Source: Lycium barbarum (lineage: Eukaryota; Streptophyta; Magnoliopsida; Solanales; Solanaceae). Taken from it: a stretch of 64,000 bases of DNA. Below the pieces are notes generated by a model. The model saw nothing but the letters and a program-made list of their open reading frames with translations. It was not told the DNA's origin and searched no databases. The stretch lies in assembly GCF_019175385.1 (NCBI RefSeq), contig NC_083343.1:55884457-55948456 (forward strand). Direction: 5' to 3'. The position numbers were made by a program, and so were the translations under genes. Positions 1 to 64,000 of the stretch are shown here, in pieces (positions within the stretch are counted from its first letter, which is position 1; each line of letters starts with the position of its first letter).

Positions 1-80
1 ACACTTGAAAGTTGTTCTTAGGTTGCTGGGAGAAAAGAGTTGTATGCCAACTTCTCTAAGTGTGAATGTAGTCTTGTGTT
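1..80 (+). pseudogene. Element A: tail of Ty3/gypsy reverse transcriptase
   Basis: The first bases encode the end of the RT thumb region, with the FSKCE-type motif that also occurs near the end of the RT in element B. At about position 80 the reading jumps straight to sequence that precedes the integrase zinc finger. The RNase H domain, about 1 kb in the sister elements, is therefore deleted. The fragment starts outside the window and cannot be functional. The assignment rests on similarity to the B and K copies in this same window. Confidence 0.7.
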
Positions 81-99
81 GAGGCGAGATCATCATTTC

Positions 100-446
100 T
101 GGAGCAGATTAAGGCCAGACAGTTCGAGAATGCGAGTTTGAGTAAGATTCGCTATAAAGTCTTGCGTGGTGAGGCCAAGGAGGCTGTGATCGATGATGAG
201 GGTGTCTTGAGAATCAAGGGGTGCGTTTGTGTTCCCCGTGTTGATGATTTGATTAAGACAATTTTAGCTGAGGATCACAATTCAAGATATTCCATACATT
301 CTGGTGCTACCAAGATGTACCGTGACTTGAGGCGGCACTACTGGTGGGCTAGGATGAAACGTGATATGGTTGAGTTCGTTGCACAGTATTTGAATTTCCA
401 GCAAGTAAAGTATGAGCACCAGAGACCCGAGGGTAGGCTTTAAGAG
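100..446 (+). pseudogene. Element A: integrase N-terminal zinc-binding (H2C2) segment
   Basis: The open segment at 138-443 matches the linker and H2C2 zinc finger of plant Ty3/gypsy integrases, including an HYWW block and a QQVK block. The finger is damaged: the usual CxxC before QQVK reads YLNF here, so both zinc-binding cysteines are gone. The frame closes with TAA at the junction with the LTR inserted at 447, and homologous coding resumes at 5514. It is a dead pol fragment belonging with the pieces at 5509-5959 and 8409-9050. Confidence 0.8.
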
Positions 447-3400
447 TGTTGACACCTAATTTTTGACCTCTCGGGATTCATTTTAATCACTCAGAGTCCT
501 TGGATTCCAAATATAGCGAAATACCAATTTTTTTAAGCTAAATTGATTTTATATAAAAAAAATTGTTCAAGGAATATTCTACCCTTTCAATTGGTAAAAT
601 AATTCCCATAAGTGTGATAAGTATTTTATAAATTATTTTTGCATATTTTATAAAATTGTAACAATTATGTACTTCATTGTTTTAATTGGTCAAACTGACA
701 AAATGGCAGGTATTTTACTCGGTTTAAAATTCAAGGAGCTTAATTAATTAAATGAATTAATAATCCTAGCCCCTCCATTCTAAATTTTTTGCATATTCAA
801 TTTTTTGGAATTTATCATAATTGATTAAGCCTTTAATTATGATTATTCTGTAAATTGTTCACTAAGTGGCTATAATTGAAATAATCAATTGATAGTCTAA
901 ATGGTGGCCCAATATTGAGGTTACAATTGCAAAATTAAATTTTAATTGTTTATTTAATTGAAATATAACCTTGCATGAAAGGACCAAAATCATTGGTCTA
1001 ATTAATCAAGGTCATTACTGCAAAGTCACTTTAAAATGACTAATTGGACCAATGAGGCTAAAATTAAAGTAGCCTGGTCTTAAGACTAAGTCAATTAAAA
1101 GACACAGTTGCAAAATTAACCTTTGTTTGTTTAAATGAATCATGTTTGATCGTAATTAAGAGTCTTAATTAATTGGTCGTTGTATAAATTTGGGATACTT
1201 ATTAAAACAAGTGCAAAAACCTGACATATATACACATATATACGCGAAGATACATGTGATATACGTATATATCACATGTATATGTATACGTGTGTTTAAA
1301 AGGGTCAGTCTCATTTATTTTTAAATGGACCAGGCCCACTACATAACAGACTGACCCAGCCCATTTGCACGTTATAGAGGGGTAATACCCCCTTCAGTTA
1401 ATACCAAATGCACCCTCCCCCTTTCTTTTTACCTTTTCTCTCAAAAAACCCTAGCCGCCCCTATGCGATTTTCTCTCTCCTCGTCACCATGGTTGTTTAT
1501 AGCAAAGTGGCAGGTAAAGAAAACTTGCCCAGGTATGGCATGGCAAAAATGAGTAAAGCATTGAATGCTCTCGCTAGGTTTCACCTAACACTGCCCAAAC
1601 ACGGTATTATTTCTCCATTTTCATTGCATTTTACAAATTCAATGGTAAGAATTTTGAAATCTCTAATGATTTTTGTTTACATCCCATTTGAACTATGATT
1701 TTTCATTGGCTCATGACTGGTCATATGGATCAACCTTTTTAAGGTCAAATCTGACCTTCCATTTACTCTAGTCAGTGATTGTTAGCCGTTAGACGGGGTT
1801 TGAGAAGAAAATTTTCGAAAAATCCTGAAGTCCCACATTGATTGAAATTAGGGTTTCACCTCAATTTGGGGCTCATAAAAAGAAACCCTAATTCTCACTA
1901 TTACACACACCTTGACATCATAACACTGAATACCTAGGGCTTCTAGCCTCGCTGCTTAAGACCTTTAATTTTTAGTGAAGTTTAAAATTTTGTTTATTTG
2001 TTTCTTTGGTGTGGTCTGGTGAATTTGAGATTTTAGGGGATCATTTGATATTCCAAGTCCAGTTCTCGATCAAAGGCTGCACTCACAAGTGGTAATTCCC
2101 CTTTTCTCGTTAGTCTTTGCAATTTTCTATATTTTTGTAGCTTTAATTAGCAGTTATATGATGTAGCATGTTTGTTTGTGTGTGTTTAAGTAGATAGTAT
2201 TCTGTCTTCCTTCATTAAACTGTCTTGAATTCTTTTTATAGTTTGTTTGTTTGCTGCTCATAGAATGTAGCCTATTTATTTATGTATGTGTAGTTAGATG
2301 GCATTGTTAGCTACTTGTCATCTTAGGTGATTAGTATGCTATAGTTGTATGGTTTAAATCCTAAATAAGAAGCCTAGCCTATTAGTTAAAGATGTGTCAA
2401 GTTGGTTATTACATGATTCATTATTTGTGGAGTTCAACATGATGATTATTAGCTTTTATTAAGCATGCTGTTAATTGTCAGTTTGGTTAATCTATACTAG
2501 TGTATGCATATTGGTTTGATATTCATAAACATGCTTGAGTGAGGTACAATCCTATTTGAACTTGATCTAAAATGATGCATAAGCTGTATACAGCTGCCTT
2601 GTATGCCTATATTCCTAAGTTTGACAAACCTGTAGTGAGTTTATTCTATTTGGTTGACCTATTTGCCTGCTTAAACTTAATACTAAGTCTAATAGGTTAT
2701 TCTGAGTTCTTCTAGTGCTTATGAACTAACTATGACTATCTGAGCAAGTATAAATGGTTTAAAAATGACTAATATGATCCTTCAGATTGAGTTAAGTTTA
2801 CTAAACATGTCTGATAAATTAATATAGGCTTAAATACTGATGGTATGGCACTAGAAACTACTTTGAACGGGGTAAGAGATTCAATGAGGTCAAGATGTGT
2901 TTGACAGGAACTAAGTATGCTAGTTGAAGTTCAATGAGTGTATGTCATTATATTAATCTGATTTGTGTGCAACATGTCTATTGTTTCTTTCCATGTTCAG
3001 TGTTTGAAGGAATCAGTTATGTGGCTAGCTTTAGTCTTAATCCTACCACTTAGTCTAAATCCATGTTATCTAATGTATTATGGGCCTGCTGAAAAAAGGA
3101 AAATGATTGTAACACTATGTTTTGTCTTAATTGGCATATTGTGTGATTAATACTTCACTTAGTATACAGAATGTTATTAAGTGACCTGAATTTGATCCTC
3201 CTTGACTAAAATGAAGCATGTATACTGATATATCCCTAGAATGTTGAAAGCAACACTAGAAAAGCATGTAGTTTTAGTGTTGTGGGGAAAAGATATATGG
3301 TCCTGTTAATCTATCTTATAGCATCATGTTCAAGGTGGCATCCTTTGTTTGGCCTATTTGATTATCCAAATTCATTTTCATATCATCCTGCCTATTGACA

Positions 3401-5508
3401 TTCCTATGCAACTGCTTAGCGTGAGTAAGCAAGCTTAGGAGAATCACTTGTATGGGCAGAGGAAGCCTAAGCTTGCCGAAATGTATGTCTGCTTCCCGTT
3501 TGTTTCCTTAGTTCTCTTCTCTACATCCCTTGTGCTTTTGGATCTTTGATCATTTGATTAAGTTGGTTTGTCTGTACCCTATCTATGCCTAAACATAGTA
3601 TAGCACATGTATGTATATGTCTGCTGATATACCTATTAGTCAAATACACTAATGAGGAGGTCCAATTAGCCAAAAGGGATCAAGCTTAAGCCTCTCTCAG
3701 TGTCTGCCATGCTTGGGGTTCATGAAGGATCTTGTGCGGCATTGGGAACAAGGAGGTAAAAGATTTCTTTTTTTAGCCACTTGGGAATCTTCAAAGGTGT
3801 ATATACTCCGGTATATGAAAAAATTGCACATATATATGCCTATGTCTTCCTTTAACCTATAAGGAAATACTTGAATCTGTTGGACTAAGTTTTATCTGAA
3901 GAATAGTTTTGATTGACCAATTTATTTTTTATTATGTATGTTCCTTGTCTGCCTAATATGTATATATGGTATTAATTTTTATCTTCTCTATGTGGGAAAC
4001 TCCCTTGCATTTCTGGTCCATTGCATCTCCCCTTTTTTCTGATCGAGTCCAGTTCATGATTTGAAAGGGAAGCAAATATTATTTTGAAGGTCCAACCATG
4101 GGTGAAAATGGTGAAGGCCCAACTATGGGTGAAAATAGTGTTAATGGGTTCGGGTAGCCCATTAACTAGATATCTTTACTTTGCTTGTTTGATTATTTGA
4201 TTGTATGGGTTGTAAAAGTCAAACCTCTACTATTAGTGAAACCCTATGGTTGTAGAACCTAGGATATCATCTAGTGATTCAGGTGTTTAATCTAAACAGG
4301 TATAAAATTCTTTCAAACAATCTTAATAATGGTAGACTGACACAAAATGCGTTCTTTCATAGATTAAACAAACAATTTCTCTCGGTCAAAAGACTATAAA
4401 TATTTGCAAAGTAATTTTTGGAATTAAAGCATGTGTTAGCTTGTATAAATCTTTGAAAAACAGGGCTACGCAGAAAAAATGAGATTGACATGATTTTGGC
4501 TACGATTTTAAGGCTTGAAAAAACCGAATCGTTTTCAAATCTATAAAACTGGGCTTGATTTTTACTTGACCAAAATGACCTCTTTTATAGAAAAATTTGG
4601 GCTGAGATACAGTCAAATTATATCACATTTGGGCCTGGAAGCCCACGAAAATGGACCAAAGTGAGACGTTTGGGTTTAGGGATTCAAAGAAATATGGACA
4701 CATTTTTTGATGGATGGTTTAACTTTGGATTGAAATTTGACCCAATATGAAGGCTGGAAATATAGTTGGGCCGGATGAGACTTGTTTGGGCCAGTTTGAG
4801 GTTCGATGGACTTTGGACTTGGAATATTAGATTGACTAATGAGCTTCACTTTAAAATTAGGACTTAATAATAAAACCTGTGCTTTAATATATATATATAT
4901 ATATATATATTAAAGCACAGTTTTATTATTAAGTCCTAATATATATATGTATCAAAGCGGGAATATATCCCATATTTTCTATATACGGTATAATAAAAAC
5001 CCGTAAGCACTAAACCCGTTTCGTTAGGACTAGGATAGTAGTGATCTGCTCGGGAGCGATCCTCGGTGTGTCCTAGTCTGAAAACGAAGCGAGTTGAACA
5101 CTTGCGTTGATTTTCCAACCAAAATCCCCCTTATCTATGAGGGGACTTTTTGCCGAAATTTTCTAAAGTATATGATGAGATGAACATAAAGATGCTATCT
5201 TTTTGCGGAAAATCGAACACATAAGTAAATAAATAAACCTCACAGTGAAGTTCATAGGTCAACCGTATTCTACGGATCGTTAATAGCAAGGTGCTTAAAA
5301 CCTTCCCTGGGGGATCACTAGAACCATTACCTCGAACATTGGTCCAAAAGATTTTTCTCGGTCTCAAAAACTCTTTAAACCCGATTTTCCTAATTTTCCT
5401 TCTGAATAAATTAGGTGGTGGCTCTAAAAAACTAAATATCCAATTTAGAGCACCAACAACCTCGGATTACTTTTATGCCTTAAACCCGCGTAAAAGCGAA
5501 CCGTAACA
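447..5508. mobile_element. Solo LTR, about 5.06 kb, Ogre/Tat-like, inside element A integrase
   Basis: The block begins TGTTGACACC and ends CCGTAACA, so it has TG...CA ends. It is flanked by a near-identical 5-base target duplication (AAGAG at 442-446, CAGAG at 5509-5513). Integrase coding breaks off at its left edge and resumes at its right edge. I see no gag or pol coding inside and no internal copy of its ends, which fits a single recombined LTR. LTRs of about 5 kb are typical of the Ogre/Tat lineage; lineage is inferred from length and the TGTTGACACC start only. Short open frames inside look random. Confidence 0.72.
4856..4940. repeat. 85-bp hairpin around an AT microsatellite
   Basis: Two arms of about 30 bases (4856-4886 and 4911-4940) are reverse complements except for one extra C in the left arm. 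They enclose a run of alternating T and A. The result is a long near-perfect stem-loop or cruciform inside the solo LTR. Confidence 0.85.
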
Positions 5509-5959
5509 CAGAGGATGCCTACTCTAGAGTGGAAGTGGGAGAGGATAGCAATGGATTGTATGGTTGGTCTTCCAAAGGCCTTAGGTGAGTTTGATTCAAT
5601 TTGGGTCATTGTTGATAGATTGACTAAGTCTGCCCATTTCATACCGGTTCAGATTACCCGAACTGCTCAGAAGTTGGCCCAGATTTATATTCGTGAGATT
5701 GTTCGTCTGCATGAGGTTCCTATTTCCATCATATTGGAAAGAGGCACGACGTTCACATCCTGATTTTGGAGGACCTTGCATTCCAAATTGGTACTAGATT
5801 GGACCTTAGTACAACTTTCCACCCTCAGACAGATGGCCAGTCTGAATGAACTATTCTAGTACTAGAGGATATGCTCGGAGCTTGTGTAATTGACTTCGGT
5901 GTTCATCGGGATCAGTTCTTACCATTGGCAGAGTTTGCGTATAACAATAGTTACCACTC
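5509..5959 (+). pseudogene. Element A: integrase catalytic core, broken
   Basis: Coding for the DDE integrase core resumes after the solo LTR (WKWERIAMD, then DSIWVIVDRLTKSAHF). The second catalytic Asp, in the SDRG motif of K and B, is Glu here (LERG). A stop at 5761-5763 replaces a codon after FTS. One G is lost near 5793, shifting the frame. A further TGA (near 5848) follows the QSE motif where K has Arg. The fragment ends in the AYNNSYHS motif, where another LTR has inserted at 5960. It cannot be active. Confidence 0.85.
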
Positions 5960-8408
5960 TGTCACAACCCAACAAGAGGGCCATGACAGGTACCCAGTAC
6001 TAGCTACTGAGCACCCCTTATTATACTATCTATCGCTCGACCTGTGCAATTATAATTCCCAACATACTTGCGGTGAAGTGCTCACTAAATATCTTCACAA
6101 AACATGCATATGTGCATAAGCTCTCGAGGTGTCAAAAGTGATATACAAAAATATACATTGAGGTGATCATGAGACATCTATTAGCCACATATATGTATTT
6201 ACGAGCCTCTATCTGGAATACTGAACATTAGGACGAGACAGGACCCCGCCGTGCCCCAAAATATGTACACAAAAGAATGTACCAATGTGCGGCAACTCCG
6301 AAGTAGTGGAGTGCTTCTGCAAAACTGCTGACAAGGCTCCTAGGGATCTGTACCGTCTTCCGTCTACCTGTGGACATGAACACAGTGTCCGCGAGAAGGG
6401 ACGTCAGTACGAGTAATGTACCGAGTATGTAAGGCATGAACGATAATATAATAAGGGATACAAGTATGAATAATAACAAAATGGAAATATAGGGCATATC
6501 GTAAGATAAAAGAGTAACCTGTACATATGAGTGCCTCTTAGGGCGGATTCCATGCATGCTAGCTTTCTTTGAAAAACATTTATTGTTCATATATACAAAA
6601 AAATATGCCGAGGCGTCGGCTCCGATCCATATAGCCACATGTGTCCCGCGTCCGGGATGATAAGATACACTAACTGATCAGGTGACAATGCGTCTATAGC
6701 GCAACATGTGTCCCTTTTTTCCCATATTCCCCATATACATATACATATATCATATAAGCAGCATGAAGGAGAGTCCAAGAAAAGCTATAACTCCATTGGA
6801 GTGACGAAAGGTCGGTAACCTCCGATTATATTATGGAATAATCATCATCGCTTTATCTCACCTTGAAGGAAATATTATTTTAAGGTGAGACTATCAATGA
6901 AGAATAACATCAAGAGAAAACATAGAATAAGGTGATAAATCTCATAAGGCGTCAATTCATATACTTTGAAGTCTTTGGAAAACAGTGTCATTATCAAGGA
7001 ATAAAATTGAAGATCAAGAAATAACTTAATATTCTCGTATTCATATTAAATCCACAACTTGAGACTTTCAAACATGAAACCATTCTCATCATAATCATCA
7101 TAGACATATCCTCATCTTTGACATCATCGTTGTCATTACAAAAACGTGTCCGTCGTTATAGTCATAAAAGCTTACAAAATCATAAACCTTTGTTTTGGAA
7201 AAATACAGACTTTTTGGAAAACATTTACGGGTTATCAAGAAGGAAATCATGCCTTGGAATCATAGACTTTTAACTTTTGAAAACAAGGAAGATATGGAAA
7301 CATTTAGGAAGTCAAAACATAGGAATCATGCCTTTGAAAGAAAGGGACGAGCCTTAACATACCTGTTCAACCTCCTAGTAGCTAAGCTTATGTGTCCGAG
7401 CTCGCAAGTCTACATTTAAGAGGATTTATACTAACGTTAGCCTCTTCATCGCACACTTGTATCAAGTTTCAAATTATACTATTCTATATTCTGCCGAAAA
7501 TCGGGCAACACCTCCCCTGTTTATATGCCTAGACCGAAATCACAATCCAACAACCAACAATAACAACAACAATACCACATCAATAACATCATTTCCAACA
7601 CCAATATGTACTATAAATCAGCCCACACGCTGTTTTCCAACTTCCATAACTAACAAACTTACTACACGATTGTTTAGCGACTTTATCTCCGTAAATAAAC
7701 CAAAATTAACATTAATAATAGGATATTCATACCTTATTCCTGTTAAAACAGAGATATCTTCAATATCTTCCTTGAATTCACCGCAAAACCATTCTAGAAT
7801 AACATCCATGCGTTTATCCGAGCTTCGATTAATACTCCTCGCTTGAAAATTGCTCGCTTTGTGATCCCTCCTTCTCTCTCTCTTTCAATTTTCTGGAAAT
7901 TTCTGGGAAAATCTGGTGAAAAAAAGGGGTTTTTACCCTTTTAATAAGGGTCAAATTCGGGTCGGGGTCACTATAGAAGTACTGTAGCAAGTCGGTACTG
8001 TAGCACGGGTTTCTACTCTGTCAGCTGAACTTGTAACGTCCCTAATTTTCTACTCCAATGTCCTATTGACGAGCGGTTTGTTGCGTTGGAAACTAGACTC
8101 GACGAAATTCATTTTAGGATTTTGTTTCACCTTAAAATACTTCATATGCTAAGAGATATGCGTCCCCCAAGTTTGACCAAAACTTTTACACAAAACATTA
8201 CCCATCCTTTCTCCGAAGTCGTACTACTTCATTTCATCCACTCATTTCCTTATAAAACCTTTCGGTATATCTTATATACATCCTTCACTTGTTAAATATA
8301 CCTAATAATGCTTGCTCCTTATATTCCAAAGTGGTTTTACTTAACCCTAACTCAGCGTACTTATGTTTCAAATTTGATAAGTGCTCTTCGAAGATACGGG
8401 GTGTAACA
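5960..8408 (-). mobile_element. Solo LTR, 2.45 kb, minus orientation, inside element A integrase
   Basis: The block runs from TGTCACAACCC to GGTGTAACA. On the minus strand that reads TGTTACACC ... TGTGACA, the same terminal pattern as the K, E and L LTRs. It is flanked by CACTC (5955-5959) and CACTT (8409-8413), a target duplication with one mismatch, and splits the YHS/STDM region of integrase. A CTGTAGCA-type short repeat lies at about 7970-8010. LTR fragment J (22943-25066) is a relative in the same orientation. Open frames such as 6228-6638 show no recognisable domain. Confidence 0.8.
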
Positions 8409-9050
8409 CACTTGAGCACTGACATGGTCCCGTTTGAGGCTCTTTATGGGAGGAGATGTAGGTCTCCTATTGGGTGGTTTGATGCATTTGAGGTAAGGCC
8501 ATGGAGGACATATCTTTTGAGGGAGTCAATAGATAAGGTCAAGGTGATTCCAGAAAAACTCTTAGTGGCTCAGAGTAGACAAGAAGAGTATGCAGATTGG
8601 AAGATCTGAGATCTTGAGGTCATGGTAGGAGAACAAGTCTTGTTAAAGGTCTCACCTATGAAGGGTGTGATGAGGTTTGGAAATATGGGTAAAATCAATC
8701 CCAGATTTATTGGTCCGTTTAAGATTCTTAATCATGTGGGGGATGTAGCCTATGAGTTGGCTTTGCCTCTAGGATTGTCAGGTGTGCATACAGTGTTTTA
8801 TGTCTCTATGTTGAAGAGATACCATGGTGATGGTTCATTTATCATTTACTGGGATTTTGTCTTGTTCGATGAGAATTTTTCATATAAGGAAGAGCCTATT
8901 GTAATTCTAGATAGAGAGGTTCGTAAGCTGAGGTCGAAAGAAATTGCGTCAGTGAAGTTTCAGTGGAAAAATCATCCTATTGAAGAAGCCACTTAGGAGA
9001 CTGGGTCCGATTTGCGCAATAACTATCCCCAGCTTGTCACATAGTTAGGT
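8409..9050 (+). pseudogene. Element A: integrase C-terminus and chromodomain, broken
   Basis: Two adjacent open stretches (8289-8609, real only from about 8414, and 8622-8996) encode the [15 protein letters not shown] motif, the GPF/Y-like segment (FIGPFKILNHVG), VFYVSMLKRY, and a type II chromodomain beginning ILDREVRKLRSKE. The reading is broken by TGA near 8607. A TAG at 8994 falls where other copies have Trp in the EEATWE motif, one G-to-A change away. The chromodomain places element A in the Tekay/Del branch of chromoviruses. The 3' LTR starts 65 bases further on. Confidence 0.85.
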
Positions 9051-9299
9051 ACATTTTCCCTTGTTTCTCTTCCTTGTCCGTTCCGGGATGAATGGGTGTT
9101 TAATTGGTATCTAATGTAACGACCCACTAGATCGTTATGTGGGTGACTTAATAAACTAGACGTCCGTTGTGAATTTCGAGGCCGCGGGTGAGTCCGTAGC
9201 GTGTTTTTAAGTATATGTGCATGTTTGGTTTGCGTCTGTAGGGCCTCGGATTGGTATTGGGATTTTTGGGTGAAAACCTGGTGGAAAAACTCGAGCTAC

Positions 9300-9475
9300 T
9301 GGTCAAAATGGACCGCTACAGCGGTTATGGGACTTCTGTTGCGAGTCCACTGTAGTTGGTAGAGGGTCGCCGCCGCGGGAGCGGTAAAGGTTAATGAGGT
9401 CCGCCATAGCGGGAAATTTCTCGCCATAGCGGGATCACTGCAGTGAGAAGTCGACCACTGCAGTGGTCGACGAGA
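9300..9475 (+). repeat. Short palindromic repeats in element A U3
   Basis: This stretch repeats self-complementary words: CCGCTACAGCGG, several CCGCCATAGCGGG-type units, and CACTGCAGTG twice. It lies in U3 upstream of the region expected to hold the transcription start. Similar arrays of other words occupy the equivalent place in the K, F, E and A3 LTRs. Confidence 0.7.
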
Positions 9476-9856
9476 GGCTGAATCAGCGTTTTGTATTCTT
9501 ATTTCTGAACTCATTCCCCACATAACTTCAAAACAGTTTCCAAGAACACTATTGGCGATTTTCTAAGGTCAGGGATAAAATACTCTTGAAAGGTAAGTCT
9601 CAACAATTTACTTTTTTCATTCCATCATCATATTAAGTTTCGTGATTAGTTAAAGGTTCACTAAAGGTGAATGAAACAACTAAAGCCCTAGAACTTAAGA
9701 AACCGTTGAATAGTGAATGGGTTAATGATTTTATTGTTGTTCATTCATCTAAGGTTATAGATTATCATTTCCTAGGGTGGGAATTCAAGTTCTGATAGAT
9801 GAGAATGATGTATTGAGACTTAAGGTTTCATAAAGATGGTAACTTTGGCATAGAAA

Positions 9857-11971
9857 TGTCACGACCCGACTAGGGGGCCGCGACGAGCACCCGGTGCTAC
9901 CCCACCAGGGCACCCCTTATCGTACATGACATAACATCTAAGCGAACTGTAAATCAAATCAAGCATTGTGGTCATTAATCATGTTAGTCCCATTGGACGA
10001 CCATCATCATTTAACATATCATTGGCATCTATGCCACGTCAAATGTACAAGGCCGACGAGGCCAACAAAAGATATACAAAACATAGGCCGACATGGCCAA
10101 ACATCTCTACCCACATACACATGACTACGAGCCTCTAAGAGTATGACATATCATATGAGCGGGACAGGACCCCGCTATGCCCATAATTATATACACAAAA
10201 GAATGAGTACCCAAAAGCTCTGGCTTCGAAGAAATGGAGCTCTGCTATGCAATCTCTGAATAAGCAGCTATGGATCAAGTCTGTCTCCCGGTGCACCTGC
10301 GGGCATGACGCAGCGTCCACAAACAAAAGGACGTCAGTACGAAGAATGTACTGAGTATGTAAAGCGTTATCAACATCGATATAGAGGCATAATAAGCAAC
10401 ATATGAAATAGCATAAAAAGGGAGACATTATTATCGTCATCATGGTACATACTTGCTTTTCCATAGGGACTTCTCATTTCTAATACGTATCATGTGTACA
10501 TAGTCTTATCACATTCATATTCATATTGTATACATAGTCATATCATATACATAGTATTTACATATCATACCCGACCTCGTAGGATCGGTGTTTCATACAT
10601 ACTTGGCCAACCAAGGCTCAAGATCATACATACCTGGCCCTACCAAGGCATCAGGGTCATCCGTACCATCTGCAGAGGTGTGCGCGCGTTTCGTAATCGT
10701 ATACATACTTTATACATAGTCATATACATATATTCTTACCCGGCATCATAAGCTCGGGGTCTTATCATAGCCCTTCATAGGCACACATATACATATATAA
10801 TAGCTCGTAAGCATCTCTAATCTCATTTTACTCTCATCATCATTACTATCCTCATCATTATCGTTACATCTATATTATAGACTTACTCGTCATACGAGGA
10901 ACATAGTATAACCATAGTACATATCAAGGGTCGTGAGCTTATGAGCTCGGAATGGCGACCATGTGATGACAACATACTCGTATAGAGGGATTAGGAATTT
11001 GGCCAAGAACCATGCCTTAGGAAAGAAGGGTTAGCTTCACATACCTCTTCGACGAACTATTCTACACTTGCGCGTACTCCTTCGATGCTCAAGTTTCTAC
11101 CTTCATTTAATATTATAACAATAGCCATTAGTCATTCACATTATCCACATTCTTCATTTTACCCTCCATTGACCATTTTAGCATATACTTCTACCATCCA
11201 AGTATTTCAACTCCCCAATATGTTAACCAACATATAAATATCATGAATCTTACCTTAGATGATGTAGGAACAAACTTTGGTTGATAATACTTCACTTTGA
11301 GCAAAACCCTAGTTTTTCTCCATTTGCATTTCTTGACTTGAATGGTATTTAATGGCTTGCTTACACTTGATTCACTTATTTATGTTGTTGGAGACTTATA
11401 ATCCTTGAACACTTCTGAAATAAATGTAGAGAGATGATTCTAGAGAGAGGTGGTGTAATGTATAAATGAAATAAATCAAGTCTTGGTCCTCATATTTAAT
11501 GAATTGAAAATCTGTGCTGAGGTGAACAGTGGTCGTCCATGGAGGTTTACGGTCCGTACTGCAGTTTACAGACCGTCCCTCATGGTCGTCTTTAACCTTA
11601 AGCAGAACCAGAAACTTTGGCTGCATGCATGGGGATTTACGACCATGGTTTACGGGCCGTAAATCACTTTATGGTCCGTCCTCCTGGTCGTATTTTACCA
11701 TTTCTCAATTGGGCAGAAATTTGAAACATTGCATGCCAATTTACGACTGCCAGTTTATGGACCGTGTTCCATTTTACGGTCCGTATTTTGCACTTTACGA
11801 CCACTGGGCAGTTTTGCCAACTTTCAACTTTTCACATTTCTCGACTTTTCATTCTAATCATTCTCGTCCATTTACGCACATTGCTCATGAAACATTATAC
11901 ACTCGCACTCCTCGCACACATCACTAGTTCGTTCACTTGCGTTTCAACGGGAAATTTTTCGAGGTGTAATA
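9857..11971 (-). mobile_element. Solo LTR A3, 2.1 kb, minus orientation, K-like family
   Basis: The block starts TGTCACGACCCG and ends GAGGTGTAATA. Read on the minus strand it opens TATTACACCTCG and a GAAATTTC-like stretch, matching the K LTR start, with the terminal TG mutated to TA. Flanks are AGAAA (9852-9856) and AAAAA (11972-11976), a weak target duplication. Element A LTR sequence continues on both sides. Confidence 0.68.
11540..11815 (-). repeat. TTTACGGTCCGTAAA-type palindromic array in A3 U3
   Basis: Variants of TTTACGGTCCGT, TTTACGGGCCGTAAA and TTTACGACC recur about ten times. The array sits upstream (minus sense) of a TATAAAT-like motif near 11457-11470, the same layout as the TTATACGG array in K. 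Confidence 0.7.
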
Positions 11972-14060
11972 AAAAACTGCTTGTAAAAGGGTTGAATTGA
12001 TTAGAAACTTAGGAATTAGAATAATATTAGAATTGGGAGAGAGGCAATGATGAGTTCACCATAAGTGATTGTTCAGCCAATTGGAAAGAGTATAAATAAG
12101 TGGGATTCCCTTTTCTGTTGTATTGTTTGAGTAGAGGATTCAAATACCCATATAGTGCTAAATTTCTAGACTTCAAATGTTCTGAGGCATTTCGGGAAGG
12201 AAAGGCCAACGTGGAATAGCTGACATTGTTCCAGTTTTGCATTGAGGTAGGTTACAGCCTACTTGAGTTAGACTTTGACTAAATGATTGTATATGTTATG
12301 AAATTGATAGGAGAAAGCATGATTAGGGCTTCGGACATAAAGTATGGTTGGAAATTCCTAAGCTTGATATTGATTGATTAATTATGCGATGAATTATTAT
12401 GATATGATAAAGAAGAAGTTAATAAATTAATTCTTGAGTCTTGATATGACTTGTGACATGGTGACTTATGTTCCTTGATATTGATTTATTGACTGTTCAA
12501 ATTCCTTGTTGATTGTTGGAATAGAAATACATTGAGATAAGAATGAACATATTAATATGAAAAGGCACATTTGACAGGGGGTGAGGATATGGCCTTGTTT
12601 TGGGCTCGTGATCCGAGGTCAGTTCCGTAGCGAGTGGTACATGGACACCATGGGTCCCCTGCCGGTCATGGTAATTTGAGCAGACAATACCATTTAGCAT
12701 GTGTGTATAGACATATGACAGAGTTGAGATAATTCGTGAGTGACGGTTGTTTTGGTTATGACATGGGTTGAGTTACTTTTATTGATTGCTGTTTATGTGG
12801 GTTTATCTTATTTCGGTGTTGGATGATTCTAGGTGATATTTTTGTATGGCAATGTGTTGTTGTGCCTATCTGTCTATTCTATTGGTTTTATGATTTTATG
12901 CATGATACTAATCTTAGTCAGCCTATGATATCTACCGGTACATAGTGTTTGTACTGATACTACCTTGTTGTATTCTTTTGAGTGCAGATTGTAATCAAGC
13001 GACATCTAGATGACCTCATATTTAGCGTGAGGCTAGTTTTGACAGATTTTAGGGTGAGCTTCTATCCATGCCAGGTCGCCTGAAGATCTTCTCTTATTGA
13101 TGTCTATTTTCATTCCAGACATTACCTATGTTATTTCAGACAACTGTAATTGTCATGCCCCAATATGGCTAAGTCATGCGGGCACTAACCTTTTCCACCC
13201 CGATAAGCGAACACTCAACCCAACGAAAATAAAGACATAAATAAATAAATCAATCAAACGGATGAGAATAATCACGTAAGTCTTACAATCATATATACTA
13301 GAAAAAGTGTGGAAATCAGGAAATACCCCCAGGGTCTGGTCTAAGCCATACAATAGCATCTAAGTGAAAATATACAAGTTTGGAATATAATAATACATCA
13401 AATCTGTCTATGTCTCAGAGTAGAAACGTAAGACCTAATAAGACTAGTCTTCAAGGCAGCGAACGTCTCGTGCTCACCCTGTAAACTCGAAGCAGTCCCA
13501 ATAGTGACTACCAGCCATGGGAGACGAAAGAAGACCCAACCTGGAACTTTGCATTCATAAAAAAATGCAGCAAGTGAAGGTCAGTACAAAACCAAAGTAC
13601 TGGTAGGTATCATCGGCATACCAAGTATAGCTAACATAATTCAGACAATAAAGCAAGATAGGCAGATAAAAAAACAAATATAAGGCAACTATATTCGAAA
13701 CCAAGTAAATGCCATCGCCTAAGTAGAGCATCTAAACCCAAATGTGACAAGTCTTAATATTTCCAATCTTAAATGAACTTCACAAGTAAAACACCAAATC
13801 ATCTCACTATAAACCATGATGCGATGCAATGCAATAATGTATGAATGCAAATGCCCTGCCATGCAATGTTGTGTTCACATGTACTCCGGACGAAATACCT
13901 CCACGTCTTGGTAGCACAACCCAAGGAGACTCACGAAGTCTAAGTGCCACTCGTGCCGGATATTTTCCCAACAGGCAGACGAGACTCCGGATCTTTGCCC
14001 ACAGAGGGTTCTCAGCAGAACCACCCAGGGGGACCCGCGGAGTCCATGCACTCACTCAAT

Positions 14061-15974
14061 TGTTACACCTCGGAAATTTTTTATTTGTTTCCTTGTGGAT
14101 AAGCTAATGTGAGCTTAGGGTGATTATGAAATCCTTACGAGATTAAGGGAAGTATTAGATAACTTAAGGTGCATACCATAAGATTTTGAAGTCATACGAA
14201 TATGTGAAATTTAGTTTGTTGAAGGAAGTTAAATATAAGTCGTGTTCGGAAAGGTTTTCGCTATAATTGAGCTAATATTTATTTGATGATATCTTGAGGG
14301 CTGATATAGAGCCTATTGTACAGTTAATGAAGTATTATGTAAGTGCCAAGAAGGTTCCGCGAGGATTAGAAGTCAAAGGAATGAACGAGAGGAAGTTTCG
14401 CAAAACTAGGAGTTATATGGCCACTTATACGGTCCGTATAACATGACCTTCGTAGAAAGGGTCATTTTCTTGGTGGTGTTATACGACCACTTATACGGTC
14501 CGTATAACATTATACAGTCCGTATAAGGGGGTCCGTATAACTTGACCTATAACAGAAAGGAGTTTTCCCATGGTGGTGTTATACGGTCCACTTATACGGC
14601 TTAATGGAATGTGATTACTTGACTATGATATTGTGGGTGTACTATGGATGTTTGGGAGCTGTTTTGTAATATGGTGGAAGTTGATGAAATAGGGCAAATG
14701 CTGCCCCATTTTCATTAGATCAGGAATAATTCTTGTTTGAATTTAAGAGTGTCATTAAAGCTTAACCATGGTATGAATCCTTCTAAATTTAGATTGCTCA
14801 AGCTCGATGGTGAACGTTAATTAGTTAAGAGGACAAAGAGGTATGTAAGGCTAACCCTTTTTTCATTAAGGCATGGTTCCTTTGCTATATATCCTTCCAT
14901 GAGTTTCATAATGTCTTCCAAGTGACTCTATCTCTAAGATTACCAAAGCTCATGATTCTCAATACTTTCATGATATTAGTACCTCCGTTATATGATAGTT
15001 GATCCTCTAAGGATAGATGTAACGAAAACGATGATAACAATGATGTTGATGATACTTATGGACTTTTATGTATACGTGTCTAAGTATGTATGACTATTAT
15101 GTAACACCGAGCTTATATGGCCGGGTATGATACTTATCACGCGCGCACCTCTGTAGTTGGGTACATACAACACTGAGCTTTGGTATGGCCAGGTATGTAT
15201 AATCACCGAACCTTGTCATTACCGGGTATGTGAACCACCGAACCTTCATGGTCGAGTATGATATGGATATGAATATTTGTTTAAGTACGAATACGAATAT
15301 GTATATGTATGTATGTATCTATGCATGAGTAAGCATTGGAAGTGGAAGGTCCCTATGAAAGACAAGTAAGTAAATATGATGATCGTTAATAGAGGTACAA
15401 ATGACTCTATTACCTCCTGATTCTCCCATCCTACGCTACTTCCTATGCTATTTCTTGTGCTATTTCTTATGCTCCTACTATGATGTTGATTATGCTTTAC
15501 ATACTTAGTACATTATTCGTACTGACGTCCTTTTGTTTGTGGACGCTGCGTCATACCCGCAAGTGGACATGGAGACCGGCTTGATCCATAGATTTCTTTT
15601 CAAGGACTACATAGAGGAGCTTCATTTCATCCGGAGCTACAACTTTTGGGTATTATTCTTCTGTGTACATACATACGAGCATGGCGGGGTCCTTTCCCGC
15701 CTATATGATGTTACCTACTTTTCTTAGAGGCTCGTAGACCGTTATGTATGGTTAGATGTCTTGTAGCCTTGTCGGCTCATATTTTATATACTATTTTGAT
15801 AGCCTCGTCGGCTCATGTATTGGGATATGGGCATTGCTGATGATGATGATATAAATGTGTTATTGTCCAGCGAGATTTGTACTTTTGATGTATGTGAATA
15901 TGAGAGTACGATAAGGGGTGCCCGAGTGGGTCAGCACCGGGTGCCCGTCAAGGCCCTCCGATTGTGTCGTGACA
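14061..15974 (+). repeat. Element K 5' LTR, missing TATA region
   Basis: It opens TGTTACACCTCGG and ends GTCGTGACA. Compared with the 3' LTR it lacks 567 bases (21664-22230), joined at CTTATACGG/CTTAATGG at 14599-14600. The lost part includes the TATA box and presumed transcription start. A degenerate tandem array is at 15113-15252. Confidence 0.88.
15113..15252 (+). repeat. Degenerate CACCGA...GGCCGGGTATG tandem array (K 5' LTR)
   Basis: Four to five units of about 30-45 bases contain ACCGAGC or ACCGAACCTT followed by TGGCCGGGTATG variants. The same array recurs at 22736-22893 (3' LTR), on the minus strand near 10567-10690, 36225-36345, and partly 57270-57340. Confidence 0.75.
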
Positions 15975-15978
15975 AAAG

Positions 15979-15990
15979 TCGTATCAAAGA
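15979..15990 (+). promoter_or_regulatory. Element K primer binding site, degraded (tRNA-iMet type)
   Basis: Four bases after the LTR the sequence TCGTATCAAAGA matches the canonical initiator-Met primer site TGGTATCAGAGC at 9 of 12 positions. C and D carry the perfect version at the same place. Confidence 0.75.
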
Positions 15991-16036
15991 AGTTTTGTCC
16001 TAGAGTGTGTCTACGAGCCGTGTCCAGTAGAATCTT

Positions 16037-16070
16037 GCTTATGGGTGTGTTGCGCGCCACACTTATAAGC
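16037..16070 (+). other. Conserved leader hairpin with GCGCGC loop (element K)
   Basis: Arms 16037-16049 and 16058-16070 pair at all 13 positions (two G-U). The 8-base loop TTGCGCGC contains a self-complementary hexanucleotide. It lies 46 bases after the primer site. Equivalent hairpins occur in C and D with compensatory changes. It resembles the kissing-loop dimerisation hairpin of lentiviral leaders; function is inferred. Confidence 0.75.
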
Positions 16071-16183
16071 AGGAGGCTGCGAGCATTTTAGCAATGAATG
16101 ACCTTCTTTCTTCAAAAGATCGAGCGATAGAGCCATGATATAAGGATTTCTCTTTCCTTAATCGTGTGTTATGTATTTCAGAA

Positions 16184-17350
16184 ATGCCTGTAAAGGGAAA
16201 AGCTATGGCAGCCCAAAAGGGCAAGATAGTGGCAGAAAAGCGGGCTGAAAGAGTACAGCCAACGGATATAGAGGAAGGTGAGTCCCACAATGCGGCTCAA
16301 TCTCAGTCCTCTCACTCAGTGCCTATTTCTGAGGAGTATGAGAGAGCCTTAGCCCCAGCTCCAGCATCCCCAGCTCCTCCACCCGATGCTTCAGGCCAAG
16401 ATGTAAAAGAAGCCATTCATTTAATTACTCAGTTGGTTGCCGCTCAGACTCAGCGGAAAGGTATAGGGCAAGGTGATAGGGCAGTTAGTTCAAGGGCCTA
16501 TGATTTTATTAGCTTGAACCCTCTAGAATGTCGTCGAATCGGTGGAGTTAGCATCCTACATACTCCAGGATGTCGCGGTTCATTGGTATACGATTTGGAT
16601 GGCTTCACGGGGAGTCAATGCACCTCCCTCGGTATGGCAAGAATTTGTGGATGCCTTCTTCCGACATTACTTGCCTCCAGAGGTTCGGCAGGCTAGAGAC
16701 GATAAGTTCATAAATCTTAGGTAAGGAAGTAGGAGTGCCTTAGAGTATAGTCTCCGCTTCAATTCTTTGGCTAGGTATGGTCCAGCCATGGTAGCGAATA
16801 TAGGTGACCGAGTGCACCGATTTGTGAGAGGCCTAGGGCCACATTTGACGGATAGATGCTTGACTGTGTCCCTTCAGGACAACATAGATATTTCGCGCAT
16901 TCAAGCCCATGTCCCGAATTTAGAGGAAAGCCAACAACAGCAAAGAAGTGAGCGTGAGCATGATAGAGGGTATAGCAAGAGGGCTAGATCTTCTGGTCTG
17001 AAAAGTGAGTCAAGAGGCGGGAAAAGACAGTAGTTTTCTAGGCATGCAGGGCATTTTATGACTAGTGCCCCTCCACGGTTTGCAGGCCAGATGTTTGATA
17101 GATCTACTTATTCAAGGCTGAGTCTGAGTTTTAGGCCTTCAGGTTCTCAGTTTAGGGGTGATTCGGGTAAGACAAGGCCACCCATGCCACGATGCTCCCA
17201 GTGCGGAAAGTTACATTGGGGCCAGTGTTAACTAGGCTCAGAGGTTTGTTATGCATGCAGTCGGCCAGGCCATATCATGTGTGATTGCCCCTCGGTAGGT
17301 ACCCGGGGTAGGGCCCAGCCTTTAGGGTCAGTAGCTGGGTCTTAATCACC
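16184..17350 (+). pseudogene. Element K gag (capsid/nucleocapsid), broken
   Basis: Chosen start is the ATG at 16184 (MPVKGKAM), which aligns with the MPPK starts of the C and D gags and follows TTTCAG at 16176-16181. Visible parts are a Pro/Ala-rich N-terminal region, a capsid segment (VELASYILQDVAVHWY, then LPPEVRQAR), and two zinc-knuckle-like motifs near 17190-17295 (CSQCGKLHWGQC, then CxxCx4Hx4C). About 120 bases of capsid coding are deleted near 16530, with a frame change. Stops occur at 16722, 17031 and about 17229. It cannot make full Gag. Confidence 0.85.
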
Positions 17351-17360
17351 TATATGCCCT

Positions 17361-17980
17361 ATGGGGTCAGGTTCACATGCCCCAGTCAGCCATGGTAAAG
17401 GTAGAGGGAGAGTTCCCAGTTCTAGTGGACCTCAACACCGTATTTATGCATTGGTGGGACGCCAAGATCTTGAGTCTTCTCCTGATATCGTTACAGGTAT
17501 ATTATCGGTATTCTCTTATGATGTGTATATTTTAATAGATCCGGGCTCCACATTATCATATGTTACTCTATGTATTGTGGGACGATTTAGGGTCAAACCA
17601 GAGTCCATCAAACCTTTTGAGGTATCTACACCCGTTGGTGAGCCGGTAATAGCTAGTTGAGTATATAGAAACTGTATAGTTGTGATTTGTGACCATCCTG
17701 CTATGGTTGGTTTACATGAGTTAAAAATGGTGGACTTTGATGTTATCATGGGCATGGACTGGTTCGCTTCTTACTATGCCAATGTTGATTGTAGAATGAA
17801 AATGGTTCGCTTCCAGTTTCTGGGAGAACCAGTTTTAGAATGGAAAGGAAATACCGCGTCCCCAAAAGGTAGGTTTATTTCCTATCTAAAGGCAAGGAAA
17901 ATGATCACAAAAGGTTGTATTTACCATCTAGTTGGGTTCAAGATGTAGAACCTGAACTGCCAACTCTTCAGTCTGTCCCC
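17361..17980 (+). pseudogene. Element K protease region, broken
   Basis: The open segments at 17361-17660 and 17682-17948 continue from the GRQD motif at the end of Gag into an aspartic protease fold. The putative active site reads LIDPGSTLSYV, followed later by DVIMGMDWF, a block common just before the RT in plant gypsy polyproteins. Stops at 17658 (TGA) and 17946 (TAG) interrupt it. The protease would process the Gag-Pol polyprotein in an active relative. Confidence 0.8.
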
Positions 17981-17987
17981 ATGGTGA

Positions 17988-18640
17988 ATGAGTTCCTCGG
18001 AAGAGCTTCTAGGCCTCCCTCTTGAACGGGAGATTGATTTTGCTATTGATGTGTTATCGGATACAAAACCCATATATATTCCTCCCTATGGGATGGCTCC
18101 CGCAGAGTTGAAAGAGTTGAAGGAGCAATTGATGGACTTGCTTGAAAAAGGTTTTATTAGGCCTAGCTCTTCCCCGTGGGGAGCACCCGTATTATTTGTC
18201 TGGAAGAAAGATGGCTCCTTGCGAATGTGCATTGACTATCGACAACTGAATAAAGTGACGATCAAGAACAAATATCCACTCCCAAGGATTGACGACTTAT
18301 TTGATCAATTACAAAGTGCCAAATGGTTTTCAAAGATAGATTTGAGATCCGGGTATCATCAACTACGAGTTTGAGAGAAAGATATTCCTAAGACATCCTT
18401 CAGAACCAGGTACGACCACTTTGAGTTTCGGTAATGTCGTTTGGGCTAACTAACGCACCGGCAGTATTTATGGATATGATGAACAATGTGTTCAAGCCCT
18501 TCATAGATTTATTTGTGATTGTGTTTATCGACGATATCTTGGTATATTCTAGATCCGGGGCAGAACATGCGGATCACTTGCGTACTGTTCTTAGAGTTCT
18601 TCAAACTGGAGAGTTATTTGCCAAATTTTCTTAGTGTAAG
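17988..18640 (+). pseudogene. Element K reverse transcriptase, broken
   Basis: Segments 17988-18374 and 18434-18634 contain the standard Ty3/gypsy RT blocks: [68 protein letters not shown] and the catalytic [12 protein letters not shown] at 18372 lies where B has Arg before EKDIPKT. A frameshift lies between the two segments. TAG at 18632 replaces the Lys of the FSKCEF motif seen in A and B. RT would copy the RNA into cDNA; this copy is inactive. Confidence 0.9.
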
Positions 18641-18646
18641 TTTTGG

Positions 18647-19345
18647 TTGAACTCACTGACTTTTTTGGGGCATATTATTTCAGCTGATGGAATTCGGGTA
18701 GATACCCAAAAGATTGAGGCCGTGAAGACTTGTCCAAGGCCCACAACCCCTACGAAAGTTCGTAGTTTTCTGGGCTTACCAGGTTATTACAGGAGGTTTG
18801 TAGAAGGCTTTTCTTCTATTTCTACACCACTCAAGAAGCTGACCCAGAAATAAGCTAAGCTTCAATGGGCAGATGCTTGTGAACATAGTTTCCAAGAGCT
18901 AAAAGATAGATTAACTTCTGCCCCAGTCCTGACACTTCCAGAGGGATCGAAAGGTTATGTTGTCTATTGTGATGCTTCAGGCGTTGGGCTAGGCTGTATG
19001 TTGATGCAATATGGTAAGGTGATTGCGTATGCTTCAAGGCAGTTACGGAAACATGAGAAAAATTATCCGACCCATGATCTGGAATTGGCTCCAGTGATTC
19101 ACGCATTGAAGCTGTGGAGACATTATTTGTATGGCGTCCATGTTGATATATATACAGATCATAAGAGCCTTCAGTATATCTTCAAGTAGAACGAATTGAA
19201 TTTACAGCAACGGCGATGGTTGGAATTGTTGAAAAACTATCATGTTGACATCCTGTATCATCTCGGGAAAGCAAATATTGTGGCTGATGCTCTTAGTAAT
19301 AGATACATGGGAAGTTTATGCGATGTGCAGCTAGAAAAAAGGGAG
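18647..19345 (+). pseudogene. Element K RNase H domain, broken
   Basis: The region encodes [13 protein letters not shown], the [14 protein letters not shown] linker, then RNase H blocks [30 protein letters not shown] and [11 protein letters not shown], ending with ADALSNR. Acidic residues expected for the catalytic site are partly visible (D in YCDAS, E in DLEL, D in YTDH). Stops at 18851 and 19187 break it. Confidence 0.88.
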
Positions 19346-19390
19346 ATAGGTCGTGACCTCCAGCCGTTAGCTAGCCTAGGAGTTTGAGTA

Positions 19391-20275
19391 GTGGACCCAG
19401 GTAGCATGGGAGCTGTCATTCAAAACTCAGCGGTCTCGTCGCTAGTAGTGGAAGTGAAGGAGCGACAATACGAAGATCTCATGCTAATTCATTACAGAAA
19501 TACACTCCCTCAGAAGGCGAAGTCATCATTTGAGATTTCTGGAGATGGAGTTCTCCGATGCCGAGCAATGTTACGTGTTCCTGATGTTGCAGGACTACGC
19601 TACCAAATATTGAGAGAAGCCCATTTTCCCGTTATTCCGTTCACCCCGGAGCGACGAATATGTATCATGATATTAAATCTATATATTGGTGGAATGGGAT
19701 GAAGAAAGATATAGCGGAATTCGTTGCTCAATGTTCTAACTGTCAGCAAGTGAAAATTGAGCACCAAAAGCCCAGCGGATTGTTGCAAGCTATAGCAATT
19801 CCAACTTGGAAATAGGAAGTAATTAACATGGACTTCATTACAGGCTTACCTCGTTCTCGACGTAAGTATGATTCTATATGGGTGATTTTGGATAGATTTA
19901 CAAAGTCAGCTCATTTCTTACCGGTCAGAGCTACATATGTAGCAGAAGAGTATGCAAAGTTTTATATTAAAGAGATAGTGCGACTTCACGGTATTTCGGT
20001 ATATATTATCTCCGATAGAGGGACTCAATTTACAGCTAATTTTTGAAAATCTTTCCGAGGAGGTTTGGGGACTCAGGTGAGTCTTAGCACGACATTTCAC
20101 CCGCAGACGGACGGACAAGCTGAACGTACCATTCAGACTCTCGAGCATATGCTATAGGTATGTATATTGGATTTTAGAGGTAGTTGGGATGATCGCTTAC
20201 CACTTATTGAATATGCTTATAACAATAGTTATCATTCTAGCATCCAAATGGCCCCGTATGAGGCTTTATATGGGC
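19391..20275 (+). pseudogene. Element K integrase zinc finger and catalytic core, broken
   Basis: The zinc-finger part (19391-19760) ends with CSNCQQVK. The core (19828-20046) shows the first Asp in MDFITGLP and the second in SDRGTQF. The third catalytic residue lies in DGQAERTI near 20115. Broken by TGA at 19385 just upstream, a frame change near 19660, TAG near 19813 and TGA at 20044 (both where other copies have Trp), and TAG near 20155. Integrase inserts the cDNA; the TCAAT duplication around K records its past action. Confidence 0.88.
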
Positions 20276-20279
20276 GAAA

Positions 20280-20915
20280 GTGCAGATCCCCAATTGGGTG
20301 GTTCGAAGTAGGAGAGAGACCAAATTGATAGGCCCAGACTTGGTCCAGCAAGCTATAGAGAAATTCAAGCTTATACAGGATCGATTCTTAGGAGCTCAGG
20401 GTCGTAAAAAATCCTATGCAGATAATCGTCGAAGAGACTTAGAGTTCCAAGTGAAAGATTGGGTATTTTTGAAGCTGTCGCCAATGAAGGGCATCATGAA
20501 ATTTGGCAAGAAGGGAAATCTTAGCCCCCGGTACATTGGACCTTATGAGATTGTACGCAAGGTAGGCCAGGTTACTTACGAATTAGACCTACCTCCCAAT
20601 TTGAAGTCAGTTCACCCAGTTTTCTATGTATCGATACTTCTTAAGTGCATTGCAGATCCTTCTAGAATTGTGCCAATAGGTGATGTCCATGTTACCAAAC
20701 AATTGTCTTATGAAGAATTCCTAAATGCCATTTTAGATAGGCAAGTACGAAATCTCAGAAGCAAAGAGGTAGTTTCAATAAAAGTTTTATGGAGAAATAA
20801 TAATAAAGAGGAAATGACTTGGGAAGCCGAAGAAGACATGAAGCTCAGGTACCCTTATTTATTTTCACCCCCAGAGGAGACCCAGGCAGCGACGCAATTA
20901 TCCTCAGTTATGTAG
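20280..20915 (+). pseudogene. Element K integrase C-terminus with chromodomain (211-aa open frame)
   Basis: This is the longest open frame left in K. It starts within the RSPIGW region after a frameshift, passes through YADNRRRDLEF and the GPY/F segment (YIGPYEIVRKVG), then VHPVFYVSILLK. It ends in a chromodomain (ILDRQVRNLRSKE to WEAEEDMKLRYPYLF, roughly residues 150-200). The chromodomain assigns K to Tekay/Del-type chromoviruses, which are thought to target marked chromatin. It is an isolated remnant, not an independent gene. Confidence 0.88.
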
Positions 20916-21073
20916 TGTTTTCTTTGATGTTTTCCTGGTCGTGTGTGGCCATGGTTATCGATGTTGTTGTCGTAACCCGGTGAGGTGATGTATTTTGGGT
21001 TTCTGTTGCAGGATGGTAGTGCCATATTATAGGGGAAAATCTGGAGAAATTTTTATAGAATCCCCAAGAACCT

Positions 21074-21109
21074 AACATTCGAAGACGAATGTTCCTAAGG
21101 GGGGAAGAA
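21074..21109 (+). promoter_or_regulatory. Element K pre-PPT inverted repeat and polypurine tract
   Basis: The 20-base inverted repeat (8-base arms AACATTCG/CGAATGTT) at 21074-21093 is followed by the purine run AAGGGGGGAAGAA immediately before the 3' LTR at 21110. The purine run is the expected plus-strand primer. The inverted repeat is shared with C, D and E. Confidence 0.85.
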
Positions 21110-21469
21110 TGTTACACCTCGGAAATTTCTGATTTGTTGCCTTGTGGATAGGCTAATGTGAGCTTAAGGTGATTATGAAATCCTTACGAGATTAAGGAAA
21201 GTATTAGGTAGCTTAAGGTGCATACCATAAGATTTTGAAGTCATACGAACATGTGAAATTTAGCTTGTTGAAGGCAGTGAAATATAAGTCGTGTTCGGAA
21301 AGGTTCTCTCTATAATTGAGCTAATATTTATTTGATGAAATCTTGAGGGATGATATAGAGCCTATTGTATGGTTAATGAAGTATTATGTAAGTGCCAAGA
21401 AGGTTCCACAAGGATTGGAAGTCAAACGAATCAACGTGAGGAAGGTTCGCATAACTAGGAGTTATACGA

Positions 21470-21690
21470 CCACTTATACGGTCCGTATAAGTTTATACGG
21501 TCTGTATAAGGAGGGTCCATATAACATGACCTTCACAGAAAGGGTCATTTTCTTAGTGGTGTTATACGACCACTTATACGGTCCGTATAAGGGGGTCCGT
21601 AGAACTTGACCTATATCAAAAAGTAGTTTTCCCATGGTTGTGTTATACGGTCCACTTATACGGACCGTATAAGTGGTCCGTATAAGTCAA
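21470..21690 (+). repeat. TTATACGGTCCGTATAA palindromic array in K U3
   Basis: About eight copies of TTATACGG/CCGTATAA half-sites, several joined as the 17-base palindrome TTATACGGTCCGTATAA. The array ends about 20 bases before the TATA box. Related arrays are at 14425-14600, 34445-34590 and, minus strand, 38115-38240. Confidence 0.85.
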
Positions 21691-21707
21691 TCGGGCAGAT
21701 TTTTAAC

Positions 21708-21720
21708 TTTTTATATAAAT
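21708..21720 (+). promoter_or_regulatory. Putative TATA box of K 3' LTR
   Basis: TTTTTATATAAAT lies just downstream of the palindromic array; F has TTGTATAAAT at 34611-34620 in the same place. Predicted U3/R promoter only. Confidence 0.6.
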
Positions 21721-22735
21721 AGATGGCCTTGGTTCATTTATTTAATTTTTCATCCTCCATAAGTCTGGAGAGCTCAAAACCCTTCTCCAAACATATTCCA
21801 CCCCAATCCAAGAGAAAACAAAGATCAAGAGACAAGAACCAAGGTACCCATGTGTTAGGAGCTTTGCTATGGTTAGTAGACTACAAGGAATTCTTGAGTA
21901 TTGAAGCTAGGATTCTCACCCAAGATGATAGCTTCTCCGAAGCTCATTCCCATGAGATAAAAGGTTAGTTTTCATGCTTATTTCATGTTATCATGAATGC
22001 TTGGTTGTTGAAGAACTTGGGTAGAAGAAGAAAGTAGAAAATGAGGGTTAAATGTAACTTTTGTGATGTTTTTGAGTAGTAAGATAACTTGAGTCATAAT
22101 TCATAGTATAATATGGATATAATCTTATTATGGAAGGTAGTAATGGTGATAAGGAAGCATTGTATGAAAATGTGCTAAAATGGGTGTGATGTTGTTGGTA
22201 TAAGTTGAACATAAGGATGAATTTTGAAGGCTTAATGGAATGTGATTGCTTCATTAGGATATTGTGGGTGTATTATGGATGTTTGAGAGTTCTTTTGTAA
22301 TATGATGGAAGTTGACAAAATAGGGCAAATGCAGTCCAATTTTCCTTAGATCATGAATTATTCTAGTTTGAATTTAAGAGTGTCATTAAGGCTTAACTAT
22401 GGTATGAATCCTTCTAAATGTAGATTGTCCAAGCTTCGACGGTGCACATTAAGTAGTTAAGAAGACGAAGAGGTATGTAAGGCTAACCCTTCTTTCATTA
22501 AGGCATGATTCCTTTGCTATATACCCTCTCAAGAGTTCCATCATATCTTCCAAATGACTCTGTCTCTAAAATTACTAAAGCTCATGATTCTCGATGCTTT
22601 CATGATATTAGTACCTCTTTTATATGATAGTTGATCCTCTAAGGAAAGATGTAATGAAAACGATGATAACAATGATGTTGATGATACTTATGGACTTTTA
22701 TGTATACGTGTCTAAGTATGTATGACTATTATGTA

Positions 22736-22893
22736 ACACCGAGCTTATATGGCCGGGTATGATACTTCTCGCGCGCACACCTCTACAGTTGGGTATGGAT
22801 AACACTGAGCCTTGGTAGGGCCAGGTATGTATAATCACCGAGCCTTGTCATGGCCGGGTATGTGAACCACTGAACCTTCATGGTTGGGTATGA
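22736..22893 (+). repeat. Degenerate CACCGA...GGCCGGGTATG tandem array (K 3' LTR)
   Basis: Five degenerate units carrying CACCGAGC or CACTGA followed by a GGCCGGGTATG variant, equivalent to 15113-15252. A GCGCGC run lies between the first two units. Confidence 0.75.
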
Positions 22894-22942
22894 TATGGAT
22901 ATGAATACGGGTATAAGTACGAATACGAATATGCATATGCAT

Positions 22943-25066
22943 ATCGCGACCCAAACCGATAGGCCATGACTAGTGCCCGAGCCGGACACTCGTACACGAA
23001 CCTGTTAGCTATAATCAGAGTGATACTAGGACAATGCGAAAAATTTGCAAAATCATGTTGTAAACTCATAATGCCATATATCAAAATGAACCTGTCTCCT
23101 GAGGAGTCACAGTTAACCAAACATAACAAAATATGCAAGCCGACAAGGCTGCCACTATACGCGGGAATATCCAAAATGAACTACATCGATATAGCTGACC
23201 AAACCGTATATACACAACCCACATATGTCTACAGACCTCTAAGAGTATAGTAGAATCTATGTCAAAAGGATCTGTACCAAAATATCTCAAGCTCCGGAAC
23301 AATGGAGCTCTCCAAGTGGCTGGGCAGAAGTCCTAAGCCGGAGGATCACCAAACTGAGTGTCTGTACCTGCGGGCATGAAATGCAGCCCCCGAAGAAAGG
23401 GGGTCAGTACGAATAGTGTACTGATTAAGTAAGGCATGAAATCAACATATACATAAAATCCTGGAAAACATTTGAGGCATGTCAATTAATGGGTAAAATA
23501 AATGCATCAGATTAACTATATCAAAGAAACACATATATCCATAGAAATATCACAATAAAGGCCACAACGGCACCCCCTGTCAACTGTGCCTTATATATAC
23601 ACATCACAACAAAGGCCACAGCACACCCTCTGTCAACTATGCCATATATATATACACAACAAAGGCCACAACACACCCCCTGTCAATTGTGTCATATATA
23701 TATACACAACAAAGGCCACAGCACACCCCCTGTCAACTGTGACTTACATATACACATCACCACAAAGGCCACAACACACCCCCTGTCAGCTGTGCCATAT
23801 ATATATACAACAAACGCCACAACACACCCCCTGTCAACTGTGCCATATATATATACACAACAAAGGCCACAACACATCCCCTGCCAACTATGCCTTACAT
23901 ATACACATCACCACAAAGGCCACAGCACACCCCCTGTCAGTTGTGCCATATGTATACACAACAAAGGCCACAACACACCCCCTGTCAACTGTGCCTTACA
24001 TATACATCAAGAATGAAAATGAGTGCAGTGCATAATCAAAACGAAATAATAGAACTCTCTATAATGTCACAAAATAGCCATATACATGTATTATACTCAT
24101 GGCATGCATAGGGGTTCAAATGAAAACTATCACTCTATCTCACCTTGGAGGAACAATTTATAAGGTGAGATCAACAACAATGAAATAAATTGAGAAAATC
24201 ATGCAATAGCTTAACATTTTCATATCATCGTTGAAATCATATTTGAGACCTTTAAGCATAAATCATCCTCAACGTAATCCTTATAAAAACATTCTCATTT
24301 GTAACGTCATAAGAAGCTTTAAAGGTCATAACATCTAGCTTTTGAAATCAAGGAGGTTATGGAAACACTTATGGAATCATACCATAGAAATCATGCCTTT
24401 GAAAGAAAATGACGATCCTTAACATACCTGTTCAGCCTCCTATTTTCTACGCTTATCTGTCCGTACTCGTAAATCTACATTTAAGAGAATTCACACTATC
24501 GTTAGACTCATTGTTGCATACGTGTACTAAGCTTTCAATTTAAACTACTTTATATTCTGCCGAAAATCGGGCAGCATCTCCCCTATTTATATGCCTAGCC
24601 CGAAATCATAATCCAATAACCAACAACACAACAACAATACCAACATCAGCAACATCATTTCAAACACCAATATGTACCATAGAACAGCCCACACACTGTT
24701 TTCCAACTTCCATAACTAACCAACTTACTACACAATTAGTTAACGACTTTATCTCCGTAAATAAATCTTAAATAATACCAAAAGAGAAAGATCCATACCT
24801 CTTTTCTTGTTAAGACAGAAATACCCTCAATATCCACGCTAAAATAAACCGCAAAACAATACTAGAATCACAACTATGCGTTACCCGGACTTAAACCACT
24901 ACTCCGCGACTTAAAAATTGCATGCTTTTGATTCCCTCACTTTCTCTCTTCCAATTTCAGGAGATTTCCAGCAAAATCTGGTGAAAAAAGAGGTTCTTCA
25001 AATTCGGGTTGGGTCACTGTAGCATTATGCTGTAGCAGTACTGTACCAAGTCGGTTACTGTAGCAG
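22943..25066 (-). mobile_element. LTR fragment J inside K 3' LTR
   Basis: The K LTR breaks at 22942 and resumes at about 25067 (TATGTATCTATGC, as at 15302). The insert opens TATCGCGACCC, a mutated TGTCACGACCC terminus in minus orientation. Its right part resembles 7400-8010 of the LTR at 5960-8408, including CTGTAGCA repeats, but stops before the expected GGTGTAACA end. It is therefore a truncated solo LTR. No clean target duplication is visible. Confidence 0.7.
23556..24008. repeat. Nine-unit tandem repeat, about 51 bp, in J
   Basis: AAAGGCCAC (once AACGCCAC) recurs at 23557, 23611, 23660, 23711, 23764, 23813, 23863, 23915 and 23964. Each unit also carries CACCCCCTGTCAAC and a TATATACACA run. 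Spacing is 49-54 bases. Because 51 is a multiple of 3, long meaningless open frames arise here. Confidence 0.9.
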
Positions 25067-25738
25067 TATGTATGTATCTATGCATGAGTAAGCATTGGAA
25101 GTGGAAGGTCCCTATGAAAGACAAGTAAGTAAATATGATGATCGTTAATAGAGGTACAAATGGCTCTATTACCTCCTGATTCTCCCATCCTACGCTACTT
25201 CCTATGCTATTTCTTATGTTATTTCTTATGCTCCTACTATGATGTTGATTATGCTTTACATACTCAGTACATTATTCGTACTGACGTCCTTTTGTTTGTG
25301 GACGCTGCGTCATGCCCGCAGGTGGACATGGAGACCGGCTTAATCCATAGATTTCTTTTCAGGGACTACATAGAGGAGCTCCATTTCATCCGGAGCTACA
25401 ACTTTTGGGTATTATTCTTTTGTGTACATACATATGAGCATGGCGGGGTCCTGCCCCGCTTATATGATATTACCTACTCTTCTTGGAGGCTCGTAGAACG
25501 TTATGTATAGTTAGATGTCTTGTAGCCTTGTCGGCTCATATTTTGTATACAATTTTGATAGCCTCGTCGGCTCATGTATTGGGATGTGGGCATTGCTAAT
25601 GACGATGATATAAATGTGTTGTTGCCCAATGAGATTTTTACTTTTGATGTATGTGAATACAAGAGTATGATAAGGGGTGCCCTGGTGGGTTAGCACTGGG
25701 TGCCCGTCATGGCCCTCCGGTGGGGTCGTGACATCAAT

Positions 25739-26804
25739 CCACGATTCTGAGACTAACATCAGATATCAGACTCTCACATCACTCTCATTTAATAAACAAG
25801 CGCAACACATCACAGTGTTTCATTAAGTACCAACAGGGTATCAACAGTATATCATAAAGAATGAAAATGCGTGCAATGTATGTATCAACATCAATAATCG
25901 AATCAATATCACAAGTACCAACTTGGGTATGCCAACTATATCATGAAAGATTATACAAGTCATACGGAACTCTATCCTCGTATCAATATCAATAAGTAAG
26001 TTACTACCATATCAACATTAAGATATAAACACAGTTTCCAATATCTACTAACAACACGTGGCATTAAGCCAATACAATAGAACAATCAAGCCATAACACA
26101 TCAAGGTGGCTAGCCCAAATCAAACAACAAGGCCTAACCTTGGGCAATATCCAACCCAACTTTATACCCGAAGGTTTACATGCTGTCTCCGACAATATCA
26201 TCTAAATATATGCTTCGCTACACGAAGTCTCACCAAGGGTAAGCCATAACCTACCTGGATGGCCGAACAGCAAACACCAACAAACTCTCTTTAGCCTTGC
26301 CCTTCCGTTGAGCCTCAAGATCAACGAAGTCTAGGGTTTTTTTAATACACACTTGGGGGGAACGGGCCCCCACAAGGGCAAAACGAGAAACTCGGGGATA
26401 AAATGTTAAATTAAACAACAGGTGATCAAAACCCCTCAACTAATTGCTAAATTAACTCAGAGATTCACCTAATTTTGAAATTCAAGCAAAAACCCTAATT
26501 TTAGGTATAAACCCTAACTCTTTGATTCAAGGATTCAACACTAATAATAGAAGATATATGATTAACAACCTTAGATACATAATAATCTAGGATAAACTCA
26601 TCAGTTCATCATTTAAAAGCCTAGGTATAATATTAATTAAATCCACGTTTATCTTCCATTACTAAGGAATTAATAAGGAAAGAGGAATTCTATGATGATT
26701 AGGAATAAGGATTTAGTAAAGAGATTAGCAAGACTTACCACCATGATTTTTCCCCAAGAATCTTCTAAAACAGTTCCCAAGAGCTCAATTTTCATAATGG
26801 TGAT
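25739..26804 (-). repeat. Element B LTR, middle segment
   Basis: Noncoding. It continues the B LTR from 14060 after removal of K and one TCAAT copy. Its reverse complement matches LTR fragment G (58310-59610), for example AGATTCTCACGT-type sequence near the breakpoint and the TCTAGGGTTT region near 26330. No gene seen. Confidence 0.75.
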
Positions 26805-29800
26805 TGTCACGACCCATCCCCGTAGGCCGTGACTAGTGCCCGAACTGGGCTCCCCTACGTGCTCATTTACCAAATTCAGCATTCAGACGACTCGTATATA
26901 AATGAATATCAGACATGGCTCCACACTGGTGCCTACAACCATATATACTGCATAGAAGCCGGCAAGGCTATCATACTATACATAATGTACCAAAGCATAC
27001 ATACATGCGGCCGATAGGGCTGCCACGGCTGATGGGCCGCCCAAACGCAATTCACACAAAGCGTCCAAACAAAACTGTACATTTCCCACGTCTATGTCTA
27101 CAGACCTCTAGTACGGAACAACAGAATCAGATGGCGGGACAGGGCCCCGCCGTGCCCTGAATAAACATAAACATATACATCAGAAGAGTATGTACCCAAA
27201 ACGTCGGCTCCGGATCAAAGGGAGCACTTCGAACAGCAAAAGGGAAATCCTACGCCGGTGGGTCACCAAAACGTGAATCTGTACCTGCGGGCATGAAACG
27301 CAGCCCCCGAAAAAGGGGGTCAGTACGAAAGATGTACTGAGTATGCAAAGCATGAAGTACAGTAAACGAAGACATAACCGAAGTAAAATGTACAGAAGGT
27401 GAGCACAATAGCCAAAATACCAAAGTGTTGCATCTGACGTACAAATCATACATAAAAGGTTCCGGAAGACAAATACGGCAATCAAAATTCCAAAATACTT
27501 TGCTTTCCTTTGAGGAACATTTCCGTCTCATACACACAGAAAATCAACACACAATTACCGCGGCCAAGAGTCCCGCGGTCACTATCACATACCGCGACCA
27601 AGTGTCCAGCGGTTAGCATCCCAAACCCGACATACCGCGGTCAGGGGTCCAGCGGTCAATGTCGCAGATACCGCGGTCAGGGGTCCTGCAGTCAACATCA
27701 CATAGTGCGGCATACCGCGGTCAGGGGTCCAGCGGTCAATGTCGCACACACCGCGGTCAGGGTTCCAGCAGTCAATACCACACAGTGCGCACAATAATAC
27801 AAGTGCTAACTTTATTACTTTCCAAACATAAGTCACACATGCCAGAATCATGCATCACCCGAGAATCGTATATCAGGAAAAATACAGAAGGTAAGTAGCT
27901 TATCCAGAATATCAGAATACTTACTTTTATATCATACAAGAATAGCTCAAGTGAGACAAGCGAAGGAAGTTTCGAAACTTGTGGGCCCACCTCGGGTCAA
28001 GTCGAGGTGGCGGATATAAATTACAAACATTGGACTCTATGGAGTCATCCAAGAAAGTTTCAAAGCAATCCGAATACGCTTGTGGAAGTTATGGATGTTT
28101 AGACACTTTTCCAACAAAACATAAGAATTATAGTTCAATTACATTGAACGAATAGTATTCAAAATCAAACTCGGGTTTCGATGGACAGAATTGTTCCCGA
28201 GGCTCAAGTCTTGACCTAGTATACATAGGACATGCCAAAAGAAGGAAAGAGTGAGCTTTACATACCTCGTACGCACTCCAAGCAAACTCAACTCAAGCTA
28301 ATCCAACCTACGCCTCGGGCTCCCCAAGGTCTACAAATACGTCAACGAGTATTACACATTAGCCATCGGCACTAGGCAATTTATTCCAAACTAACACTTA
28401 ATTCTACAGTAATTTGGGCAGCATTTCCCCTGTAAATAGGCCTATCCGAATTTCCAACTGCTCTCCTGTTGACACAGAAATACCAACAATAACATATGGA
28501 CACAACCATATCTTCAATTCTTTTATTTCAACAAGAACAACAACATATCAAAACAGCCCCCAACTATAACATAACGATGCCCGAAATTCTAACGAACCCT
28601 TACAACACACCAAGCAGCCCATATACACTTTTTACACCTTATTTCATGCAATCTTTTCAGCAAATTTCAGGGAAATACAACAGCAGCCACACGACACCAC
28701 ATCATCTATTCAAATGCAAGTAAACCACATTATTATCTCTATAATCCTTACAACAACCCACAACAATTTTAACTCCAACTCTAACCATTAAATTCCTTCA
28801 TTATCATCACATAATCCATGATTACAACAACCAAAATATTAATTCAAATCAGTCCATCAAATTTCAATTAAAAACAGCCCATACGGCATTCAACAACATT
28901 CCAACATGCGTGCAATTCATGTTACCAAGTTACAACTATGCTTCAACATCAAGATACATAATTTCATGGCTTCAACCATGCTTCAACATTAACACACATA
29001 ATTTCACACATACAATTTACATTTGCATATTCCCTACACGTCCAACTTCATCATCAAACACATAGAAAAATGATCAACTCTTACCTTAACAAGTTGGCTT
29101 TTCCACTTAGCTAGAATTTGTGAAATGAACTAATACTTGTTCTTGTTGCTCCAAATGACTTCTCCACGTTATTATCACCTTCCTAAGGGCTGAAATACCT
29201 AGAAAATCGGATTTTTGAATCAACAAATTTGAGCTCCAATTTTGCTAGCCATGGCCGAATGCCATGGCTTATGCTCTCTCTCTCTCTCTCTAGCTTGTAT
29301 ATCAACATTTCCTTCACGTATACACCATATTAAACCTTTAATCCAAATTAATAACATGAGTAGGAGGTTGAAATTACCTTTAGCAATCAGAATCTTCAAG
29401 AATCTTGTTCCTCTTTCCAGCTGCTTGCTTAACAACACAAAGAAAACTTAGGCTACAACTTCTCTTTAACTAATATCATGTCAAGGGTCTAGGATTTAGC
29501 TTATATGATGGCTCAATTAGAAAGGGGGTTTGGGAGAGAAAATAAGGGTTCTTGGATCTGTTTTAGGTCGTGTGAAGTGATATAGGGCAAAGTGGTGACT
29601 TATATATTGAGTTTAATGGGCCTCATGGGCCGAAATATGAGTGTTTGGGTCGGGTCCAAACTTGCTGCCCTGCCAGCCCAAATTGCATCGTTCATATGTC
29701 CTTATCCAAATATAATTTTGACGAGCGGTTTGTTCATATGTCCTTATGTACTTCATTTTAGTCTTTTGAAACACCTTAAAATTCCTCATATACTAGGAGA

Positions 29801-30294
29801 TATGCCTCCAACAATATGGGCTAAAAATCTGGTCCGAGATTTTACTGAAGTTGTCCCGATTCATTTCGTTTAACTTCTTATCCTCTTCCAACCTCATGTA
29901 ACCTCTTATACATATATATACACACTCATATACATCCATTAAAATCCATATACGCATATCGAAGGGTCCGGAGAATCACAATAACCTTAAACATAACTAG
30001 AGAACTCACAACGCTTCGACGAAACTCCAATCGCAAAAGTATATTCATATCTTTTGTCCATCTTCTATATCATTACTAATAATCTCAAATACTTTAAAAG
30101 GTCACTCACATTACCTCATATACATACTCATAACGCGATTTCAAATCCTTTATGTTACCATGTCACCTCGGGATACTTAAGGCAACCATATATATAACGA
30201 TATTCTTACTAACTCGATTAACTTTCCTTGAACCTTCTTAACTCATTCTTTCTTGTTTTACTTCAAGTAGCACGGATTATTATGGAGTGTAACA
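26805..30294 (-). mobile_element. Solo LTR L, 3.49 kb, minus orientation
   Basis: Begins TGTCACGACCC and ends GGAGTGTAACA; perfect 5-base target duplication GTGAT (26800-26804 and 30295-30299). There is no coding inside and no second LTR, so it is a solo LTR. It contains the CCGCGGTCA tandem repeats at 27558-27789 and a CT microsatellite near 29276. LTR H at 59611 onward belongs to the same family. Confidence 0.88.
27558..27789. repeat. CCGCGGTCAGGGGTCCAGCGGTC tandem units in L (about six)
   Basis: Imperfect units with CCGCGGTCA, GGGGTCC and AGCGGTCAA words recur at roughly 35-57 base spacing. Confidence 0.85.
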
Positions 30295-30299
30295 GTGAT

Positions 30300-30995
30300 A
30301 AATGATAGACTAAGGTTTTTTTTAATACACACTTAATAAAATAACAGGCCCGATACCACCATGGCGGCATCGGGGCCGCCACTGCCCAGGCGTCCCTTCA
30401 GACCATCGGGATGGTCTGGGAAAATAGGCTTGGCCGCCCCAACGGTCTTCCCACTGCTACGACGGTGCCGCTGGGACGGCACTGGTGCCACTTTGGCGGA
30501 CACCAGCTACCAGAATCCTAATATTCTTCTAAGTCTCAATTGAAATTCCGACCCACTCCCGAGGCCATCTGCTCACAAACCACATACACAGACCCACATA
30601 AAAACATGCTAAGAACGTACTCGTAGCCTCGGAATGTCCAGCGGATGTCTCGTTGACCGAGTCTACCCCAGATAGTTCATTTCTAACTTCCCAACCCAAG
30701 TCCCAAAATGCATCCGAGTGTATTAGGAATCGTACCAGATATACACACAAGTTCTAAAAGACTATCCGGACCTCTCAAAATCGATGGACTTTCGATAAAG
30801 GTCTGTTTACCCAAAATTCAAGTTTGAGTCAACTCTTTTTCTCTTAAAGCCCAAATTTCACAAAAAGTCACCCAAATCAAAACTAGACACCTCAAAAAGC
30901 GTGTCAACGGTCCCCTCGGGCCAAAAGTGAGCTAACCAAGATCAAATGAGGGGTGGAAGTGCCAGAAAGACTATAACGACCAAATGGGTCGTTCA
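30300..30995 (-). repeat. Element B LTR, U3 segment next to pol
   Basis: Noncoding. It runs from the L insertion to the LTR start at 30995 (minus strand TGAACGACCC). The word ATTTGGTCGTT near the LTR start mirrors the start of the A LTR. A GC-rich stretch with CCGCCACTG/GCCGCCATGG words is at 30355-30500. Confidence 0.75.
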
Positions 30996-31074
30996 AATAC
31001 CAATTGAACCATCGCTTGTCCTCTAGCGAATAAGAGGAAGGAGCGAAAAAATACCTGAATCAGTGAATAATTAG

Positions 31075-31409
31075 GGATATCGGCTGAGAATGTCAAACTC
31101 AGTCTCCCAAGTAGTCTCCTTGACGGGACGGTGCTTTCAATGCACCTTCACAAAAGCAATCTCCTTCGGCCTCAACTTTCAAACCTCCCTATCCAAGATC
31201 GCAATAGGCTCCTCCTCATAGATCAAATTCTCATCAAGTAATATCGAATCCCAACGAACAATGTAGGTACCGTCGGCATGGTACTTCTTCAGCATCGAAA
31301 CGTGGAAATGCGGATGTACTCTCGCCAATCCTGGAGGCAATGCCAACTCATAGGCTGCCTCGCCCAAACGGTCAACAGTCTCAAATATACCACTATACCG
31401 GGGGCTCAA
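31075..31409 (-). pseudogene. Element B integrase C-terminus and chromodomain, broken
   Basis: Minus-strand segment 31409-31179 encodes AYELALPPGLARVHPHFHVSMLKKYHAD, YIVRWDSILLDE and the chromodomain start ILDREV. A stop follows; homologous chromodomain sequence with changed frame or stops continues to about 31075. It matches A and K region for region. Confidence 0.85.
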
Positions 31410-32160
31410 CTTGCCCCTCTCCCGAATCTCATAACACCCTTCATGGGCGTAACCTTCAATAGAACCTAGTCACCAACAGCAAACTCTAAATCTCAGACCT
31501 TCCGGTCTGCATACATCTTCTGTCGAATCTGAGCGGTCAAAAGCTTGGCCTGAATAACTCTCACTGTATCAAGGGACTCTGTCAATAGATCCGTACTCCA
31601 AGGTCAAGCCTCAAACCCATCAAACCAGCCGACCAGAGATCTATATCTCCTACCATATAAAGCCTCAAAAGGCACCATGCTAATACTCGAATGATAACTG
31701 TTGTTGTACGCAAACTCTACCAATGGTAAGGGTTGATCCTAATGACCACAAAAATCAATAACACATGATCTCAACATGTCCTCAAGCACCTGGATGGTCC
31801 GCTCGGACAGACCATTGGTCTAGGGATGAAAAGCTGTACTGAGATCCAATCGGGTACCCAAATCCTCATGAAAAGCCCTCCAGAATTGGGAAGTGAAGAT
31901 AGTACCCCGATCAGATATGCTAGAAATAGGAACCCCATGCAATCTCATAATATCTGGAATGTACATCTTGGCTAACTTCTCTGCGGTATAGGAAACCTGC
32001 ACTGGAACAAAGTGTGCGGATTAAGTCAACAGATCAACTATTACCCAAATAGAATCAAACTTGCCTAGGGTCTTCGGAAGACCCACAACAAAATCCATGG
32101 TAATCTTCTCTCACATCCACTCAGGAATGGGCATCCTCTGAAGCACACCATCGGCTTACT
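31410..32160 (-). pseudogene. Element B integrase catalytic core, broken
   Basis: On the minus strand, 32002-31820 encodes YTAEKLAKMYIPDIMRLHGVP, SISDRGTIFTSQFWRAF and TAFHP. The SDRG Asp and surrounding integrase motifs are present. Upstream (to 32160) lies WVIVD/LTK-like coding in other frames; downstream lie TDGQSERTI- and GRRYRSL-like segments to about 31620. Several stops break the chain. Confidence 0.82.
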
Positions 32161-32653
32161 GGTGCTCATACTTTACCTATTGACAATCCCCACACTTAGC
32201 CACAAAATCAACTATATCTCTCTTCATCCGATGCCACCAATAGTGCTGCCTCAAATAATGATACGTCTTAGTCGCCCCCGAGTTAATGGAATATCGAGAG
32301 TTTTAAGCCTCAAACAAGATCAACGGAATCAAATCACCAGCACGGGGAACGTACAGGCATCCCTTAATCCTTAAAATGCCCTCAGATTTAATCATGGCCT
32401 CTTTGGCCTCACCCCTTAAAACTCTATCTTGAATCTTGGTAAACTGAGCTTTCTCAAACTGATAGGTCCTGATCTGATCTAACAAAGACAACCTCGCCTC
32501 TACACAAGCCAAAATCCTACCTGGGGCTGAAATATCTCGGCGAACAAAATTGTTGGCCAGAGTCTGAACCTCCATGGCCACCAGATGCTCGGAAACAATC
32601 AATCGGGCTAAACTCCCCATACTCACTGTCTTGCGACTCAAGGCATCAGCCAC
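32161..32653 (-). pseudogene. Element B RNase H end and H2C2 linker
   Basis: The 116-aa minus frame 32653-32303 starts at ADALSRK, the conserved end of RNase H, and runs through the linker to [26 protein letters not shown]. This aligns with the A segment at 138-443. The H2C2 finger itself (HHYWWHR-like, about 32160-32290) is in a shifted frame. Confidence 0.82.
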
Positions 32654-33240
32654 TACATTGCCTTTCCCTGAATGATAAAGAATCGAGATGTCATAGTCCT
32701 TCAGGAGCTCTATCCATCGGCGCTGCCTTGAATTAAGATCTCTCTAGGTAAACATGTGTTGGACACTACGATGATCGGTGAAAACCTCACAATGGACATC
32801 ATACAAATAGAGCCTCCAATCTTCAAAGAAAAGACCACAGCCAACAACTCCAAATCATGGGTAGGGTAATTCTTCTATGAATGTTCAACTGACGGGAGGC
32901 ATAAGCTATCACTCTAGCCTCCTACATCAGCATAGTACCCAAGCCCACATGAGAGGCATCACAATAGACCGCGAAATCCTTACCCTCCATGGGTAATGCT
33001 AAGATCGAGGCTAAAGTCAAAAGAAGCTTGAGCTTTTGAAAGCTCTCCTTACCATCATCTGACCACTGGAAGGGGGCATCTTTCTGAGTCAATCTACTCA
33101 AAAATGAAGCAATAGCAGGAAAACCATTCACGAAGCGACGGTAAAAGCTGGCGAAACCCACAAAACTATGAACCTCAATAACAATAGTGGGCCTTACCTA
33201 ACCCCTTACAGCCTCAGTATTCTGTGGGTCAACCATAATC
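32654..33240 (-). pseudogene. Element B RNase H domain, broken
   Basis: Minus frame 33161-32922 encodes FYRRFVNGFPAIASFLSRLTQK, FQWSDDGKESFQKLK and VYCDASHVGLGTMLM (start of RNase H). The remainder, with YTDHRS- and QRRWMELLKDYD-like coding, lies at 32655-32920 in other frames. Confidence 0.82.
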
Positions 33241-33839
33241 CCATCCTTAGGCACAACGTGGTCCAAGAAAGCCACAGACTCTAACTAGAACTCACACTTA
33301 GAAAACTTAGCAAACAGGTTATGCATCTTCAACAACCCAAGAACAGTACTAAGATCGCTCTCATGCTCCTCTCTACTCTTGGAATACACTAAGATATCAT
33401 CAATAAGCACAATCACGAAGGAATCAAGGAATGGCCGAAATATGCCATTGATCAAAGTCATAAATGCAGCTGGGGAATTGGTAAACACAAAAGACATCAC
33501 TAGAAGCTCACAGCGGCAATATCTCGTCTGGAATGCTGTCTTTGGAATATCTTTTTCCCTGATCTTCAATTGGTGATAGCCTGAACGCATGTCAATCTTC
33601 GAAAACACCAAAGAACCCTGAAGCTGGTCAAACAGATCATGAATACGAGGCATAGGGCACTTGTTCCGAATGGTAACCTTGGCCAGGTGGCGATAATCAA
33701 TGTACATCCTCATGGTCCCATCTTTCTTCTTCACAAATAACACAAGAGCACCCCAAGGGGAGAAACTCAGTCTAATGAACCTGTTGCTCAATAAATCCTG
33801 TAACTGCTGCTTAAGCTCTCTCAACTCGGCAGGTGCCAT
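33241..33839 (-). pseudogene. Element B reverse transcriptase (184-aa open frame)
   Basis: The 33839-33285 minus frame contains most RT blocks without a stop: [68 protein letters not shown] and [15 protein letters not shown], ending FAKFSKCEF. It is the best preserved RT in the window but has family-atypical changes (for example SFVFTN where K has SFGLTN). Flanking domains are broken, so it is not functional. Confidence 0.88.
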
Positions 33840-34091
33840 CTGTTATGGCGGAATGGAAATAGGGCGAGTGCTCGGATCTAAATCAATACAGAAATCAATG
33901 TTACGATTAGGTGGCATACTCGGCAAATCAGACGGGAATACTGCGAACTCGCTCTTAATAGGAATAGACTTAAGGGGTGGAGATATAACAGTCGTGTCTC
34001 GTACATGGGCCAAATAGGCTAAACACCCCTTATTGACTAACTTCTTCGCCTGAGGAAGGAAATGATCTTCTTCAAAACAGGACTAGGAGCA
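33840..34091 (-). pseudogene. Element B region between protease and RT
   Basis: Reverse-strand coding resembles the DFCIDLDPSTRPISIPPY lead-in to RT. A stop separates it from the RT frame. It is cut at 34091 by the start of LTR F. Confidence 0.7.
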
Positions 34092-35416
34092 TGTTACACC
34101 TCAAAAATTTCGGGTTTATTGCGTTATGAGTAGGCTAATGTGAGCTTAAGGTGATTATGAAATCCTTACAAGATTAAGAGAAGTATTAGATAGCTTAAAG
34201 TGCATACTATAAGATTTTGAAGTCATATAAATATGTGAAATTTGGTTTGTTGAAGGAAGTGAAATGTAAGTCGCATTCGGAAAGGTTTTTGCTATAATTG
34301 AGCTAATATTTATTTGGTAATATCTTGAGGGTATGCTATAGGGCCTATTGTATGGTTAATGAATTGTTATATAAGTGCCAAGAAGGTTCTACGAGGATTG
34401 GAAGTCAAACGAATCAACGAGAGAAAGTTTCGGATAACTGTGAGTGATACGACCACTTATACAGTCCGTATAACCTTATACGGTCCGTACAAGGGGGTCC
34501 GTATAACATAACCCTTACAGAGAGGGGTATTTTCAGGGTGGTATTTTATGGTCCACTTATATGGACCGTATAAGTTGTCCGTATAAGTCCATCGGGCAGA
34601 TTTTTTATTTTTGTATAAATATATGACCCTTGTTCTTTTATTTCATTTCCCACATTTCCAAAAGTCTTGGGAGCTCCAAAACCCTTCTCCAAGAATATTC
34701 CACTCCAACCCAAGGGAAAACAAAGATAAAATAGCAAGAATTGAAGTGTTCATGTATTATAAGGCTTACTAGGGTTAGTAGACTTCAAGATCTACTTAGG
34801 TATTGTTGCTAGGGTTTTGCACAAGTTGGTATATTGCTCTAAAGATCATTATTGTGATATAAAAGGTTATTTTTCATGCTTATTTCATGTTATTAAGAAT
34901 ACTTAGTTGTTGAACAAGTTGGGTAAAGAAGAAAGTAGAAAATGAGATCTAAATGTTGCTTTTATGATGTTTTTGAGTAGTAAGCTAACTTACTTTCTGA
35001 TTCTTAGTATGATATGGATGTAATCTTATTATGGAAGGTAATAATAGTGATGATGAAGCGTTGTATGAAAATGTGCTAAGGTTGGGTGTGAAGTTGTTAG
35101 TATAAGTTGAACATGAGAATGAATTTTGAGGACTTAATGGCATGCGATTACTTGATTACGATATTGCGGATGTTATTATGGATGTTTGGGAGTTGTTTTG
35201 TAATATGATGGAAGTAGATGAAATAGGGGAGATGCTACCAAATTTTTGTTAACTCATGAATTGTTCAAGTTTATATTTAATAGTATCTTTAAGGCTTAAC
35301 CAAGGCATGAATCCTTTAAATGTAGATTCTCCAAGCTTCGACGGTGAACGTTAAGTAGTTAAGAAGACGGCGATGTATGTAATGCTAATCCTTCTTTCTT
35401 AAGGCATGATCCCATC
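34092..35416 (+). mobile_element. LTR fragment F (K family), plus orientation
   Basis: Opens TGTTACACCTCAAAAATTTCG and follows the K 3' LTR through the TTATACGG array (34445-34590), the TATA-like TTGTATAAAT (34611-34620) and the downstream region. It breaks at GGCATGATCCCATC (35416), where E is inserted. The remainder of this LTR is not found in the window. Confidence 0.8.
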
Positions 35417-38348
35417 TGTCACGACCTGACTAGGGGCCGTGACGGGTACCCAGGGCTAACCAATGAGCACCACTCATTCCCTTACTTACCATGCTCAAAT
35501 CATAAGAAAATCATTTCTCATTTGGAAACATAATTACTTTTCATATATATATATATATATATACATACACATAAGCCCTTCGTCTATCCACATAATACAT
35601 ACATACCTGTGGAAAATCGTGAGACCATACTACCCACACATACGTATCTACGAGCCTCTACTAGAATACTAGACATATGGACGGGACAGGACCCCGTCGT
35701 GCCCAAAACATACATGTACAGAAAATGGTAAATCAATGGCACCTCCAAAATAATGGAGTGCTTTCAAAACTCTGCTTATCGACTTCTATAAATCTGGGTC
35801 GCCTCCTTGTCTACCTATGGGCATAAACACAACGTCCAAAGTAAACGGACGTCAGTACGAATATTGTACTGAGTATGTAAGGCATAAATGAAATAAACAT
35901 AATAGAGAATCATAAGACATAAGATGAGGACATAACCTGCGTAACTTTTAAGGGAGGATACCTTTCATGCCTATATCATATATTATCACGGTACATGTAT
36001 CATCATAGCTCATACATCATTGTATCATACATACATATGTATTATAACACCGCATCTGCTCATAAACATTAAACGTTGTCCGTATAGGGCCACATAGTGG
36101 CTTGACAATATCACACACATATTTTCCGGGCTTTTCCTACATATATCATATTCATGTCTATATCATGTACGTATCCATATCATATACATATTCATATCAG
36201 ATACATATTTATATCATATACATACCTGGCCAACCAAGGCTTCAGGGTTACACATACCTGGCGAACCAAGGCTTCAGGGTTACATATACCTGGCTCTACC
36301 AAAGCTTCAGGGTTATCTGTACCCAACTGCAGAGGTGTGCGCGCGTTACATAAATATATATATACATATACATATACATTCTACCTGGCAATATTAGCTC
36401 GAGGTTTCATAATAGTCATACATAGGTACATAGATATATACATAGAAGCCCATAAATATCTTTAGCGTCATCACTATTATCATCGCCATCATTATCATCA
36501 TCACTATCAACATAGTCATCAATATTATCACATATATCTCATAAACTTATCATAACCTCTCATACATTTGGATCTGTGAGAATCGCATCGCATTCATAGC
36601 GTGAACTTCATAATAATGTCGCATAATAAACTTTATAATCTCTAACTTAGGCTCATGATTACTATCATCGTATCTATGGCATATCTCTTTCCTTAATCTC
36701 ATATGGAACACCTTATGAACATAGACTCGTAACTTTTCGGAACATTGGTCATAGGACACGTATTAGAGCTTGTAGACAACATATAACAATGTCGGGGTGA
36801 CATAAGGTCAAGAGCCCCCCGATTCCATTATAGAGTATTCATAAGCATTATGCCTCACCTTGAAGGAATAAGCATATAAGGTGAGTGTATTCAATGAACA
36901 ACATCAATGGATCATAATATGGATCATTAGCCTTGTAGAACCATAATATTATAGGCCTTAGAATATTTAGACTTAGACTCATCATCATCATTATCTCATT
37001 CGTAAAATATCTCTTATCTTATCCCACATGGCTATTCATGAACATAGGCTCTTAGTTTTCCGGAAGGTAGGAAAGTCATGGAGAGGTAAGGAAAATACTA
37101 TCATCGGAATCATGTAAGGATCATCGGCTTCTTAGGAATATCATGAGCTTTATGACTTCTAGACTTAGATTCATCATCGGTATCGTCATATTCGTAACGT
37201 ATCTCTTTTCTTTATCTCATATGAAGTTCTTTATACTCGTAGATTCATAGTTCCCAATGTGTAGGAAAATCATAGAGAGATAGGAAGATTCATACCATAA
37301 GATTCATGCCTTAGAAAGGAAGGACTAGCCTTACATACCTCTTTCATTTAACAATTTCCATCGCTTGGTTGTTCTCCTTCAATGCTCACGTTTCTACCTT
37401 CAAGAGAATTTGCATTCACATTAGCGAATCGATTATATGAATGTGCCTACTAGAGCTAGAGAAACTTGGGCAGCATTTTCTTTTCTTATACAACCTTTCC
37501 CATATTGTATATCAACTCCCAAAAATTCATAAGAACGTTCACAATATCATAATCATCAATCGTCATTCATCTACATTACCCTCATTTCACAATTTCACTT
37601 CAATTCATCCATAATCATGGTCATAGTATAATAGCACGTTTTCTTGCATATAATACCTGTCCCTTGTCATCAATATCATTGATAACATAACCATATCACA
37701 ACACATCAATAATCGTGACTTAATTCAAGTTATCACTCAAAATGACACTATTCACACTTTCTTGACCCATTTTCTATATCCTTTCACAATCGAAGTGTTT
37801 CAACTTTCAAATACCTTAATCAACATGTAAATACCATAAAACTTACCTTAGATGGTCTAGGAATGACCCTTGAGTGCAACCACTTCACTTGAGAAAAACC
37901 CTAGTTTCACCTTCACTTGGATTCCTTGACTTAGATGAACTTTAATGAGTTTCTTACATTTGATTCACTTGGTTTGATGTAATTGATCACAAATACCCCT
38001 TGAATTCTTATTGGAGAAGTATAGAGAGATGTTTTATAGAGAAGGGGTGTGAAGAGAAATGAAATGAAATGAACTTGGTCCCTTATTAAATACACATAAT
38101 TCTGTCCCGACCCATTTATACGGACACACATACGGTCCGTATGTGTGACCATATAATGGTTCCAGTGGAGTATCTCCTCTGGACAGGTTATACGGCCATA
38201 CCTACGGTCCGTATCTTTTGTACGGTCCGTATAATGGACCGTACAATCCACAGTTTTCCGAAAATAATTTTCGTCGACTCGTTTGATCTCAAATCCTTAT
38301 GGAACCTTCTTGACACTTGTTTATAAGTTCATTAACAATCTAGGGGAT
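35417..38348 (-). mobile_element. Element E 3' LTR, distal part, minus orientation
   Basis: Starts TGTCACGACCTGAC. It contains a minus-oriented CACCGA/GGCCGGGTATG array (36225-36345) and a palindromic ATACGGTCCGTAT array (38115-38240), both typical of the K family. It is split at 38348 by C (target duplication GGGAT) and resumes at 56724-56953, giving about 3.16 kb in total. Confidence 0.8.
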
Positions 38349-41300
38349 TGTCACGACCCGACCAGGGGCCGTGACGAGTACCCGATACTTGTACCGAGCA
38401 CCCCTTAGCTATCCTGAATAAGCAGTGCCATATTTTGTTTTTTCTAAACATTAACATTTGCAGTAAACTTTCTAATATCGCGTTACACCAGAACGCGGAC
38501 CATTCGGAATAAAATACATTAAACTGTACATAGCTGACTGTGTATATCTGTCTACGAGCCTCTAGACATAGTACATTTATACAGAGAAAGGGCCGAGTAC
38601 TGTCGCGCCCGAAAATACATACACAAAATAGTACCGGTGAAATAAGGCTCCGGAACAACTGGAGCGCTGTCGAATGCTGCTGATAGGGCACTAGGAATCT
38701 GGTCCGTATACCTGCTGACCTGCGCGGCATGAAACGCAGCGTCCACAAGAAGGGACGTCAGTACGAATAATGTACCGAGTATGTAAGGCATGGAAAACAG
38801 TTCAAGCAGTAACATAAAGTACGATCAATAATAATATCACAGAGTCATAGCGCGTATAACGAGGCAAGAACGTAACCTGTAAGTAGGGAGGCCCCTTTTC
38901 GGGCCGGCTGTCATGTAGACTTGCCTTTCCATCCTTGAAACGTTTCTTTTCATAGGCATAGGACTCAACATTTTCATATTACTTATTCTCGTGTACAGAA
39001 ATAAAACAGTACGTTTCAGTAACGGTATCTTTTGCTTACATTTACAGACGCCGAATACAATCGGCTCCCCCAATCCCCTCCCCAACGATAACCCAACATA
39101 TTACATCACACATGTATCACACATTATATATATATATACAGACGCCGCGTACGGCTCATCCCATATCCCGCGTCCGGGCATCCCGCGTCCAGGATGGAAT
39201 CCAGCTGAATCAGGTGGTGATATAGCAGTGGCCCTTCCCTTTTTCCCCATATACACATACATATACGCTTACTCCTCTTTTATGCATATACATGTCTCAT
39301 ATACAATTTCTTTATCTAGTATACATACATATCCATACACGTTTACTCGCTTTATATACATATATCCTATAAGCACACAAGAGAGCCAAGGAAAATCATG
39401 TATCCATCGGAGTGACGTAAGGTCGGTAACCTCCGATTACAGTACGAAATGCTAGTGATAGCTTTGTCTCACCTAGAAGGAACAAGTATTTTAAAGTGAG
39501 ATTATTAACGGAGAATAGTGTTACAGTAACCAAAAATGAAATCGCAGGCATTTTAGGTGACAGTCATAGGTTTTGGAATCTTAGAAAATAAGATTATAAC
39601 TAGAAGGTATAAATACGATTTAGAAAATTAGTTTATCAATTTAATGTTTACATAAGGTACTTGGCTTAGTCATAGGGTCGTTCCGGTCGTATTTATCATA
39701 GCTACATTCTCTTGCCCGACATTGTCATTATCATTATCATCATAGGGGCACTCCCGTTGGGGTAGTCATAGCACTTATTACTTGGTGACGGAATCGGGAT
39801 CAAAGGCCCCCTTTAGATTCACTGCAAGTACGTTAACCAAGACTATAGGAAAATCCGAGAGTATCGGGCCCACCTCGGGCCGAACGAGGTAGCGTATACA
39901 ATTTACCCATATTACGTGTCATAGAGTTACTTGTATGAGTCTTAGGGTAATCGGGTCCCACTTAGGCAAGTTATAGGGGTCTAGAAGGTCTTTTCATCAT
40001 TTTGCACACTTTCTACTTCAATTCAATTGAACGAAAAGTTGAAAACTTTAGGTACGGATTCCGGGGAACCGGGTTGTCCCCGAGGCTCGTGCCCGACTCA
40101 TTATATCTAAGACATGCCATAGAAAGAAGGGCGAAGCCTTACATACCTCTTTCCGCTCCTTTAGCTACTCCAAATTCACATCACAATCTCGTCGAAATCA
40201 GCGAATTGGTCATTTTTACCAAAACTTTCATTAGTACATTTTGAGTTAGAATCTTAAGGAAGCACTTTGCTACCGAAATTTCGGCAGCATTTCCTCTGTA
40301 AATATACCATCCTCAACATTCAATTTCGTCAAATTCTCATCAAATACAACCCGGGAATTCAAACCCGGCCAAACGGTTAACATAATTCGACAATTACACT
40401 AGCGCTTCACATATTCCAATCAAGGCACATAATATCGATTTGCTACCTCCCTCAAAACTTTACAACTTCAATGAATACAATATCAACCTCATAATATACA
40501 TTCCGATAACCCCATACTAACGTTATTGTCATTCATACATACAAAGAGACATCCCGTTCCATTCACATAGCTCCTAAACAAGTCCCTAATTACAACAACT
40601 TCACTAGAGTCATTATGCATTCATTAACAACACAGAACCCGCAACATAACCACAACCAATACGCTACATAAAATTGACTCATTCCCTTCCATACCCTACC
40701 ACAAGCTCACGGCCACACCTTACACACACATGCACGGTCATACACGCACTTACAACACACGGCCAACATGCATGTATACCACAATTTTTCCAAATTCATT
40801 CAACTTTCATTTTCCACATCTCAATATAGTATTCACAACAACAACAACCAACTACTAGGCAAAATAATTGAAACATAACCCCTACAACTATATACATGCA
40901 CACGGCTATATATTATATTCCTCTACTTCATGGATTTCATCTATTTAAGCATACTACAACACATATAAACCATATAGAACCCATAAACAAGATTGAAACT
41001 CACCTTTCTTCCTCAACTTCTTCACTTGTCTACTCTTGGCAACTTGTATGATTTTGAACTTTCCTTGCTCCAACAACAACTCCACTTTGTTGTGTACCCT
41101 CTAATTAGTTGAATACAATTTTTGGAGGAATTTTACAATTTCTTTCTTGGAATTTTCCTTATGGCCGAATGCCTTGGGGTTTTTGCCCTTCCTTTCTATT
41201 GTTCTTCTTTTCTTGAAAGTTCTAGAGAGTAAGGTGATAAAGATGACTTATTCATCTTATTTATTTCACAATATATTCAATTTTGGGCCTAGCCCATCAA

Positions 41301-41602
41301 TATGGACGGTTGGGCTTATGATTTTCCCTTAAAAAAAATGTCAAGCCCACTTTGTCTTTTGGCTAATTCTTGCAATTCTTGAAAACAATTTTTCCGACTT
41401 CCAATTTGCCCTACGTCTTCCTTCGTATTTCCACGAGTCATGTCGCGAATTCCCCTTTATGCTCTTAACCATTCTCATTGTCTTCACTTCTAAATTTTTC
41501 ATAACCAACTCATGTGCCAAGAAATCATAAAATGGGGCCTTGCTTGTCGTCTTCCCGCGATTGTCTTGAATTATCCAATTGCATAAAATGCGGGATATAA
41601 CA
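38349..41602 (-). repeat. Element C 3' LTR
   Basis: Minus strand reads TGTTATATCCCGC at 41602 and ends GGGTCGTGACA at 38349. It is offset by exactly 5,671 bases from the 5' copy over its first 2.8 kb. Identical short open frames at 38552/44223, 38991/44662 and 40002/45673 are LTR duplicates, not genes. Confidence 0.93.
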
Positions 41603-41638
41603 TCCTCCCCCCCTTTAGAACATTTGTCCTCGAATGTT
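41603..41638 (-). promoter_or_regulatory. Element C polypurine tract and inverted repeat
   Basis: Minus strand reads AAAGGGGGGGAGGA directly before the LTR (41603-41616), preceded by the conserved inverted repeat at 41619-41638 with one arm mismatch. Confidence 0.88.
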
Positions 41639-42387
41639 AAACTGGCCTCATAACACAGTATAGTACTTCGGGGAGGTCTCCTTTGTAGACACCTTATGTC
41701 GCTTAGCATGTCCACCTTAGAGGCTTAGGTTGCCCACTTGCGATCTTTACAGTTGTGCTTCTTTCTTGTGGCGTCTGCTGCGTCTATCCCCTCACTAAAC
41801 ATGTTACTGTATGTCGCCATATTAGGAATTCCTTGCCTTAGACAGTGTGGATTCAATATTGGTCCCACCCTGCGACACCTGTACTTTTCTCCTTCATTCC
41901 CAAGGCTTTCTGTTGTCATGGCTTTTCTTTTTCTGTTAGCTTCATCCGTCTCAGCCTATATGGCTCGTATGGGGTTTCTAACCACTTTCCACACCCCAAC
42001 TTACTCTGGGCTGCCTAATTTTACACTCGTCTCTTGTTTCCTCATTTATGAAATTTTCAGCATATTTCCCAGGGGGTCACCCATCATGGAATTACTCCCA
42101 CCTGAGCACGCTTAACCTTGGAACTTTAATGCATTCCGATATCTCGGCGTCAATATTTTTACTTCCGCTTCCCCGTACTACTTATGTCACATAATATGGA
42201 ACAAGTTGAGGTCTCGGCAGTTTTCGAAACGTCCGCGTCACACGTCTTTTCCTTCATTTACGGTTCGGACCTTCGCAATTTCCCGTATTCGCCTTTTTAC
42301 CTATGCGTATGACCATTTTTTCGTCCAAATTCTCAGTGTGTTCAGTAATACAGAGGACAGTATAGGGAAAAATAAAATTTGAGTTAA
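41639..42387 (-). other. Element C post-gag spacer (noncoding)
   Basis: About 750 bases between the gag stop and the inverted repeat. No protease, RT or integrase motif is visible on either strand. It contains the 5S-like block at 42063-42128. The open frame on the other strand (41738-42115) has no recognisable domain. Confidence 0.8.
42063..42128 (-). ncRNA. 5S rRNA-like block in element C spacer
   Basis: On the minus strand (gag sense) the block contains GTTAAGCGTGCT, then GGGAGTA, then GATGGGTGACCCCCTGGGAA. This is the order and spacing of the plant 5S rRNA internal control region (A box, intermediate element, C box). Weaker similarity to the preceding 5S part continues to about 42128. 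The first third of 5S is not clear and no T-run terminator follows, so this is a derived fragment, not a 5S gene. Confidence 0.72.
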
Positions 42388-43806
42388 TTAACACACGTCT
42401 ATCACAGAAAATACTGAAAAATTACCTGTGGCCGCGTCTGCGGAAGGCTCAGGGTCCTGTCGTCCTGTCAGTGCATATAGGCGGTGCGGAGGACCGGCTG
42501 AACTAGGTGCTCCTCCCCTACCTCGGCCGCGGCCTGCTGGAGCCTGAGAAGTCTGTCCACGAGGGCGCACGGTCGACGTCGAACCGATCGCTGATCCGGC
42601 TGGCTGAGTTTGGCCTCCTCCATCCTTTAGCGGGCAATCACGTACAAAATGGTCAGTCCGACCACAGGAAAAACAACCACCGGTGTCTAAGTAGCACTGC
42701 CCAGAGTGTGGCTTGCCACACCGAGCACATCGTGGTGGGGGAATCCCCGTCCTGCCGGAATCAATTCTGTACTGGGAATCCGAAGCTCTGGCACCCTGAC
42801 CTGGTCCTGAATAAGTAGGGCGATCAAATCCCCTATCCACAAATCGAGGTGGGGCACTGGCCGCTGATTGGCCTGAATACCTGGATTGCTCTTGTGCTTG
42901 CCCCCCTCTATACTCGCTTCTAGCCCTGGAAAATCTGCCTCTTTTTCTGGAACCCCTTTCTGGATAGCTCTCCTCTCTCCGTGGCTGATACTGCTCTTCC
43001 AGATTTTGGGCGTGGGCCTGGATGCGGGTAATAGTCATCCCGTCCTGGAGTGAGGCCGTCAAACACTCCTTAACCAAATGTGGCCCTAGCCCACTTACAA
43101 ACCGGTGCACATGGTCTCCCCTATCAGCTATCAGGGCGGGGGCATACCTGGCTAGCGAGTTGAAACGAAGACTGTATTCTCGAACGCTCATATTTCCCTG
43201 TCTCAGGTTCAAGAACATATCGGCTCGAGCCCGTCGAACCTCTGGCGGTAGGAAATGTCGTAGGAAAGCCTCAGTGAACTCCTGCCAAACCGGAGGGGGT
43301 GCATTTGCTCCCCTCGATGATATCCAGTTACCGTACCACAGAACTGCCACATCCCGCAGCCTGTATGAAGCCAACTCTACGGACTCCGTATCCGAAGCAT
43401 GTATGATCCTCAGAGTCCTCAGCATCTCGTCTATAAAACCCTGCGGGTCCTCCTCTGGCTTCGATCCATAGAACTCTGGCGGCTTCAGGGTAATAAAGTC
43501 TCGGGCCCTTGCGCTTACCGCCCTGCCGCCTGTGTCCACATCTTGCCGCTGAGCTTGTGCGGCGACTAGCTGGGTCAATAACTGGATGGCCTCTGCCATC
43601 TGCTGGCCCGGAGCTGCTGGCGGTGGAACTGGAGGTGCGGGGGCTGGAGCTGGAGCTCTTCCCTGCTCTGCCGGTGCAGGGGGTGCAGGAACAGTCTGAG
43701 GGGGAGCTTCATTGTGAGATTCTTCTTCGTCTAGCTCCTGTTCAACTCTGCGGGCCGCCACCCCCTTGGCTTTCTCGGTCGTCGTAGCCTTTCTCTTCGG
43801 CGGCAT
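42388..43806 (-). CDS. Element C Gag polyprotein, intact, 472 aa
   Basis: Structural protein of a Ty3/gypsy-type particle (capsid and RNA-binding nucleocapsid). The start is set at the ATG at 43806 (MPPKRK), four codons inside the longest frame, because K and D gags start MPVK/MPPK and all follow TTTCAG. Order: Pro/Ala-rich region (about 35-75); gag capsid domain with VELASYRLRDVAVLWY, LPPEVRRARAD and SLARYAPAL (about 145-275); Arg-rich linker; two zinc knuckles (CARCGKPHSGQC and CFSCGRTDHFVRDC, near 42731-42638); Gly/Arg-rich tail. It ends soon after GRQDPE with FSVFS, where K continues into protease. No stops or frameshifts. Needs pol in trans. Confidence 0.92.
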   Translation of the reverse strand: MPPKRKATTTEKAKGVAARRVEQELDEEESHNEAPPQTVPAPPAPAEQGRAPAPAPAPPVPPPAAPGQQMAEAIQLLTQLVAAQAQRQDVDTGGRAVSARARDFITLKPPEFYGSKPEEDPQGFIDEMLRTLRIIHASDTESVELASYRLRDVAVLWYGNWISSRGANAPPPVWQEFTEAFLRHFLPPEVRRARADMFLNLRQGNMSVREYSLRFNSLARYAPALIADRGDHVHRFVSGLGPHLVKECLTASLQDGMTITRIQAHAQNLEEQYQPRREESYPERGSRKRGRFSRARSEYRGGQAQEQSRYSGQSAASAPPRFVDRGFDRPTYSGPGQGARASDSQYRIDSGRTGIPPPRCARCGKPHSGQCYLDTGGCFSCGRTDHFVRDCPLKDGGGQTQPAGSAIGSTSTVRPRGQTSQAPAGRGRGRGGAPSSAGPPHRLYALTGRQDPEPSADAATGNFSVFSVIDVC

Positions 43807-43808
43807 TA

Positions 43809-43990
43809 CTGAAACCATAACATCGGTTTTAGAAAAGGAGCATGGAAGCCTGGTAACATAGCTCTATCGCACGATTTCAGAATACAAAGAAGGTCACATT
43901 TCCTAAATGCCCTGTAGCCTCCCGTCTATAAGTGTGGCGCGCTACACACCCATAGACAAGACTCTACTGGACACGGCTCGTAGACAAACC
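43809..43990 (-). other. Candidate leader intron of element C
   Basis: Minus strand: GTTTGT at 43990-43985 and TTTCAG ending at 43809, three bases before the gag ATG. Length 182. D and K have matching sites (173 and 177 bases). The candidate intron contains the hairpin at 43924-43957. Prediction only. Confidence 0.4.
43924..43957 (-). other. Conserved leader hairpin with GCGCGC loop (element C)
   Basis: Minus-strand arms GTCTATGGGTGTG and CACACTTATAGAC pair at all 13 positions (two G-U) around loop TAGCGCGC. It is 46 bases after the primer site. Two lower-stem pairs differ from K by compensatory changes. Confidence 0.78.
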
Positions 43991-44003
43991 CTAGGACCGA
44001 ACT

Positions 44004-44015
44004 GCTCTGATACCA
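44004..44015 (-). promoter_or_regulatory. Element C primer binding site (tRNA-iMet)
   Basis: Minus strand reads TGGTATCAGAGC, complementary to the 3' end of plant initiator tRNA-Met, four bases inside the 5' LTR boundary. Confidence 0.93.
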
Positions 44016-44019
44016 CTTC

Positions 44020-46855
44020 AGTCACGACCCGACCAGGGGCCGTGACGAGTACCCGATACTTGTACCGAGCACCCCTTAGCTATCCTGAATAAGCAGTGCG
44101 ATATTTTTTTTTTTCTAAACATTAACATTTGCAGTAAACTTTCTAATATCGCGTTACACCAGAACGCGGACCATTCGGAATAAAATACATTAAACTGTAC
44201 ATAGCTGACTGTGTATATCTGTCTACGAGCCTCTAGACATAGTACATTTATACAGAGAAAGGGCCGAGTACTGTCGCGCCCGAAAATACATACACAAAAT
44301 AGTACCGGTGAAATAAGGCTCCGGAACAACTGGAGCGCTGTCGAATGCTGCTGATAGGGCACTAGGAATCTGGTCCGTATACCTGCTGACCTGCGCGGCA
44401 TGAAACGCAGCGTCCACAAGAAGGGACGTCAGTACGAATAATGTACCGAGTATGTAAGGCATGGAAAACAGTTCAAGCAGTAACATAAAGTACGATCAAT
44501 AATAATATCACAGAGTCATAGCGCGTATAACGAGGCAAGAACGTAACCTGTAAGTAGGGAGGCCCCTTTTCGGGCCGGCTGTCATGTAGACTTGCCTTTC
44601 CATCCTTGAAACGTTTCTTTTCATAGGCATAGGACTCAACATTTTCATATTACTTATTCTCGTGTACAGAAATAAAACAGTACGTTTCAGTAACGGTATC
44701 TTTTGCTTACATTTACAGACGCCGAATACAATCGGCTCCCCCAATCCCCTCCCCAACGATAACCCAACATATTACATCACACATGTATCACACATTATAT
44801 ATATATATACAGACGCCGCGTACGGCTCATCCCATATCCCGCGTCCGGGCATCCCGCGTCCAGGATGGAATCCAGCTGAATCAGGTGGTGATATAGCAGT
44901 GGCCCTTCCCTTTTTCCCCATATACACATACATATACGCTTACTCCTCTTTTATGCATATACATGTCTCATATACAATTTCTTTATCTAGTATACATACA
45001 TATCCATACACGTTTACTCGCTTTATATACATATATCCTATAAGCACACAAGAGAGCCAAGGAAAATCATGTATCCATCGGAGTGACGTAAGGTCGGTAA
45101 CCTCCGATTACAGTACGAAATGCTAGTGATAGCTTTGTCTCACCTAGAAGGAACAAGTATTTTAAAGTGAGATTATTAACGGAGAATAGTGTTACAGTAA
45201 CCAAAAATGAAATCGCAGGCATTTTAGGTGACAGTCATAGGTTTTGGAATCTTAGAAAATAAGATTATAACTAGAAGGTATAAATACGATTTAGAAAATT
45301 AGTTTATCAATTTAATGTTTACATAAGGTACTTGGCTTAGTCATAGGGTCGTTCCGGTCGTATTTATCATAGCTACATTCTCTTGCCCGACATTGTCATT
45401 ATCATTATCATCATAGGGGCACTCCCGTTGGGGTAGTCATAGCACTTATTACTTGGTGACGGAATCGGGATCAAAGGCCCCCTTTAGATTCACTGCAAGT
45501 ACGTTAACCAAGACTATAGGAAAATCCGAGAGTATCGGGCCCACCTCGGGCCGAACGAGGTAGCGTATACAATTTACCCATATTACGTGTCATAGAGTTA
45601 CTTGTATGAGTCTTAGGGTAATCGGGTCCCACTTAGGCAAGTTATAGGGGTCTAGAAGGTCTTTTCATCATTTTGCACACTTTCTACTTCAATTCAATTG
45701 AACGAAAAGTTGAAAACTTTAGGTACGGATTCCGGGGAACCGGGTTGTCCCCGAGGCTCGTGCCCGACTTATTATATCTAAGACATGCCATAGAAAGAAG
45801 GGCGAAGCCTTACATACCTCTTTCCGCTCCTTTAGCTACTCCAAATTCACATCACAATCTCGTCGAAATCTGCGAATTGGTCATTTTTACCAAAACTTTC
45901 ATTAGTACATTTTGAGTTAGAATCTTAAGGAAGCACTTTGCTACCGAAATTTCGGCAGCATTTCCTCTGTAAATATACCATCCTCAACATTCAATTTCGT
46001 CAAATTCTCATCAAACACAACCCGGGAATTCAAACCCGGCCAAACGGTTAACATAATTCGACAATTACACTAGCGCTTCACATATTCCAATCAAGGCACA
46101 TAATATCGATTTGCTACCTCCCTCAAAACTTTACAACTTCAATGAATACAATATCAACCTCATAATATACATTCCGATAACCCCATACTAACGTTATTGT
46201 CATTCATACATACAAAGAGACATCCCGTTCCATTCACATAGCTCCTAAACAAGTCCCTAATTACAACAACTTCACTAGAGTCATTATGCATTCATTAACA
46301 ACACAGAACCCGCAACATAACCACAACCAATACGCTACATAAAATTGACTCATTCCCTTCCATACCCTACCACAAGCTCACGGCCACACCTTACACACAC
46401 ATGCACGGTCATACACGCACTTACAACACACGGCCAACATGCATGTATACCACAATTTTTCCAAATTCATTCAACTTTCAATTTCCACATCTCAATATAG
46501 TATTCACAACAACAACAACCAACTACTAGGCAAAATAATTGAAACATAACCCCTACAACTATATACATGCACACGGCTATATATTATATTCCTCTACTTC
46601 ATGGATTTCATCTATTTAAGCATACTACAACACATATAAACCATATAGAACCCATAAACAAGATTGAAACTCACCTTTCTTCCTCAACTTCTTCACTTGT
46701 CTACTCTTGGCAACTTGTATGATTTTGAACTTTCCTTGCTCCAACAACAACTCCACTTTGTTGTGTACCCTCTAATTAGTTGAATACAATTTTTGGAGGA
46801 ATTTTACAATTTGTTTCTTGGAATTTTCCTTATGGCCGAATGCCTTGGGGTTTTT
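44020..46855 (-). repeat. Element C 5' LTR, larger part
   Basis: Matches 38349-41185 with constant offset and only a few substitutions; its first base is A where the 3' LTR has T. Interrupted at 46855 by D and completed by 56301-56718. Confidence 0.92.
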
Positions 46856-49800
46856 TGTTACATCCGACATTTTTGTTCATCCGGAAAATTCAAGATAAAA
46901 TGACTTGTGATGAATAAGGCCACTATTGGACCTTACTTGGTATGCATGTGTAGGTTATGAATACACTGATGTGGAATTACGAAAGGTGGCCAAGGGCAAT
47001 AATTGGAATTTTGGAAACTTGTTCCATGAATTACCAAAATTAGCCACCACTTTTGGGCCAAAAAAATAATAATAATAACAACAAAACAAAGGCCCAACTT
47101 AAGGGGGCCCAACCGGCCACCATAGGTCCAAGCCAATGGAATAATTAAATTCCATGGGAAATTATATATTGGATAAGTGTGAGGAATATTCAAGAAGCAA
47201 GAACAAATCAAGAAAGAAAAAAAAGAAGAGAGAGGGTTCGGGTTTGGAGAGAAAAAAGGAAAGAAAAGAAAGAAAATTTTTGGAGCCAATCCCTTGGTTT
47301 AAAGAGTTCATCTCTTGAGAGATTATTGCTAAGCACAAGATTCTCTACAAGTTGATATAAAGATTGTGGCAAGAAAACAATTTCATCCTCCAAGTGAAGA
47401 ACTTGAAGAAAGGTAAGGATTTCATGCTTTTGTTGTGTTATAAATGGTATATGTATGTTGTAGTATGTGTGAATGAATGAAAAATATGGAAATTTGGTGT
47501 GTTGGAATTTTTGGATGTGTGGCCGAATGCATATAGGGTTATTGCATGATTTTAATGGTTTGAATTCTTGTGTAAGTTAGTTGTAGTGTGGTGGAAATTG
47601 TATTAGAAATGAAAGTGGAATGAACTAGTGAAATTTGGAAAATATAGCATGTGGCCGTGTGGTGTGTGTTGGTGTTGGAAGGTGAATTGAATCTTGTTAG
47701 CATGTTAATTATGTTGTTATGGAAGATTGGTTATTAAGTTGTTGAAGGAAATTATTGAACTTTGTTATGATTTGTGTATAAGTGAAAATGAAAGTGTTAA
47801 GAGGCAAATTATGCTTATGACAATGAACTTGGAATATAAAAATGTGTTGATGAGTTTGCATGTTGAAAGTTAGGAAGGGATTGGAAAAGTAGTGACTTGA
47901 TGGAAAGTTGAATGTTTGTGAATTTTATGAATATCTTGTGAATATTATGTGAACATGTTATGGATTCCTCCGATGTGTGTCGTAATGATTTTGATGGATA
48001 ATGGATATGAAAATAATAAGTTTTGGTTGGAAATGTAAGCTTGAAACGAAAGATGATTCGTCGTGTCGAAGGGTGGCTAATAATGCCATAGCGTATGATT
48101 TAGTGGTTATTGATGTTTGTTGTTGTTTGGATGTCTCCTCTGGGTTGTTGTGTTGCTAAGTTGAGCCGAGCTAAGTCTCGGGGATGTCGTATATACAGAG
48201 GAAATGCTGCCGAAATTTCGGTAGGCAATTATGTGTAAAGATAGAGTATTGAAAGAATGAAACTAACCAAATGGTAAACTTGACCATTTCCAGATTTTGG
48301 GCGAAATTTGGATTGACGCCCAGAGAGAATAAGGCGCCATCGAGGTATGTGAAGCACTTCTCTACGTTCCTAGGCATGTTCTGGATGTGGTAGGCTCGAC
48401 CGCGAGCCTTAAGTCCGACTCCGTTCCCCGGAATTCGAGACGGAAAAACGCTCCAATTCCTTCAATTCAATTGAAACTATTTTATTGCAAATTGCCCTTA
48501 AAGTGAGATTTTGTACAAAACTTCCCCAAACGGAGTCGGAACACTTCCGAATGAGTATGGGTGACCTCATAAGGTCAATCATCAGTAATTTACGTATGTA
48601 GCCTCGGGTTGGTCCGAGGTGGGCCCACAAGGCCCGATACTTCCGGTACGATTTTTAAAATACTTCTGTTTTGGTCCGATCTTCTCCAAAAACTTCTGAA
48701 CTATTATTTTGTGAATATTATGGATATTTTTGTGTAATTTATACAATATTATTTCTGAACATCCGAGCATCCCACTCTGATAATCTGTCGTGCCTTCCTA
48801 ATTAGGATATGAGCGCGTGCTATGCATACTATCTGGATATTCTGATTTTGGCTCGCCGTTTGGCACCCTTCTGATTGATCGAGTCTGTATGTTGAGTCTG
48901 TAGGTAGGTGGTTTCTCATTTATCGATTCGTGTCTGTCTCAATGCATTCTTTCACTGCGACCCGGGCCAGGTTCTGTTATCGTGCATATTTCTCTGCATT
49001 GTTCACCGCGTCCCTCGGCGTACGGGCCGGGATCTGTATGTCTGTATGATCTGTGTATGGGGATGGCGGCCAGGATGGCATATGATCTGATATGATTCTG
49101 TCTGTCCACCGCGTCCCGTACTAAGAGGGCCGGGTTCTGTTACCGCGCCCCCAGACAGGGCCGGGATCTGTATGAATATATGCGTGTGCCATCTGTATTT
49201 ATAAAGCACACGTCTTTGTATGATTTTGTGTGACTCTGTGCTACTCTGCATGCATAATTCTGTCCGTCATACTACTGGCTGTCTGTCCGTCTATGTTACG
49301 ACTATTTCTGTTTGTCCGTATGGCTTCTGCTTCTGTATGTCCGTATGGATTCAGATTCTGCTCGTCTGTCCGTATTATGATTCCGTCTGTCTGTCCGAAC
49401 TATAATTCTGTTCATTTGTGTAAAACGATTCTATATGTCTGTCTGGATCATAATTCTGTCCGTTAGTTTGACTTATGATTTTGCCCGTTATATTTCTGTG
49501 ACTCTAGTTCGGACTATGTTTATATCTGTTACGTTTCTGCTTTACATACTCGGTACATTTTCCGTACTGACCCCCGTTCTTCGGGGGCTGCGCTACATGC
49601 CCGCAGGTACAGACGCACCAGGTGATACGCCGCCCGCGTAGGTTTCCGACTCTGCTTTTTGAAGAGCTCCTTTGACCCGGAGCATATCTTTTGGTATATA
49701 TTTTCTGTCTTCTGTGTACTCCGTATGTGTGTATATTCTGGGTACGGCGGGGCCCTGTCCCGTCATATGATTCTGTATGTCTGTAGAGGCCTGTAGATGG

Positions 49801-50044
49801 ATATGTGGGTTACGGGTTTCGTCTGTATGTTAGCCTCATCGGCTTATCTGTAAATGTCTGTATGTTCAGGTATATATGTATATATACGCATGGTTGCGCG
49901 CGTGCCGTATTTGCATCGGCCTATTTCCGTACTTCTGTTTTGAAACGAAAAAAAAAATCTGTATGATTCGAATTCGATCAGATAGGTACGCATGGGTATC
50001 AAGTTAGGGTACCAGTCGCGGCCCACGGGGTTTGGGTCGTGACA
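46856..50044 (+). repeat. Element D 5' LTR
   Basis: Opens TGTTACATCCGACA, ends GGGTCGTGACA. It contains degenerate GCGTCC...GGGCCGGGATCTGTATG units (about 49008-49170) and a long TCTGTCTGTCCGTATGATT-rich stretch (about 49240-49540). No gene seen. Confidence 0.93.
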
Positions 50045-50048
50045 AAAG

Positions 50049-50060
50049 TGGTATCAGAGC
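50049..50060 (+). promoter_or_regulatory. Element D primer binding site (tRNA-iMet)
   Basis: Perfect TGGTATCAGAGC four bases after the 5' LTR. Confidence 0.95.
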
Positions 50061-50072
50061 GGTTAGTCCTCG

Positions 50073-50245
50073 GTATGTCTACAGGCCGTGTCTAGTAGAG
50101 TCTTGTTTATCGATGTGTTGTGCACCACATCTATAAACGGGAAGCTACAGGGCATTTAGGATGTTACCCTTCTTTGGATCTTTAGATCGTGCGATAGAAC
50201 TGTATTAGTAGGATGAACCTCTCCTAACGATCTGCTATGTTTCAG
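50073..50245 (+). other. Candidate leader intron of element D
   Basis: G|GTATGT at 50073 is a strong plant-type donor. TTTCAG ends at 50245, two bases before the gag ATG, with a branch-like CTAAC at about 50224. Length 173. It contains the hairpin at 50105-50138. Prediction only. Confidence 0.42.
50105..50138 (+). other. Conserved leader hairpin with GTGCAC loop (element D)
   Basis: Arms 50105-50117 (GTTTATCGATGTG) and 50126-50138 (CACATCTATAAAC) pair at 12 of 13 positions. The loop TTGTGCAC keeps a self-complementary hexanucleotide although its sequence differs from GCGCGC in K and C. It starts 44 bases after the primer site. Confidence 0.78.
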
Positions 50246-50247
50246 TG

Positions 50248-51678
50248 ATGCCTCCGAAGAAGGCAACAGCTGCCCAGAAGGGCAAGGCCAGGATTGAGGC
50301 AGGAGAGACCAGCCAGGCCCCGAGGGTTACCAGGGCCAGTGTGCACCCTGCACTTGAGGATGTGCCCCCGTCGTCTGGATCTGTTACACCCCCCTTGCCG
50401 GAGGATATCAGAGCAGCAGGAGCTGCTAATCGGGAGACGGCTCCACCGCAAGCCCCTGAGGTTCCAGTGCCCGAGCCTCCAGCTCCACAGGCAGGGGCGG
50501 AGGGTAGGGCCATGCGAGATGCGGTTCAATTATTGACCACATTGATGGCGGAGCAGGTTCGCAGGCATGGATTTGGGGGTGGTCGTGCGGATAGGTACGA
50601 GAGCTCCAGGGCTCGTGAGTTTCTGACATGTAATCCTCCAGAATTCTCCGGGGCAAAACCTGAGGAGGATCCCCAGGAGTTCATTAGAAAGATGGAGAGC
50701 ACACTACGACTGATTAAGGCTTTGCCGACTGAGTCTGTGGAGTTGGCTTCGTATCGATTATATGAGGTGGCAGCAAATTGGTATGAGTCTTGGCAGCTCT
50801 CCAGGGGTGACGATGCTCCCCCAGCGGTATGGGCAGAATTTACTAAGGCCTTTCTTGACCATTTTCTACCACCAGAGCTACGAAGAGCTAGGGTCGATCG
50901 GTTCTTGAACTTGAGACAGAATGGTAGGAGTGTTCGCGAGTACAGCCTAGAGTTCGATTCATTGGCTAGGTATGCACCCACCATAGTAGCTGAGATGGCC
51001 GACAGGGTGCACAGGTATGTGATGGGACTGGACTCTTATCTGATTGATGGTTGTTTGGCTGTGGCTGCTCAGCCAGGGATGCATGTAGCCCGGGTACAGG
51101 CACACGCCCAGGGCATGGAGGACCGACGTAGGGAACGTCGGCCTGATAGGGGTTACGACAGGGGCCAGCCTAAGAGAGCCAGATCGGCTGGGTATTCAGA
51201 GGGATTTCAGAGCGAGCCTTCCCAGCGGCAGAGAAATAGGTATTCGTCCCAGCCAGCCTACAGTACGCCCCCACAGTTCGCAGGACAGAGCTCCAGAGGT
51301 CCCGGTCAGTCGAGGCCACCCATACCCCCGTGTTCTTACTGTGGGAGGCCCCACCCGGGGGAGTGTTACCGCGCTACGGGCGCTTGTTATTTTTGTGGGA
51401 GCCCAGACTATCGAGTCAGAGAGTGCCCACTTAAGGGCAGTTCGGGTTCAGCCCGGCCTGCTGGGTCCGTTGCAGGCTCATCTTCTCCTTCAGCGGCCAT
51501 GCGCCCTGCGGGGCGAGGAGCACCAGCACCAGCACCAGCGCCAGCGGGTCGTGGCAGAGGACGTGGTGCAGCTTCTGGTTACAGCGGTCCTTCGAACCGC
51601 GTGTTTGCTTTAACCGGCCGGCAGGACCCAGGAGCGTCTTCGAGTGCACGCCCAGGTACGCCAGCCAATCCTTTTTGA
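50248..51678 (+). CDS. Element D Gag polyprotein, intact, 476 aa
   Basis: Capsid/nucleocapsid protein. Start at ATG 50248 (MPPKKATAAQ), the first ATG after TTTCAG; an in-frame GTG precedes it. Order: Pro/Ala-rich N-terminal region to about residue 95; capsid domain with FSGAKPEEDPQEF, VELASYRLYEVAANWYESW, LPPELRRARVD and SLARYAPTIV (about 130-260); basic linker (PKRARS); zinc knuckles CSYCGRPHPGEC and CYFCGSPDYRVREC; Pro/Ala/Arg-Gly tail. The second knuckle has Tyr (codon TAT at 51409) in place of the zinc-binding His kept in C and K. The frame ends after FALTGRQDPG, at the point where protease would begin. No frame breaks. Confidence 0.92.
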   Translation: MPPKKATAAQKGKARIEAGETSQAPRVTRASVHPALEDVPPSSGSVTPPLPEDIRAAGAANRETAPPQAPEVPVPEPPAPQAGAEGRAMRDAVQLLTTLMAEQVRRHGFGGGRADRYESSRAREFLTCNPPEFSGAKPEEDPQEFIRKMESTLRLIKALPTESVELASYRLYEVAANWYESWQLSRGDDAPPAVWAEFTKAFLDHFLPPELRRARVDRFLNLRQNGRSVREYSLEFDSLARYAPTIVAEMADRVHRYVMGLDSYLIDGCLAVAAQPGMHVARVQAHAQGMEDRRRERRPDRGYDRGQPKRARSAGYSEGFQSEPSQRQRNRYSSQPAYSTPPQFAGQSSRGPGQSRPPIPPCSYCGRPHPGECYRATGACYFCGSPDYRVRECPLKGSSGSARPAGSVAGSSSPSAAMRPAGRGAPAPAPAPAGRGRGRGAASGYSGPSNRVFALTGRQDPGASSSARPGTPANPF

Positions 51679-51924
51679 GAAATGTATGTATGGATAAGTT
51701 TGTATTTTGCTGAATTACGTGATCTTATACTTCTGGGTATTAGAAATAGTAAGATAAATGTTAATTTGGTGGATACCGAGATTCAGAAAAGCAATATGGT
51801 AATGGTATGACTTAGCCGGGGGTGGGACCCGCTACCAAAATTTTTCCGAAAATCTGCGAAGACCCCGATTTACTCTAAAATTACGTGACAAAGGTCGTGA
51901 GGGGCAATCGACGAAATTATATTA

Positions 51925-52011
51925 GCCCTAACGTGTCGAAATGCATGAAAGTTTCGGAGTTAAGCGTGCTCAGGCCATAGCAATTCTGGGATGGGTGACC
52001 CCCTGGGAAGT
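51925..52011 (+). ncRNA. 5S rRNA-like block in element D spacer
   Basis: The core 51953-52011 reads CGGAGTTAAGCGTGCT ... GGGATGGGTGACCCCCTGGGAAGT. The 42 bases from GTTAAGC to GGTGACC have the same length as in C and in plant 5S rRNA as I remember it. Weaker colinear similarity extends left to about 51925. A TTTTT tract (possible Pol III terminator) follows nine bases after the block. Same sense as gag. The intermediate element is less conserved than in C. Confidence 0.75.
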
Positions 52012-52369
52012 AATGCAAAGTTTTTGCTCAAGTGTAGGTATGACCAATATAAATGAAAATTTGGGGTAATCTAAAGGTGAAGGAGAATGTGTGGAGTAAT
52101 CAGAGCCTTTACAAAAACCACACAGTCCGACGCGGATTAAATGGGCAAAAAGAAAAGATGCGATACCGCTCGGAAAATTGAACGAATCTGGATAACAGTT
52201 AGCGACGACCCGAATGTTATCAGGGGATAGGAAAAAGCCCAATTACATCATAAGTTAGTCTGGTATGACGATGGTTGAAAAAGGAAAGAGAGTATGGATA
52301 GTAGGGAAGAAGAGAGATAAGAAGGGCGAGTAAGAAGAATCTTTGAAAGAGTCGATAAGCGACACCTAA

Positions 52370-52770
52370 GACGATTTGTATGATTGATTCTGAATACGTT
52401 CCTGTCTGACATGTCTCTGTACGATTAAACCTGATTACGAATCTGTCTGACACACCTCTGTATGTCTGACTCTGGATATAAATACGTCTGGTGTGCCTCC
52501 GTACGTCTAATTTTGGTCACGCATCTGTCTGATACATCTCCGCATGTCTGATTCTAAGTGTGACTCTGTATGATACATTTCTGTAAGCCTGATTCCGATT
52601 TCGAAGTCCGTCCGATACCTTTTTATACATCTGACTCTGATCTCAGATCTGTCTGACATACTTCCGTATCTCTTCTTTTGATTATGAATCTATCCGCCAT
52701 AGTTTGGCATGTCTGCTTCCGATTACGAATCCGTTCGATATGCTTCTACGCGTCCGGTTCCAGTCCTGAA
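52370..52770 (+). repeat. Nine degenerate 41-base tandem repeats in D spacer
   Basis: The TGTCTGAYA anchor recurs at 52403, 52444, 52485, 52526, 52567, 52609, 52650, 52691 and 52732. Each unit resembles GATTACGAATCTGTCTGAYA followed by CATCTCTGTATGTCT-like bases. Confidence 0.85.
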
Positions 52771-53069
52771 TCTGTTGGTAAGAAGTGTCTGGTATGAAGT
52801 GGGATTATATTGATGTGGTAGAAATCTCCGGAGTGTAACAAGAAATGATACGGACTATGACGTCTGGAAAGCGTTCGTCAGTTACAAGAATATAGCTTAT
52901 GGTTCGACGATTGCGTGGGGTACGAGAAGATATATTATGAAGGTATTTAAATCAGTGATGTGAAAAATTACCCCATAATGTGGGCAGAGAAGCCATGTCG
53001 GAAAGTCGGTAAAGGACGATTGTAAAGAGAACCCTCCCGAAGTAGTATGACGCCCCATAAGGTCAATTT

Positions 53070-53106
53070 AACATTCGAGGACGAATGTTCTAAAAGGGGG
53101 GGAGAA
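53070..53106 (+). promoter_or_regulatory. Element D inverted repeat and polypurine tract
   Basis: AACATTCGAGGACGAATGTT at 53070-53089, then AAAAGGGGGGGAGAA immediately before the 3' LTR at 53107. Confidence 0.9.
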
Positions 53107-56100
53107 TGTTACATCCGACATTTTTGTTCATCCGGAAAATTCAAGATAAAATGACTTGTGATGAATAAGGCCACTATTGGACCTTACTTGGTATGCATGT
53201 GTAGGTTATGAATACACTGATGTGGAATTACGAAAGGTGGCCAAGGGCAATAATTGGAATTTTGGAAACTTGTTCCATGAATTACCAAAATTAGCCACCA
53301 CTTTTGGGCCAAAAAAATAATAATAATAACAACAAAACAAAGGCCCAACTTAAGGGGGCCCAACCGGCCACCATAGGTCCAAGCCCATGGAATAATTAAA
53401 TTCCATGGGAAATTATATATTGGATAAGTGTGAGGAATATTCAAGAAGCAAGAACAAATCAAGAAAGAAAAAAAAGAAGAGAGAGGGTTCGGGTTTGGAG
53501 AGAAAAAAGGAAAGAAAAGAAAGAAAATTTTTGGAGCCAATCCCTTGGTTTAAAGAGTTCATCTCTTGAGAGATTATTGCTAAGCACAAGATTCTCTACA
53601 AGTTGATATAAAGATTGTGGCAAGAAAACAATTTCATCCTCCAAGTGAAGAACTTGAAGAAAGGTAAGGATTTCATGCTTTTGTTGTGTTATAAATGGTA
53701 TATGTATGTTGTAGTATGTGTGAATGAATGAAAAATATGGAAATTTGGTGTGTTGGAATTTTTGGATGTGTGGCCGAATGCATATAGGGTTATTGCATGA
53801 TTTTAATGGTTTGAATTCTTGTGTAAGTTGGTTGTAGTGTGGTGGAAATTGTATTAGAAATGAAAGTGGAATGAACTAGTGAAATTTGGAAAATATAGCA
53901 TGTGGCCGTGTGGTGTGTGTTGGTGTTGGAAGGTGAATTGAATCTTGTTAGCATGTTAATTATGTTGTTATGGAAGATTGGTTATTAAGTTGTTGAAGGA
54001 AATTATTGAACTTTGTTATGATTTGTGTATAAGTGAAAATGAAAGTGTTAAGAGGCAAATTATGCTTATGACAATGAACTTGGAATATAAAAATGTGTTG
54101 ATGAGTTTGCATGTTGAAAGTTAGGAAGGGATTGGAAAAGTAGTGACTTGATGGAAAGTTGAATGTTTGTGAATTTTATGAATATCTTGTGAATATTATG
54201 TGAACATGTTATGGATTCCTCCGATGTGTGTCGTAATGATTTTGATGGATAATGGATATGAAAATAATAAGTTTTGGTTGGAAATGTAAGCTTGAAACGA
54301 AAGATGATTCGTCGTGTCGAAGGGTGGCTAATAATGCCATAGCGTATGATTTAGTGGTTATTGATGTTTGTTGTTGTTTGGATGTCTCCTCTGGGTTGTT
54401 GTGTTGCTAAGTTGAGCCGAGCTAAGTCTCGGGGATGTCGTATATACAGAGGAAATGCTGCCGAAATTTCGGTAGGCAATTATGTGTAAAGATAGAGTAT
54501 TGAAAGAATGAAACTAACCAAATGGTAAACTTGACCATTTCCAGATTTTGGGCGAAATTTGGATTGACGCCCAGAGAGCATAAGGCGCCATCGAGGTATG
54601 TGAAGCACTTCTCTACGTTCCTAGGCATGTTCTGGATGTGGTAGGCTCGACCGCGAGCCTTAAGTCCGACTCCGTTCCCCGGAATTCGAGACGGAAAAAC
54701 GCTCCAATTCCTTCAATTCAATTGAAACTATTTTATTGCAAATTGCCCTTAAAGTGAGATTTTGTACAAAACTTCCCCAAACGGAGTCGGAACACTTCCG
54801 AATGAGTATGGGTGACCTCATAAGGTCAATCATCAGTAATTTACGTATGTAGCCTCGGGTTGGTCCGAGGTGGGCCCACAAGGCCCGATACTTCCGGTAC
54901 GATTTTTAAAATACTTCTGTTTTGGTCCGATCTTCTCCAAAAACTTCTGAACTATTATTTTGTGAATATTATGGATATTTTTGTGTAATTTATACAATAT
55001 TATTTCTGAACATCCGAGCATCCCACTCTGATAATCTGTCGTGCCTTCCTAATTAGGATATGAGCGCGTGCTATGCATACTATCTGGATATTCTGATTTT
55101 GGCTCGCCGTTTGGCACCCTTCTGATTGATCGAGTCTGTATGTAGAGTCTGTAGGTAGGTGGTTTCTCATTTATCGATTCGTGTCTGTCTCAATGCATTC
55201 TTTCACTGCGACCCGGGCCAGGTTCTGTTATCGTGCATATTTCTCTGCATTGTTCACCGCGTCCCTCGGCGTACGGGCCGGGATCTGTATGTCAGTATGA
55301 TCTGTGTATGGGGATGGCGGCCAGGATGGCATATGATCTGATATGATTCTGTCTGTCCACCGCGTCCCGTACTAAGAGGGCCGGGTTCTGTTACCGCGCC
55401 CCCAGACAGGGCCGGGATCTGTATGAATATATGCGTGTGCCATCTGTATTTATAAAGCACACGTCTTTGTATGATTTTGTGTGACTCTGTGCTACTCTGC
55501 ATGCATAATTCTGTCCGTCATACTACTGGCTGTCTGTCCGTCTATGTTACGACTATTTCTGTTTGTCCGTATGACTTCTGCTTCTGTATGTCCGTATGGA
55601 TTCAGATTCTGCTCGTCTGTCCGTATTATGATTCCGTCTGTCTGTCCGAACTATAATTCTGTTCATTTGTGTAAAACGATTCTATATGTCTGTCTGGATC
55701 ATAATTCTGTCCGTTAGTTTGACTTATGATTTTGCCCGTTATATTTCTGTGACTCTAGTTCGGACTATGTTTATATCTGTTACGTTTCTGCTTTACATAC
55801 TCGGTACATTTTCCGTACTGACCCCCGTTCTTCGGGGGCTGCGCTACATGCCCGCAGGTACAGACGCACCAGGTGATACGCCGCCCGCGTAGGTTTCCGA
55901 CTCTGCTTTTTGAAGAGCTCCTTTGACCCGGAGCATATCTTTTGGTATATATTTTCTGTCTTCTGTGTACTCCGTATGTGTGTATATTCTGGGTACGGCG
56001 GGGCCCTGTCCCGTCATATGATTCTGTATGTCTGTAGAGGCCTGTAGATGGATATGTGGGTTACGGGTTTCGTCTGTATGTTAGCCTCATCGGCTTATCT

Positions 56101-56295
56101 GTAAATGTCTGTATGTTCAGGTATATATGTATATATACGTATGGTTGCGCGCGTGCCGTATTTGCATCGGCCTATTTCCGTACTTCTGTTTTGAAACGAA
56201 AAAAAAAATCTGTATGATTCGAATTCGATCAGATAGGTACGCATGGGTATCCAGTTAGGGTACCAGTCGCGGCCCACGGGGTTTGGGTCGTGACA
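53107..56295 (+). repeat. Element D 3' LTR
   Basis: Same length and nearly identical to 46856-50044. Differences that I see correspond to about 47135, 47577, 48327, 48893, 49044, 49322, 49890 and 49998 of the 5' copy. Confidence 0.93.
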
Positions 56296-56300
56296 TTTTT

Positions 56301-56718
56301 GCCCTTCCTTTCTATTGTTCTTCTTTTCTTGAAAGTTCTAGAGAGTAAGGTGATAAAGATGACTTATTCATCTTATTTATTTCACAATATATTCAATTTT
56401 GGGCCTAGCCCATCAATATGGACGGTTGGGCTTATGATTTTCCCTTAAAAAAAATGTCAAGCCCACTTTGTCTTTTGGCTAATTCTTGCAATTCTTGAAA
56501 ACAATTTTTCCGACTTCCAATTTGCCCTACGTCTTCCTTCGTATTTCCACGAGTCATGTCGTGAATTCCCCTTTATGCTCTTAACCATTCTCATTGTCTT
56601 CACTTCTAAATTTTTCATAACCAACTCATGTGCCAAGAAATCATAAAATGGGGCCTTGCTTGTCGTCTTCCCGCGATTGTCTTGAATTATCCAATTGCAT
56701 AAAATGCGGGATATAACA
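56301..56718 (-). repeat. Element C 5' LTR, remainder
   Basis: Continues the C LTR after D (GCCCTTCCTTTCTATTG, as at 41188) to the terminus GGGATATAACA at 56718, followed by GGGAT. Confidence 0.92.
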
Positions 56719-56723
56719 GGGAT

Positions 56724-56989
56724 GTTATAAATCTTCTCCAAAAGTCATCGTTAATTCTTTATTCATAAATCATTTCCGATCATCTCGTATGTCTTGCCTC
56801 CTCTTGACAACTTTTTTCTCTTACTTCGAATGTCTTTGAAATCTCCTTTGGAATCGTCAATTGTTATTTCTTACTTATCCAAACTTCGCATACGTCGTAC
56901 CCTTCGTCAGTCTATTCACTGTGCATGAACGGAAAATTTTCCAAGGTGTAACATTCTTCCCCCCTTGGGAACATTCGTCCTCGAATGTT
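56724..56989 (-). mobile_element. Element E 3' LTR start, polypurine tract and inverted repeat
   Basis: E LTR sequence resumes after C and ends GGAAAATTTTCCAAGGTGTAACA at 56953 (LTR start on the minus strand). Next come the reverse complement of TTCCCAAGGGGGGAAGAA (polypurine tract, 56954-56971) and the conserved inverted repeat (56970-56989). E is therefore not a solo LTR here but keeps internal sequence. Confidence 0.8.
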
Positions 56990-58309
56990 AAGCTATCCGA
57001 GATTCTACGAAAATTTCGCGATATATTTTTCCTTCAATTGACCCGGAGTATCATAACCACACTATTATTGATTACCTCTTACTCCTCCTTTTAAGCACCC
57101 ACTCGGTTTCATCGGCGATGCATAAATACTTGCAAGTTACATAATCATTCTTTCGTGATTCGTGTACGTATATATCTATACATAGACAAGTGTCGATATC
57201 CGTATCCGTATTCATAATCGTACGCATTTACCCATCGTATCCATAGTCATATTCATATGCATATCATTTACATAGCATGCCCGACCACGAAGGTTTGGTG
57301 TTTCGCGCGCCGGACCATGGCTAGGGTCGGTGATCAGATATACTTAAACTCTTTTGTCTATCTGTAGTAACTTGTCTCATCATGCTCTCTTCCTTCGTTT
57401 ATTCTTCCCCTTGATTATCATATCTTATGTTCTACTATAGAAACTTTAAGTCTCTTTCTTCATTGTCACTTATAAATAGCAATACCATTAGCAACGACTT
57501 TACCGTTAGTGCTTTTGCCTCCATTCTAGTATCACATTGCCATCCTTTGCAATACCCCTTGAGTTATTTTCTCTCAATGTCACGTGGTTCAAGGTCTCCA
57601 TGAATGATATCCCGTACAGTCTCTGATGCTTGCACAATTGGTGTTCATTCATTTACTAGTCATTAGACTTATTTTTGCATAACTCTCACTCTTTGTTTTA
57701 GAGTCTATATTTGTCACATCTTAGAGTCCATCATTTCAATCTCTACACTCGTATTCTCTTTACTCGCTTCCCCTCTTGAATTGTTTTACTTGTACCATTT
57801 TCAAATTCGTTGCCTCACCTTCAAATCTTGAATTCATATATCCCTTACTATACTACATCTCATTTATGCCGTTACCCATAATTTATAGCTACGATAATTC
57901 ATGTGTGAAGTCTTAACATACTCACCTTGCAGTTTATAATCAAGTAATACAACCAACATAGCAATCCGAACAAGGATGTATTTTACTTAGCTCATCTGGT
58001 CAATGTCTACATCCGCTCCAATTAACAACTTTTTGCCCCATAGGGATGCACACAATAGTAGTAGGCCTAGTTATCCATACCATCCATATAATGCCACTTG
58101 CCCTCTTCTTCGGTGCTCAAAGTCCACTTGTAGCACCATCTTTGTTTTCCAGGGCCTAATTCTCAAACGCGCTAATACTCCTTATGCCTCATACTCTTTT
58201 ACTCTTGTTTTGAACTCAACATTGGTTTCAAAACACATCATAATCATATTGATTTGTCGTTGATGATAGCTTTACTCTATCGGTTTATCGTCGTACAGTA
58301 AACTCATAA
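56990..58309. other. Unassigned sequence: probable E internal remnant
   Basis: No gene recognised. The first part follows the E inverted repeat and is expected to be its 3' internal region. At about 57150-57340 a minus-oriented piece resembling the GGCCGGGTATG array of K-type LTRs appears. The rest (57340-58300) is AT-rich, pyrimidine-rich on the plus strand and without recognisable coding. The boundary with LTR G is not sharp. Confidence 0.45.
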
Positions 58310-59610
58310 TTACTGTCGAGCTCTTGGGGATTGTTCTTGGAGATTATTGGTTAAGGTTCTTGTTGGTAAGTTCTCCAAATCCTCTTTATTAATTCCTTAT
58401 TCCTAATCATCATAGATTTCTCTTTCCTTAGAAATTGCTTCGTAATGGAGGATAAAAGTGGAGTTAATGAATGTTCTATCTAGGCTTATTAATGATGAAA
58501 TTGATGGAGTTTATGCTAGATTTTGATGAATCTAAGGTCGTTAGTCATATCTCATCCATTATTAGCGTTGAATTCTTGAATCAAAGAGTTAGGGTTTATA
58601 CCCAAAATTGGGGGTTTTGATTGAATCCCAAATTAGGTGAATCCATGAGTTAAATTAGCAATTAGTTGTTGGTTTATGATCACCTAGTGCCTAAATTGAT
58701 ATTTTGCTGCCGAATTTTTCGTTTTGACCTTATGGGCCCCGTTTTCCCGAATTCTAGGGTTAGATTTGACCTAAATCGAATGATAGCAATATTAGTATCG
58801 TTCTTCTTGATTTCTAATCTAGATTTCAAATATTCCTAGACTTCTTTGATATCGCGGCTCAGCGGAAGGGCAAGTCTAAAGAGTGATTGATTGGTGTTTG
58901 TTGTTCGGCCATCCAAGTAAGTTATGGCTTACCTTTAGTGAGACTTCATGTAGCGAAGCATATATTTAGATGGTATTATCGGAGAAATTATGTAAACCTT
59001 CGGGTATGAAGTTAGGTTGGTCATTGACTTAGGTTGGGCCCTGTTGCGTGATTAGGGCTAGCCACCCCGTTATGTTGTGACTTGATTATCCTATTATGTT
59101 AGCTTGATACCACGTGCTGTTAGTCGATATTGGAATTTGTTGTTCCTTCTTGACTGTGATATTATAGTATCTTACGGGTGACGTTGATACGGGGATAGAG
59201 ATTTATATGATTTTTGTAGGTTTTCATGATTTGTTGGCGTACCTATAATGGTACTTGTGACAGTGATATATTGCTGGCATACCCCTTTGTTGGTACTTGT
59301 GCTATTGATCTAATTATTGATGTTGATACATGTATTGCCGTACTCTCATAATATATTGTTGATGCATTGTTGGTACTTGACGAAACATTGTGATGAGCCG
59401 GGCTCTATTTTTTTTAATGAGAGTGACGTGAGAATCTGATATCTGATGTTAGTTCTGGAATCGTGGATTGATTGAGTGCTTAGACTCTGCGGGTCCCCCA
59501 GAGTGGTGTCGGTGAGAACCCCCGTATGCAAAGATCCAGTTCTCATCTGTCTGTTGGGCAAAGATCCAGGATGAGTGGTACTTAGACTTCGCGAGTCACC
59601 TTGGGTTGTG
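58310..59610 (+). mobile_element. LTR fragment G, B family, plus orientation
   Basis: Matches the reverse complement of the B LTR (26800 down to 25739 and 14060 down to about 13905), for example GAGCTCTTGGGGATTG and CTTGGGTTGTG. It is cut at 59610 by LTR H. Its true ends are not visible. Confidence 0.7.
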
Positions 59611-59862
59611 TGTCACGACCCAGCCCCGTAGGCCGCGACTGGCGCCCGATCTGGGCACCCGAACCCATCTATCAAATGCGTTCAAGTAAATAGCAGAAGC
59701 TGACAAGTCTATAATCCAAATTTAGATAATTTCCAGAAACATTTCGGCAGAGTTTCCTTTGTTTTACAGACTATCCAAAATAAACCTGTACACAACAAAC
59801 ACCAACAAAGGCCACACAGGGCTAACAAAGCAACGTATAAACATATGCGGGCCGGCCGCCTC
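59611..59862 (-). mobile_element. LTR H (L family), left part
   Basis: Opens TGTCACGACCCAGCCCCGTAGG, closely like the L terminus at 26805. Split at 59862 by solo LTR I; continues at 63027-64000 and runs off the window. Confidence 0.78.
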
Positions 59863-62800
59863 TGTTATATCCCGCATTCTTTTCCGCATTCGGATAGTTT
59901 AAGGTAATTGCGGGAGATTAAGAGCAAGATTATAATTTTGACCTTGTTGGTGTACAAGTTGTTTATAAAAAATTTTTAGTGGAATTAATGAGGAAGGTCA
60001 AGGGCATAAAGGGAAATTCGCAATATGACTCGTGAAAATATGGAGGAAGACGAAGGGCAAATTTGAGATTTGGAACATACTTTTTCATGAATTAGAGGAA
60101 ATTTGCTAGAATTTTCAAGAAAAGGGGCCACTTGGCCGTGGACCCCACTTTCAACTTGGCCAAATGAAATCAAGCCAAGCTAGGGGCAAAATGTTTAATT
60201 ACTATTGGAAGGGACTAAGTATATATACATGTGGAAAGATGATTTATTCATCTTATTTCCTCTAGAATTTTCAAGAAAAGAAGAACAAAATAAAGAAGGA
60301 GAAAAGCCCTCAAGGCCTTTCGGCCAAGATCAAATTTCCAAGGAAAAATTGATAAAAACTCTTCAAAAATTATTTTCTACCAAGTAAAGGGTGCTTAACA
60401 AGGTGGAGTTGTTGTTGGAACAAGAAAGATTCAAAATCATACAAGATGCTAAGTTGTAGTTAAGTGAGAAGTTGAAGAAGAAAGGTGAGTTTTGATCTTT
60501 CTTTATGTGTTGTACATGGTTTATATGTGTTGTAGTAAGTTAAAATGGACGAAATTCATGAAAGAGAGGAATATGGTATGTGGCCGTGTATATATGTATA
60601 TGTGTAGGAATCATATTTCAATTATTTTGTTTAGTGTTTGGTTGGGTTGTTGTTGTTGTAAATACTATATTGATAGTGGAAGTTGAATGAATTTTGAGAG
60701 GTTGTAGTGTGTATGTTGGTGTTGGCCGTATGGTTATGGTGGAAGATGGAAGAGAATAAGTCAATTTTATTTAATATTTTGCTTGTTGTTATGTTGTGGA
60801 CTCTATGTTGCTAATGAATGTCTAAGGACCTTAGTGAAGTTGTAGTAGTGGAGACTTGTTTTAGAAGTTATATGAATGGAATGTAATGTTCTTGCATGCA
60901 TGGAAGGTAATGTGGTTAGTATGATGTTGTTGGAATATAGATTATGAGGTTGCTATTGTTTTCATTGAAGTCGGAAGGTTTTGAAGAAAGTAGTAAATTG
61001 AGATCAAGCATATTGAATGGAATATGTGAATTGCTAGTGTGATTGTTGAATTATGTTAATAGTTTGGCCGGGTTTGAATTCCCGGATTGTGATTGATGAG
61101 AATTTGGTTGTGTGGAATATTGAGGATGGTGTATTTACAGAGGAAATGCTGCCGAAATTTCGGTAGCCAAGTGTTTCCTTATGATTCTAACTCTAAGAAT
61201 CCTAATAAGAGTTTTGGTAAACATGACCAATTTGCAGATTTTGACGAGATTGCGATGTGAACTCGGAATAGCAAAAGAAGCGGAAAGAGGTATGTAAGGC
61301 TTCACCCTTCTTTCTATGGCATGTCTTAGTGGTAATAAGTTGGGTACGAGCCTCGGGGACAACCCGGTTCCCCGGAATCCGCACCTAAAGTTTTGTACCT
61401 TTTGTTCAATAGAATTGAACTAAAAAGTGTGCCAATTGTTGGAAAAACCTCCTACACCCTTAGAACTTGTATAAATGGGACTCGATTACCCTAAGACCCT
61501 CACAAGTAACGCTATAACGCGTAACATACGTAAATCGTATACGCTACCTCATTCGGCCCGAGGTGGGCCCGTTACTCTCGGGTTCCCCTATAGTCTTGGT
61601 TGACTTACTTAAGGTGAATTCAAAGGGGACCTTTGATCCCGATCTTGTCACCGAATGATAAAGTACTATGACTACTCTAACAAGAGTGTTTCTATGGGAT
61701 AATGATAACGACAATGTTAGACAAGAGAATGCGCTTGATAAGTACGACCGGAACAATCCTATGACTGAGATTTCTAAGCTAAGGATCCAATGTGAATATG
61801 AAATTGATAAACTAATTTTCTAAATCGTATTTATATCTTCTAGTTATAACTTTATTTTCTAAGACTCCAAAGCCTATGACTGTCATCTATAATGCCCACG
61901 ATTTCATTCTACGGTTACTGTAACACTATTCTCCGTTGATAGTCTCGCCTTAAAATTACTTGTTCCTTCAAGGTGAAACAAAGCTATCACTAGCATTCCG
62001 TAACGTAATCGGAGATCGCCGACCTTATGTCACTCCGATGAATACGTGATTTTCCTTGGCTCTCTCGTGTGATTATATGATATATGTATATACAACGGGT
62101 ATATGTGTATGTATATGTATGTGTGTATGGGGAAAAGGGAAGGGCCACTGTTATATCACCACCTGATTCAGCTGGATTCCATCCTGGACGCGGGATGCCC
62201 GGACGCGGGATATTGGAAGAGCCGTACGCGGCGACTGTATACATATATATATATGATGTATGATACATATGTAATGTAATGTGTTGGGTCACCGTTGGGG
62301 AGGGGGTTGGGAGAGCCGATGTATTCGGCGCCTGTAAATGTGAATGAAAGATACCGTTATTGAAATGTACTGTTTTCTGCACACGAGAATAAGAAATATA
62401 AAAATGTTGACTCCTATGCCCATGAAAAGAAACGTTTCAAAGATGAAAAGACAAGCCTACATGACAGCCGGCCTAAAGAGGGGCCTTCCTATGTACAGGT
62501 TACGTTCTTGCCTCGTTATACGCCCTATGGCTCCGTGATATTATTATTGATCGTACTTTATGTTACTGCTTGCATTGTTTTCCATGCCTTACATACTCGG
62601 TACATTATTCGTACTGACGTCCCTTCTTGTGGACGCTGCGTTCATGCCGCGCAGGTTAGCAGGTATACGGACCGGGTCTCTAGGGCTCTATCAGCATCAT
62701 TGGGCAGCGCTCCAGTCGTTCCGGAGCCTCATATCATTGGTACAATTTTGTGTATGTATTTTCGGCGCGACAGTACTCGACCCTTTCTATGTATAAAGGT

Positions 62801-63021
62801 ACTATGTCTAGAGGCTCGTAGACAGATATACACAGTCAGCTATGTACAGTTAAACGTATTGTATTTTGAATGGTTCGCGTCCCGGTGTAACGCGATATTA
62901 GAAAGTTTACTGCTAATGTTTATAAAAAAAAAAGAAAGGTGCCACTGTTCATACAGGATAGCGAAGGGGTGCTCGGTACAAGTATCGGGTACTCGTCAAG
63001 GCCCCTAGTCGGGTCGTGACA
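59863..63021 (+). mobile_element. Solo LTR I, element C family, 3.16 kb
   Basis: Opens TGTTATATCCCGCATTC and ends GGTCGTGACA, with perfect target duplication GCCTC (59858-59862, 63022-63026). It matches the C LTR along its length in opposite orientation. No internal region, so it is a solo LTR. Short open frames such as 62508-63008 are counterparts of those in the C LTR. Confidence 0.9.
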
Positions 63022-63026
63022 GCCTC

Positions 63027-64000
63027 GGCGTATGGGATCGCCCAAACAACATATACACATATCCATACAGAAAGACCATAACCCACAAACATGTCCACAG
63101 ACCTCTAAACTGACCGACAGAATCATATGGCGGGACAGGGCCCCGCCGTACCCAAATAGTCAAATATACGGAAATATATACATAGCAAAAGATATATATA
63201 CCAAACGTGGACTCCGAATCAAAGGGAGTACTCTGAAATAGCAGAAGTGGAGCCTATAGTGGTAGATCACCGGCGTCTGTATCTGCGGGCATGAAACGCA
63301 GCCCCCGAAGAAAGGGGGTCAATACGAAAGATGTACTGAGTATGTAAAGCATGAAGTACAGAAGTATAGGCCACAACTGAAAGCGAACAGGATACAAAAG
63401 AGAGAAATGCCGAACAGTATATCAAAATGTGTATCCAAATCATATATACATAATGCAAACGAAATCATGCAAAGCTCAGGAACGTGGTCACCACTCCGAC
63501 GCTGGTGCCACACACAGCATAACACCAGAAGGTTCAAATCTCCGTACATCCCCGAGCACACACATATCAGCATATCATATCACCAGCCATATCACAACAT
63601 AACACCAAACGGAACCCGGCCCTATGGCGAGGTCTCGGGAACCGTAACACAGCATACGGCCGAATTTATCATAATGCGCACGAATCATAACCAGCCTGGG
63701 AACCGGTGAACGAATCATAATAAGGACACGAGCGGAGTCATGAGCAAACAATGCAATTTGTATGTCAAAATATCCTTTGAAACTTGTCAAAATCATAAGT
63801 CAATTTATTAGTCAAAATAGTCGAGCGATTAGTTAGTACGGAGTTCTTTTCACAAAGATATTTCCAAAGTAATATTTATGGTTCAAAATATAGTTTAGAA
63901 TATCGTGGCAGTTATAACATTATTGTATGATAGGCAAATTCATAACAAAAGTCTTTTACCGACTTTGTACACAAATGGGCATAATAGAGCAAACAAAGAA
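63027..64000 (-). mobile_element. LTR H (L family), right part, incomplete
   Basis: Continues H after I. CTACAGACCTCTA-like, GGCGGGACAGGGCCCCGCCGT and AAAGGGGGTCA motifs follow the same order as in L at 27060-27330. No gene seen; the element continues beyond the window. Confidence 0.75.

What the first reader, a model, noticed from the sequence alone, without database searches (positions are those of the whole stretch)
51925..52025. 5S rRNA-like block with Pol III-type promoter order in the gag-only element D
The spacer between gag and the polypurine tract contains GTTAAGCGTGCT and GGGATGGGTGACCCCCTGGGAAGT with the spacing of the 5S internal control region, sense to gag, followed by a T5 tract. 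5S-derived sequence is known in LTRs of Cassandra TRIMs, but I know of no description inside the internal region of a gag-coding gypsy-type element. It could recruit TFIIIA/TFIIIC, be transcribed by Pol III, or give a 5S-like fold to the genomic RNA.
Basis: partly seen in the sequence, partly recalled or inferred. Interest (0 to 1): 0.88.

Follow-up and report, generated by a model that had tools for sequence, protein, structure and literature searches.

The report
5S gene promoter inside non-autonomous retrotransposons
Retrotransposons in this plant genome (likely a wolfberry, Lycium), probably thousands of copies, carry between their long terminal repeats a piece of the 5S ribosomal RNA gene whose promoter boxes are better conserved than the sequence around them, and it would likely let the plant's RNA polymerase III machinery bind inside the element.

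Summary
The block is real and 5S-derived: RF00001 gives 35.4 bits (gathering 38; E 7.8e-6 on 351 nt), and sister copies in the genome reach 54.4 and 51.0. It is not unique to D. A second gag-only element in the window (C, minus strand; Gag 47% identical) has it at the same place, and its two-box pattern occurs 9,705 times in the window's own 1.67-Gb genome (tandem 5S genes included). Of 20 copies sampled, 18 lie between direct repeats, 6 follow a gag, and none has a reverse transcriptase match between the repeats; two keep an integrase remnant. In a sample chosen without the block, box A (0.95) and box C (0.98) exceed flanks and 5' half (0.65-0.79). Copies match the host 5S gene at boxes A and C (0.96-0.99), not at its 3' end (0.28). 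The 5S fold is not kept: no covariation above shuffles, helices I and V broken. So what is kept is the DNA control region rather than the RNA. Best reading: an embedded TFIIIA-type Pol III promoter in the internal region of non-autonomous Ty3/gypsy-like elements. Cassandra and TRIMp3 carry it in their LTRs; I found no report of an internal one. Pol III use is untested.

The parts
46851..46855 (.). 5-bp flanking repeat (TTTTT), 5' side of element D
   Evidence: matching TTTTT after the 3' LTR; it lies in a T-run, so weak on its own
46856..50044 (+). 5' LTR of element D (TG...CA, 3189 bp)
   Evidence: 99.75% identical to the 3' LTR, 8 mismatches
50049..50060 (+). primer binding site TGGTATCAGAGC (complement of initiator Met tRNA 3' end, recalled)
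   Evidence: begins 5 nt after the last base of the LTR
50248..51678 (+). gag of element D, open; Retrotrans_gag; no protease, RT or integrase after it
51877..51908 (+). conserved motif directly upstream of the block
   Evidence: -80..-61 from box A has mean pairwise identity 0.73 over 22 elements
51909..52027 (+). 5S-derived block of element D; +1 equivalent about 51909
51959..51970 (+). box A, GTTAAGCGTGCT (about +51)
51975..51983 (+). region of the intermediate element (IE)
   Evidence: IE limits recalled
51988..52011 (+). box C and tail, GGGATGGGTGACCCCCTGGGAAGT; from GATGGG on identical to the host 5S genes
52021..52025 (+). T5 tract, possible Pol III terminator (about +113 to +117)
53092..53106 (+). 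polypurine tract of element D
53107..56295 (+). 3' LTR of element D
56296..56300 (.). 5-bp flanking repeat (TTTTT), 3' side of element D
42388..43806 (-). gag of element C, 47% identical to Gag of D, no pol match after it
42048..42161 (-). 5S-derived block of element C
   Evidence: 22.7 bits
42105..42116 (-). box A of element C
42064..42085 (-). box C and tail of element C (GATGGGTGACCCCCTGGGAAAT)
38350..41602 (-). 3' LTR of element C
44021..46855 (-). 5' LTR of element C, one part; element D is inserted in this LTR
   Evidence: 99.75% identical to C's 3' LTR over 2835 bp
56296..56716 (-). 5' LTR of element C, the other part, beyond element D
   Evidence: 99.76% identical over 421 bp

Best explanation
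The block is a 5S rRNA gene-derived piece that non-autonomous Ty3/gypsy-like elements carry between their LTRs, whose box A and box C are conserved while its RNA fold is not, so it likely works as an internal 5S-type promoter that the host's TFIIIA and TFIIIC would bind. Shown: 5S homology from +1 to about +101 and none found to the 5S gene spacer; sense orientation; the same module in gag-bearing and gag-less elements; box A to box C spacing of 42 nt as in the host 5S gene; boxes more conserved than flanks; box C with tail in D identical to the host genes. Inferred: capture through RNA (the similarity starts at +1 without spacer), which could have been 5S rRNA itself, a 5S-headed SINE or a Cassandra-like piece; and descent of the elements from gag-pol elements by loss of pol. 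Predicted: TFIIIA, then TFIIIC, TFIIIB and Pol III assemble, starting near 51909 in D and ending at the T5 (about 113-117 nt), or near +295 in a group of gag-less elements where the first T4 lies. Such a transcript lacks the PBS, so it would not be the genomic RNA. Its benefit to the element is the least certain step; I favour a local Pol III/TFIIIC complex that keeps the silenced element accessible for its Pol II LTR promoter.
For: Family and placement: 9,705 pattern matches, 0 for the reversed control. Of 20 loci taken at every fifth of the first 100 places, 18 lie between direct repeats (longest 1.4 kb or more in 15, 0.5-0.8 kb in 3), 17 have a PBS upstream on the same strand, 6 have gag just upstream, 0 of 20 have a reverse transcriptase match between the repeats. 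5S homology: 54.4, 51.0, 39.6 and 38.9 bits, at or above the gathering score in 4 of 13 loci scanned. Conservation not conditioned on the boxes: 20 elements picked by PBS, 10 with a block in the stretch fetched; box A exact in 9 of 10, GATGGGTGACC exact in 9 of 10; boxes with C tail 0.93 against 0.73 for 5' half and flanks (p 1.2e-7, columns not independent). Against the host 5S gene: box A 0.99, C 0.96, +98..+101 0.95, but +23..+49 0.56, +62..+66 0.49, +102..+119 0.28. DNA rather than RNA: paired cells 65.2% against 65.3% in shuffles; consensus fold -3.3 kcal/mol; the real 5S gene's lowest-energy fold is the 5S one, those of D and C are not. Spacing: 99 of the 100 listed matches are 42 nt, the other 40.
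Against: No transcript, ChIP or binding data were available. The pattern sample is conditioned on exact boxes. In the PBS sample 10 of 20 showed no block in the 650 nt fetched, so it may be lost often. IE is kept less well (0.73 to the gene; 0.79, no better than the flank). The first 22 positions of the 5S part, outside the control region, are also rather well kept (0.75 to the gene; one of the best 22-nt windows), which a pure promoter does not explain. A motif upstream of +1 is conserved and unexplained. A Pol III complex inside the element could hinder Pol II. T-runs are not at a constant place: T4 or more at +112/113 in 6 of 22.
Confidence: 0.57

Rival explanations
1. The block acts as RNA: a 5S-like fold in the genomic RNA binds ribosomal protein L5 or TFIIIA (as the plant 5S mimic exon and some viroids do, recalled) and helps export, splicing control or packaging.
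For: Helix III cells 82% paired and helix II 73%, more than when slid (helix III 24-61%, helix II 21-63% on the 22-row alignment). The inner parts of helices IV/V are paired in 96-100% of cells, though they overlap box C. The 5' half, which includes helix II and III strands, is kept at 0.56-0.75 identity to the gene.
Against: No excess of paired cells or of compensatory changes over shuffles (311 of 500 shuffles reach the observed share of pairs). Helix I 43% and the outer helix V 41% paired. The lowest-energy folds of D (z +1.2), C (z -0.8) and even the closest copy, L017 (z +1.6), are not the 5S fold, while the real gene's is. The 3' end of 5S is gone.
Confidence: 0.15
2. A hitchhiking relic: a 5S fragment was caught once by an ancestral element and spreads because the element spreads; the boxes look conserved by sampling or by conversion from the 5S genes.
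For: Tree and flanks point to one shared module of about 450 nt. Half of the PBS-chosen elements show no block in the stretch fetched. The C box equals the host's current one, which conversion would also give.
Against: Boxes stand out also in the sample not chosen by the block. Conversion would restore the whole 5S part, not two boxes with a variable gap of fixed length.
Confidence: 0.2
3. A DNA-level protein site other than a working promoter: TFIIIA or TFIIIC binds without Pol III and serves as a boundary, tether or nuclear-position signal.
For: Boxes kept, but the place of the T-run and the 5S 3' end not. Internal position far from any place that could give a genomic transcript.
Against: The start region is kept better than the rest of the 5' half (+1..+22 0.75 against 0.56), which binding alone would not need. 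No direct data.
Confidence: 0.08

Closest known systems
Cassandra TRIMs (5S promoter in the LTRs; Maiwald et al. 2024 PMC10853983, outline, passages and one section seen; Kalendar et al. 2020 PMC7215508, passages seen)
   Same: Non-autonomous LTR elements with a 5S-derived stretch containing box A, IE and box C; variable letters of fixed length between the boxes; C box like the host gene's; tandem arrays.
   Different: There the 5S part is in both LTRs of elements under about 1 kb with no coding capacity. Here it is between the LTRs, repeats are mostly 2.6-3.9 kb, and some elements encode Gag.
Ajax, Helenus and the TRIMp3 concept (Kojima 2024, PMC10886601, outline and passages seen)
   Same: In Ajax, a partial 5S sequence covering the promoter only, with no canonical fold, in an LTR element.
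   Different: LTR location and TRIM size; Ajax is from nemerteans; the word gag does not occur in the text.
TR-GAG elements (gag-only LTR elements; recalled, seen here only as a term in the listing)
   Same: LTRs, PBS, PPT and gag without pol, as in elements C and D.
   Different: No 5S block recalled for them; D is larger than the size recalled for TR-GAGs.
LARDs (large retrotransposon derivatives; named in passages of PMC7215508)
   Same: Large LTR elements with a conserved non-coding internal domain, as in the gag-less copies here.
   Different: No 5S control region in a LARD seen among the papers listed (titles and starts of abstracts).
SINE3-type, 5S-headed SINEs (described in passages of PMC10886601)
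   Same: A 5S 5' part kept for its promoter.
   Different: These are non-LTR elements; here the piece lies inside an LTR element. A possible source of it.

Membership tests
5S rRNA gene (RF00001) | Covariance-model score above the gathering cut-off | tested here: not met
   D 35.4, C 22.7 bits against 38; sister copies L017, L024, L027, L022 pass, 4 of 13 loci scanned
5S rRNA gene (RF00001) | Canonical fold and 3' end | tested here: not met
5S-type internal control region | Box A, IE and box C at 5S spacing | tested here: met
   IE weaker than the boxes
5S-type internal control region | TFIIIA binding and Pol III transcription | not testable with these tools
   no binding or RNA data
Cassandra / TRIMp3 | Small-RNA promoter inside the LTRs | tested here: not met
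   block between repeats in 18 of 20 sampled loci; no repeat pair detected around it in L011 and L022; D block between its LTRs
Cassandra / TRIMp3 | TRIM size, no coding capacity | tested here: not met
   D: LTRs of 3189 bp and an open gag
Cassandra / TRIMp3 | PBS and PPT of an LTR element, no reverse transcriptase | tested here: met
TR-GAG | LTRs, PBS, PPT, gag only | tested here: met
   for C and D; not for the gag-less copies
TR-GAG | Small size (below about 4 kb, recalled) | tested here: not met
   D spans 9.4 kb
LARD | Large LTRs, no protein-coding capacity | tested here: inconclusive
   9 of 11 gag-less loci with a PBS have no sense ORF of 100 aa between PBS and +1200; but L025 and L028 keep an integrase remnant further on; not met by C and D
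Ty3/gypsy chromovirus, Tekay/Del-like | Gag of the Ty3/gypsy type | tested here: met
   Retrotrans_gag in C and D; Ty3_capsid above its cut-off in C, just below in D; Gag of gag-pol elements is similar
Ty3/gypsy chromovirus, Tekay/Del-like | Integrase with chromodomain, RT phylogeny | tested here: inconclusive
   no pol match in C or D; integrase C-terminal remnants after the block in L025 and L028, with 1-2 stops, and 26-32-residue traces in L011, L016, L020, L027 (E 1e-5 to 1e-4)

The most novel reading that the evidence does not exclude
A large, so far undescribed lineage of plant LTR retrotransposons runs on two promoters: a Pol II promoter in giant LTRs for the genomic RNA, and a captured 5S-type Pol III promoter in the internal region that makes a short sense RNA or holds the element's chromatin open. 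It sits where pol was lost, is still there in lineages that lost gag, matches the host's own 5S promoter, and amounts to thousands of dispersed 5S control regions that could titrate TFIIIA.
Probability: 0.3. Interest if true: 0.87.

Novelty: new variant of a known kind. Interest (0 to 1): 0.72.

Why it matters
In the papers seen here, 5S-type promoters in LTR elements belong to small TRIMs, where the promoter sits in the LTR and so can explain replication. An internal 5S control region cannot make the genomic RNA, so its conservation asks what else a Pol III promoter or TFIIIA site does for a retrotransposon: anti-silencing, a short RNA, or nuclear position. The case is testable, because copies with and without gag, and probably with and without the block, exist side by side in one genome. 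It also warns annotation and FISH users: dispersed 5S-like signals here can be retrotransposons, and a scan for RF00001 reports some of them above its cut-off.

Tried and rejected
Viral contigs by pattern and by Gag, and genome contigs by pattern: nothing, so presence outside this genome could not be tested. A terminator-based reading (a 5S-length RNA in all families) was dropped: T4 or more at +112/113 in 6 of 22. A 5S rDNA insertion with its spacer was rejected: no spacer homology (best E 0.55). An RNA-fold reading was demoted. The first PBS sample (0 blocks in 20; 14 with gag, 13 of them with a pol match) is only a view of gag-pol type elements, because my pattern asked for an A at position 18, which excludes the PBS context of some block-bearing elements. 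That gag was lost several times while the module stayed (L010, L013, L018 nest among gag-bearing copies) is true of the sample but was ascertained on the block, so it is weak evidence for selection. L054 was left out of alignment A1 because it lacks part of the stretch between the boxes (31 of 32 candidates, 30 distinct). The count 9,705 includes the tandem 5S genes (44 copies scored near C6:25.57-25.59 Mb); 2 of the first 100 places have a 5S-like AGTAGTA between the boxes. On re-checking I found that my first reading, 'no pol in any of the 20', was too wide: L025 and L028 carry an integrase C-terminal remnant between block and 3' LTR; I now say no reverse transcriptase.

Full report
What was checked. 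The two-box pattern occurs once in the window and in 0 of 100 shuffles. RF00001 aligns over its full length at 35.4 bits, just below the curated cut-off of 38, with E 7.8e-6 for 351 nt and 0.0014 for the window. Element D is a complete gag-only element: LTRs of 3189 bp with 8 differences, PBS, open gag, PPT, TTTTT on both sides. It sits in the 5' LTR of a second gag-only element, C, on the minus strand.

The second copy. A relaxed search for box C finds one more site, at 42064-42087 on the minus strand. Its box A lies 272 nt after the gag ORF end of element C; in D the distance is 281 nt. The two Gags are 47% identical over 448 aligned positions. Between the two spacers, the 60-nt window 51949-52008 is 80% identical, while windows that do not touch the 5S-like region are at 28-58%, the highest being the stretch just upstream (the part of D that is missing in C left aside). 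On its own the C block is not a significant Rfam hit (22.7 bits, E 0.018 on 351 nt, 3.2 on the window).

The genome. The window's own assembly has 1.67 Gb in 164 contigs. The named relatives of Gag are Solanaceae with one exception (Primulina), the best of them Lycium barbarum, so a Lycium is inferred. The two-box pattern has 4,906 + 4,799 matches and none for the reversed control; the tandem 5S genes match it too, so 9,705 is an upper figure for the elements. Of the 100 places listed, 99 have 42 nt from box A to the end of the C-box pattern, as in the host gene, although the pattern allowed 37 to 45. I fetched 10 kb around every fifth of these 100 places, all on contig C1 (20 loci). In 18 of 20 the block lies between direct repeats, the longest being 1.4-4.4 kb in 15 and 0.5-0.8 kb in 3 (L017, L024, L028); none was detected around it in L011 and L022. 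17 of 20 have the PBS upstream on the same strand; 6 of 20 have gag between PBS and block (L009, L011, L012, L019, L023, L026).

Pol. No reverse transcriptase match lies between the repeats in any of the 20. L025 and L028 keep an integrase C-terminal stretch of about 0.5-0.6 kb, with 1-2 stops, between the block and the 3' LTR, and L011, L016, L020 and L027 a trace of 26-32 residues of its end (E 1e-5 to 1e-4). This says that the elements descend from gag-pol elements and that the block stands where most of pol was lost. L025 looks like a tandem unit, so its detected repeats include this remnant. Of the 11 gag-less loci with a PBS, 9 have no sense ORF of 100 aa from the PBS to 1.2 kb past box A. 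A profile of the block finds no copy in the pol-bearing stretches of the window (16169-20912 plus, 33842-31062 minus) nor in 20 PBS-chosen loci, of which 14 have gag, 13 of them with a pol match (that PBS pattern excludes the PBS context of some block-bearing elements, and only 2.35 kb after the PBS was seen). Whether a fully autonomous element with the block exists was not tested.

Origin. Gag-bearing and gag-less elements share a homologous module of about 450 nt with the block in its middle. Two copies, L017 and L024, are 0.91 and 0.90 identical to the host 5S gene over its first 101 positions and score 54.4 and 51.0 bits; D is at 0.72 and C at 0.66. The likeness starts at +1 and ends at about +101; the 5S spacer shows none (best E 0.55). 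This suggests, but does not show, capture through RNA.

Conservation. To avoid choosing by the boxes, I picked 20 elements by an LTR-end/PBS pattern (3,899 matches, control 0) and fetched only the stretch where the block should lie. Ten of 20 have it. In these ten, box A is exact in nine and GATGGGTGACC in nine. Mean pairwise identity is 0.95 in box A, 0.98 in box C and 0.84 in the C tail, against 0.54 between IE and C, 0.76 in the gap after box A, 0.79 in IE, 0.77-0.79 in the 5' flank and 5' half of the 5S part, and 0.72 and 0.65 in the 3' flank; boxes with tail (0.93) against 5' half and flanks (0.73) give p 1.2e-7, with columns that are not independent. IE by itself does not stand out there. 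In 22 elements (20 chosen by the pattern, with C and D), the C tail, which the pattern does not fix, is at 0.90 against 0.55-0.60 in the near flanks. Against the host gene, 31 blocks keep box A 0.99, C 0.96 and +98..+101 0.95, but IE 0.73, +1..+22 0.75, +23..+49 0.56, +62..+66 0.49 and +102..+119 0.28 (20 of the 31 rows were chosen by exact boxes, D by the finding, C by a relaxed box C, 9 by PBS).

RNA or DNA. With the 5S structure laid on the 31 blocks (30 distinct), 65.2% of cells pair against 65.3% in shuffles; pairs with changes on both sides are 9 against 9.1. Helix I is paired in 43% and the outer helix V in 41% of cells, helix II in 73%, helix III in 82%. The consensus fold is -3.3 kcal/mol. 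The lowest-energy fold of the real 5S gene of this genome is the 5S one; those of D, C and even L017 are not (none of the four is clearly more stable than its shuffles). So selection, where it is seen, follows the DNA boxes. This is the pattern described for Cassandra, where promoter boxes are kept and letters between them vary without larger indels (passages of PMC10853983).

Mechanism. Established knowledge (recalled): TFIIIA reads box A, IE and box C of 5S genes and brings TFIIIC, TFIIIB and Pol III. Inference: the block does the same inside the element. In D a transcript from about 51909 would end at the T5 after some 113-117 nt; in 8 of 22 elements, all gag-less, the first T4 is at +295 to +297. 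Neither contains the PBS, so neither is the genomic RNA. What the element gains is open; I favour accessibility of a silenced element, with low certainty.

Comparison and novelty. Cassandra and the TRIMp3 elements carry such promoters in LTRs of small elements (PMC10886601, PMC10853983, PMC7215508; passages and one section seen). Most subscription papers are not in that library, and TR-GAG and LARD sources were not read. I rate it a new variant of a known kind.

Noticed in passing
G000 C5:69.797-69.822 Mb and C5:39.271-39.285 Mb: Gag-D copies stand in tandem: five at about 5.84-kb steps and three at 6.29-kb steps, like LTR-internal-LTR arrays reported for Cassandra.
   Followed up: no
G000, 89 scored Gag-D copies: The 89 best candidates that were scored are 97-100% identical over all 478 residues; 76 of 89 have no stop inside (counted), so the family probably spread recently.
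   Followed up: partly
window 51877-51908 and the same place in 22 elements: A motif just before the 5S start is conserved (0.73 at -80..-61 from box A) though it is not 5S spacer. Unexplained; it could be a start-site element.
   Followed up: partly
L017, L024: Two gag-less copies hold a nearly full 5S 5' part and pass Rfam's cut-off; genome annotation would likely call them 5S genes.
   Followed up: partly
L010, L013, L018: Gag-less copies nest among gag-bearing ones; gag is missing or replaced up to about -0.13 to -0.18 kb from box A while the PBS side and the module remain.
   Followed up: yes
L025 (+3110..+3679), L028 (+3439..+3976), positions from box A: Integrase C-terminal remnants with 1-2 stops between the block and the 3' LTR; shorter traces in L011, L016, L020, L027. 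They hint that the block entered before or while pol was lost.
   Followed up: partly
L014, L015, L016, L020, L021, L025, L027, L028: The first T4 after the block lies at +295 to +297 in these 8 of 22 elements, all gag-less; shared descent or a real end point.
   Followed up: no
window 4856-4944 and 1222-1298: Weak miRNA-family hits below the cut-offs on both strands, probably simple repeats.
   Followed up: no
proteins P0001 and P0002: The closest Gags (94% and 86%) come from short unnamed ENA contigs of 1.6-1.8 kb, the size of assembled transcripts; they may show expression of gag-only elements.
   Followed up: no
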